Positions 1-40,823 of a DNA stretch of 40,823 bases are shown here, piece by piece. The translations under genes and the position numbers were made by a program. The notes beneath the pieces were generated by a model, which saw only the letters and a list, made by a program, of their open reading frames with translations, did not search any database and was not told the DNA's origin. The stretch's first letter is position 1. Each line of letters starts with the position of its first letter. Source of the stretch: Oscillospiraceae bacterium (GTDB lineage Bacteria > Bacillota > Clostridia > Oscillospirales > Oscillospiraceae). The stretch covers positions 1-40,823 of the forward strand of contig JAFPWN010000034.1 of NCBI GenBank assembly GCA_017412765.1. Direction: 5' to 3'.

Positions 1-148
1 AAAGGCAAACAAGCTTAAGCCGTATGAATATTTGAAGTATCTGCTTGAAGAAGTGTGCAAGCATCAGGATGATACAGATATGGCGTTCGTTGATGACTTA
101 CTCCCGTGGTCAGAAATGCTTCCGGACTACTGTAAAAAAGCCAAATAA
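1..148 (+). CDS. IS66-family transposase, C-terminal fragment cut by window edge
   Basis: Reading from base 2, 48 codons remain before TAA at 146-148. The residues include LKPYEYLKYLLEE and DDLLPWSEMLPDYC, which match the characteristic C-terminal tail of IS66-type (TnpC, DDE) transposases. That family catalyses cut-and-paste transposition of the element. The catalytic core lies outside the window, so activity cannot be judged. A strong terminator follows directly. Confidence 0.8.
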   Translation, partial: KANKLKPYEYLKYLLEEVCKHQDDTDMAFVDDLLPWSEMLPDYCKKAK

Positions 149-156
149 TCCACACG

Positions 157-192
157 GCGGCGGTTCAGTCTAGTGACCACCGCCGCTTTTTT
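157..192 (+). terminator. Rho-independent terminator after the IS66 transposase
   Basis: The perfect 8-bp stem GCGGCGGT (157-164) / ACCGCCGC (179-186) is followed at once by six T residues. It lies 9 bases after the transposase stop and ends that transcript. Confidence 0.85.
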
Positions 193-274
193 GCCTTTGG
201 TACGGGTTATTTAGCGATTACGAAAATCAAGTGTAAAGCATACATTTTACAGCGATTAATGGTCGCACGGCACT

Positions 275-315
275 AAAAAACGAGGGTGCAGAAAACCGTT
301 CGGCTCTCCGCACCC
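275..315 (-). terminator. Terminator of the SLH-protein operon
   Basis: Read on the minus strand, GGGTGC (315-310) pairs with GCACCC (289-284), with extra weak pairing inside, and is followed by TCG and six T (280-275). It lies about 80 bases past the stop codon of the 376-aa SLH gene. The bases between this hairpin and the IS66 terminator (193-274) show nothing recognisable. Confidence 0.75.
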
Positions 316-392
316 TTAAAACAGATGGCGGTATTCGATTTCTTTCCTGCCCGCTAAAGCGAACGATCCGACGATCATGCAGTCAAGGGAGT

Positions 393-1523
393 TTATTTCA
401 ATCCAGAATAACGCATTAAAATTGTAGCGATCTGAGCTCTGCCCGCGTACGTTTTCGGGCTCAGATGCTCAGTGTCTGTGCCGGAAATAAGCCCGGAATT
501 AACTGCCCACTGCATTCCGTCAAATGCCCATGTTGAGATCTGCTCGGCATCTATGAACAATCCGATACTCGTTTTCTCCTCGCCGAGCTTATCTGCGCCC
601 TTATACTTTGCATAGCGCCAGAGTATCAAAGCGAGCTGTTCCCTGCTGATCGGATCGTCGGGGCCGAAGCTCTCAGCGTCATACCCCTCGACAATATGCT
701 CCGATGAGGTCCAGCTTACCGCTTTTGCGTACCAAGCGTCAGAAGGAACGTCGGTGAAGGATGCGTTCTCTGCTTCCGGCATCCCCTCAAGTCGCCAGAG
801 AATTGTCACGATCATCCCACGGCTGGCAGACCCGTAGGGGTCGAACAGCGTCTCGCCAACTCCGTTCATTATCCCGTGTTCCAATGCGTAGTGAACGCCG
901 TCGTGGTACCATTCGTCGGGATCCAGATCGCTGAAAGCGCGCATCGGGCATTCAGCGTCCTTCTCGCAGGAGACGTAATCCTGAATTGTTCCCTGCTCTG
1001 AGTTTTCAATCGGAACGGTCTCCGGCTGAGGATTATCTGTCTGCGCCGGGTCGGGGTATTCGTCGGGTTCAACGCCTGCCGAGGGAGTATAAAAGAGCGA
1101 AACTGCGATCTTTTCAAATCCCGCTTCCGAGCTGCCGATCTCCAGAAACAGCGCCGTCGGGCTGTCCGGGAGCGTAAAGGCGACCCGGAAGCTCAGGTCT
1201 CCTCCGCCAAGCCGCTGGTCTACGTAGAGCGTATTATCGGGAGACGACAGCGTCAGAAGATACATCTCACCCTGCGCGGTGTCGCTCAGCGTGACTTCAA
1301 GCGCCTCGGAGCCGGGATAAAAGCCGTCGTTCTCCCCATCGCCGTCCGCATCACGTTCGACCATCGACACCGTGCCTCCTGAGGCGGTAACAGGCCGGAT
1401 CTCTATCCGCTGGGCGCTTCCGAGGTTATAGAAGCCGGCATTTCCGTTCGCCGCCAGAACAGCGGGACTGAACGAAAGCAGGATCGCGGCGCAGAGCAGG
1501 TATAAGAAAAGGCGTTTTTTCAT
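393..1523 (-). CDS. Secreted SLH-domain surface protein (376 aa)
   Basis: Residues 1-24 form a Sec signal peptide (MKKR, hydrophobic core, VLA cleavage site). Residues about 28-150 are a beta-rich domain of unknown family, with an acidic DADGDGEND stretch that could bind calcium. A Pro/Glu-rich linker (about 150-185) leads to three SLH repeats (about 195-376) with FSDLDPDEWYHDGVHYAL, FTDVPSDAWYAKAV and a third degenerate copy. SLH repeats anchor proteins to pyruvylated secondary cell-wall polymer. The C-terminal 190 residues closely resemble the end of the 3508-aa protein encoded upstream, including a C-x(5)-C-P-M stretch just before SLH1. AAGGA precedes the ATG. It is probably the last gene of the same transcript. 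The role beyond wall attachment is unknown. Confidence 0.9.
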   Translation of the reverse strand: MKKRLFLYLLCAAILLSFSPAVLAANGNAGFYNLGSAQRIEIRPVTASGGTVSMVERDADGDGENDGFYPGSEALEVTLSDTAQGEMYLLTLSSPDNTLYVDQRLGGGDLSFRVAFTLPDSPTALFLEIGSSEAGFEKIAVSLFYTPSAGVEPDEYPDPAQTDNPQPETVPIENSEQGTIQDYVSCEKDAECPMRAFSDLDPDEWYHDGVHYALEHGIMNGVGETLFDPYGSASRGMIVTILWRLEGMPEAENASFTDVPSDAWYAKAVSWTSSEHIVEGYDAESFGPDDPISREQLALILWRYAKYKGADKLGEEKTSIGLFIDAEQISTWAFDGMQWAVNSGLISGTDTEHLSPKTYAGRAQIATILMRYSGLK

Positions 1524-1550
1524 TTTCTGTCATCCTTAATACAGCGTTCC

Positions 1551-1602
1551 GGCCCCCGAAGGGAGCCGGACGTGAGGCTGCCGGCTAAGTGTCGGCAGCC
1601 TC
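1551..1602 (-). other. Two intercistronic hairpins between the SLH genes
   Basis: One stem is GAGGCTGCCG (1574-1583) with CGGCAGCCTC (1593-1602), 10 bp and perfect. A second pairs GGCCCCCG with a CGGCTCCC-type arm around a short loop (about 1549-1570). Neither has a T-tract on the minus strand, where both flanking genes lie, so they look like mRNA-stabilising or partial attenuating structures rather than a full terminator. On the plus strand the first stem is followed by TTTT. Confidence 0.6.
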
Positions 1603-1616
1603 TTTTCAATTTGGTT

Positions 1617-4600
1617 TTACTTGTCGAGCGCAGAATAACGCATGAGCATCGTGGCTACCTGCGCGCGGGTCGCCGAGGTCTTGGGGCTGATGGTGTCGTT
1701 TCCGACGCCGTTGATGATGCCCTCGTCCACTGCCCAGCGCATTTCCTTGACCGCCCACTCGGAGACCGCTGCGGCATCGTTGAAGCCGTTCAGCGGTTTG
1801 AGCTCTCCCGCTGCCGTGTCGATGCCTTTATACCTGGCATAGCGGCACAGGATCACTGCCAGCTGCTCTCTTGTGAGCGTATCCTCCGGGCCGAACCTTC
1901 CGTCGCCGTAGCCGCCCACGATTCCGTTGGCTGCTGCCCAGCGGATTGCTTCGGAGTACCACTCGCCCTCCTTGACGTCTGTGAAGGTCAGCTCATTTCC
2001 GACCTTCGGCGTGCCCTCTAAGCGGTGGAGCATGGTTACGATCATGGCGCGGTTAGTATTGTCGTCGGGTCCGAACTTTCCGTCGCCGAGGCCGTTCATG
2101 AAGCCGTTCTCAAGCGCCCAATGGACGCCGTCGTGATACCACTGGTTCATGTTGAGGTCGCTGAATGCGCTCATCGGGCAGTTATCGTCCTTCGCGCAAT
2201 CGCCCGGATCGGAGTAGGTCAGAATGTAGTTCGAGAAGTGATTGACTGTGAACGTCACGCTGTCCTTTCTTGCGACAGTCGGGATCTTCTCCTTAGTGCC
2301 ATCCTCTGCGGCATACACAACACTGAAGCCGCTGAGCTTCTGATCCTTCTTCGCCTCATGCGTCACAGTAATGGAAGCTCTGCCGTCGCCGAGGAATGCG
2401 ATGCGCTCGTTGTCAGCCGTAATATAGACGTCATAAACTGCCTCGACCTCTTCATCCTTGAACGCTTCCTTCTGATTTGCATTCAGAGCGGACTCGTCTA
2501 CGGTCTCAACGTGGATAACGATGTCTGTGCCGGCTGCCTGCGCAGTTATGGAGCTGAGCGCTTCGGTGTCAAGCTTTACGCTGCTGTCAGGCAGCTTTAC
2601 TGTCATTCCAGCTCCGCTCTCATCCATCGCGTCGTTGATAGCCTTTATGGTCTCCGCGGGTATGGACGCCGCGGTCACGCCTTCCGGCAGACTTGAAAGG
2701 TCGATCGTGACGGAGCCGGTCTCCTTTGCCTTTTCCGCAATGGTCTCAAGCTGAGCTTCGGTCGGGGCGGAAACTGCAGCAGTGCTGCCTTCGATCGTTG
2801 CGCTTACCTCAATGCTGTCATCCTCGCCGGAAGTGCCAACGTTGATAGTCTCGCTGCCGGTATTGCCAGGCTCGGTGTTGTAGCCGTTGACGTTAACGGT
2901 GATGCTCGTGGTCCTTCCGCTGGGCAGCATCGTTGCAGTCAGCGTGGTTGTGCCGTTTGCGAGACCCATAAGCTCGCCGTGTGCGGAAACAGAGGCAACG
3001 GTGGGATCCTGTACAGAGTAGAGGACGGTTCCGCCGTCAATGAACACGTTGGAGTCATAATCCAGAGCGACCTGCTTTGTCGAACCGGCGCTGAGGCTTA
3101 CGGTCTTGCCGCCGTTCAGGCTGAGGTTCATTGGCTCGGTCTGGCGGAACGGGTGGTCGCCGCCATCGGCGACAATGGTGCCGTCCTTGTCGGTGATCAC
3201 AATCTGCACGGCGTCATAGCCGCAGAAGCGGAAAACGCTGGCGGGGATCGTCACCCGGGCGCTCTCGCTGAACTCGGAATAGGTGACCGTGGTGCCGGAA
3301 ACCTCTTTGTCGCCATCCTCTGCTGCGACGAGCACCGAGGTAGCCTCAGCTGTCTTTGCGGGCAGCGTCAGTGCCTTTGAGTAGAGCAGCTCGTCCTCGA
3401 TGAAGCCGTACTTTGCGCTGTCAAGGTCACCGTAGAGACCCGAGAGCAGGAGCTTGACATCATAGCCCTCCGGCACCGCCTTGTTTCCGGTGTTCCTCAC
3501 GGTGTAGTTGACGATGAACTCATCGCCGTCCTGGGTGATCTCGCCCACGTCGAGGCGGAACCGCGCAAGGGACTGTAAGGTCTCGGACCGGGTTTCGATG
3601 GCGTCGTAGTAGCCGCTGCTGTTCTTTTCGCGGACAGACGCCAGGATGCTGTAACCCTCGGGTCCGTCGGCCGGCACCGTCCACGGGAAGGTGACGAACG
3701 CCGCGGTGTTGACGGGGATGGTCTCGTCGCTGGTGATGGTCTCGCCGATCTGCTGACCCTTCACGCCGTCCTTGTACTCGTAGAACTCGATCTCGAAGCC
3801 CTTGGCGTTGGTAAGACCAACGTTTTCGATAGCAGCCTGAACGCCGATGACCTGTCCGGCAACGGGAAGCTCGTCGCTGAATGTAAACTCGGTGGCCTCA
3901 AGGGAGCCGACCTTGTCACAGCGGGTGACCATCATGCGGATGGGAGAATTGTACTCAATGGAAGCAGCGTAGTAGTTGCCGGCTCGGTCGGTGGTGACGC
4001 CGATCTTGCCCGCGGCGATGAGGCTCATCATCTCCTCCTCGCTCTGTGCTATCTGCTTTGTAAACTGGTTGTGTACGATGATAAGTCCGCCGTTATCGTC
4101 GAGCGCGCGCGCCAGACCGTCGTTGAAGGCGTTTTCCCTGGTCAGTCGGTAGGGCTTGGACCAGCGGGCAGTGGTGGAGGCGTCCGTGTACTCTTGGCCC
4201 TCTTCGTCGGTGCCTTTAACGGTCTCCGCATCCTGCTGGACCATGCCGCTGACGAAGATCTCCTGTGCGGGAACGAGTTTCATCTGACCGAACTCATCCG
4301 TCTCGCTGACGGTGACCACGTCCGTCCAGACCACGTAGAGGTTGTCCTCGTCGTCGGTGATGAAGTCGAAGTCCGTGATGTGGATATCCTCATCGGTCAT
4401 GCTGGAGAGGACTTCCACCGTCTGCACGTTGGGTGCGTAGGCCTTGCCCATGACGGCGTCAACAGCGAAGGTGCCGTCGTCCTTGACCGCGTAGGTCCAG
4501 TCGCTCTCAACATCGGGATCGGGGTCAGCTACCGCCGCAACCTTTGCTTTGAGCATCCTGGAGACGTTCAGATACTTGACGGAGGTGCCGTTCTCGCGCC

Positions 4601-7600
4601 AGAACAGGAAGGTGTTGCCGCCGTTGCGTACAAGCTTCGGGGTACCGACCTCCACCTGCTCGGTGACGGTGTGCGTCTCAAACTGTTCGGTAAGGGTATT
4701 GTAATACTGGGTCGTTTTGGTCCTGTCGCCCGCCACGCGGATGGGAACGTAGGTGCCGTGGGTCTCGAAGTTATAATACTGCATGTACAGCTCGCGGTCC
4801 TCGGCGGTGTTCATGTTGAAGTCCTTGTCCACCGTGAAGGCGAAGGCTGCCAGGCCGTCAAGGCCCGACGCCACCGTCAGGTCGTTGATGGGAGGATCTG
4901 CGTATTCACCGCTCTCGGTCAGAATGGTGGAGGGCAGGAAGCGCTCGCCGGCGTAGTCGGCAATATAGCCCGCCATGCCTTCAATCTGTCCATCCTGGTC
5001 CGGATCGTATTCCGCCATTGTCTTCGGGTCAAACTCGTTTTCATAGAGGAAGTCCCTGACCCAGCCTGCCGGAACGTCATACAGATTACCCGTATCGTCC
5101 TTGTAACCGGCATTCGTGTCCGCCACGCCATTGTAGAGCATGTAGCATACCATGCTGTAAGTCTTGTCCGGATCGGCGCCGGCGCTGACGATGTCGTTGA
5201 GCTTGTCGCCGGCGTTGTCGTATGCTTCGTCGTCCTGGGCGGTCTTGTAATAGATGACGATGTAATCCTTCGTGCCCTCGTCGTAGACTGCAAGCGGGTA
5301 ATCATCATAGTATTCGTCGTCCGTGAGTTGGGTGATCTCGCCGAAGCTCTCGCTCTGCTTGTCGAACTCCACGGTGAAGATGTCCATAATGCTCATCACG
5401 CGGGCGGGATCGGCCTCCATTGCCTCCACGATCTCAAAGTCCGCCGGCTCGCGTCCGAGCGCTGTCTTAAGCTCGGAGGCGAAGGTTTCCTTCAGAGCGA
5501 CATACTTCTCATCAGTGGCGGAAGCCCAGGAGAGGATGACCTTGTCGTCCGCATCCGCGAGGCTCGGACGGCTGTCCATCGTGTAATCATCCTGAACGGT
5601 CTCAGGCTCGGTCCACGTATCGTTCGTCGCGTCGTAGACCGTCCATTTCAGCGTTGACGCCATCATGGAATCTCTCGAAGCAGTATCATCAAGGAATGCA
5701 ACAAGGAACTTGTTGTTTCCGATATTGATGATCTTGCTGTTCGGCTGATGGAAGGCGTCCTCCATAATGGGTGTGGTCTTCACCACGCTGTAGGCGCTCA
5801 TCAGCTCACCGTCATCGGCGACCCACTGGGAATCAACGTGGGGCTGGGTGTGGAAGCGGATGCCGCCGGGCGCGGTGTCGTCCTGCAGCACACCGTTGAT
5901 GATGGCGCCGCCGATGCCTGCCTGCTTGTTCATCTCGATGGTGTTCTTGGTGACCCAGTCGATGATGTCGTGGTCGTAGGCATAGTTTTTCAGGGCGTAG
6001 GTCTTTTCTCGGATCTGTTCGGTCTTGCCGGTATAGTTGTCGATGAGGGGGATCAGCTCGTTGATCATCGCCCGAGCCTGGGTCCTTGCCGCCTCACTGT
6101 CGCCCTTGCCCTTGGCGAGGCCGTTTTCCACGTAGCTTATGCACTTGTTGCCGCGGTTGGCCTCCTGGAACCAGTAGAGGTAGCCGCCCGCCACGGGGAT
6201 GGGCCAGGTGGCGCTGTAAACGTCGATGGAGGTGACGATGATGTCGATGGTGCCGGTGAAGGTGGCGTCCATGGTATAGCCCTTGCCGTCGTCAAACAGC
6301 TCCGGATACCACTTCGGCACGTTCTGGTTGTAGCCCGTGTTGAAGCCCACGGTCACGCTGACGCGGACGCCGAGGAGCTTGGGGAGACCCGCGCCGAAGG
6401 TGCCGGTGACGTAGATCCTGCCGTCCATGGAGAAGTTGAAGGAGAAATCCTGCCCGTGGAGCTCGCCGGAGCTGTTGGCCTCCGCCAGCGTCTTGTTGGG
6501 GTCCGCCTCGGAGCCAAGGTAGAACGTGAGCTTTATGCCCGCCTCCACGTTGACGTACAGGGGGATGGGGCCGGCCATGAACGCCCAGGTGTAGCCCACC
6601 GTGGAGCCGAAGCCGATGAAGCCGCCCGCGCCCATAAAGACCATCTCGTGGCTCTTCTCCACGCCGCCGTTCTTGGAGATCTCGACGTAGCCGTAGCAGA
6701 GATAGACGCCGAAGTAGACGCTGACGGTGAAGTAGGGCCCGCCGAATTTGCTTATGGTTTCCTTTGTCGGATTTTCGGTTTTTGCCGTAGTTATTTGGTT
6801 GTAGATCAATTCGTTTGTTACGGTGCTGGGGTCGACTTCCGGCGCGGTAACCTTTCTCGGGCACAGCAAATCACCGAGTTTAAACTGAAGGTTTGCTTTG
6901 GTGTTTCTCGTGCGCTCGTATTGGTTGCCGGCGCCGTAGGTGAAGATGGCGCCCAGCATGAAGCGCACGCCGCCGTAGAAGTTGTCCGTCATGGTGAAGA
7001 ACATGCTGAAGGTGACGGGCGTGCTCTGCCACGCTCCCGGCGTCTTTCCGACGTCAAACGACATAGTGTCGTCGAAGTCGGAAGTGTCTCCCATGAATTC
7101 CGAAGACGCGATATTCAGGTCATACTCCATCATCCTCGCCTCTTCACTCATGAAGGCGGTGCTGACGAGCTTGCTGACGATCCTGATCGCCGAGGTGATC
7201 TCGCCCAGGTAAGGGAAGGCGCCGTAGCTGTAACGGGTGTCGTCGTCCTGAAGAGCGCCGTCGTCATAGATCGGATCGCCGTCCTCGTCGGTGCCCGGGG
7301 TGATCTGCAGCGTTTCCGCGAGGTCGTCAATGTCGTAGTCGAAGGTCCGCGGCTTGTAGTCCGGGTCGGCGTAAACGCCGAAGCCGGTGGAGACGGGGTC
7401 ATAGACCATGTCGCTGTCAGCAGCCAGGCCGACGCCGCGCTTGTCCGTGATGAGCTGCGCCATCAGCACGTCGCCATAGGTCCACTCCGTCGGGTGATCC
7501 GGGTCGAAGGGATAGATTTGAAGCACGAACTCGCCGGTCTCCGGGTTCCAGCTCCACTTGGCCGGGCTGTCCTCGGCAGGCTCATACAGGGAGGAGTAGA

Positions 7601-10600
7601 TGCCGTGTCTCTCGCCGGTGTACTGGTCCTGGAAGTAGAGCCGGACCTCCTTGATGTGCTCGGTGTAGGTCTCGTGGTTCAGAACGTAGTCATCGCCGGG
7701 GGCGACCTTGGCGATGACGGTCAGCCTCTGGCCGTTCATGGCGACGGCGTTGAGCGCGCCGCGCAGCTTGCCGTACTGGTTGGCGGTTACGCTGATGAAG
7801 TGGGCGCCGGTGGCGGAATAGGTGTCCGTCCGGACCTCACCCAGGTCGGCGCCGATGGCCTGAACGAGCTTGCCATCCGCGCTCACGGCGTCCTTCTTCC
7901 CCGCGCCGAGGCCCGGTACCGTCGCCTCCTGAATGGTGCTCACGCCGTTGTAGCTCACCAGATAGCGCACCTTGCCGCCCGCGCGGGCAAGCAGCGCCGG
8001 GAAGGTGAAGGCGCCGTTCTCATCGGTGACCGCGCCGGCATAGCCGTGGGTCAGGATGGCGCCCTCCACCGGGTTTTTGTCTGTGGCGCTGCGGCCGGAG
8101 GATAGGTTCATGGTGGAGGTGACGACGGTGCCGGCGAGCTGCATATAAACAAGATCGCGGCCCTCGTAGACCTCCAGCGTGATCACGTTGTCCCTGGCCC
8201 TGGCCTTGGAGCGGAAGTACAGCGTGTCGCCGTAGAACGCGCTGCCGTCGCTGAGGGTCCACTTGACCACGGCGGCGTCGGGGTCCGCCACGTAGGCGTT
8301 GATCTCGTAAAGGTCATTCACCCAGACCTTCTCGTCGACGACGTAGACCCAGTGGTCGCCCTCGTGCGTCTTGCGGACGAAATTGCCCTCGTCGTCGCTA
8401 ATGCCGACGTAGCTCACGTTCGCATTGCAGTGGCCGCCCATGACGGGGCCGCCAGCCTTGTTGAAGTCCCACAGCAGAGAGGGATAACCCGTTCCGTTGT
8501 TCTGGAACGCCCTGGCCCTCGCCTCGTCCGGGAAGAAGGCTATATAGTCGATCTGGATCTGGCTGCCGTTTACGGTGTTGCCCTCCATGGGATCCAGACG
8601 GAACCATTCGACGATTCCCGTCCAGCCCGTAAGGTTCACAACGTACTCGTGCCAGCCCTTGTCCTTGTTCAGCGTCACGGTGACGCCGGACGCTTCGTTG
8701 ACAGTGTCCTCGCCGGAGCCCGCAAACAGCTTCATGCCGTCCACGCCGCTCACGTTTCTCGCGCGGATCTTCACCCACTGGCTGTAACTCGCGTTGACCG
8801 GCGTATCAATGGAGACCTGCGGGTCGTCCGAGGACGCCACAAACCGATAGTAATCGCTCTCGGCGCAAAGACCCGCCGTCTTGTTGAGCTTGGCGTAGGA
8901 GGCGTCGGGGATTATCACGGTGAGGTTGCCGTTCTCGGTGAAGGTCGGCTCGATGTTGTAGTAGGGGTGGTCCACCGTGTTGCCCGCGCTGTCGCGGTCG
9001 GTGAGCTGGAGGCTCAGGCTGCCGTTCAGATAGTGCTGATCCACGGCGTTATGGGTGAACCCCTCCGCGTTGGAGGTGTGCAGCTCATAGAAGAAGCCGT
9101 CGGCGTGCATTTTGGCGCTGGCGCCTGCCTCGTTTACTTCCGTCTGCAGTGTCAGCACGTCGCCGACGTGGTAGGTCAGCTGTAACAGACCTGATACGCG
9201 GTCGTCCTCTGTCGCGCGGAACGTTCTGGCGCTGCCCTCTGAGGAGAAGAACGCCATGTAGTCGATCAGAATGGCGCTGCCGTTCTGGACGTTGCCATCC
9301 ATCGGGTCAAGGCGGAACCAGGTCAGCGCGCCCTTCCAGTTCGCAGCCTGATAGTTGGGCTGCTTTGTCAGATCAACGACGTATTCGTGCCACTCCGTAT
9401 CCTGATAGAGCGGGATCTTGATGTTGCTGGGCCCGATATAGGCGTTGTTGGCGGAGGCGAAAAGCTGAAGATAGCTTGCGCCGTTTAAGTTCTTTGCCGC
9501 GAACTTTAGATAGCGTATGTTGTCTATGCTCTCCGCATGGTCTGCGACGGAGACGTATGGGTCGTTGCCGCTCGCCGTGAAGCGGTAGTAGTCGCGGCCG
9601 TCCTGGTTTTCAGCGGTCCATGAGACGTTGGTGGCGCGCCATAGGGAGCTTATGCCCATCAGATCATCCATGGCACGATCCGAGCCAAAGTCCCAAAGCA
9701 TATTTGGAAGCGGCGCCTCGGCGTTCAGTGTGCCGTAGTCGGGATTGGCGCTCTTGAACTCCACAGTGGCGTCGATGTAGTCAAACACCGGTCGCACGAC
9801 GATGGCGCCCTTGTAGAACTTACCGCCCTTGCCCTTATCGCCGTAGTCGCACTTTCCGTTCTCGCTCCAGGTGATGCAGGCGTGCTCATCCAGCGTGCGG
9901 ATCACGTCCGGGGTCAGCTCCACAGTCACGGTGGAGGACTTGCCGTCGATGGTGGCGATGCGGTACCACGCGTCCTTGTCGCCCTCTCCGATCTTAGCCT
10001 CGATACCCACAAGGCGCAGGGGGCTCTTGGTATCCTTGGCGTTGAGGGCGAAGCTGTCCCCGGTCCAGAGGCTGCGGGTGCTGTTATTGGAGTTATCCAG
10101 GAAGACTGCCTCATACTCCGTAAGCACGGTGTTGTCGTCAACGCCGATGAGAGGCTTCAGTTCAGGTTCTTCCACCCTGATGTTGAACTGACGCTTGATG
10201 AGGCGCACCTCGTCGACCCACATAACGGCGTAGCTGTCGGTCCAAGCAGCGCCCTCGTTGTCCACGTTGGCGACTTCTATTCCGATTCGTTCAGGGGCGT
10301 TCACGTTGTTCCATGCCCCATAGAGCCACTGGTCCTCTTTCACGCCGCCGTCGTCGAGATAGTTGACCTGAATTTGGGTACGGTTGCCGCCGTTCCAGCG
10401 CGTCAGGCGAAAATCAGCGTCGCACCAGTTCAGGAAGCCTTTATAGTGCACATACGCTCCGTCGTAGGCCTTGCCGTAACTGGCGGTGTCCAGATAGAAG
10501 TGGGAAGTCTCCTCCTTGTCGATGCGGGTGAAGATATGGAAGGCGGTCTCGGAGTCAAAGCCTCCGATGTCATAATATCCGTCCTCGAGGTTGATGGGAT

Positions 10601-12143
10601 TCGTAAGAGGATGACCGTTAACTTGATCAAGTGCCATCAGCGCGCCTTCACCGCCGGATATCTTCGCAGGCGGGATAATTACGTGGGTGGTCGACGCGCC
10701 GATTGTCTCGTCGTTCAGCGCGGTGATGGTGATGTAAAAGTCCTTCTCTTCTTCTCCGTTCAAAACGGGGATCTCAACGGTACGACTCTTGATGCCCATC
10801 GGGATCCAGAGCTTCGCGCCGACGCCGGAGTACTCGTCGCCCTCCTTGGCGCTGCCGCCCCAGGATTTGAGCATAACGCCAACGAGTGCGTTGAGCCGTC
10901 CCTCGCGGGTGATGGTGATCGAAGCCTTGCCGTCTTCAGCGTAGACAGTCTCGGCCGCCATACTTACTGTGACCGTCTCTGGTTCGTCCTCATCAATGAT
11001 GGTTACGGAGATCGGGTTCACGTCCTCGCCAATGGCGAAGCCCTCGCCGGGGTTCTTGAGCAGCAGGATGATCTGCGCGTCGCCCTCCGCCGCCTCGGAA
11101 TAAAGCGGTGTCACGACCAGGAACTTCACCGACTCTCCGGCGTTGAAGTGCAGGCGGTACTCCTTGCCCGGATAGTTGTCCGCGACCGCGTCCGCCATGG
11201 CCTCGTTGTACTCGTCCTCCGTCATGGTGCTGCCGTTATTGGCGACGAAATCGGCGAGGCTGCTACCGGCAATCTCCTGCCTATCGGACTTCGTGCCGGT
11301 AAAGGAATCACGGGCAGCGCGGAGCGACTTAGTGGGAGAGGTCTTCTTCTCAGCCTCTGTCCACTCGCCCTCCTCCACCTCGCCCGGGATCACGGGCTCT
11401 TTTTTCTCAACGGGAGTCTCGTTCTGCTCTGCCGGAGTCTCGTTCTCCTCGGTCGGAGTCTCATTTTCCTCGGTCAGAGTCTCATTTTCCTCGGTCGGAG
11501 TCTCGTTTTCCTCAGTCGGAGTCTCGTTCTCCTCGGTCGGAGTCTCGTTCTCCTCGGTCAGAGTCTCGTTCTCCTCGGTCGGAGTCTCGTTTTCGACGAT
11601 AGGATTTCCGTTTTCGTCCAGCGGAGTCGCCGTTACTTCAGCGATCGGGTTGCCATCACTGTCAACGAGCGTAGCGCCGCCCGCATCATGGATGAGCTCG
11701 CCGAGGTCGCTTTCGGAACCTATTTCCACTTCCTCCTGCTCGTCGGAGTTAAGCGTGATCTCTTTGATGGACATATCCGCCAGGAATATATCGGGATCTA
11801 CGATCTCTTTGTAAATCTCGGCGGTGTAGTTCACATCGTGCTTGGCTGTGAGATCAACTATCTTCAGCGTAACCTCCGACTCCATATCGATGTCGCCGGT
11901 ACGCTGAATAGGGATGTAGAGCTTATCCGGGCTCTTTTCACTGATCGAATAAGCCGACTCGGGAACGAAGAACCAGTTGTCTCCGTCCTTAAACCGTTCC
12001 GGTACTGTGATCTCAATATGCTCTGCGGGATTGACCGCCTTATCCACCTCTTCAACCGCCCAGGCAATACCGTATTCTCCTGCCTGGATCAGCATCAGAA
12101 GCGCAAGCACCATTGCAATCGCGTTTCTAAAGAACTTTTTCAT
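1617..12143 (-). CDS. Giant multidomain SLH-anchored surface protein (3508 aa)
   Basis: The protein begins with a signal peptide (about 1-30). Approximate order: Calx-beta-like segment (40-130); acidic repeat of nine ENETPTE-type heptads (182-245); a second Calx-beta-like segment (385-495); two related carbohydrate-binding-like beta-sandwiches (815-975 and 1095-1215), both with W-H-E-Y-V-V-[DN]-L-T and WFRLDPM[DE]GN; a carboxypeptidase-regulatory-like segment (1350-1405); a long beta-rich part (1690-2080); a propeller-like part (2130-2715); CARDB-like domains (2750-2965); a Big2-type Ig domain (3005-3085); and three SLH repeats (3321-3508). These point to a wall-anchored adhesin or glycan-binding protein. 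No catalytic motif is recognised. AAGGAG precedes the ATG. It lies 53 bp after the 58-aa leader-peptide gene and shares its SLH end with the next gene. Domain names come from eye-read motifs and are approximate. Confidence 0.9.
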   Translation of the reverse strand: MKKFFRNAIAMVLALLMLIQAGEYGIAWAVEEVDKAVNPAEHIEITVPERFKDGDNWFFVPESAYSISEKSPDKLYIPIQRTGDIDMESEVTLKIVDLTAKHDVNYTAEIYKEIVDPDIFLADMSIKEITLNSDEQEEVEIGSESDLGELIHDAGGATLVDSDGNPIAEVTATPLDENGNPIVENETPTEENETLTEENETPTEENETPTEENETPTEENETLTEENETPTEENETPAEQNETPVEKKEPVIPGEVEEGEWTEAEKKTSPTKSLRAARDSFTGTKSDRQEIAGSSLADFVANNGSTMTEDEYNEAMADAVADNYPGKEYRLHFNAGESVKFLVVTPLYSEAAEGDAQIILLLKNPGEGFAIGEDVNPISVTIIDEDEPETVTVSMAAETVYAEDGKASITITREGRLNALVGVMLKSWGGSAKEGDEYSGVGAKLWIPMGIKSRTVEIPVLNGEEEKDFYITITALNDETIGASTTHVIIPPAKISGGEGALMALDQVNGHPLTNPINLEDGYYDIGGFDSETAFHIFTRIDKEETSHFYLDTASYGKAYDGAYVHYKGFLNWCDADFRLTRWNGGNRTQIQVNYLDDGGVKEDQWLYGAWNNVNAPERIGIEVANVDNEGAAWTDSYAVMWVDEVRLIKRQFNIRVEEPELKPLIGVDDNTVLTEYEAVFLDNSNNSTRSLWTGDSFALNAKDTKSPLRLVGIEAKIGEGDKDAWYRIATIDGKSSTVTVELTPDVIRTLDEHACITWSENGKCDYGDKGKGGKFYKGAIVVRPVFDYIDATVEFKSANPDYGTLNAEAPLPNMLWDFGSDRAMDDLMGISSLWRATNVSWTAENQDGRDYYRFTASGNDPYVSVADHAESIDNIRYLKFAAKNLNGASYLQLFASANNAYIGPSNIKIPLYQDTEWHEYVVDLTKQPNYQAANWKGALTWFRLDPMDGNVQNGSAILIDYMAFFSSEGSARTFRATEDDRVSGLLQLTYHVGDVLTLQTEVNEAGASAKMHADGFFYELHTSNAEGFTHNAVDQHYLNGSLSLQLTDRDSAGNTVDHPYYNIEPTFTENGNLTVIIPDASYAKLNKTAGLCAESDYYRFVASSDDPQVSIDTPVNASYSQWVKIRARNVSGVDGMKLFAGSGEDTVNEASGVTVTLNKDKGWHEYVVNLTGWTGIVEWFRLDPMEGNTVNGSQIQIDYIAFFPDEARARAFQNNGTGYPSLLWDFNKAGGPVMGGHCNANVSYVGISDDEGNFVRKTHEGDHWVYVVDEKVWVNDLYEINAYVADPDAAVVKWTLSDGSAFYGDTLYFRSKARARDNVITLEVYEGRDLVYMQLAGTVVTSTMNLSSGRSATDKNPVEGAILTHGYAGAVTDENGAFTFPALLARAGGKVRYLVSYNGVSTIQEATVPGLGAGKKDAVSADGKLVQAIGADLGEVRTDTYSATGAHFISVTANQYGKLRGALNAVAMNGQRLTVIAKVAPGDDYVLNHETYTEHIKEVRLYFQDQYTGERHGIYSSLYEPAEDSPAKWSWNPETGEFVLQIYPFDPDHPTEWTYGDVLMAQLITDKRGVGLAADSDMVYDPVSTGFGVYADPDYKPRTFDYDIDDLAETLQITPGTDEDGDPIYDDGALQDDDTRYSYGAFPYLGEITSAIRIVSKLVSTAFMSEEARMMEYDLNIASSEFMGDTSDFDDTMSFDVGKTPGAWQSTPVTFSMFFTMTDNFYGGVRFMLGAIFTYGAGNQYERTRNTKANLQFKLGDLLCPRKVTAPEVDPSTVTNELIYNQITTAKTENPTKETISKFGGPYFTVSVYFGVYLCYGYVEISKNGGVEKSHEMVFMGAGGFIGFGSTVGYTWAFMAGPIPLYVNVEAGIKLTFYLGSEADPNKTLAEANSSGELHGQDFSFNFSMDGRIYVTGTFGAGLPKLLGVRVSVTVGFNTGYNQNVPKWYPELFDDGKGYTMDATFTGTIDIIVTSIDVYSATWPIPVAGGYLYWFQEANRGNKCISYVENGLAKGKGDSEAARTQARAMINELIPLIDNYTGKTEQIREKTYALKNYAYDHDIIDWVTKNTIEMNKQAGIGGAIINGVLQDDTAPGGIRFHTQPHVDSQWVADDGELMSAYSVVKTTPIMEDAFHQPNSKIINIGNNKFLVAFLDDTASRDSMMASTLKWTVYDATNDTWTEPETVQDDYTMDSRPSLADADDKVILSWASATDEKYVALKETFASELKTALGREPADFEIVEAMEADPARVMSIMDIFTVEFDKQSESFGEITQLTDDEYYDDYPLAVYDEGTKDYIVIYYKTAQDDEAYDNAGDKLNDIVSAGADPDKTYSMVCYMLYNGVADTNAGYKDDTGNLYDVPAGWVRDFLYENEFDPKTMAEYDPDQDGQIEGMAGYIADYAGERFLPSTILTESGEYADPPINDLTVASGLDGLAAFAFTVDKDFNMNTAEDRELYMQYYNFETHGTYVPIRVAGDRTKTTQYYNTLTEQFETHTVTEQVEVGTPKLVRNGGNTFLFWRENGTSVKYLNVSRMLKAKVAAVADPDPDVESDWTYAVKDDGTFAVDAVMGKAYAPNVQTVEVLSSMTDEDIHITDFDFITDDEDNLYVVWTDVVTVSETDEFGQMKLVPAQEIFVSGMVQQDAETVKGTDEEGQEYTDASTTARWSKPYRLTRENAFNDGLARALDDNGGLIIVHNQFTKQIAQSEEEMMSLIAAGKIGVTTDRAGNYYAASIEYNSPIRMMVTRCDKVGSLEATEFTFSDELPVAGQVIGVQAAIENVGLTNAKGFEIEFYEYKDGVKGQQIGETITSDETIPVNTAAFVTFPWTVPADGPEGYSILASVREKNSSGYYDAIETRSETLQSLARFRLDVGEITQDGDEFIVNYTVRNTGNKAVPEGYDVKLLLSGLYGDLDSAKYGFIEDELLYSKALTLPAKTAEATSVLVAAEDGDKEVSGTTVTYSEFSESARVTIPASVFRFCGYDAVQIVITDKDGTIVADGGDHPFRQTEPMNLSLNGGKTVSLSAGSTKQVALDYDSNVFIDGGTVLYSVQDPTVASVSAHGELMGLANGTTTLTATMLPSGRTTSITVNVNGYNTEPGNTGSETINVGTSGEDDSIEVSATIEGSTAAVSAPTEAQLETIAEKAKETGSVTIDLSSLPEGVTAASIPAETIKAINDAMDESGAGMTVKLPDSSVKLDTEALSSITAQAAGTDIVIHVETVDESALNANQKEAFKDEEVEAVYDVYITADNERIAFLGDGRASITVTHEAKKDQKLSGFSVVYAAEDGTKEKIPTVARKDSVTFTVNHFSNYILTYSDPGDCAKDDNCPMSAFSDLNMNQWYHDGVHWALENGFMNGLGDGKFGPDDNTNRAMIVTMLHRLEGTPKVGNELTFTDVKEGEWYSEAIRWAAANGIVGGYGDGRFGPEDTLTREQLAVILCRYARYKGIDTAAGELKPLNGFNDAAAVSEWAVKEMRWAVDEGIINGVGNDTISPKTSATRAQVATMLMRYSALDK
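11411..11600 (-). repeat. Nine-copy 21-bp tandem repeat encoding ENETPTE heptads
   Basis: A 21-bp unit repeats nine times in frame within the giant SLH gene (residues 182-245). Seven units read ENET[PL]TE and the last two drift to ENETPAE and QNETPVE. The near-identical DNA suggests recent slippage or recombination, so copy number probably varies between strains. The product would be an extended, highly acidic spacer between the N-terminal domain and the rest. Confidence 0.9.
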
Positions 12144-12196
12144 TGTTCTTTCTCCTTAAAACGTTTTTTGTTCAATAAAGCGGGGTATGCTGATGC

Positions 12197-12373
12197 TCAG
12201 CCTTTGTTTCTCATATCTTCGTCAATGGGCTGGGTGGGTACGCGGGGTAATCTTGCAAAGGGGTTGCCTGCTCCGGCGATCTCGTCAAGCTCGTCGTCGC
12301 CGAGCTCCTGCATCGCGCCGTTGAGCGCCTTGTTCTCAAGGATAACGTTCTCTTTGTTCTTGTTGTCTTTCAT
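12197..12373 (-). CDS. 58-aa precursor peptide with double-glycine-type leader
   Basis: ATG at 12373 follows AAAGGAG at good spacing; stop TGA at 12197-12199. The N-terminal half is charged (MKDNKNKENV) and ends in LGDDELDEIAGA. This fits the C39-peptidase leader rule: Glu28 at -8, Leu29 at -7, Ile32 at -4, Gly34 at -2 and Ala35 at -1. Cleavage after Ala35 would release a 23-residue peptide starting GNPFARLPRVP and ending MRNKG, with three further prolines and no Cys, so no lanthionine or disulfide. It lies between the subtilisin gene (36 bp) and the giant SLH gene (53 bp), in a locus that encodes a C39 transporter. The core matches no family I know. It could be a bacteriocin-like peptide, a signal, or a surface-protein partner. 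Confidence 0.8.
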   Translation of the reverse strand: MKDNKNKENVILENKALNGAMQELGDDELDEIAGAGNPFARLPRVPTQPIDEDMRNKG

Positions 12374-12409
12374 TTTCGTATTCTCCTTTATAATTATTTA
12401 TTATATTCA

Positions 12410-13813
12410 TTAAAGCGATCTTCTCGCTGTTGCGAGCGGAGTCATGGTGCCCGTCTCAAAGACGAACTGTCCGTAATACTTACTCTCCGGCGGGTCAACT
12501 CTCATCCTTCCCCGGGCAGGAACGGTAAATTGCGATCTCGTTACACTGAGGCAGGTTCCGTAGCCGTCGTACTCGGCAAGAAGATAAGTGCAGTTTATTT
12601 CCTCGTCTGTATAATTCACAAGCGTAAAAGCGGACAGAAATTCGCAGGGTGTTTCGTGTGTGAATGCGTCTGCCGTCCCGGCAATGCGCTCTGCGCAGGC
12701 GCCGAGGTCGAGGATACCGTATCCGTAGTATTCGTCCAAGCCCTCCGTTCCGGCATCACGCGCCGTTTCCGTCAGAATGGAAGCGATATCATCAGGCGTA
12801 AGCTGCGGGTCAAGGCCGCGCATCACGGCAGCCGCCGCAGTGACGAAGGGAACGGAAAAGGAGGTGCCGGAGGCGGTGACGTAACCGCCCGATTTCCCGG
12901 CGGTCTTCACATTCGCGCCGGGGGCGGTGAGGAACACACTCTCGTTGTGGTTTGAGTTATAATACACCGTTCCGTTCTGATCGACCGCCCCAACGCCGAT
13001 TACGCTCTCGTAATCCGCCGGGTACATTCTGCCCACGGTGCCGTTGTTTCCGACAGCAGCGACAACGACAACGCCTTTTTCGGCTGCATATTCGACCGCT
13101 TCCCGCAGCGCCTCGAAATCGGAATTTACACCGAGGCTGAGGTTGAGAACGTCGCAGTCAAAGTCGTCGATGCCGCCGTAGATAGCGCGGCACACCGCGC
13201 TGACAGTGACCGCCTTGCCGTCTGTGATCTTCAGCGGTATGATCAACGCTCCCGGCGCGGCGCCGATGTAGCCGTCCTCACCACGACCAGCTATCAGCGC
13301 GGCGACAAGGGTGCCGTGACCATAGTTGTCAGAGGTGTCTTCCTCATCCTTGCCCTCAATGTAGCTGCGTCCGGGAAGAATGTTATCTGCAATGCAGGAA
13401 ACCGGGTTTACGCCCGAGTCCAGCACGCCGACCCGCACGCCCTCGCCCAGCGCGCCCATCTCAAACGCAGGCTCGGCGTTTACGAGAGCGAGATCCCATT
13501 TGTCATCTGCGTAGTAAATGGAGCTTCCGCTGTCAAGCAGCGTCATCTCGCCGTCCGGCTCATACCACGCCAGCAGTCCCGCGTCTCTGAGGCGGATCAT
13601 TTCCGCCTCGCTCACAAGGTCGAACGGTTCGCCGCCGGCAAGCCAGGCCGCGCTCTCCTTATATTTGACTATGTAATCCGTTCCCGCCCCTCCGGCAGCA
13701 TCATCGGGAACTGCGTGAATGAGAGCGGCTGATATTATTATCGCAAGCAAAAGCGGCCGCAGCCTTTTTCTGCATATATCATATTTACTCAGAACACCGT
13801 CACCTCTGTTCAT
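12410..13813 (-). CDS. Secreted subtilisin-like serine protease (S8)
   Basis: 467 aa. After a basic N-terminus there is a signal or anchor helix (about 18-35), then a short propeptide-like part (45-100) and the S8 catalytic domain. Catalytic residues are visible: Asp132 in GVLDSGVN, His166 in YGHGTLVA, Ser318 in SGTSFSVP, with oxyanion Asn256 in AVGNNG. The final 80 residues form a small beta domain. The ATG overlaps the sigma-factor stop (ATGA at 13810-13813), so translation is coupled. Acting outside the membrane, it could trim the exported peptide or the SLH proteins encoded downstream. That substrate link is inferred from position only; fold and triad are clear. Confidence 0.93.
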   Translation of the reverse strand: MNRGDGVLSKYDICRKRLRPLLLAIIISAALIHAVPDDAAGGAGTDYIVKYKESAAWLAGGEPFDLVSEAEMIRLRDAGLLAWYEPDGEMTLLDSGSSIYYADDKWDLALVNAEPAFEMGALGEGVRVGVLDSGVNPVSCIADNILPGRSYIEGKDEEDTSDNYGHGTLVAALIAGRGEDGYIGAAPGALIIPLKITDGKAVTVSAVCRAIYGGIDDFDCDVLNLSLGVNSDFEALREAVEYAAEKGVVVVAAVGNNGTVGRMYPADYESVIGVGAVDQNGTVYYNSNHNESVFLTAPGANVKTAGKSGGYVTASGTSFSVPFVTAAAAVMRGLDPQLTPDDIASILTETARDAGTEGLDEYYGYGILDLGACAERIAGTADAFTHETPCEFLSAFTLVNYTDEEINCTYLLAEYDGYGTCLSVTRSQFTVPARGRMRVDPPESKYYGQFVFETGTMTPLATARRSL

Positions 13814-14280
13814 ATAAGCTTCTCGCGCAGAATCGCCAACGCGCGCTTATGCTTTACCCGCACCATTCCGTAGCTGATGCCCGTCATGCGGGATATTTCC
13901 TTCAATGTCTTTTTTCTGTAATAGCGCAATATGATAAGGTTTCTCAGCTCCTCATCCATCGCGCTTAACGTCGACGCAAGCTTTTCAAGCGTCGCCTCTT
14001 TAATCAGTGCCTCGTCATAGCCGGCATCATACCCGAGCTCCTCGTCCAAAGGCTCTGTGATATGTCTTGTTCGTATGTCATCAATCAAAGTGAATCGGGT
14101 TATTCTGTAAATCCATGTTGAGAGTGAAGCTTTCTGCGCGTCATATCTCGGAAGAGAGCGTCCTATCTGCTCGAAAACGTCCTCGCAAAGATCCTCCGCA
14201 TGCTCCGGGCTGGGCGTCCTGTCAGTAAGATAGGCGAGAACTTTTTCACGATATGAAGCGTAGATTTCCTCGTACGTCAC
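13810..14280 (-). CDS. ECF-like sigma-70 family RNA polymerase sigma factor
   Basis: 156 aa with sigma region 2 (about 8-75, including DLCEDVFEQIGRSLPRYDAQKASLSTWIYRITRFTLIDDIR, given here only as the region-2 landmark positions 31-71) and region 4 (about 100-155, with ILRYYRKKTLKEISRM and a YGMVRVKHKRAL recognition helix). It directs RNA polymerase to a dedicated promoter set. Start is GTG at 14280, overlapping the stop of the 65-aa peptide gene (GTGA), with AAGGA inside that gene. No classic transmembrane anti-sigma factor is encoded next to it. The overlapping 65-aa protein occupies the place where an anti-sigma gene is often found. Its target is probably this locus, but no repeated promoter motif was proven. 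Confidence 0.9.
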   Translation of the reverse strand: MTYEEIYASYREKVLAYLTDRTPSPEHAEDLCEDVFEQIGRSLPRYDAQKASLSTWIYRITRFTLIDDIRTRHITEPLDEELGYDAGYDEALIKEATLEKLASTLSAMDEELRNLIILRYYRKKTLKEISRMTGISYGMVRVKHKRALAILREKLI

Positions 14281-14474
14281 CGGAAGCCGTCCTTCTGATT
14301 CAGACCGGTCAATTGTGAAAACGGGTCACCCGCCGCGGACAGCGATTCAAGCTCCGCGTCCGTCAGCGAAATAAGCCGCTGCGTTTCTGCTTCGTCTATA
14401 ACGCTCTGCAGCGCCTCGTTCCTTTCAAATCGCTGAAAGTCAAACAACGCGTCAAGGAGCTTTTCTATGTCCAT
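14277..14474 (-). CDS. 65-aa leader-like peptide coupled to the sigma factor
   Basis: ATG at 14474 is preferred because GAGGTGAT lies 8 bases upstream. In-frame GTG (14483) and ATG (14480) starts sit inside that ribosome site. The first 30 residues are a charged amphipathic helix (MDIEKLLDALFDFQRF). The last 29 read LTDAELESLSAA then GDPFSQLTGLNQKDGFR. This aligns with the 58-aa precursor of the same locus (LGDDELDEIAGA, GNPFARL). The -8 Glu, -7 Leu and -4 aliphatic positions are kept, but -2 is Ala instead of Gly, which should weaken C39 cleavage. Its stop overlaps the sigma-factor start. It may be a second exported peptide, or a cytoplasmic sigma modulator that mimics the leader. I know no named family. 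Confidence 0.75.
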   Translation of the reverse strand: MDIEKLLDALFDFQRFERNEALQSVIDEAETQRLISLTDAELESLSAAGDPFSQLTGLNQKDGFR

Positions 14475-14502
14475 TAGCATCACCTCGCTGTCTTCCTCTG
14501 AT

Positions 14503-14533
14503 TTTATATCCGAATCACTTTGAAAAATCGCAA
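14503..14533 (-). promoter_or_regulatory. Possible internal promoter before the 65-aa peptide gene
   Basis: In the AT-rich 102-bp gap after the second ABC gene, the minus strand reads TTGCGA (533-528), 19 bases, then TATAAA (508-503). The spacer is long for sigma-A, so this is weak. It would let peptide, sigma, protease and SLH genes be expressed apart from the exporter genes. Confidence 0.3.
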
Positions 14534-14576
14534 TGGTTTTTAATTTTTTTAATAAGAATTATGTATTACGTATCCT

Positions 14577-16757
14577 TTATGCGTCGATACGCTGGCGTTC
14601 CACCAGCTCCGCGAAAAAGCCTCCCTTTTGGATCAGCTCGTCATAGCTGCCCTCCTCGATGATCTTTCCTCCGTCGAGGACCAGAATGCGGTCGCAGTTC
14701 TGTATGGTCGAGAGCCTGTGAGCAATCACGATGCGAGTACATTTCAGCGCGTCAAGCGCCTGGGAGACCTGCTTTTGGGTCTTGTTGTCAAGCGCACTGG
14801 TGGCCTCGTCAAAAAGCAGAATCTTCGGCTTGGGGGCGATGGCGCGGGCGATCATGATCCGCTGCTTCTGTCCGCCGGAGATGCCGCCCTGTCCCTCGCC
14901 GATGATCGTGTGCATTCCCATTAGCATGGCTCGGATGTCGTCCGCAATGCCGGCAATTTCCGCCGCCTCCCACGCGTCGTCCAGTGTCAGCTCCGGCGCG
15001 GAGACGGTGATGTTGGAGTAGATGTCCCCCAGAAACAGACTGCCGTTCTGAATAACGACTCCCATTCTGCGGCGCAGGGATTGCAGATCCAGTGAGCGAA
15101 TATCCTTGCGGTCATAGTAAATCGCGCCCTTTTGCGGCGTCTCAAAGCCCAGCAGGAGGCGCATCAGCGTCGATTTGCCGCAGCCCGTCTTGCCGACAAT
15201 GGCAACGTACTCACCCGCCTTGATATTCAGGCTCAGGTCGTCGACAATATTGGGCATATTCTCCTGATAGCGGAAAGATACGTGGCTAAGCTCGATCCTG
15301 CCGGAAAGTCTTGTAACGATTTCTTTTTCTGCCGTCATCTCCGGCTCAGCCTTAAGGATCGGCTCCGCCATTTCGAGGATCGGACCGATTTCGGCAGCCT
15401 GGGTGACGATGCCCGCAAACGCGGCGAACGCCCCCGTTATCGCTCCGTATGCCGCGCTGAACGCAAGATACGACGAGGGATCGACGCCCGATACCGTCGC
15501 GAGATAATAAATGATCACAGTGCCGATCAGAGGGATCGCCGCAATAACGGCGGGGCTGATCTTCAGAAAAAGCGGCGGATTATATTGGATCTGAGCGCCC
15601 TCAGCGTAGGTATGCGCCCATTTTGCAAAGGCGCGCTTTTCCGCGCCGGAGAGCTTGATCTTCTGCATTCCGGAAATCAGTGCGAAGCTGACGCCGCTCT
15701 CCTCCGCGCTTTCCTTCAGGAATCTCCTCGTTTCTTTTGTCTGCAGATAACCCGTCAGAAGCGTTACGCCCACGGCTGCGGCAACCACTATGATAGCCGC
15801 AGGCGCAAGCGCCGGTGCATAATCAAAAAGCTGGCTGACGTACAGAAGCGACAGTATCGACGTCACGCCGAAGGAAAACACGCCGCCCAGAAGCAGTACG
15901 CACAGCCGGTTGATTCCTCCGCTTCTCATAGCCAGATTGCCGGCGTTGAACGCACGGAAAAACGGCGTTGGGAGGCTCATGAGACGCGACATCATCGCCG
16001 CCTCCATCGGCAAAGCCACCTTGATCTGTATGCGGTTCATCGCAAGCTCTCTCGATGCTGTGAGCAGCTGCGACGATACGAGTATGCACAGCATGAAAAC
16101 GGCAGTACTCCAAAGAATCGTACTGCTTCCGCTCTCCAGCACAAAGCCGCTCAAAAAATCGGTCGCGCGAGGCAGCATCATTCCGACAAGCGTCACCATC
16201 AGCGTCAGCGCGATGACTGCGGCATAGTCGTAAAGATTCAGGCAGCCCTTCATATATGATATCAGATCCGGTATTCCGAGCGAGCGCTGCGGCAGCGGCT
16301 GATAGAAGCAGATAGCCTCCTCCTCCAGCAGCCCGCAGGTCTTCTTTCCCGCCGTAATCTTATGGCCTTGCGCGTCGTACCAGTAATAGCCTCCGTACTT
16401 TTTCGGGATCAGCGCCACGGGCAGGCCGTCCTCCCGGCGGATGCCGATCATGGGAACGAAGGTATCTCTGTACCAGCTTCCCGAAAGCGTCACGTCACGC
16501 CGCATAATCCCATAAGGTCTGAGGGCGTAGTCAAGCTGTTCCCCGGGATCTGTAACCGAGGATGGGATCTCCACCGGCTTGCAGTGATAATATTTCAGAA
16601 CGTCGTCAATGGCCGCTTTCGTCACAAAGCGCTCATTGCGAAGCGCGTCGGACACTCGCTTGCCCATCACGACGGAGGTCATGCCCAGAATGGAATCCTC
16701 GAACACTTCGCTGTCATTTTGCTTGCGAAGCCGAATCTGTTCATCAAACCAGCTCAT
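14577..16757 (-). CDS. NHLM-type ABC transporter, permease/ATPase without peptidase
   Basis: 726 aa. The N-terminal 160 residues are a soluble domain lacking the C39 Cys/His residues. Six membrane helices follow (about 180-460), then an ABC ATPase domain (about 490-720) with Walker A GKTGCGKST, signature SGGQKQR, Walker B ILLFDEATSALD and switch His in IAHRLST. The long soluble N-terminus next to a C39-containing partner is the arrangement of the two-ABC NHLM bacteriocin export systems. It should form a heterodimer with the neighbouring C39 transporter in the cytoplasmic membrane. The ribosome site GAGGAGG starts in the partner gene's stop codon (11-bp gap), so stoichiometry is probably coupled. 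Confidence 0.88.
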   Translation of the reverse strand: MSWFDEQIRLRKQNDSEVFEDSILGMTSVVMGKRVSDALRNERFVTKAAIDDVLKYYHCKPVEIPSSVTDPGEQLDYALRPYGIMRRDVTLSGSWYRDTFVPMIGIRREDGLPVALIPKKYGGYYWYDAQGHKITAGKKTCGLLEEEAICFYQPLPQRSLGIPDLISYMKGCLNLYDYAAVIALTLMVTLVGMMLPRATDFLSGFVLESGSSTILWSTAVFMLCILVSSQLLTASRELAMNRIQIKVALPMEAAMMSRLMSLPTPFFRAFNAGNLAMRSGGINRLCVLLLGGVFSFGVTSILSLLYVSQLFDYAPALAPAAIIVVAAAVGVTLLTGYLQTKETRRFLKESAEESGVSFALISGMQKIKLSGAEKRAFAKWAHTYAEGAQIQYNPPLFLKISPAVIAAIPLIGTVIIYYLATVSGVDPSSYLAFSAAYGAITGAFAAFAGIVTQAAEIGPILEMAEPILKAEPEMTAEKEIVTRLSGRIELSHVSFRYQENMPNIVDDLSLNIKAGEYVAIVGKTGCGKSTLMRLLLGFETPQKGAIYYDRKDIRSLDLQSLRRRMGVVIQNGSLFLGDIYSNITVSAPELTLDDAWEAAEIAGIADDIRAMLMGMHTIIGEGQGGISGGQKQRIMIARAIAPKPKILLFDEATSALDNKTQKQVSQALDALKCTRIVIAHRLSTIQNCDRILVLDGGKIIEEGSYDELIQKGGFFAELVERQRIDA

Positions 16758-16768
16758 GAAATGCCTCC

Positions 16769-18928
16769 TCAGTCGTTTGTGATAAGCTCGGCATAATAGC
16801 CGCCCTTGGCGTACAGCTCATCGTGGGTCCCGCGCTCCACCACCTTGCCATGGTCCAGGACGATGATCTCGTCTGCGTCCCGGATCGTGGAGAGCCGGTG
16901 GGCGATCATGATGGTCGTCACCCCGCGCTCCTTGACAGCGTTTGCGACCTCGTATTCCGTCCTTGCGTCAAGGGCGCTCGTCGCCTCGTCCATGATGACG
17001 ATGTGCGGGTCCTGCGCCAGCACGCGGGCGATCTCCAGCCTCTGCCGCTGACCGCCGGAGAGGTCCTGCCCGCCCTCTTGGATGCGGCACTGATATCCTC
17101 CGGGACGCGCCATAATATCATCGTGTATCTGCGCGTCGCGGCAGGCAAGGATCATCTCAAAGTCCTCGATGCTGTCATCCCACATTTTGATGTTGTTCGC
17201 AACCGTATCGTCAAAGAGTATGATATCCTGATCTACAACGGCAACGCTGCCGGTAAACACGGCGCGATCGATTTCGGAAATCGGCTTCCCGTCAAACAGG
17301 ATCTCACCGCTCCAGGGCTGATACAGCCCCGAAACGAGCTTGGCGATCGTGCTCTTGCCGCAGCCTGAGCCGCCTACAAGCGCCACTCTCCCGCCGGGCT
17401 TGATTTTAAGCGAAAAATCCTCAATCAGCGGCGGGGCAAGTCGGGAATATCCGAAGGTAACGTTTTTCAGCTCCACCTCGCCGGTGAGCTTGTCGTAATC
17501 TTTGTCATCGCGCACAGGCTCGTCAGAATAATAGCTGTCCTCCGGATACTGCATCACGTCCTCAACGCGCTCCATCTGCGTGCGCATCTCCTGGATCTGC
17601 TGGCCGGAGGTAATGAGCTGCATGGCGGGGCTCATAAAAGCCGTAAGGAAGCCCTGGAAAGCCGTCACCATACCGAGCGTGAACTGTCCGCGCATACAGA
17701 GCCACACGCCGATGATAAGCACGAGCGCGTTAGCCAGGGCGGTGATAAAGGTCGGTATAACGCCGAGATACTGATTAAGTCTCGCAAAGCTCGTAGCCTG
17801 CGCGTTTACCGACGCCTGATAGTCGCCCCATTTGCGGAAATAGCCGTTTTCCGCACCGCTCGCCTTGATCGTCTCGATCATCTGAATGCCGGAGACCGTG
17901 GCCGCCGCGAGCTTGCCGCTGTCGCGCATCATGACCCTAGTGATATTGACGCGCTTTTCGGAGATCCGCCTGCTCAGAAAGAGGTTAAGACCCACGCTGA
18001 TCAGCCCGATCAAGGTAAGGAGAGGACTGTACCGGAGCATGACCCCGAGATAGAAAACCATCATAACCGCGCTTATTGCAAGCGGAGATACGGTGTTCAC
18101 AAGCATCGAGGCGATCACAGCGTTCCCTTCCTGGCGCGTCTGAATGTCACCGGCCATGCGCTGGGAGAAGAATTCCATCGGCAATCGCATCAGCTTCCAC
18201 ATGAAGCTGCCGTTGCTGATGACGGCCATCTTGCCGTTTATGCGAAGGGTGAAAACTCCCTTTACCGACTCTACAATAAGCTGAAGCAGTATCACAAGAC
18301 CCGCAAGCCCGATAAACGGCAAAAGAACCTCGCGGTTTTCGCCGGTCAGAAGCCGATCCATAAAGAACCTGGATAGAGCCGGGTTAATGATCGTAAAAAG
18401 ATACCCCAGCATGCTGGCAAGCATCACGAATGCGACGGCGCCGCCCGCTCCGGCAAGCCTTTTGCGCGCAAAAGAGAGTGTGCTGGCGCGTTTGCCTCCC
18501 GGTTTGAAGCTTTCGCCCGGCGAGAAGGTCAGCACGATGCCGGTAAAGGACTGTTCAAATTCCTCCATCGGGATCTTGACCGTGCCGCGCGCAGGGTCGT
18601 TGATATAGGCATACTTTCCGCGAAAACCGCAGAGCAGTACGTAGTGATTGTAATTCCAGTAGATAATGCAGGGAAACGTCGCCGTTTCGCGCAGCGCGTC
18701 AGTTTCCGCCCGGAAGCCTTTTGCGATCAGGCCGTAGCTTTTCGCGGCATTCAGAATGTTTTTTGCTTTTGATCCGTCACGCGATACGCCGCAGTCCACT
18801 CGCACCTGTTCCAGAGGCACCCATTTCCCGTAGTACGCCAGCACCATCGTAAGACATGCCGCGCCGCACTCCAGCGCCTCCATCTGCATAATGACCGGCG
18901 CCTTTATAACTTTGTTCTTCTTTTTCAT
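16769..18928 (-). CDS. C39 peptidase-containing ABC exporter (NHLM-type)
   Basis: 719 aa. The N-terminal C39 domain (about 10-140) removes double-glycine leaders during export: MEALECGAACL carries catalytic Cys21, WNYNHYVLL His95, and INDPARG Asp111, all intact. A six-helix permease (about 165-440) and an ATPase domain (about 485-715) follow, with Walker A GGSGCGKST, signature SGGQRQR, Walker B IVIMDEATSALD and IAHRLST. This is the catalytic and transport core. Candidate substrates in the window are the 58-aa peptide (consensus GA site) and perhaps the 65-aa peptide. It lies 11 bp after the HlyD-like gene, whose TGAGG stop provides the ribosome site. Confidence 0.93.
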   Translation of the reverse strand: MKKKNKVIKAPVIMQMEALECGAACLTMVLAYYGKWVPLEQVRVDCGVSRDGSKAKNILNAAKSYGLIAKGFRAETDALRETATFPCIIYWNYNHYVLLCGFRGKYAYINDPARGTVKIPMEEFEQSFTGIVLTFSPGESFKPGGKRASTLSFARKRLAGAGGAVAFVMLASMLGYLFTIINPALSRFFMDRLLTGENREVLLPFIGLAGLVILLQLIVESVKGVFTLRINGKMAVISNGSFMWKLMRLPMEFFSQRMAGDIQTRQEGNAVIASMLVNTVSPLAISAVMMVFYLGVMLRYSPLLTLIGLISVGLNLFLSRRISEKRVNITRVMMRDSGKLAAATVSGIQMIETIKASGAENGYFRKWGDYQASVNAQATSFARLNQYLGVIPTFITALANALVLIIGVWLCMRGQFTLGMVTAFQGFLTAFMSPAMQLITSGQQIQEMRTQMERVEDVMQYPEDSYYSDEPVRDDKDYDKLTGEVELKNVTFGYSRLAPPLIEDFSLKIKPGGRVALVGGSGCGKSTIAKLVSGLYQPWSGEILFDGKPISEIDRAVFTGSVAVVDQDIILFDDTVANNIKMWDDSIEDFEMILACRDAQIHDDIMARPGGYQCRIQEGGQDLSGGQRQRLEIARVLAQDPHIVIMDEATSALDARTEYEVANAVKERGVTTIMIAHRLSTIRDADEIIVLDHGKVVERGTHDELYAKGGYYAELITND

Positions 18929-18939
18929 TCCGAAAAGCC

Positions 18940-19356
18940 TCAGTTGAAGAGAATATCGATGATCTGCGAACTTCTGTATCCGACGCTCGCCTTGTAGCTG
19001 CCGTCCGGCAGATCGGTCTTGGCAATGGCTACCGGTTTGCCGTCATCATCGCTTCCGACGGAAAGCACCGGCATCACAAAATCTCCGACCTTGGCATTCA
19101 TACCCGGCTCGACAAAAGACGCCTTTTCCTCATCGTCAAAACGCAGTGTCAGAACGCCGCCGCGCACCTCGGCTTCACCCTCCGCAAAGCTCTCCAGGGC
19201 GGTAACGCTGCTCCAGACGAAAAGGCTCGCAAGCAGCAGTATCACAGCAATCAGCACGACCCAGATTGCCGGAGTGGTTACGTGCAGATAATCGCTGAGC
19301 TGCTCCGGCGAGGATACGCGCTCCACGCTCTTTTTATTTATTATCGGCTGTTCCAT
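18940..19356 (-). CDS. Minimal HlyD-like secretion protein of the exporter
   Basis: 138 aa. A cytoplasmic tail with SSPEQLSDYLHVTTP is followed by one membrane helix (about 29-52) and a 75-residue outer domain rich in beta strands. The SPEQL...VT-P stretch right before the helix is typical of the HlyD-family protein of NHLM systems. Those are normally several hundred residues long, with a coiled-coil hairpin and lipoyl domains. Both are absent here and no frameshift is seen, so this seems a naturally reduced adaptor. This makes sense in a single-membrane cell. AAGGAG precedes the ATG. It is the first gene of the export block. Confidence 0.75.
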   Translation of the reverse strand: MEQPIINKKSVERVSSPEQLSDYLHVTTPAIWVVLIAVILLLASLFVWSSVTALESFAEGEAEVRGGVLTLRFDDEEKASFVEPGMNAKVGDFVMPVLSVGSDDDGKPVAIAKTDLPDGSYKASVGYRSSQIIDILFN

Positions 19357-19378
19357 ACTTATCTCCTTCAGTGATTTC

Positions 19379-19409
19379 AGTCAGCAGCTATCAATCTCTG
19401 CTGCTGACT
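19379..19409 (-). promoter_or_regulatory. Perfect 10-bp inverted repeat upstream of the exporter genes
   Basis: AGTCAGCAGC (379-388) pairs perfectly with GCTGCTGACT (400-409) around an 11-base loop. It lies in the 110-bp gap between the phosphatase stop and the HlyD-like start and has no T-tract in either direction. It could be an operator for the nearby regulator, an RNA attenuator hairpin, or an mRNA processing site. No clear sigma-A promoter is visible in this gap. Confidence 0.5.
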
Positions 19410-19466
19410 TATTCAATCAGATGCTCTTCCTCCGACGCGATGAACTTTCATTTATTGCCCAATACG

Positions 19467-20987
19467 TCATTTACGCCCTTTGTACTCAACGCAGACCATC
19501 GTCAGGTCGTCAAACTGCTCTGCGCTGCCGACAAATTCATCAACCGACGCACGAACGATTCTGAGAATTTCCTTCGGATCGGCCTCCGGTCTGCTGTTGA
19601 GTGCTTCAATCATTCTGTCCGTGCCGTAAAGCTCGGTATTCGCGCTGGTCGCCTCAGGCACGCCGTCGGTATATACGAAGATCTTGTCGCCCTTATCAAG
19701 CTGGATCTCATATTCCTTGTATTTTACGCCCTCCATGCCGCCAAGCACAAAGCCGTGTTTGTCCATGAGCAGCTCGAATTTACCGTTATGATAAATCGCC
19801 GGATACTCGTGACCGGCGCTTGCGCAGGTCATTTTGCCAGTAGATAATTCAAGAACTCCGATCCACGCCGTCACGAACATCTCCATCTTGTTCTGCGCGC
19901 AAAGCGCGTTATTCGCCCTTCTCAGTACCTCGCCCGCGCCTACGCCAAGCATTGCAAAGTTCTGAACCACCGTCTTTGAAATCATCATGAAAAGCGCAGC
20001 CGGTACGCCTTTTCCGCTTACGTCCGCAATGACTACGCCGAGGTGATCGTCGTCTATCATAAAGAAGTCATAGAAATCGCCGCCGACCTCCTTGGCAGGA
20101 TCCATGCTCGCGTACAGGTCGAACTCCTCCCTGTTCGGAAAAGCCGGAAAGATCGAAGGAAGCATGCTTGCCTGTATCTCGGTTGCCATATTCAGCTCGG
20201 TCTGTGTTGCCGCCAGCTTGCTGCTCTTGTAGTTGAAGATTATGCAGTACATAATAATGAGGGACACGAGGATCATACCGTATTGGGATGCGTTGCCAAA
20301 CGTCCCCCCTACCATAATGTAATTGACAAGCGGCAGGCAGATAAACGTGAGACCGGCAATCTTCTGGCTGCGAGGATTCTCACTCACAATTATCAGGATC
20401 GCCGTAAGAACCGAAGCCACGCCGAGGTAGATATCCTCAAGGAAGGAGACGCCCGTTGCCTGATACGCTCCCGCCTCGTCGATAAGGAAGGTCGTCGGGT
20501 AGAAAATATTTGACAAGATGACCAGGTTTTCAAGCACCAGCAGGATCGGGATCCCTTTTTCCGTCCAGCCCGCAAGCTTCCCTTTGAAGCCGAGCGTGCT
20601 TCTCATGTACTTGTAGAAGAAATAAATCATCGCAAGGTCGATAAGCTTGCTGAGCAATACGAAGATAAACGTAAACGTCCGCTGCTCCGGCACGCCTATC
20701 ATATAATAAAGCAGAAAATTAACCGCAAAGCTCGCGCTGACAAAAATATTCAGAGTCCTGAACGCCTTACTTCCGGCGCCGTCCTGCTTCATGCAGCCGT
20801 AATACAGCGCCGCGGAGATCAGCGCGCCGATTGTATCAACGCCGCAGTCGAACAAAAACGTCTTCATTCGATCGTAAGTGCTTGTGTCAATATATGCCAG
20901 CCATGTCATTCCTACAGTCAATACGGCGGCAGCAACGGCAAAAACCAGTCCTATCGTTATGCTGTGTTTCTTAATCTTCTGAATCAT
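19467..20987 (-). CDS. Membrane-bound SpoIIE/PP2C-type serine phosphatase
   Basis: 506 aa from ATG at 20987, preferred because GAGG lies 10 bases upstream and a good promoter lies just before; an upstream in-frame ATG at 21086 has no ribosome site. Residues 1-255 hold about eight membrane helices. A short coiled linker (255-275, TQTELNMATEIQASMLP) leads to the SpoIIE catalytic domain (275-506), with metal-binding Asp in GGDFYD (304) and ADVSGKG (322), then TDGVPEA and FDDLTM. Such enzymes dephosphorylate anti-anti-sigma proteins in partner-switching or other phosphoproteins. No SpoIIAA/RsbW-type partner is encoded in the window. It lies between the two-component genes and the exporter, so it probably senses a membrane signal for this locus. 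Confidence 0.9.
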   Translation of the reverse strand: MIQKIKKHSITIGLVFAVAAAVLTVGMTWLAYIDTSTYDRMKTFLFDCGVDTIGALISAALYYGCMKQDGAGSKAFRTLNIFVSASFAVNFLLYYMIGVPEQRTFTFIFVLLSKLIDLAMIYFFYKYMRSTLGFKGKLAGWTEKGIPILLVLENLVILSNIFYPTTFLIDEAGAYQATGVSFLEDIYLGVASVLTAILIIVSENPRSQKIAGLTFICLPLVNYIMVGGTFGNASQYGMILVSLIIMYCIIFNYKSSKLAATQTELNMATEIQASMLPSIFPAFPNREEFDLYASMDPAKEVGGDFYDFFMIDDDHLGVVIADVSGKGVPAALFMMISKTVVQNFAMLGVGAGEVLRRANNALCAQNKMEMFVTAWIGVLELSTGKMTCASAGHEYPAIYHNGKFELLMDKHGFVLGGMEGVKYKEYEIQLDKGDKIFVYTDGVPEATSANTELYGTDRMIEALNSRPEADPKEILRIVRASVDEFVGSAEQFDDLTMVCVEYKGRK

Positions 20988-21095
20988 TAGCTTACACCTC
21001 GGCAAAAAATTTGGGATAAAAGGTCGAACTAAGGCAGAATGCAGATAGTCCGTCGGTATCTTTGCAAAAGCCAATAAAAATGGCATTATTATTCA

Positions 21096-21123
21096 ATTAT
21101 ATTGAATTTAACGCCGGAGTCAA
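21096..21123 (-). promoter_or_regulatory. Sigma-A-type promoter of the phosphatase gene
   Basis: Minus strand TTGACT (21123-21118), 16-bp spacer, TATAAT (21101-21096). The start would be near 21089, giving a leader of about 100 nt before the 20987 ATG. It lies between the kinase terminator and the phosphatase, so the phosphatase (and perhaps the exporter) is a separate transcript from the two-component pair. Confidence 0.7.
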
Positions 21124-21164
21124 GAGGGGTTTCCAGAATGTCAAACTATTTTATGATCGGCGAT

Positions 21165-21208
21165 CAGAAAAAGACCCCCGGCAGGATCGCAGATCGATCT
21201 GTCGGGGG
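21165..21208 (-). terminator. Terminator after the histidine kinase gene
   Basis: On the minus strand CCCCCGACAG pairs with CTGCCGGGGG (one A-C mismatch) around a 13-base loop, followed by TCTTTTT. It lies just after the kinase stop at 21214. Confidence 0.85.
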
Positions 21209-21213
21209 AAGGA

Positions 21214-22491
21214 TTATTCTGTACTGCTGTCAGGTATCGTCAACTTTACAGCCGTTCCGCTGTCGCCGGATGTGATCGTCATACTGCCGCCGCACATCAT
21301 TTCAAGTCGCTGCCGGATGTTTTCAAGAGTGGTATGCGGCTCGCTCTTGTCAGAGGGGTCGAAGCCCGGTCCGGTATCCTCCACGGTTATCTCACATCCG
21401 GTTTCCGTTCGGCGCGACCGGATAATTATATGAAGCGGCCCGTCATACGGGTTCATGCCATGCTTAACGGCGTTTTCCGCAAGCGGCTGCAGTGTAAGAG
21501 GCGGAAGGCGGAAGCTTGTAAACGGAGTATCGTATTCTACGGCGAGCATATCTTCAAACTGCATCTGCTCTACGGCAAGGTAGGCGCGGGTGTGCTCCAG
21601 CTCCGTCGTAAAGGGAATGGTACTGTCGCTGGCAACGGCATTGAAGTTCTTTCGCAGGTAGTTTGTGAAATCCATGGTGACCTGTCTTGCCTTCTTCGGA
21701 TCCTGATTGCACAGGCTGTAAATGCTCATCAGCGTATTGTAGATGAAGTGCGGCCTCATCTGAAGCACAAGAACGCTGGCGCGTTGATTGGCTATCTCCT
21801 GCTGCTGTCTGGCAATTTCCCGCTGTCGGCAAAGATCCTGCTCGATCTGATCGGAGAGGATAATGCTGTACATTGCCAGGGTGGAGATGACGAGGCTGAT
21901 GTCAATCAGCGGAACGACTTCAATGAAAATCTGCGTGATCAGCGCAGCCGTCATCGGCAGTATGGCGATGAGGAAGCTGAGGAACGCTTTATGCGAGAGC
22001 CGTTTTCTTCGCCTTATCGCGCCAGCGAGATTGAGCAGCATGATACCGACCAGCGGCACCAGCATAATACTGTACATAAGTCTGTTTTCAGTCTGCCTTT
22101 CCGAGGCATTGTAATAGTATATCAAGGCATATATAAGTAAAACCAAATAAGCCGCCGACAGACCGACAACGGCGAAAAGGAGCTTGCTCCGACGTAAGTT
22201 GTCTCCGCTGCAGTGCAGAAGATAAACCGTCAGCATGGGCAGAGGCAGCGGAAGGAGCAGACATTCCAAAGTCAGCATGGAATATTCCGCTGAGCGCGTG
22301 GTGAGATAATCAGATAAGATCAAGTCAATCAGACTGGTAAAGCAGCACGCAATAAGAATGAAAAAATAACCTCTGAAAAAGCGCTTGCTCCAGAGGTCGA
22401 TTCCGGGCATAACGGCGGTGAACATCAGTCCCATAATGCTTAATGCCAGCGCCGCGCTTATAATCGCGACGTAAAAGGTATTGATATTCAC
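21214..22491 (-). CDS. Sensor histidine kinase, LytS/YpdA (His_kinase PF06580) class
   Basis: 425 aa. About six membrane helices occupy residues 1-215, with no recognised extracellular sensor domain. A coiled-coil (216-240, QREIARQQQEIANQ) leads to the His_kinase domain with phospho-acceptor His248 in LQMRPHFIYNTL, then a HATPase domain (about 320-420) with N-box LAENAVKHG and G-box EDTGPGFD. ATP-driven autophosphorylation at the membrane would pass phosphate to the partner encoded just upstream, with which its start overlaps (ATGA, 22488-22491). The signal is unknown. Confidence 0.9.
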   Translation of the reverse strand: MNINTFYVAIISAALALSIMGLMFTAVMPGIDLWSKRFFRGYFFILIACCFTSLIDLILSDYLTTRSAEYSMLTLECLLLPLPLPMLTVYLLHCSGDNLRRSKLLFAVVGLSAAYLVLLIYALIYYYNASERQTENRLMYSIMLVPLVGIMLLNLAGAIRRRKRLSHKAFLSFLIAILPMTAALITQIFIEVVPLIDISLVISTLAMYSIILSDQIEQDLCRQREIARQQQEIANQRASVLVLQMRPHFIYNTLMSIYSLCNQDPKKARQVTMDFTNYLRKNFNAVASDSTIPFTTELEHTRAYLAVEQMQFEDMLAVEYDTPFTSFRLPPLTLQPLAENAVKHGMNPYDGPLHIIIRSRRTETGCEITVEDTGPGFDPSDKSEPHTTLENIRQRLEMMCGGSMTITSGDSGTAVKLTIPDSSTE

Positions 22492-23087
22492 TCGTTCGCG
22501 CCTCCCGTAAAAAACGGAAACCTCAGCTTTCTGAGCTGCTCATTTATTCCATCCGGTGTCAGCGGCTTTAACATGAAGCCACTTGCCTCTGTTTTCCATG
22601 CGTCGAGAGCATAGTCGGGGTATGACGTCAGAAAGATCACGTTGGTACGTGGATTGATTTCAAGCAGTGTACGGGATAGGTCAAGCCCGCTCGCCGTCCC
22701 CAGCTCAATATCAATTATCGCCAGCGCTATACTGTTCTGTTTTGCGAATTCGATCGCTTCCAGCGGCCAGATAAAGCCCGCAACCGTGGCATTCGGCATG
22801 ACCTCTTCCAGTACGGCAATACCGTCTGCGAGGATTACCTTGCTATCGTCCACAAGGATAACGTTGGGGTTGTTCTCGCTCTGCGCCGCAAGCTGAAGCA
22901 GCTCGTTGGCGTCAACTCCGAGGCACTTTGCAAGGCGAATGATCATCCCTGCGTCCGGCAGCCGGCTTGCATTCTCCCAGCGGGCAATGGTGGAATGGTT
23001 GACAAACATCTGCTGGCCGAGCTGCTTCTGTGAAAGTCCCTTTTCTTCTCTCAGCTTTTTCAGTGTTTCGGCAAATATATAGTTCAC
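22488..23087 (-). CDS. Response regulator with N-terminal XRE-type HTH and C-terminal receiver
   Basis: 199 aa from GTG at 23087 (AGGAG upstream). Residues 4-62 form a Cro/CI-type HTH (GLSQKQLGQQMFVNHSTIARWE). Residues 75-190 form a receiver domain with acidic Asp80/Asp81, phospho-acceptor Asp126 (AIIDIELG), Thr154 and Lys174 (MLKP). Most response regulators have the receiver first and a LytTR, OmpR or NarL output domain, so this order and HTH type are unusual. LytS-class kinases usually pair with LytTR regulators. Coupled translation with the kinase gene marks it as the partner. Target sites are unknown; the inverted repeat at 19379-19409 is one candidate. Confidence 0.9.
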   Translation of the reverse strand: MNYIFAETLKKLREEKGLSQKQLGQQMFVNHSTIARWENASRLPDAGMIIRLAKCLGVDANELLQLAAQSENNPNVILVDDSKVILADGIAVLEEVMPNATVAGFIWPLEAIEFAKQNSIALAIIDIELGTASGLDLSRTLLEINPRTNVIFLTSYPDYALDAWKTEASGFMLKPLTPDGINEQLRKLRFPFFTGGANE

Positions 23088-23118
23088 AGCTTTACTCTCC
23101 TAATCCGTGTTTACGTTT

Positions 23119-23147
23119 ATCATAATCCAGCTCGGCTGTAAAAGCAA
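23119..23147 (-). promoter_or_regulatory. Promoter of the two-component operon
   Basis: Minus strand TTGCTT (23147-23142), 17-bp spacer, TATGAT (23124-23119), giving a leader of about 25 nt before the GTG start. Confidence 0.5.
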
Positions 23148-23248
23148 GTGAACAAATGAATTTGACTTGACGATCCGGAGCATTTTCTCGTTTAATCGCC
23201 CGCGGAGTATTTATTTCTGCGAGATTTTGTTATATTTCTCGAACGTCC

Positions 23249-23265
23249 GTGCCGTCATGCGGCAC
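23249..23265 (-). terminator. Possible weak terminator hairpin after the methyltransferase
   Basis: GTGCCG (249-254) and CGGCAC (260-265) form a 6-bp stem with a 5-base loop, 16 bp past the methyltransferase stop. No T-run follows on the minus strand, so termination is doubtful. Confidence 0.3.
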
Positions 23266-23281
23266 TCATTTCGTATATCGT

Positions 23282-24076
23282 TTACTTCTTTCCGACAAGC
23301 AGTGTCGAACCCGCAAGTCCCAGCAGAGATGCTTCTTTTTTGCCCATAAAAGTCCCATCTGTTGTATCGATCAAGCGAACTTCTTCATATCCCTCTGCTT
23401 TCAGCTTCTTTACAAAGGACTCCATATCTCCGTAACGAGCCTTGCTCATAATATCGTGGATTGCGAACGTGCCGCACTTTTTCAGCACCCGCAGGGTCTC
23501 CAGAAGGAGCTCCTGCTTATCATGTCCGCTGATGTTGTGATAGACGTAGTTGCTCGTAACGGCGTCAAAGCTCTCATCCGCAAAAGGCAGGCGGATCGCA
23601 TTGCCCTCTTCAAACCGAACGTTAGCGACGCCTTCGGCTTTCGCATTGTCCTCGCAGCGCTTCTTCGTGAAAACCGCCTTGTACGCGCCGGACCAGATAT
23701 CGCAGCCTACCATTGTCGCTTTCGGATTCCGCTTCGCAGAGGCGATCGTCAGCGCCCCGCTGCCGCAGCCTACGTCAAGGCCGGTTCCACCATCCGGAAT
23801 CGTTACGTATTTCGCCGTACCGTCTATAATCGTCTTCGCGAGCTTCCGTTTTCCGTTGTAATCGAAGGTTTTGTGCAGCGCACCCATCCAGACCGTGAAA
23901 AACAGCAGCACCAGCGTACCGATCCCGAAAACGATACCTCAGACCAAACGGGCTGTCCCCTGCAATACCGCGCCAGTCGCGCCGAGAAGAAGAAACAGGA
24001 TCAAGGCAATCAGCGTTCCCCCTGCCAGCCCGTACACCATGTCCTTCGGTACCCAGTTCTTATAATCCGGTTTCAT
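23282..24076 (-). pseudogene. Class I SAM-dependent methyltransferase interrupted by in-frame TGA
   Basis: The ATG at 24076 overlaps the stop of the preceding gene (ATGA). It opens a frame encoding MKPDYKNWVPKDM and a membrane helix, which meets TGA at 23939-23941 (codon 46). The same frame continues after it with a second membrane helix (GIVFGIGTLVLLFFTVW) and a full methyltransferase domain: LDVGCGSGAL (SAM-binding motif I), MVGCDIW, FEEGNA, and SNYVYHNISGH. Without the TGA the protein would have 264 residues. Either this is a nonsense mutation in a recently inactivated gene, or the TGA is read through, or translation restarts at GTG 23911 to give a 209-aa soluble form. The conserved remainder suggests that any inactivation is recent. 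The methyl acceptor is unknown. Confidence 0.75.
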
Positions 24077-24939
24077 TTGACCGCCACCTTTCCAAGTAGT
24101 GTATTTCTTGCGCCGTTTTCCGTATCATCGTCCTCGATATACCCGTCGAATGGCGCTGACGGATCCGTATATTTCTTCGTGAACGGTTTGCAGATCTCTG
24201 TTCTATGCCGGAAGGCAAAGTCCAGATCATCCGTCCAGCCGGTATGCCCGGTAATGATCTTGATGGGAGTATTCCTTGCGCGGAGGTTCTTCTCCAGCTT
24301 TTCAAGCGACTGTACTGCCAGCTTGTTGTCCTCCGCCAGCGTACTGATGAAGCTGTAGCCGCCGTCCGCGCCGAACCAGATCGTATCTCCGGTGAAAAGG
24401 TACTCGTCATCGATCAGGTAGACCAGGTGGCCCCAGGTATGCCCCGGTACCAGGATGCATTCGATTTTGATGTCTCCGATATAGAACACTTTGCCGTCTT
24501 TCAGGAGCGTCTTTGGGTTTTCCGTTTTGACCATCGGCAGCTTATATGCCCCGTGAAAAACTTTTCTTCTGACCTCGCCGGTCAGGTACCGGTTTTCGAT
24601 CTCCCCGATATACACCATGGCGTCTTTGAACAGGAGCTCGCTGTCTTGTTCCAGAGCGCCGACGTGATCCGTATCCTGATGTGTGATCAGGATATGCCGG
24701 ATCGACGCCGGCTCAATATCCAGCCAGCCCATTTTCTCTTTTAGCCTGGCATAGTTGTAACCCGCATCGATCATGATCGTGGTGCCATTTTTTGTGTAGA
24801 AGAAAATATTGGCGATCCACTCCCGGACGCAGCTGACGCGCTCATCGATGTGTCCTGTGTTCAGCGGTTTGAAGATCGCCTTTCCGCGAAACAGCATGCT
24901 CATTGATTTCTTTTGATGTTCCGAATCCTTTCGTGCCAT
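24073..24939 (-). CDS. Metallo-beta-lactamase-fold hydrolase
   Basis: 288 aa, start supported by TTAGGAGG. The MBL core is visible: DAG at 58-60, metal motif LITHQDTDHVG (His87, Asp89, Asp91, His92), VPGHTWGHL, FTGDTIW and a late ITGHTGW histidine. The usual HxHxDH motif is here H-x-D-x-D-H, so the middle His is replaced by Asp, which changes the first metal site. The family hydrolyses thioesters, phosphodiesters or lactones; the substrate cannot be told. It overlaps the methyltransferase frame by 4 bp and follows a 32-aa membrane peptide by 12 bp. Confidence 0.85.
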   Translation of the reverse strand: MARKDSEHQKKSMSMLFRGKAIFKPLNTGHIDERVSCVREWIANIFFYTKNGTTIMIDAGYNYARLKEKMGWLDIEPASIRHILITHQDTDHVGALEQDSELLFKDAMVYIGEIENRYLTGEVRRKVFHGAYKLPMVKTENPKTLLKDGKVFYIGDIKIECILVPGHTWGHLVYLIDDEYLFTGDTIWFGADGGYSFISTLAEDNKLAVQSLEKLEKNLRARNTPIKIITGHTGWTDDLDFAFRHRTEICKPFTKKYTDPSAPFDGYIEDDDTENGARNTLLGKVAVK

Positions 24940-24951
24940 ATCTGATTCCTC

Positions 24952-25050
24952 CTAATAAAGCAATACGATGATTCCGGCAACAATGGCCGCCCCTGCGATC
25001 CAGATCAGCATAAATAATGCACAATACAAGGCAAGCTGCAGTATTATCAT
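24952..25050 (-). CDS. 32-aa single-helix membrane peptide
   Basis: ATG at 25050 with GAAAGGAAACAGG just upstream; stop TAG at 24952-24954. The product is almost entirely one membrane helix (MIILQLALYCALFMLIWI to the AGIIVLLY end). The intergenic AGGAGG for the next gene begins in its stop codon, so it fits the operon neatly. Possibly a small subunit or regulator of the neighbouring membrane proteins. Family not recognised. Confidence 0.55.
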   Translation of the reverse strand: MIILQLALYCALFMLIWIAGAAIVAGIIVLLY

Positions 25051-25116
25051 CCTGTTTCCTTTCTTACAATCCGGTTCGACCGCAGGCATATACTTACATC
25101 ATACACGATTTCTCTG

Positions 25117-25623
25117 TCATCGAATCACCGCAACAAGCCACCCCACAAGAGCGGCCGGGATCAGAGCGAAGATGATGCCCGGAAACAGCATCCCCTTTGC
25201 GTGAAACCACTTCTGATGATATGCCTTGTCCATATACTCGGTACCCTCCAGCCGGAACATCGTCAGATTGGCGAAAAGCACCCAATCAAGGAAGCAGGTG
25301 TCATAGATGCCGATCCACGCCATCAGGCCAAAGGCAAGCAAAAAGCCCTGCAGGAAGGTTTTCGCCCCGGCAACAAACGAACAGACCAGCAGGATACCGG
25401 TAAAGAGCAGCACGCTGAAGCCTTTGGTCAGGATCACATTTTTAGACTTGTAGCTTACGTCAATTCGCTCATGTGTTTTGAAGTATTCCTCCTGAATATC
25501 GGGCGGATAATTATGGATGCTCGCAGGGCTGTACTTTCTGTCGCCGCGATAATAGATAAATATGATCGCCGTAAAAATCGCCGCAAAGACGATCATTTCG
25601 ATCAGGATAACCCAGATACTCAT
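25117..25623 (-). CDS. Four-helix membrane protein of unknown function
   Basis: 168 aa. Helices lie near residues 5-25, 67-87, 90-115 and 145-165. A soluble loop (27-60) carries charged and aromatic residues (YRGDRKYSPASIHNYPPDIQ is the start of it). AAGGGGG lies 9 bases before the ATG. It follows another small membrane protein by 24 bp in the same operon. The two share the W-x-G-x-Y-D or I-Y-K-x-C-D followed by a loop-and-aromatic pattern and may form a complex. No named family is recognised. Confidence 0.75.
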   Translation of the reverse strand: MSIWVILIEMIVFAAIFTAIIFIYYRGDRKYSPASIHNYPPDIQEEYFKTHERIDVSYKSKNVILTKGFSVLLFTGILLVCSFVAGAKTFLQGFLLAFGLMAWIGIYDTCFLDWVLFANLTMFRLEGTEYMDKAYHQKWFHAKGMLFPGIIFALIPAALVGWLVAVIR

Positions 25624-25647
25624 ATTCAGACCCCCTTATCAATACGA

Positions 25648-26145
25648 TCAAAACAATGTGCATATCCACGCTGCCAGCGCGGAGACCGCCGGAAAGATCA
25701 CAAACAGTTTGAGCAGTTGGCTCACAATGTTGAAACCATACTTTCTTCCCTCCATCACATGCGCCGCCTCCGGGTAATAATGCTGGAAGAAGTGGAATTT
25801 CAGAAGCACGAAGTTGTCAATGAGCACCATATCGCATATTTTATAGATCGTGAAGATCATCAGGAATCGCAGAAAGAACTGCCGGAACGTGAATCCGCTT
25901 CTGAATCCGTCCCAGACGGCTATCACGCCTACGCCGAGGATCATCAGAACGCCGATCAGAAACAGCGTCCATCCGATCACCCTTGCACCATAAAAGAGCT
26001 CGTGCTCTCTCTGAATCAGCACTTTCCTTGCTTCCTTCGGAGCCGAGGAGAATAATTTATTATCCTGAATAAACGCCACGCAGGATATAAGCATTAAAGC
26101 CATCGCCGCGCAGAATACGATTGCCAGAAAAATGGTTAAAAGTAT
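25648..26145 (-). CDS. Small membrane protein with apparent AUA start codon
   Basis: An ATG-initiated reading would start at 26103, but it has no ribosome site and cuts the first helix in half. A strong AGGAGG at 26159-26154 sits exactly 8 bases before an in-frame ATA at 26145. Starting there gives 165 aa whose first residues (LLTIFLAIVFCAAMALMLIS) complete a membrane helix. No ATG, GTG or TTG lies in frame between the upstream stop (26191) and 26103. Three further helices follow. Either AUA is used, which is rare, or an original ATG has mutated and the gene is weakened. Family not recognised; partner of the next membrane protein. Confidence 0.6.
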   Translation of the reverse strand: MLLTIFLAIVFCAAMALMLISCVAFIQDNKLFSSAPKEARKVLIQREHELFYGARVIGWTLFLIGVLMILGVGVIAVWDGFRSGFTFRQFFLRFLMIFTIYKICDMVLIDNFVLLKFHFFQHYYPEAAHVMEGRKYGFNIVSQLLKLFVIFPAVSALAAWICTLF

Positions 26146-26193
26146 ATGCTTCTCCTCCTGATCTTTAATTTTTTCATCCCTTTTATCCTCTTA

Positions 26194-26222
26194 TATATGC
26201 CTGCTTACGTGCATGGCGTCAA
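26194..26222 (-). promoter_or_regulatory. Possible promoter of the membrane-protein operon
   Basis: Minus strand TTGACG (26222-26217), 17 bp, CATATA (26199-26194), overlapping TATATA at 19 bp. It predicts a start near 26187, upstream of the ATA start at 26145, which supports the longer reading of that gene. Confidence 0.4.
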
Positions 26223-26240
26223 ATCCTTTACCTATGAGCT

Positions 26241-26477
26241 TCATCTTACCGCCTTACTCATCATCGCAACGGCGCAGGGAATTCGTCCGTCAGCCAATAA
26301 TACCTTTATATTGGGATACCCTGCGTCAAGAAAGAACTGCCGGTAGCTGTCCACGGTAAACTGCCGCTTGAAATCCGCGCCGGCTTTCCCGACAGACCCG
26401 GCAAAACCGCTTGTATTTCCCTCGTCATCCTTATTTATATAGGTCGGAATTATCAGCATTCCGCCGTGTTTGCACAC
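26241..26477 (-). pseudogene. C-terminal fragment of a class I methyltransferase
   Basis: 78 residues read CKHGGMLIIPTYIN, FAGSVGKAGADFKRQFT, YRQFFLDAGYPNIKV, and DGRIPCAVAMM. These match the last third of small class I SAM-dependent methyltransferases, whose motif I (GxGxG) should lie about 100 residues earlier. Nothing of the first two-thirds is found: the frame begins at a GTG only 5 bases from a 16-bp palindrome. The gene has therefore lost its 5' part by deletion or rearrangement, and the fragment would not bind SAM. Confidence 0.7.
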
Positions 26478-26482
26478 AAGGC

Positions 26483-26498
26483 GTTAGGTATAACTAAC
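26483..26498. promoter_or_regulatory. Operator-like palindrome GTTAGGTATAACTAAC
   Basis: Imperfect dyad GTTAG-n6-CTAAC beside the 5' break of the methyltransferase fragment. It shares its ends with a second copy at 26669-26684. The pattern resembles DtxR-family iron-box operators seen before iron-uptake genes in Clostridia, but that assignment is from memory of the motif only. Confidence 0.5.
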
Positions 26499-26668
26499 CA
26501 TTAAGTAAAAAAATAACTCCATATGCGCTTTTATTGAATTCTCGGAAGCAGTACAAATATGTCCAAAACGTTTTCAGCCTCGCCCTCATCCTCCCGGTAC
26601 CCGGAACACACAGCAGCCCCGATTTACCGGCTGTCCGCCGAACAAAAATAATCCGAACATGATAAACA
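26499..26668. other. Non-coding stretch between two palindromes
   Basis: No sustained reading frame. On the minus strand a short frame starts ATG at about 26659 (MFGLFLFGGQPVNRG) and stops after 24 codons. It faintly recalls the start of small rhodanese-like proteins and could be a remnant; support is weak. Confidence 0.25.
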
Positions 26669-26684
26669 GTTAGTATGAACTAAC
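26669..26684. promoter_or_regulatory. Operator-like palindrome GTTAGTATGAACTAAC
   Basis: Perfect 6-4-6 dyad (GTTAGT, ATGA, ACTAAC), the second copy of the motif at 26483. Two copies 186 bp apart in a decayed region suggest that genes under one metalloregulator once stood here. Confidence 0.55.
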
Positions 26685-26767
26685 CGATGCTTATTTTATT
26701 CCAAAAGCGGAAGAAAATCAAGACTATTCTTCAATTTACCGTCTGTTAATATGCAGTCCCTGTACCC

Positions 26768-26798
26768 ATGATAAAATTATCCCCCGGGGGAACGTCAA
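26768..26798 (-). promoter_or_regulatory. MerR-type promoter with 19-bp spacer and central dyad
   Basis: Minus strand TTGACG (26798-26793), 19-bp spacer holding the perfect palindrome CCCCCGGGGG (26781-26790), then TATCAT (26773-26768). A 19-bp spacer with a central dyad is the hallmark of promoters activated by MerR-family regulators through DNA untwisting. A similar arm upstream (CCCCAGGGGAA, about 26806-26819) can pair with TTCCCCCGGGG to form a hairpin over the -35. No intact gene follows and no MerR gene is present in the window. Confidence 0.6.
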
Positions 26799-26827
26799 GC
26801 AAAAACATTCCCCTGGGGCGAGATTTT

Positions 26828-27067
26828 CTATTTACTCATTTCTTCTAAAAGCCCGAACAGCTTTTGCTGCGTCGGTTTCTTTTCTCCCCGGCTGGGGTTG
26901 TCTATTTCCAAGAGAAAATGATTTATGCTGTGAGTACGCAGGCAGCAAAAAACTATCGGACGGCCGGATTTCACCACTCCGAAAAGGAAGCATATTATTT
27001 GATCAATTTTTCCCTCCGGCTTCATCTCCATCATTTGTATATTTTTTTGGTATGCTTTTCCGTTCAT
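26828..27067 (-). CDS. Unrecognised 79-aa protein coupled to the hydrolase remnant
   Basis: The ATG at 27067 overlaps the stop of the hydrolase frame (ATGA), with GGAG 8 bases upstream, so it looks like a coupled gene. The product is charged at both ends (MNGKAYQKNIQMMEMKPEGK; PSRGEKKPTQQKLFGLLEEMSK split here only for landmarks) with a hydrophobic middle containing CC. No family recognised. Since its neighbours are broken it may also be a remnant, frameshifted or truncated. Confidence 0.4.
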   Translation of the reverse strand: MNGKAYQKNIQMMEMKPEGKIDQIICFLFGVVKSGRPIVFCCLRTHSINHFLLEIDNPSRGEKKPTQQKLFGLLEEMSK

Positions 27068-27486
27068 TTATTCTTCTCCACATCCTGCCAGTTATTGTTA
27101 TGAAGGATCTCCGCATTCTCTCCGACAAAGACCGCGCAAGCCTCTTCGTCTCCTCAGAGCTGCCACAGCATCCACGTCGTCATGTAGCCGTCACTGCGGG
27201 CAAGCATATCTTCGCGCTCTGTGCCGGTCGCTCTTGCGCGTACCTTAAGCACATCATCGCTGATCGCTTCATAATTCCCGACTAAGCAAGCAAGCGGCGC
27301 AACTCCGGCGTACTCCTTGGTGATATCTGTAACGCCGTTATTTCCGGCAAGGAACGGATAGGCTGCGCTTCCGGTAAATATTGTTTTATAAGCTGCACCG
27401 TTGTCTTACATAGTCACCGCTACCAAGGCTCCGGCTCCACCCTGTGAGAAACCGATGATCCCGATGTTCTCCGTGTCAAGTCTGTT
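27064..27486 (-). pseudogene. Alpha/beta-hydrolase remnant with two in-frame stops
   Basis: One minus-strand frame reads through about 140 codons: LDTENIGIIGFSQGGAGAL (nucleophile elbow GFSQG at 27453-27439), FTGSAAYPFLAGNNGVTDI, YAGVAPLACLVGNYE, ARATGTEREDML, and a VGENAEILHNNNWQDVEKNK end. The frame is broken by TAA at 27406-27408 and TGA at 27154-27156. Hydrolases of this class cleave esters with a Ser-His-Asp triad; the elbow Ser is present, but the N-terminal half is not in this frame. It is inactive as it stands. Confidence 0.65.
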
Positions 27487-27920
27487 GTTCAATTTATTTG
27501 TCCTCGACACCCCACATGCAAAGAGGGAATACATCAGACGCTTGTTTGCGAAACAAGTCCATGGGAATCTCACCCCTGCCGGGTCCTCCGCCAGCTCCGT
27601 AGAGAAGTATCATTAACCCTGTAGCGTTTCATGGCCATATCCGTAGCAGCCGGATATTTCAGAATGGTTTGGAAACGCTCGCCACCTTGCTTTCCGATAA
27701 ACCCGGGTGGGCAGGAGGGTCTTGGCGCACCTTCATTCGGCTGGGGCTTTCACCCCCGCTCAGGAACGTATCTGATGAATGTGTATTCAGTTGTCAAGCA
27801 GCGGTGAGTAGGAATTTCTCCTCTCACCCTCCTACCGCAACCTTCGAGGCTCCAAAACGACATTTATTTTTAAAAATTTCAAAAAAATTTTTTTCGCGCT
27901 GTGTTAATACTCCCAACAAA
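27487..27920. other. Unassigned segment before the lysS terminators
   Basis: About 430 bases with no convincing gene. Short minus-strand pieces look coding-like (MILLYGAGGGPGRGEIPMD in one frame, GERFQTILKYPAATDMAMKRY in another), but frames change every 30-60 codons. GGGGG-TGAAAG-CCCC forms a small hairpin near 27743-27757. It may be the scrambled 5' half of the hydrolase or an inserted repeat; I cannot decide. The part near 27860-27900 is poly-A/T rich. Confidence 0.3.
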
Positions 27921-27951
27921 CAAAAATAGCCCGCCGATTTTTCTCGGCGGG
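27921..27951 (-). terminator. Second terminator downstream of lysS
   Basis: Minus strand GCCCGCCGA / TCGGCGGGC, a perfect 9-bp stem with a 6-base loop, followed by TATTTTTG. It backs up the terminator at 27959-27993. Confidence 0.85.
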
Positions 27952-27958
27952 CACAAAA

Positions 27959-27993
27959 CAAAAAAAGACCCACTACCTTTCGATAGTGAGTCT
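27959..27993 (-). terminator. First terminator downstream of lysS
   Basis: Minus strand GACTCACTATC pairs with GGTAGTGGGTC around GAAA, followed by eight T. It lies about 125 bp past the lysS stop; the bases between (27994-28118) hold no recognised feature. The tandem pair insulates the accessory region from greA-lysS. Confidence 0.9.
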
Positions 27994-28118
27994 CTTGCAG
28001 AACAACGATGGGTTATGCCATTCAATGAGGAATCGCATATTTTTGCCTTCCGATTTGGAGATCGAAAGGAGAATTTTGGAGAATAAATTGGTGATTCGAG
28101 CCGATTTCGGCCCCTCAA

Positions 28119-30062
28119 TCAATACAGCTTAGCACCCGCAGGGATGTGGGGATCAACCATCAGAAGATGAAGTTTTTCTTCCTCGCCCTCATGGTGAACG
28201 GCACTGATCAGCATACCGCAGGATTCAATTCCCATCATGGCTCTGGGAGGCAAATTCGTGATAGCAATGCAGGTCTTACCGACAAGCTCTTCCGGCTCAT
28301 AATATGCGTGAATACCGCTCAAAATCGTCCTTTTCTCGTCAGAACCGTCATCCAAAGTGAACTTTAAGAGCTTCTTGGACTTGGGTACTGCCTCGCACGC
28401 GAGAACCTTGACAGCGCGGAAATCGCTCTTTGAGAAGGTCTCAAAATCGACGTAATCGGAGAACAGCGGCTCGATCACGACATTGGAAAAGTCGATTTTT
28501 TCCTCGACTACAGGTGTCGCTTCAACCGGCTTATCTTCCGCCTTGGTCACAGTCTTTTCGGTCTTATCGCTGTCCAAGGGCTTCATTGTCGGGAACAGCA
28601 GGACGTCGCGAATGGACTCGGAATTGGTAAGCAGCATCATAAGTCTGTCAACTCCGAAGCCGAGACCTCCCGTGGGTGGCATACCGTACTCAAGGGCGTT
28701 TATGAAGTCATAATCGACCTGCGCGCCGGTATTCGGCTCAAGCTTTTTGCGGTCTGCGACCTGCTTTTCCATTCTGCCGCGCTGATCGATAGGATCGTTC
28801 AGCTCAGAGAAGGCGTTGCCGAACTCGGTAGCGTTTATGAAGTACTCAAAACGCTCGGTAAACATGGGATCGTCGGGTTTGCGCTTGGCAAGCGGGCTGA
28901 TCTCCACCGGGTAATCGTAAATAAACGTCGGCTGGATGAGCTTCTCCTCTACGTAAGCGTCGAAGAACTCAGCGAGGATCGAGCCCTTCGTCGGGATCTC
29001 GGGAAGCGCGACGTTGTGCTCCTTTGCGCACTTTATCGCGTCCTCGTCGGTCTGCCATTCGTTGAAATCAACGCCGGAGTACTTTTTGACAGCCTCGATC
29101 ATAGTGAGCTTTTCCCAATGCCCGAGGTCGATAATATTGCCCTGATATGGCACCTGGAGCGTGCCGCAGACGTTCATGGCGACGGTCTTCATCATCTCCT
29201 CGACGATGTCCATCATGCCGTGGAAGTCGGTGTATGCCTGATAAAGCTCGATAGACGTAAACTCGGGGTTGTGCTTTGTATCCATACCCTCGTTTCGGAA
29301 AATCCTGCCGACCTCATAGACCTTCTCCATACCGCCGACAATAAGGCGCTTGAGGTAGAGTTCGGTCTCGATGCGGAGCACCATATCCATATCAAGGGTG
29401 TTGTGGTGTGTATAGAACGGGCGCGCGGAAGCGCCGATCTCAAACGGAGTGAGGATCGGAGTTTCGACTTCGAGGAAGCCCTTGGAGTCAAGGAACGCGC
29501 GAAGCTCACGCATAATGAGGCTGCGCTTGACGAAGGTATCCTTTACGTCCGGGTTCATAATAAGGTCAACGTAGCGCTGGCGATAGCGGACTTCCTTATC
29601 GGTAAGTCCGTGGAACTTCTCGGGCAGCGGACGGAGAGACTTTGAGAGAAGCTCAAGGCTCTCTGCGTGGACGCTTATCTCGCCCATCTTTGTCTTGAAA
29701 ACGTATCCCTCGATGCCTACTATGTCTCCGATATCTACCTTTCGGAAGAGCTTGAAGGACTCGTCTCCGACGGAATCGACCTTGACGTAGACCTGGATCC
29801 TGCCCTCATTGTCCATAAGGTCCGCAAAAATCGCCTTGCCCATGCCGCGCTTTGCCATGATTCTGCCGGCGATGCGAACTGTTCTCGGCTCGGCAGACTC
29901 GTCAAAGCTTGCCTTTATCTCTCCGCTCAGCGCGTTGCGCGGGTACTTTGTCTTGACAAAGGGATCGTTGCCGGCGTCCTGCAGCTCCCTGAGCTTATCG
30001 CGGCGAACCTTGAGAAGCTCGTTTAAGTCGAGCTCCTGATTGTTTATATTCTCGTTTGCCAT
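28119..30062 (-). CDS. lysS: Lysyl-tRNA synthetase (class II) with C-terminal tRNA-binding domain
   Basis: 647 aa. Charges tRNA-Lys with lysine using ATP. An N-terminal OB anticodon-binding fold (about 58-165, TVRIAGRIMAKRGMGKAIFADL) precedes the class II catalytic core (about 180-495) with motif 2 (YEVGRIFRNEGMDTKHNPEF) and motif 3 (GGLGFGVDRLMMLL). Bacterial LysRS normally ends near residue 495-505. Here a charged linker (495-525) and an extra EMAPII/Arc1p-type tRNA-binding domain (about 530-647: SKSDFRAVKVL, HPKS-like VPKSKKLLKFTLDDG, GIESCGMLISA) follow, as on MetRS. This should raise tRNA affinity. AAGGA precedes the ATG; greA lies 10 bp upstream in the same transcript. Confidence 0.96.
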   Translation of the reverse strand: MANENINNQELDLNELLKVRRDKLRELQDAGNDPFVKTKYPRNALSGEIKASFDESAEPRTVRIAGRIMAKRGMGKAIFADLMDNEGRIQVYVKVDSVGDESFKLFRKVDIGDIVGIEGYVFKTKMGEISVHAESLELLSKSLRPLPEKFHGLTDKEVRYRQRYVDLIMNPDVKDTFVKRSLIMRELRAFLDSKGFLEVETPILTPFEIGASARPFYTHHNTLDMDMVLRIETELYLKRLIVGGMEKVYEVGRIFRNEGMDTKHNPEFTSIELYQAYTDFHGMMDIVEEMMKTVAMNVCGTLQVPYQGNIIDLGHWEKLTMIEAVKKYSGVDFNEWQTDEDAIKCAKEHNVALPEIPTKGSILAEFFDAYVEEKLIQPTFIYDYPVEISPLAKRKPDDPMFTERFEYFINATEFGNAFSELNDPIDQRGRMEKQVADRKKLEPNTGAQVDYDFINALEYGMPPTGGLGFGVDRLMMLLTNSESIRDVLLFPTMKPLDSDKTEKTVTKAEDKPVEATPVVEEKIDFSNVVIEPLFSDYVDFETFSKSDFRAVKVLACEAVPKSKKLLKFTLDDGSDEKRTILSGIHAYYEPEELVGKTCIAITNLPPRAMMGIESCGMLISAVHHEGEEEKLHLLMVDPHIPAGAKLY

Positions 30063-30072
30063 TGCTTATTCC

Positions 30073-30549
30073 TTATTTCTCTATGCTGATAATTTCGTAG
30101 CTGTAATTGCCGCCGGGCGCCTCTACGATCACAGTCTCGCCGGACTCACGCCCATAAAGAGCCTTGCCGATGGGACTGTCGTCGCTGATTTTGCCATCAA
30201 GGGGGTTAGCCTCCTGCGAGCCGACGATCTTATACTTCTCAATGGAATCGAACTCGAGATCCTTAACGGTCACGATGCTGCCGAGACCGACCTTTCCGAG
30301 ATCTTCAGACTCCTCGGTGATCTCAGCGTGCTCGATGAGATCCTGGATCTCAGCCATCTTGGAATAGAGCTTGCCCTGCTCGGTCTTTGCCTCATCATAC
30401 TCGGAGTTTTCAGAAAGGTCACCGAAGCTGCGCGCCTCCTTGATCTGCTCCGCAACCTCTTTTGCACGAACGGTCTGCATATTATAGAGCTCTTTTTTCA
30501 GTTCCTCGAGGCGCTGAGCGCTCATCTTATATCTGTTAGAATCCGCCAT
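30073..30549 (-). CDS. greA: Transcription elongation factor GreA
   Basis: 158 aa, normal length. The N-terminal coiled coil (about 8-78) carries the acidic tip DLSENSEYDEAK, which enters the RNA polymerase secondary channel and stimulates cleavage of backtracked RNA. The C-terminal FKBP-like domain (82-158) has the typical SPIGKALYG and GE-x-V-x-V-x-APGG stretches. AAGGAG lies before the ATG and a consensus promoter lies directly upstream. It is co-transcribed with lysS, a common order in Firmicutes. Confidence 0.97.
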   Translation of the reverse strand: MADSNRYKMSAQRLEELKKELYNMQTVRAKEVAEQIKEARSFGDLSENSEYDEAKTEQGKLYSKMAEIQDLIEHAEITEESEDLGKVGLGSIVTVKDLEFDSIEKYKIVGSQEANPLDGKISDDSPIGKALYGRESGETVIVEAPGGNYSYEIISIEK

Positions 30550-30580
30550 TTTTGACGCTCCTTTTTAAAGTATTCGATAA

Positions 30581-30609
30581 ATTTTATTACTATTTAATTC
30601 TTTTGTCAA
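30581..30609 (-). promoter_or_regulatory. Promoter of greA-lysS
   Basis: Minus strand TTGACA (30609-30604), 17-bp AT-rich spacer, TAAAAT (30586-30581). The -35 lies inside the last codons of the preceding decarboxylase gene. No terminator separates the two, so greA-lysS may also receive read-through. Confidence 0.75.
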
Positions 30610-31903
30610 GAGATGAGCGGCAATATATTGCGCCCGGAAGTGCTTTTTCGGTACTGCTGACGCGCATTTTGCGCGAAATCAGCGTTTTTATGTAATCTAT
30701 AGTTTCATTTGTTATGATCTCGCCGGGCACGATGACCGGACTTCCCGGAGGATAGCACCAGACGTACTCCCCCGCCGTTCTGCCGGCGGAACAGTCAAGC
30801 TCGACCGGCTCCGTCGCTGTGATCTCAAAGGGATATGCCACTCTTACGGCTTTCGGGATCGGAAGCGCGTCAGCCTGCGAGAAACTGTATCCGCACGCGG
30901 AAGCAAGCCTGCCGAGCGATTTTTCGGTATCGCCAAGCCCCGCGTAAGCGATAACGTAGCCGCGCGCGGTCATCTCAAACTCGATGCCGGGATACTCTCC
31001 GCGAGGCAGAACTATTTTCGCCGGGTCATCATTTGGATATGCAAGGTCCCTGAACAATCTGAGATTCCCGAGAAGCTCGGCGCAGTCGGCCTCTCCCCTC
31101 TCAGCCATATATCGAATACATTGGTCAATGCCGTAAGTCAGCATATAACTCGGGCTTGAGGTCTGGAAAGTAACTATCGCCTTTCTGACCTCAGAGACCG
31201 GAATATCACAGTTCAGGTGCAGTATCGCGGTCTGCGTCGGACTCGGCAGAGTCTTGTGCAGGCTCTGCACGACAATATCCGCTCCGCACTGCACCGCGCT
31301 TTTATGAAAGCCTCCGAAGCCGAGATGCGCGCCATGCGCTTCGTCAACGAGAAGCCTCGCTCCGAAAGAATGGCAAATATCGGCAATCGTGGAAACGTCT
31401 GAGATAAACCCCTCGTAGGTCGGGCTCGTAATTACAACGAGGCCAGCTCTTTTCTTTTCAAGCGCCCTCTTTACACTCTCCGGCGAAACTCGCGTATAGC
31501 ACCCGAGGACCGGGTCGGTCTCAGGATAGACGTACTCCGCTCTGAGTTCAAGCAGCTCCGCGGCGTTATAGACGGACTTGTGGCAGTTTCTGCCGATGAG
31601 AATGCCCTCTCCGCGCTTTGAAAGAGCATAGATCGCGGCAAGAACTCCGCCGGTGGAGCCGCCGACGAGCGGAAAGCTGTGACGCGAGCGCCACAGCTCT
31701 GTTGCGATAGCCTCAGTTTCGGCAAAAGCGCCCTCAGGATCGTTGAAATTATCCGCTCCGGTGATCTCCGTAATATCAAAGCCTATGCCGATCTCTCTGA
31801 GCCACGGAAATTTCTCAAAATTGCGCTTGTGCCCGGGCATATACATCGGCAGCGCGCCTTTTTCGGCGTTATCTTTCAAAAAAGAAGAAAGCGGTGAGTT
31901 CAC
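30590..31903 (-). CDS. Orn/Lys/Arg decarboxylase-family PLP enzyme
   Basis: 437 aa, short version of the family (YaaO/SpeA-like) without the N-terminal wing domain. PLP enzymes of fold type I decarboxylate a basic amino acid to a polyamine precursor. Visible motifs: YMPGHKR near the N-terminus, GGSTGG (81-86) phosphate loop, Asp187 and His190 in VDEAHGAH, and Schiff-base Lys217 in SLHKTLPS. Start is GTG at 31903, overlapping the coaX stop (GTGA). Which amino acid is used (Arg, Lys or Orn) cannot be read from the sequence. Confidence 0.88.
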   Translation of the reverse strand: MNSPLSSFLKDNAEKGALPMYMPGHKRNFEKFPWLREIGIGFDITEITGADNFNDPEGAFAETEAIATELWRSRHSFPLVGGSTGGVLAAIYALSKRGEGILIGRNCHKSVYNAAELLELRAEYVYPETDPVLGCYTRVSPESVKRALEKKRAGLVVITSPTYEGFISDVSTIADICHSFGARLLVDEAHGAHLGFGGFHKSAVQCGADIVVQSLHKTLPSPTQTAILHLNCDIPVSEVRKAIVTFQTSSPSYMLTYGIDQCIRYMAERGEADCAELLGNLRLFRDLAYPNDDPAKIVLPRGEYPGIEFEMTARGYVIAYAGLGDTEKSLGRLASACGYSFSQADALPIPKAVRVAYPFEITATEPVELDCSAGRTAGEYVWCYPPGSPVIVPGEIITNETIDYIKTLISRKMRVSSTEKALPGAIYCRSSLDKRIK

Positions 31904-32667
31904 TTTGAATTTTTCTCCCAGATCTTATGAAGGCCGAGAAGAATAAGATCGTCATCGACGACCATCTCCCGCTTGCAGTTCGGGATTATCACAGAGGCAA
32001 GTCCGCCGGTAGCGATTACGGTGCATCTGTCGCCAAGCTCCGCTTCAAACCGCTCCACCATGCCGTCTATCATAGACGCCGCGCCGAGCACGACGCCGGA
32101 CTGCATAGAATCGACGGTGTTCGTTCCAATCGCCTTTTTCGGAGTGTCAAGGCGGATGAACGGAAGCTGGCTCGCGCCTCCGGAGAGCGCGTTCAGCCCG
32201 AGCTTTACGCCGGCGGTTATCGCGCCGCCGCGAAAAGAGCCGTTTCTGTCTATCGCAAAGATCGTCGTCGCCGTTCCGAGGTCAACGAGGATCATCGGCG
32301 GCTCGTACTTCGACAGCGCGCCGGCCGCGGCGACCACAAGGTCGCTCCCCGCCTCAGCGGGATTATCAATGAGTATATTGACGCCGGTCTTTACACCCTT
32401 GCCGACGATCAGCGCCTTTTTGCCGGTCACCGTTTCAGCCGCGCCGGCAAGGTACGCGGTAATATCCGGCACTACGGACGAGACTATCGCTCCCTCAAAT
32501 GCGCCGGAATCCATATCGTGCAGGTCGAGTATGCCCTTCAGAAGAAGCGCATACTCATCCCGTGTCTTATTTCTGTCGGTTGCTATTCGGCTCGTTCTGA
32601 TGATAGTATCACCGTTCATAATGCCGAGCACGATGTGAGTGTTGCCTATATCAATGCAAAGAAGCAT
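31900..32667 (-). CDS. coaX: Type III pantothenate kinase
   Basis: 255 aa, normal length. First step of coenzyme A synthesis: phosphorylates pantothenate with ATP in the cytoplasm. The ASKHA-fold motifs are clear: CIDIGNTHIVLGI (phosphate-1), VDLGTATTIFAID (phosphate-2) and GGAITAGVKLGLNALSGGAS. The type III enzyme is typical of many Clostridia. Its start shares one base with the stop of the preceding ECF S-component gene (TGATG), consistent with a pantothenate uptake and activation unit. Confidence 0.95.
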   Translation of the reverse strand: MLLCIDIGNTHIVLGIMNGDTIIRTSRIATDRNKTRDEYALLLKGILDLHDMDSGAFEGAIVSSVVPDITAYLAGAAETVTGKKALIVGKGVKTGVNILIDNPAEAGSDLVVAAAGALSKYEPPMILVDLGTATTIFAIDRNGSFRGGAITAGVKLGLNALSGGASQLPFIRLDTPKKAIGTNTVDSMQSGVVLGAASMIDGMVERFEAELGDRCTVIATGGLASVIIPNCKREMVVDDDLILLGLHKIWEKNSK

Positions 32668-33242
32668 CAGCGAACCCTGCCCTTTCCAAGCTTTACAAGT
32701 CTGACGATCACCGGTGACAGTACTACGTTAACGACCGTCTCCGCGATGAAGTTAAGCCCGATCATGCCGACAATTGTGAACATAACGGGATCCATATCGC
32801 CGGAGATAGTTGCGATCTGCGGGATAAAAAATACAAGGCAGAAAAGGAAGAACAGTCCGGAGTTGACTACCGGACATACTATCGCGCTAACGGCGACCGC
32901 GGCGTAGGTATTGACCTTTTCGAGCGCCTTGAAAACGAGTCCCGAGCAAAGGCCGGCAGCCGCGCCTTTAATAAGACAGGTGAGGATAGTTCCGAACGCA
33001 TTGTAGTTCATAAAAAAGCTCGTATCCGGCTGAAGGCAGACGACGACTCCGAATACAAATCCGAGCCACGCTCCCGCCCACGGGCCGTAGAGCGATGCGC
33101 CGACCACTATCGGTACGAGTACGAGTGAGATTGAGAAGGGGCCGAACCTGATAAACTGTCCCAGAAGCTGCAGAACGATAACGATCGCAGTCAACAGACC
33201 CATTGCGGCGACTTCTTTTGTGCTGATTTTTCTTTCATTCAT
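32667..33242 (-). CDS. ECF transporter substrate-binding (S) component, probably for pantothenate
   Basis: 191 aa from ATG at 33242, chosen because GGAGGT lies 10 bases upstream; an earlier in-frame ATG at 33323 falls inside the promoter -35. About six membrane helices, small and very hydrophobic, as in ECF S components (RibU/PanT-like). These capture a vitamin and use a shared energising module encoded elsewhere. Direct coupling to coaX suggests pantothenate; this is inferred from context. Confidence 0.8.
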   Translation of the reverse strand: MNERKISTKEVAAMGLLTAIVIVLQLLGQFIRFGPFSISLVLVPIVVGASLYGPWAGAWLGFVFGVVVCLQPDTSFFMNYNAFGTILTCLIKGAAAGLCSGLVFKALEKVNTYAAVAVSAIVCPVVNSGLFFLFCLVFFIPQIATISGDMDPVMFTIVGMIGLNFIAETVVNVVLSPVIVRLVKLGKGRVR

Positions 33243-33294
33243 ATTAAATTTACCTCCTGCTGTTGCTCCCTTAATGGGATGCAGCGCAAGGAGT

Positions 33295-33323
33295 ATTTTA
33301 ATTGTATTTGTGTGGAATGTCAA
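33295..33323 (-). promoter_or_regulatory. Promoter of the pantothenate cluster
   Basis: Minus strand TTGACA (33323-33318), 17-bp spacer, TAAAAT (33300-33295), about 50 bp before the 33242 ATG. It is divergent from the ilv promoter, about 40 bp apart. Confidence 0.75.
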
Positions 33324-33364
33324 GACGAATGATAATTTTCCGATTTAAATAGTTAAAATAAGCC

Positions 33365-33393
33365 TTGACTAATGGGCGGAAAATCATTATTAT
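33365..33393 (+). promoter_or_regulatory. Promoter of the ilv operon
   Basis: TTGACT (33365-33370), 17-bp spacer, TATTAT (33388-33393). The expected start near 33400 leaves a leader of under 30 nt, so there is no room for a T-box or leader-peptide attenuator. Control must act at initiation or elsewhere. Confidence 0.75.
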
Positions 33394-33427
33394 ATTAAAG
33401 TATATTTCCCGAAAAGGAGGAATCCTT

Positions 33428-35095
33428 ATGAATCTCAAGGGCGCAGAGATCGTTATAGAGACGCTCATCGAGCTTGGTGTGACGGATATTTTCGGTTATC
33501 CCGGCGGTGCGGTGCTCGATATTTACGACGCTATATATGCCCGTCAGGACAAGATAACACATCACATCACCGCCCACGAGCAGGGAGCGGCGCACGCGGC
33601 TGACGGTTATTTCCGCGCTACCGGCAAGGTCGGCGTAGTGCTTGCGACCTCCGGCCCCGGCGCGACGAATCTCGTCACCGGAATTGCCACCGCCATGATG
33701 GACTCCGTTCCCCTCGTCGCCATCACCGGCAACGTGGCTCAGTCGCTTATCGGGCGCGACAGCTTCCAGGAGATCGACATAACCGGCATTACGCTTCCGA
33801 TCACGAAGCACAACTTCTTCGTACACAAGGTTGAGAAGCTCGCCGACAGGATCCGCGAGGCTTTCCGCATCGCCCGCTCCGGCAGACCCGGCCCCGTTCT
33901 CATAGATATTCCGAAGGATATTCAGGTCGCGCTCTGCGAGTATATGCCGAAGCCCGTTGAGCCGCTCTTCCCGATCAAGGCTCCCGATAAGCAGCTTATA
34001 GCCGACGCGGCGAAGCTTCTGAATCAGAAGTCCCGACCCTATATCCACATAGGCGGCGGCGTTATAGGCTCTCACGCGCGCGATCTCGTTCTGGAGCTTG
34101 CCGAAAGAGTTGACGGCGTTATCGGCTGCTCCTTGATGGGTATCTCCGCAATAGACTCCGACAATCCGCGTTTTCTCGGTATGCAGGGTATGCACGGGCA
34201 CTACGCTTCCTCCGCAGCCTGCAACGAGGCGGACGTTATAATCGCCATCGGCACGCGCTTTTCAGACCGCGCCACCGGCAACAAGGCGAAGTTTGCCGCG
34301 AATTCATCCATCATCCACATTGACGCCGATCAGAGTGAGATCGGCAAAAACATTCCCGCCGACATCGGCATCTGCGGCAGCATAACGGAGAGCATCTCCG
34401 GAATTCTCGCCGGTCTTGAAAAGCACGACAACAAGGCGTGGATCGAGAGAGTGAACGAGCTTCGCGCCCGCGAGAATAAGTATTCCCCGAAGGCGGACTC
34501 GCTCAATCCGTACTTCGTTATGAGCGAGATAAACGCCGTCAAGGACGCGGACACAGTTATTGCGACCGACGTCGGTCAGCATCAGATGTGGGCGGCGCAG
34601 TACCTTAAATTCTCCAAGGAGCGCACCTTCTCCTCCAGCGGCGGTCTCGGAACGATGGGCTTCGGTCTCGGAGCGGCGATCGGCGCGGCAGTCGGCACGA
34701 AGCACCCGACGATATTAATCACCGGCGACGGCTCCTTCGGCATGAATCTCAACGAGCTTTCAACGGCAGTCAGAGAGAACGTGCCGCTCACCATCGTGAT
34801 CATGGATAACGGCGTTCTCGGCATGGTGCGCCAGTGGCAGACGCTCTTTTATAAGAAGCACTACTCGAACACTACGCTTACGGGCAGAACGGACTACGTT
34901 AAGCTTGCCGAGGCGTTCGGCGCAAAAGGTGTCAGAACAGCGACCTGCGAGGAGTTCTCCCTCGCTCTCAGAGAGGCTTACGCCTCCGGCGGCGTAACTG
35001 TCATAGACTGCCTTATCGACAAGGACGAGTTCGTTTTGCCGATGCTTCCTCCCGGCGGCGCCGTTGAGGATATAATCGTTGAAAAGGAGGTCTGA
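33428..35095 (+). CDS. ilvB: Acetolactate synthase, large (catalytic) subunit
   Basis: 555 aa from ATG at 33428 with AAAGGAGG 8 bases upstream; an in-frame upstream ATG (33365) lies in the promoter. First common step of valine, leucine and isoleucine synthesis: condenses two pyruvates, or pyruvate with 2-oxobutyrate, using ThDP, Mg and FAD. Three domains: N-terminal ThDP-Pyr with catalytic Glu51 in AHEQGAAHAADGY, central FAD-binding (about 190-325), and C-terminal ThDP-PP with GDGSFGMN...DNG. It works with the regulatory subunit encoded immediately downstream, whose ribosome site lies in its last codons. Confidence 0.96.
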   Translation: MNLKGAEIVIETLIELGVTDIFGYPGGAVLDIYDAIYARQDKITHHITAHEQGAAHAADGYFRATGKVGVVLATSGPGATNLVTGIATAMMDSVPLVAITGNVAQSLIGRDSFQEIDITGITLPITKHNFFVHKVEKLADRIREAFRIARSGRPGPVLIDIPKDIQVALCEYMPKPVEPLFPIKAPDKQLIADAAKLLNQKSRPYIHIGGGVIGSHARDLVLELAERVDGVIGCSLMGISAIDSDNPRFLGMQGMHGHYASSAACNEADVIIAIGTRFSDRATGNKAKFAANSSIIHIDADQSEIGKNIPADIGICGSITESISGILAGLEKHDNKAWIERVNELRARENKYSPKADSLNPYFVMSEINAVKDADTVIATDVGQHQMWAAQYLKFSKERTFSSSGGLGTMGFGLGAAIGAAVGTKHPTILITGDGSFGMNLNELSTAVRENVPLTIVIMDNGVLGMVRQWQTLFYKKHYSNTTLTGRTDYVKLAEAFGAKGVRTATCEEFSLALREAYASGGVTVIDCLIDKDEFVLPMLPPGGAVEDIIVEKEV

Positions 35096-35098
35096 AAA

Positions 35099-35608
35099 GT
35101 GGAAAAGCGCTTTATTATCTCCATTCTCGTCGAAAACAAGTACGGCGTTCTTATGCGAGTGACGAGTATGTTCACACGCCGCGGCTTCAACATAGACTCT
35201 CTCTCCGTCGGTATAACCGAGTCGCCCGACTACTCCCGCATTACGGTCACTATGACCGGCGATGAGTACGCAAAGCAGCAGATGGTCGCTCAGCTCGGCA
35301 AGCTCTACAACGTAAAAAAGGTCGAGGTGCTTGAGGACGCCGAAGCGGTTCGCCGCGAGCTGATTCTCGTCAAAGTCAAAAACGACCCCGACAACCATCA
35401 GCGCCTTCTCTCCTCTCTCGATATCTTCAAGGCTAGGATCCTAAACTATTCTACCGAGGTGCTCTCCATAGAGTGCACCGGCTCGCCCAATAAGATCGAC
35501 GCTTTCGTTGAAATGGTGCGCCCCCTCGGAATAATCGAGCTCTGCCGCACGGGTCTCGTTGCGATGCACAAGGGCAAAGAGGGTTCTTTAACCAACATAG
35601 AGCAATAA
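35099..35608 (+). CDS. ilvN: Acetolactate synthase, small (regulatory) subunit
   Basis: 169 aa, GTG start 3 bases after the ilvB stop, with AAGGAGG ending 8 bases upstream. N-terminal ACT domain (about 3-80: FIISILVENKYGVLMRVTSMF, then RRGFNIDSLSVG) binds valine for feedback inhibition and activates IlvB. The C-terminal domain (90-160) contains RELILVKV and ends with the GIIELCRTGLVAM stretch. Typical size and position for the IlvN/IlvH family. Confidence 0.95.
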   Translation: MEKRFIISILVENKYGVLMRVTSMFTRRGFNIDSLSVGITESPDYSRITVTMTGDEYAKQQMVAQLGKLYNVKKVEVLEDAEAVRRELILVKVKNDPDNHQRLLSSLDIFKARILNYSTEVLSIECTGSPNKIDAFVEMVRPLGIIELCRTGLVAMHKGKEGSLTNIEQ

Positions 35609-35620
35609 TCACGATTATAA

Positions 35621-36654
<1,034 letters not shown>

Positions 36655-36655
<1 letters not shown>

Positions 36656-36688
36656 AAAAACCGGGCGGGTAAACTTAAAAACCCGCCC
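36655..36688 (-). terminator. Hairpin between ilvC and ilvD, terminator-like only on the antisense strand
   Basis: GGGCGGGT (663-670) and ACCCGCCC (681-688) form a perfect 8-bp stem with a 10-base loop. On the plus (operon) strand no T-run follows, so it probably does not stop ilv transcription but may stabilise or separate mRNA segments. On the minus strand it is followed by GG and six T, a proper intrinsic terminator for antisense RNA. Confidence 0.6.
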
Positions 36689-36713
36689 TATCGCTATATA
36701 AAGGAGTAACCCT

Positions 36714-38372
36714 ATGGTCAAAGACAGAGTTGCCGAGGGCTTTGAGTTCAGCCCCGCGCGAAGCCTCTATAACGCTCTCGGAATAACCCGTGAAGAGCTT
36801 CACAAGCCGCTTATCGGCATTGTCAACAGCTATAACGAAATAGTTCCGGGGCACATGAATCTCGATAAAATCACCGAGGCGGTCAAGCTCGGCGTCGCCA
36901 TGGCAGGCGGTACGCCTATCGTATTTCCGGCTATCGCGGTCTGCGACGGTATCGCCATGGGTCACGTCGGCATGAAATATTCTCTCGTCACCCGCGACCT
37001 CATCGCCGACTCCACCGAGGCGATGGTCATGGCGCACGGCTTTGACGGTCTTGTTATGATCCCCAACTGCGACAAGAACGTGCCGGGTCTGCTGATGGCG
37101 GCGGCGCGGCTCAATCTGCCGACTGTTTTCGTTTCCGGCGGCCCGATGCTTGCGGGCAGAGTCGGCGGCAAAAAGACGAGCCTTTCAAGTATGTTCGAGG
37201 CTGTCGGCGCTTATTCAGCCGGCAGGATCTCGGAAGAAAAGCTCTGCGAATTTGAGGAAAAGACCTGCCCCTCCTGCGGCAGCTGCTCCGGAATGTACAC
37301 GGCTAACTCGATGAACTGTCTTACCGAGGTACTCGGTATGGGACTTCGCGGAAACGGTACGATCCCCGCCGCGTACTCAGCGCGCATACAGCTCGCAAAG
37401 CACGCAGGTATGCAGATCATGGAGCTTGTTCGCCGCAATATACGCGCCCGCGACATCATGACGAAGGAAGCGATCTACAACGCGCTTACCGCAGATATGG
37501 CGCTTGGCTGCTCCACAAATTCCATGCTCCACCTCCCCGCTATCGCAAACGAATGCGGAGTTGATTTCTCACTCGATCTCGCAAACGAGATCAGTGAGCG
37601 CACTCCGAATCTCTGCCATCTTGCCCCTGCCGGTCCGACCTATATGGAGGATCTGAACGAGGCGGGCGGCGTTTATGCCGTTTTGAAGGAGCTGTCGAAG
37701 AAAAATCTTCTGAATACCGACGTCATGACCTGCACCGGCAAGACGCTCGGTGAGAATATAGCCTCCGTTGTAAACCGCGACACGTCCGTTATCCGCGACA
37801 TAGACGATCCGTACTCAAAGACAGGCGGCATCGCCGCTCTCTTCGGCAATCTCGCTCCGAACGGCTGCGTTGTAAAGCGCAGCGCTGTCGCTCCGGAGAT
37901 GCTTGTTCACGAGGGCCCGGCGAGAGTTTTCAACTCCGAGGAGGAGTGCATAAAGGTCATTTACGAGGGCGGCATCAAGGCGGGCGACGTCGTTGTTATC
38001 CGCTACGAGGGTCCCTCCGGCGGTCCCGGAATGCGCGAGATGCTCTCCCCCACCTCAGCTATTGCAGGCGCGGGACTTGATAAAGAGGTCGCGCTCATCA
38101 CTGACGGCCGTTTCTCCGGTGCGACGCGCGGCGCCGCTATCGGTCACGTTTCTCCCGAGGCTGCCTCCGGCGGTACTATCGCTTACGTTCACGAGGGCGA
38201 TATGATCTCCATCGACATTCCGAATCACTCGATAACTCTCAAGGTGTCGGACGAGGAGCTTGCAAAGCGCAGAGCCGAGGATGAGATTCTTAAGAAGAAC
38301 GTGTCCGGCTACCTCAAGCGCTACGCAGCTATGGTTTCAAGCGCTGACAAAGGCGCTATAATCAATAAATGA
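36714..38372 (+). CDS. ilvD: Dihydroxy-acid dehydratase
   Basis: 552 aa. Third common branched-chain step: dehydrates dihydroxy acids to 2-oxo acids using an iron-sulfur cluster and Mg. Cluster cysteines are visible in IPNCDKN (Cys119) and [10 protein letters not shown] (Cys185/188/191). The N-terminal motif is [10 protein letters not shown], so the extra N-terminal Cys of the [2Fe-2S] plant/cyanobacterial type is missing. This resembles the oxygen-sensitive E. coli-type enzyme and fits an anaerobe. AAGGAG precedes the ATG. Confidence 0.96.
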
Positions 38373-38373
38373 T

Positions 38374-39459
38374 ATGAAAAATCTCGTAGTTTTCAGAAAT
38401 ATACTTAATAATCCGGTATTTCGCTCTCTCGCTGAGTCTGACGACGCGGAGTTTCTGCACGCGCTCTATGAGGACGGCGCAGATCTGAGCAAAACTACCC
38501 TCCGCGCAATACTGAACGACGACAACGTTTACGTGCGTCTTACGGCGATGGGTAAGCCCGTTCCGGACGTGATCGCAAATCAGGCTGAGCGTGAGCTTAC
38601 GATCCTGCAATCGCTCTGCGACAGACGCGACAGCCGATACGTGACCTCACCCGTCGATTTAAGAGCAGCGTATGCCGCGTATCTTAGCGACTGCGCTGTA
38701 AAGGGCTACGGAATATTCCGCGAGAACGTGATGTTCCGCGTTGAGGGCGATGAGATCGTACCGATCTCAAGCCCCGACAGGGTTTCAGCCGACAGGCTTG
38801 TAGGTTTTGAATTGCAGCGTAACGAGCTTTTTGCGAACACGCGCGCCCTGCTCGCCGGACTTCCCGCCGCGAACGCGCTTCTTGTCGGCGACGCCGGAAC
38901 AGGCAAATCCACGACCGTCAAGGCCGCTGTTAATTTCTACGCAAAGGACGGACTTCGCCTTATCGAAATGCGCAAGAGCCAGCTGCACGAGCTGCCGAAA
39001 ATCATGGAGAAGCTCAGGGACAATCCTCTGAAATTCATAATTTTCGTTGATGACCTCAGCTTTACAAAAAACGACGACGATTTTTCGGTACTGAAGGCTA
39101 TTCTGGAGGGCTCCGCCTCCGTAAAGGCGCCGAACGCCGTCATCTATGCGACCTCCAACCGCCGCCATCTCGTTAAGGAGTCCTTCTCAGACCGCGAGGG
39201 CGACGATATCCATCTGAACGACACGATCCAGGAGCTTATGAGCCTCTCAAACCGCTTCGGTCTGACGATCCTTTTCACAAAGCCGTCGAAAAAGGTCTAT
39301 CTCGACATCGTTCACGGGCTGTGCGTTTTCGCAGGGATTCCGATCACCGAAGCGCTTGATATCAAAGCCGCGGCATTCAGCCTCAGCCATGGCGGGTTTA
39401 CGCCAAGGGCGGCAGAGCAGTTTGTTAATTCAGTCATAAGTTCCGGAGCTAAGGAGTAA
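38374..39459 (+). CDS. DUF815-family AAA-type ATPase inside the ilv operon
   Basis: 361 aa. After a helical N-terminal part (1-150), the ATPase core has Walker A GDAGTGKST (172-180), Walker B FIIFVDDLSF (221-230), a sensor region YATSNRRHLV and a winged-helix-like end. This matches the DUF815 family of predicted P-loop ATPases; a molecular role is not established to my knowledge. The ATG is one base after the ilvD stop and lacks a good ribosome site, so translation probably depends on coupling. Its 3' end provides the AAGGAG for ilvA. Nothing in the protein suggests an amino-acid enzyme, so the link to ilv may be only shared expression. Confidence 0.9.
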   Translation: MKNLVVFRNILNNPVFRSLAESDDAEFLHALYEDGADLSKTTLRAILNDDNVYVRLTAMGKPVPDVIANQAERELTILQSLCDRRDSRYVTSPVDLRAAYAAYLSDCAVKGYGIFRENVMFRVEGDEIVPISSPDRVSADRLVGFELQRNELFANTRALLAGLPAANALLVGDAGTGKSTTVKAAVNFYAKDGLRLIEMRKSQLHELPKIMEKLRDNPLKFIIFVDDLSFTKNDDDFSVLKAILEGSASVKAPNAVIYATSNRRHLVKESFSDREGDDIHLNDTIQELMSLSNRFGLTILFTKPSKKVYLDIVHGLCVFAGIPITEALDIKAAAFSLSHGGFTPRAAEQFVNSVISSGAKE

Positions 39460-39462
39460 CAC

Positions 39463-40665
39463 ATGATAACTCTTGATAAAGTATATCACGCAAAGCACAT
39501 TCTCAAAGAGGTCATCCGCCAGACCGACGTCATAAAGGCGCCGAAGCTCAATCCGGAGTGCGAGGTCTGGCTGAAAACCGAAAACCTGCAGATAACCGGC
39601 TCCTTCAAGGTGCGCGGCGCATACTACAAGATGAGCCAGCTGAGCGCCGAGGAAAAGGCAAAGGGTGTCATCGCCTGCTCCGCGGGAAACCACGCTCAGG
39701 GCGTCGCTCTCGCCGCTCAGAAGGCGGGAATCAAGGCGGTGATCTGCCTGCCCGACTCAGCACCGATTTCAAAGGTCGAGGCAACAAAGAGCTACGGCGC
39801 AGAGGTCGTGCTCGTCGAGGGAGTTTACGACGACGCGTATGCCGAGGCGCTCCGTCTGCGCGACGAGATGGGCTACACCTTCATCCATCCGTTCAACGAT
39901 GAGCTTGTGATCGAAGGTCAGGGTACCATCGGACTTGAGCTTATGGAGCAGCTTTCTGACCTCGACGCGGTCGTAGTACCAGTCGGCGGCGGCGGACTTA
40001 TCTCCGGCGTTGCCTTTGCGATAAAGTCGCTTAATCCGAACGTCAAGGTCTACGGGGTTCAGGCATCCGGCGCGCCGAGTATGCGCTCCTCCCTCGCCTC
40101 CGGCAAGATCCTCTCGCTCGACTCCGTTTCCACGATCGCCGACGGCATCGCGGTCAAGACCCCCGGCACCAACACCTTTGAGCTATGCTCGAAGTACGTC
40201 GACGAAGTCGTTACCGTGACGGATGACGAGATCAGCGCCGCAATTCTCGCGCTTATGGAGCAGCAGAAGCTCGTCACCGAGGGTGCGGGCGCGGTCAGCG
40301 TTGCGGCAGTGATGTTCAACAAGATCCCCGTTAAGGGCAGGAAGGTCTGTTGCCTGCTGTCCGGCGGAAACATCGACGTCACTATCCTCTCCCGAGTGAT
40401 CGACCGCGGTCTTATCATGAGCGGCAGAAACTGCCAGCTCACCATTGAGCTTATCGACAAGCCCGGCCAGCTCGAGCTCGTCGCCCGCACCATCGCAAAG
40501 CAGGGCGGCAACGTCATCAGCGTTCACCACGAGCACGCAAACACCGGCAGCGATATCAACGGCTGCTATCTCAGGCTCGAGCTTGAAACGAGGAACTTCG
40601 AGCATATTAAGGATATTTGCCGTGAGCTTGAGGCTAAGGGTCTGAAAATCGTACAAATGAGCTGA
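39463..40665 (+). CDS. ilvA: Threonine ammonia-lyase (threonine deaminase)
   Basis: 400 aa. Converts threonine to 2-oxobutyrate and ammonia with PLP, feeding isoleucine synthesis. PLP Lys49 lies in ITGSFKVRGAYYK, the phosphate-binding glycine loop is VPVGGGGLISG, and a C-terminal ACT-like domain (about 330-400, CQLTIELIDKPGQLELVARTIA) could bind an effector. It is shorter than the 510-aa E. coli IlvA (one ACT-like repeat instead of two), a form common in Firmicutes. AAGGAG 8 bases before the ATG. Last gene of the ilv operon. Confidence 0.95.
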   Translation: MITLDKVYHAKHILKEVIRQTDVIKAPKLNPECEVWLKTENLQITGSFKVRGAYYKMSQLSAEEKAKGVIACSAGNHAQGVALAAQKAGIKAVICLPDSAPISKVEATKSYGAEVVLVEGVYDDAYAEALRLRDEMGYTFIHPFNDELVIEGQGTIGLELMEQLSDLDAVVVPVGGGGLISGVAFAIKSLNPNVKVYGVQASGAPSMRSSLASGKILSLDSVSTIADGIAVKTPGTNTFELCSKYVDEVVTVTDDEISAAILALMEQQKLVTEGAGAVSVAAVMFNKIPVKGRKVCCLLSGGNIDVTILSRVIDRGLIMSGRNCQLTIELIDKPGQLELVARTIAKQGGNVISVHHEHANTGSDINGCYLRLELETRNFEHIKDICRELEAKGLKIVQMS

Positions 40666-40690
40666 AAAAAGCCCTGAAGCGATTTTGATA

Positions 40691-40753
40691 TGCTCCCTCT
40701 ATGAGAGACAGTGAAAGAATAAAATCACTGTCAAACATAGGGGGAGTATTTTT
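40691..40753 (+). promoter_or_regulatory. Long hairpin before the right-hand transposase, terminator-like and covering its ribosome site
   Basis: The arms 40691-40714 and 40725-40748 are inverted copies with 5 mismatches in 24 positions and a 10-base loop, followed by TTTTT and then the transposase ATG. The 3' arm contains the GGGGGAG ribosome site. Transcripts entering from ilvA would fold it, terminate, and hide the ribosome site. It may also serve as the ilvA terminator or be part of the element's end. Confidence 0.6.
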
Positions 40754-40823
40754 ATGGGACAAAGACAAAAGCTTGAAGTACGGGAAAAGGTCAAGATTAT
40801 CCGAGACCAGATAGCTGGAAAAT
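40754..40823 (+). CDS. Transposase-like gene, N-terminal fragment cut by window edge
   Basis: Only 23 codons are visible: MGQRQKLEVREKV then KIIRDQIAGK. The pattern resembles the start of the helix-turn-helix protein (OrfA) of IS3-type or related insertion sequences, where basic residues precede the first helix. GGGGGAG lies 8 bases upstream. The family cannot be fixed from so short a piece. Confidence 0.45.
   Translation, partial: MGQRQKLEVREKVKIIRDQIAGK

Follow-up and report, generated by a model that had tools for sequence, protein, structure and literature searches.

An ECF sigma factor paired with a leader-like protein at a clostridial NHLM-type peptide exporter: a candidate sensor of export capacity

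A peptide-export locus of a gut Oscillospiraceae bacterium, lying in a stretch of 40,823 nucleotides (hereafter, the window), encodes an ECF sigma factor together with pepA, a 65-aa protein that carries a mimic of a double-glycine leader. This pepA–sigma pair is the new point of the locus; in the open-licence PMC papers searched, no description of such a pair beside NHLM or PCAT exporters came up. To our knowledge, it is largely unsettled what keeps cells with double-glycine exporters from producing peptides that have no way out. The pairing of a sigma factor with a mostly uncuttable, substrate-like protein suggests a match between peptide synthesis and the capacity for export, and we tentatively read the locus, with a probability of about 35%, as a peptide-export system with a built-in capacity sensor acting through pepA, the sigma factor, and the exporter. 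If this is true, a sigma factor and its leader mimic would constitute a direct, testable feedback device. The observations behind this reading are the gene content and its conservation, the pairing, the motif difference, and a common promoter-like motif.

ORF, Pfam, and NCBIfam scans recovered, on the minus strand and in the expected places, every gene named in an earlier sequence-only reading: an HlyD-like gene, a C39/ABC transporter, a second ABC transporter, the 65-aa and sigma genes, an S8 protease, a 58-aa peptide, and two SLH genes (all features below are on the minus strand). The genes are tightly packed, with overlaps of 4 bases between pepA and sigma and between sigma and S8. The first transporter, ABC1 (16769..18928), is a PCAT protein with a C39 peptidase (PF03412, E 4.7e-35), a permease, and an ATPase; its Cys-His-Asp residues, read by eye, are intact as previously proposed, and it matches the PCAT1 and ComA structures along nearly its full length. 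ABC1 passes the cut-off of the NHLM export family TIGR03796 (932 bits versus 853), and ABC2 (14577..16757), a permease/ATPase without a peptidase, falls just under that of TIGR03797 (707.3 bits versus 709.4), which is its best family by far. The HlyD-like gene (18940..19356) encodes a short membrane protein of 138 aa that is not a full-length HlyD, its match to TIGR03794 being weak and confined to 44 N-terminal positions (E 5e-5; 22 bits versus a cut-off of 156); same-strand homologs occur in 62 of 81 loci, at a median of 463 bases upstream of ABC1. The earlier assignment to an NHLM-type exporter is supported. The locus resembles known NHLM/NHLP export (TIGR03794/03796/03797) in its ABC1 above and ABC2 just below the curated cut-offs and in its HlyD-type partner, and differs in the HlyD length of about 138 aa, the absence of a RiPP enzyme, and the inserted sigma/leader-mimic pair. 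A Pfam scan of the 28 window ORFs detected no LanM/LanC, YcaO, or radical-SAM enzyme, in agreement with the sequence-only reading, so that no modifying enzyme of a RiPP biosynthetic cluster is present at the locus; the bacterium's own genome (98% complete) contains no YcaO or LanC match, and its two SPASM radical-SAM proteins are both encoded on other contigs. Neither pepA nor pepB, the 58-aa peptide, matches a nitrile-hydratase/Nif11-type leader family in Pfam or NCBIfam; Nif11-like peptides, named by eye, occur at some relatives' loci. The exporter genes of one relative (L088) appear split.

The pepA gene (14277..14474; family alignment of 25 members) starts at ATG 14474 to give 65 aa or, alternatively, at GTG 14483 to give 68 aa. 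Its product carries the leader-like motif LTDAELESLSAA|G (14328..14366), in which Ala-Ala (14331-14336) replaces Gly-Gly, with the register taken from PMC6959990. The pockets of C39 peptidases accept residues −4, −7, and −12, about 20 Å from the cut (PMC6363468), and the narrow cleft of the peptidase accounts for Gly-Gly specificity (PMC6959990). Much of the C39-docking helix is kept in pepA, whereas the Gly at −2 that cutting requires is replaced by Ala in the window. This Gly is missing in 34 of 36 distinct pepA proteins (22 Ala-Ala and 12 Ala-Gly, counted from the −7 residue; L087, L019, and L072 were taken as listed, and G510 and G855, where the script found no motif, by eye). In the remaining two, L019 (LMDEDLAKAAGG) and L064 (LSDDSLAFAAGG), Gly-Gly looks normal and cleavage may occur. 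All 12 Ala-Gly members have Asn at −4, so their docking may be weak. No Pfam match and no significant PDB match was obtained for pepA, and NCBIfam gave one match below threshold; assignment to a known family was dropped, as was an association with mobile elements, for which plasmids and phages yielded no match.

The pepB gene (12197..12373) encodes a GA-leader peptide of 58 aa. Across six aligned sequences, window included, it shows L-12, E-8, L-7, a hydrophobic −4, and a GG/GA/GS site (LGDDELDEIAGA|GNPF), and its predicted product is the 23 residues after GA, GNPFARLPRVPTQPIDEDMRNKG; it has a single strong copy in the genome. Compared with the leaders of PCAT systems and other double-glycine exporters (LahT, PCAT1, ComA), pepB fits this register with GA at the site, whereas pepA retains most of the docking part and, in all but the two Gly-Gly members, departs at −2. 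Another conceivable, yet unlikely, role for pepA is that of exported cargo: it would be the precursor of a short pheromone or peptide, cleaved at AAG or close to it, and the sigma factor would merely serve expression. Its C-terminal tail is short, variable, and core-peptide-like, in genome G808 even Cys-rich and cargo-like in look; Gly-Gly occurs in L019 and L064; and in the window's clade the GDPF after the motif resembles the GNPF of pepB. However, the conserved parts are the LFDFQRF helix at the N-terminus and the region around AAG, not the tail, the Gly at −2 is generally missing, and the pairing with sigma is strict. In this respect the earlier reading changes: pepA belongs to a sigma-linked family in which most members, though not L019 and L064, are without the Gly at −2, and it probably does not serve, like the 58-aa peptide, as another substrate for export.

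Downstream of the sigma gene lies a secreted S8 subtilase (12410..13813; PF00082, 8.6e-43), for which the nearest NCBIfam model, mycosin, scores below cut-off. It is an optional rather than a core member: of seven pepB loci, three have it intact and L015 has a remnant, L016 and L159 carry none between the sigma and pepB genes, and it was undetected in L017; judged by this gene content it is dispensable across relatives. A giant SLH surface protein of 3508 aa with Calx-beta, Big_2, and three SLH domains (1617..12143) is encoded directly 3' of pepB in six of the seven loci, the contig end cutting the seventh; these counts exclude L077, whose GG peptide matches pepB weakly (E 1e-4) and is without the core pattern. 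A second SLH protein of 376 aa follows (393..1523; PF00395), and both SLH genes lie outside the interval to which the locus had been assigned (12197..19356). The pepB–SLH link is real and was seen only in the window's clade, whereas the pepA–sigma–exporter linkage reaches further, to loci that encode peptides of Nif11 type and radical-SAM enzymes. The general theme is sigma control linked to the exporter and not the expression of surface proteins.

The sigma factor itself (13810..14280, 156 aa) has regions 2 and 4 only (PF04542, PF04545; TIGR02937), as is usual for ECF sigma factors of about 160-200 aa, and matches ECF sigma structures in the PDB; its start overlaps the pepA stop codon. At all 26 exporter loci with pepA (the window and 25 others, some of them close relatives, with L049 cut by a contig end and read by eye), the sigma gene starts at or beside the pepA stop codon; the earlier proposal of a sigma factor wired to export is supported. 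Among 14 sampled pepA genomes, sigma adjoins pepA in every one, with the order swapped in G257 and G808, and an exporter gene lies within 2.6 kb in 12. Four of these genomes (the bacterium's own, G249, G280, and G303) had contributed sequences to the search profile; outside the profile, sigma is adjacent in 10 of 10 and an exporter gene is this close in 8 of 10. Across two orders, NHLM ABC1 is present in 11 of 13 pepA genomes versus 48 of 577 others (Fisher 2.7e-10), or in 8 of 10 (1.6e-7) with the profile rows excluded, and the two pepA genomes without it have ABC2 directly upstream. Two false profile matches had been removed before counting, the second match in G279, located inside an ORF of 356 aa on a different contig (L098), and one in G429 inside a 747-aa ClpB-like ORF (L122). 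With a stricter motif pattern applied to 152 loci, which missed the Gly-Gly pepA of L019 and L064, 19 of 22 Ala-Ala motifs have a sigma gene on the same strand no more than 150 bp away, versus 4 of 95 for GG/GA. The order ABC2–pepA–sigma–pepB–SLH recurs in other species (L015, L022, and L159), so the arrangement is more than chance; conserved order and peptides beside homologous transporters were both found, and the contrary outcomes named in advance, lost order and missing peptides, did not occur. The linkage has exceptions: the pair lies away from the exporter in G808 and G868, L009 has exporter, S8, pepB, and SLH without pepA–sigma, and at L166 no AA peptide was found within the 11 kb seen around an exporter-linked sigma gene.

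It is possible that the pair acts as a device that tracks export capacity. The exporter (HlyD, ABC1 with its C39 protease, and ABC2) would trim and export GG/GA-leader peptides, while pepA would bind and restrain the sigma factor encoded on its own transcript. The leader-like helix at its C-terminus could also let pepA dock in the C39 groove; with no Gly at −2, cutting there would mostly fail, so that a free exporter would draw pepA off sigma. The freed sigma factor would then transcribe the peptide genes and the operon in which it lies, which in the window apparently also holds the pepB and SLH genes; once the exporter is full of true precursors, pepA would be displaced and return to sigma, and synthesis would drop. 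The same facts would also allow the opposite sign, which is not fixed by the sequence, with exporter-docked pepA holding sigma at the membrane and substrates displacing pepA to release it; this arrangement is improbable, as precursor synthesis would rise while the exporter is already occupied.

FlgM–FliA is a secreted anti-sigma checkpoint, and in the locus, too, the activity of a sigma factor would depend on the condition of a secretion apparatus. A checkpoint of this type, with pepA as an anti-sigma factor that lets go of sigma only when a working exporter cuts or exports it, is a somewhat doubtful explanation. It would be consistent with the leader-like C-terminus, the linkage of sigma, pepA, and exporter, and the Gly-Gly kept in two members, but the partner here mostly has no cut site, stands beside an ECF sigma factor and a C39 ABC exporter, and shows no match to FlgM above threshold in Pfam, NCBIfam, or the PDB. 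In the streptococcal ComAB–ComC–ComX system, a C39 exporter of a double-glycine peptide is linked to an alternative sigma factor via a two-component system; the tie between exporter and sigma is similar, whereas no leader mimic is encoded beside that sigma factor. ECF sigma/anti-sigma pairs share with pepA–sigma the co-encoded small partner and the promoter-like motif ahead of the sigma factor's own gene, and differ in that the partner here has about 60-70 aa, carries the leader motif of an exporter substrate, and matches no family.

A conserved promoter-like element, ATTGC[CG]A-N4-TCAAAGTGATTCGGATA (14507..14534), identified by alignment across relatives, precedes pepA in the window, L015, L016, L022, and L159 with 0-5 mismatches; the full pattern has one copy in the window and none in 100 shuffles. 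Its 16-base core has no second genomic copy at up to 1 mismatch, but a core of 15 bases recurs, at 1 mismatch, within the sigma gene on the opposite strand. A regulon of this element was dropped, with 8 genome sites (2 mismatches, both strands) versus 7 for a control pattern. In Lachnospiraceae-type relatives, an ECF-like motif, AACA-N15-CGTA, lies upstream of pepA in 10 of 12 loci and also upstream of six GG-peptide genes, and such a motif would be a means to predict the peptides served by each exporter. The promoter motif did not turn up ahead of the exporter operon or in locus L180; the top dyad ahead of the operon, present in 5 of 20 loci versus a shuffle maximum of 3, was not taken as real, the loci being related.

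Mere co-inheritance of the pair, with sigma regulated otherwise, for example by genes of RsbU/V/W type (phosphatase, STAS, and kinase-like) that are common in the surroundings of these loci, has little likelihood. A SpoIIE phosphatase gene is present in the window (19467-21086), a row of SpoIIE, STAS, and HATPase genes lies upstream of the L015 exporter, and co-divergence is unspecific, HlyD being tracked as well as the partner (pepA versus HlyD r 0.79, sigma versus HlyD 0.80, pepA versus sigma 0.79). These genes are inconstant neighbours, however, whereas pepA is constant even where the order is swapped or the exporter is absent.

Broader still, and with some reserve, the capacity-sensor reading points to a possible new class of sigma regulators, small proteins that would combine a sigma-binding helical part with a mostly uncleavable double-glycine leader mimic, sense how much capacity C39 exporters (NHLM/PCAT) have to spare, and adjust peptide production to it, with several N-terminal parts across exporter clusters of Bacillota. 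Leader-like proteins without Gly at −2 beside ECF sigma factors offer a search handle, and the pair and the motif would be useful in gut Clostridia, where few peptides are known. In a distant NHLP/TOMM cluster (genome G1076), a peptide with an NHLP leader, a sigma factor, and a 108-aa protein are followed by SagB and SagC/D-type TOMM enzymes; the 108-aa partner, different from pepA and without a plasmid match, ends in LSDDELEGISAAGDSW and a short tail and has the same AA motif. Exporter-linked sigma factors also lie beside other Ala-type leader-like proteins in G055, G939, and G751.

All genes named in the sequence-only reading were found at the positions it gave them, and its statement that RiPP enzymes are missing from the locus held, none occurring among the 28 window ORFs in a Pfam scan. 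ABC1 is an NHLM C39 exporter that scores above the curated cut-off, ABC2 falls just below its family cut-off, and the HlyD partner is short, its TIGR03794 match being limited to the first 44 positions of the model. The gene of the 65-aa leader-like protein (pepA; 14277..14474, minus strand) overlaps the ECF sigma gene (13810..14280, minus strand) by 4 bases, as does the sigma gene that of the secreted S8 subtilase (12410..13813, minus strand); downstream follow pepB, which encodes a 58-aa GA-leader peptide (12197..12373, minus strand), and two SLH proteins. The genome itself holds a single strong copy of pepB, no match to YcaO or LanC, and two SPASM radical-SAM proteins, both on other contigs. 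Directly upstream of HlyD lies a SpoIIE-type phosphatase gene (19467-21086), followed by genes for a histidine kinase and for a response regulator that has its HTH at the N-terminus (21214-23087). A 10-bp perfect inverted repeat, AGTCAGCAGC...GCTGCTGACT, read by eye between the SpoIIE gene and HlyD (about 19378-19411), is possibly an operator or attenuator.

Relatives of pepA were found in the window and in 25 of the best 80 of 582 ABC1 loci from other genomes, several of them closely related to one another (e.g., L055/L058, L056/L066/L076, and L067/L072); as contigs are often truncated, the true share is at least 25 of 80. Of the 26 loci, 25 have a detected sigma gene immediately after pepA; in the last, L049, the beginning of that gene can be made out by eye ahead of the locus end. 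The family consensus is MxxExxLxxLFDFQRFxxNxRLxxxIxxxExxYxxxxLxDxELExxNAAGE; pepA has no match in Pfam, none of significance in the PDB, and a single sub-threshold match in NCBIfam. The pepA relative at L169 (6188-6508) has a tail rich in Cys following NAAM, and its sigma gene lies upstream rather than downstream.

The pairing was also followed in genomes not chosen by exporter, using the pepA profile. Matches were found in 9 of 295 genomes of the window's order, 5 of 391 in a class sample (G303 and G510 as new genomes, two repeats, and G429, a false match that was removed), and 4 of 295 genomes from a second order, including G510, giving 14 pepA genomes in total. Four of these were already rows of the profile: the window's own genome and G249, G280, and G303, the last three having pepA identical to rows L056, L081, and L022. 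Sigma adjoins pepA in all 14 genomes (10/10 without the profile rows), and in 12 (8/10) the contig also has an exporter gene no more than 2.6 kb away; in G808 and G868, the pair is located elsewhere, and a separate contig carries an NHLM ABC1. NHLM ABC1 (E up to 1e-200) is present in 21/295 and 38/295 genomes of the two orders, and in 7/9 and 4/4 of their pepA genomes, that is, in 11 of 13 pepA genomes versus 48 of 577 others (Fisher 2.7e-10), or 8 of 10 versus 48 of 577 when profile rows are left out (1.6e-7). Among 398 genomes sampled phylum-wide, only the window's own genome and G1076 matched the profile, and the family is therefore rare.

Published C39 substrates are described by the pattern L(-12)xxxE(-8)L(-7)xxxxG(-2)G(-1) (PMC6959990); positions -4, -7, and -12 are taken up by pockets distant from the cleavage site, and cutting is lost when -4 is changed to Lys or Asp (PMC6363468); the residues at the cut are given as GG, GA, or GS (PMC10885120). 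The pepB peptide fits this pattern (LGDDELDEIAGA|GNPF), and the window's pepA fits it everywhere but at the cut (LTDAELESLSAA|GDPF). With the register counted from -7, which a script placed in all but L087 (AA), L019 (GG), G510 (AA), and G855 (AA), these four being read by eye, the residues at -2 and -1 are AA in 14, AG in 9, and GG in 2 of 25 profile rows, and AA in 8 and AG in 3 of 11 additional distinct sequences, namely L072 and those of 10 sampled genomes. Gly at -2 is thus absent from 34 of 36 pepA proteins, and -4 is Asn in 12/12 of the AG type. The two GG members, L019 (9569-9781) and L064 (5308-5517), make it possible that some lineages cut or export pepA; these two could be cut normally, and they provide natural test cases for the cleavability of pepA.

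A stricter leader pattern, devised once pepA had been seen and blind to its AG and GG members, was applied to 152 loci, some overlapping, with identical motif contexts counted once, and returned 91 GG, 4 GA, and 22 AA motifs. A same-strand sigma gene lies within 150 bp of 19 of the 22 AA motifs versus 4 of the 95 GG/GA motifs, two of the latter being pepB (L016 and L159). The AA motifs without a nearby sigma gene are those of L049, where sigma is cut off, L156, where it lies at the exporter's other end, and L042, a chance frame.

Upstream of pepA, the element ATTGCCA-N4-TCAAAGTGATTCGGATA is conserved in the window's clade (upstream alignment A6), with 0-5 mismatches in the window, L015, L016, L022, and L159, the very sites from which the pattern was derived, and a weaker form with 6 mismatches in L170. 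The window holds the full pattern a single time, versus 0 in 100 shuffles; a search of the window's own genome with a 16-base core gave no second near-exact copy, and a 15-base core has a 1-mismatch copy inside the sigma gene, on the other strand. In 12 Lachnospiraceae-type loci with the pepA–sigma pair, some closely related, there are 21 copies of AACA-N15-CGTA over the two strands (406,714 bases in the twice-stranded count), where equal base frequencies would give about 6. Ten sites precede pepA, six precede GG-leader peptide genes (L067, L072, L083, L071, and twice L077), and five lie elsewhere, three of which share one position inside sigma genes of close relatives. Under the stricter leader definition, the looser motif AAC[AG]-N15-CGTA is in range of 3 of the 29 distinct leader ORFs at pair loci, compared with 1 of 55 at other loci; the motif rates are 0.076 versus 0.020 per kb. 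This distribution suggests autoregulation, together with control of some exported peptides. The pattern tried gave no such motif in L180, and no shared promoter motif of this kind was found upstream of the exporter operon.

The reading we favour is that pepA would inhibit sigma, that free exporter would titrate pepA, and that real precursors would displace pepA from the exporter. Sequence shows that pepA and sigma are paired, that the docking motif has a cut site which is mostly disabled, that the pair is tied to exporters, and that there is a promoter pattern; binding by pepA, the direction of its effect, and its non-cleavage are parts of the proposal. Once five near-duplicates and one split ABC1 had been removed, 19 loci were left, over which pepA, sigma, ABC1, and HlyD all co-diverge (Mantel r 0.74-0.89). 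The pepA–sigma correlation of 0.79 is no tighter than those of pepA–HlyD or sigma–HlyD, and its partial r given ABC1 is 0.51.

Seven pepB members were found (window, L009, L015, L016, L017, L022, and L159), with a core of roughly G[NDS]P[FYW]...PR...QPID..LR..G, with exceptions. A giant SLH protein (in the window, 3508 aa, 1617..12143, minus strand) directly follows pepB in six, and the seventh locus, L016, ends 148 bases past pepB; in L017, the pepB–SLH pair lies on the opposite strand, away from the exporter. Possibly, pepB acts as a surface or signalling peptide that is produced together with its S-layer-type neighbour. Imperfect TPTEENE repeats occur in the N-terminal part of the 3508-aa protein (about 11400-11700). 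The window, L009, and L022 have an intact S8 gene; in L015 (10365-10696), it is reduced to a C-terminal remnant of the last codons beside a palindromic repeat of the GGGGCGACC...GGTCGCCCC type. A 740-aa ORF of L025 (5001-7223) matches both S8 protease and SLH protein, apparently a natural fusion linking the protease to the S-layer.

Other sigma-linked arrangements were also seen. In G1076, a gene row encodes a true NHLP leader peptide, a sigma factor (regions 2 and 4), a 108-aa protein, SagB, and SagC/D-type TOMM enzymes, with STAS and HATPase genes upstream on the opposite strand. The gene of the 108-aa protein overlaps sigma, and the protein carries LSDDELEGISAAGDSW near its end; its N-terminal part is unlike pepA and has no Pfam match above cut-off. 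Exporter-linked sigma factors accompany other Ala-type leader-like proteins in G055 (L156), G939 (L135/L167), and G751 (L165); at L166, sigma is present, with no protein of this kind in the 11 kb covered. In L015 (2354-4817), the exporter has immediately upstream of it SpoIIE, STAS, and HATPase genes that form an RsbU/V/W-like set, and a STAS-containing gene group occurs in 16 loci. Small GG-leader proteins near the exporters of L019, L020, L029, L030, and L033 (cluster 18) have a LysM-like domain by eye and are possible exported cell-wall-binding mini-proteins.
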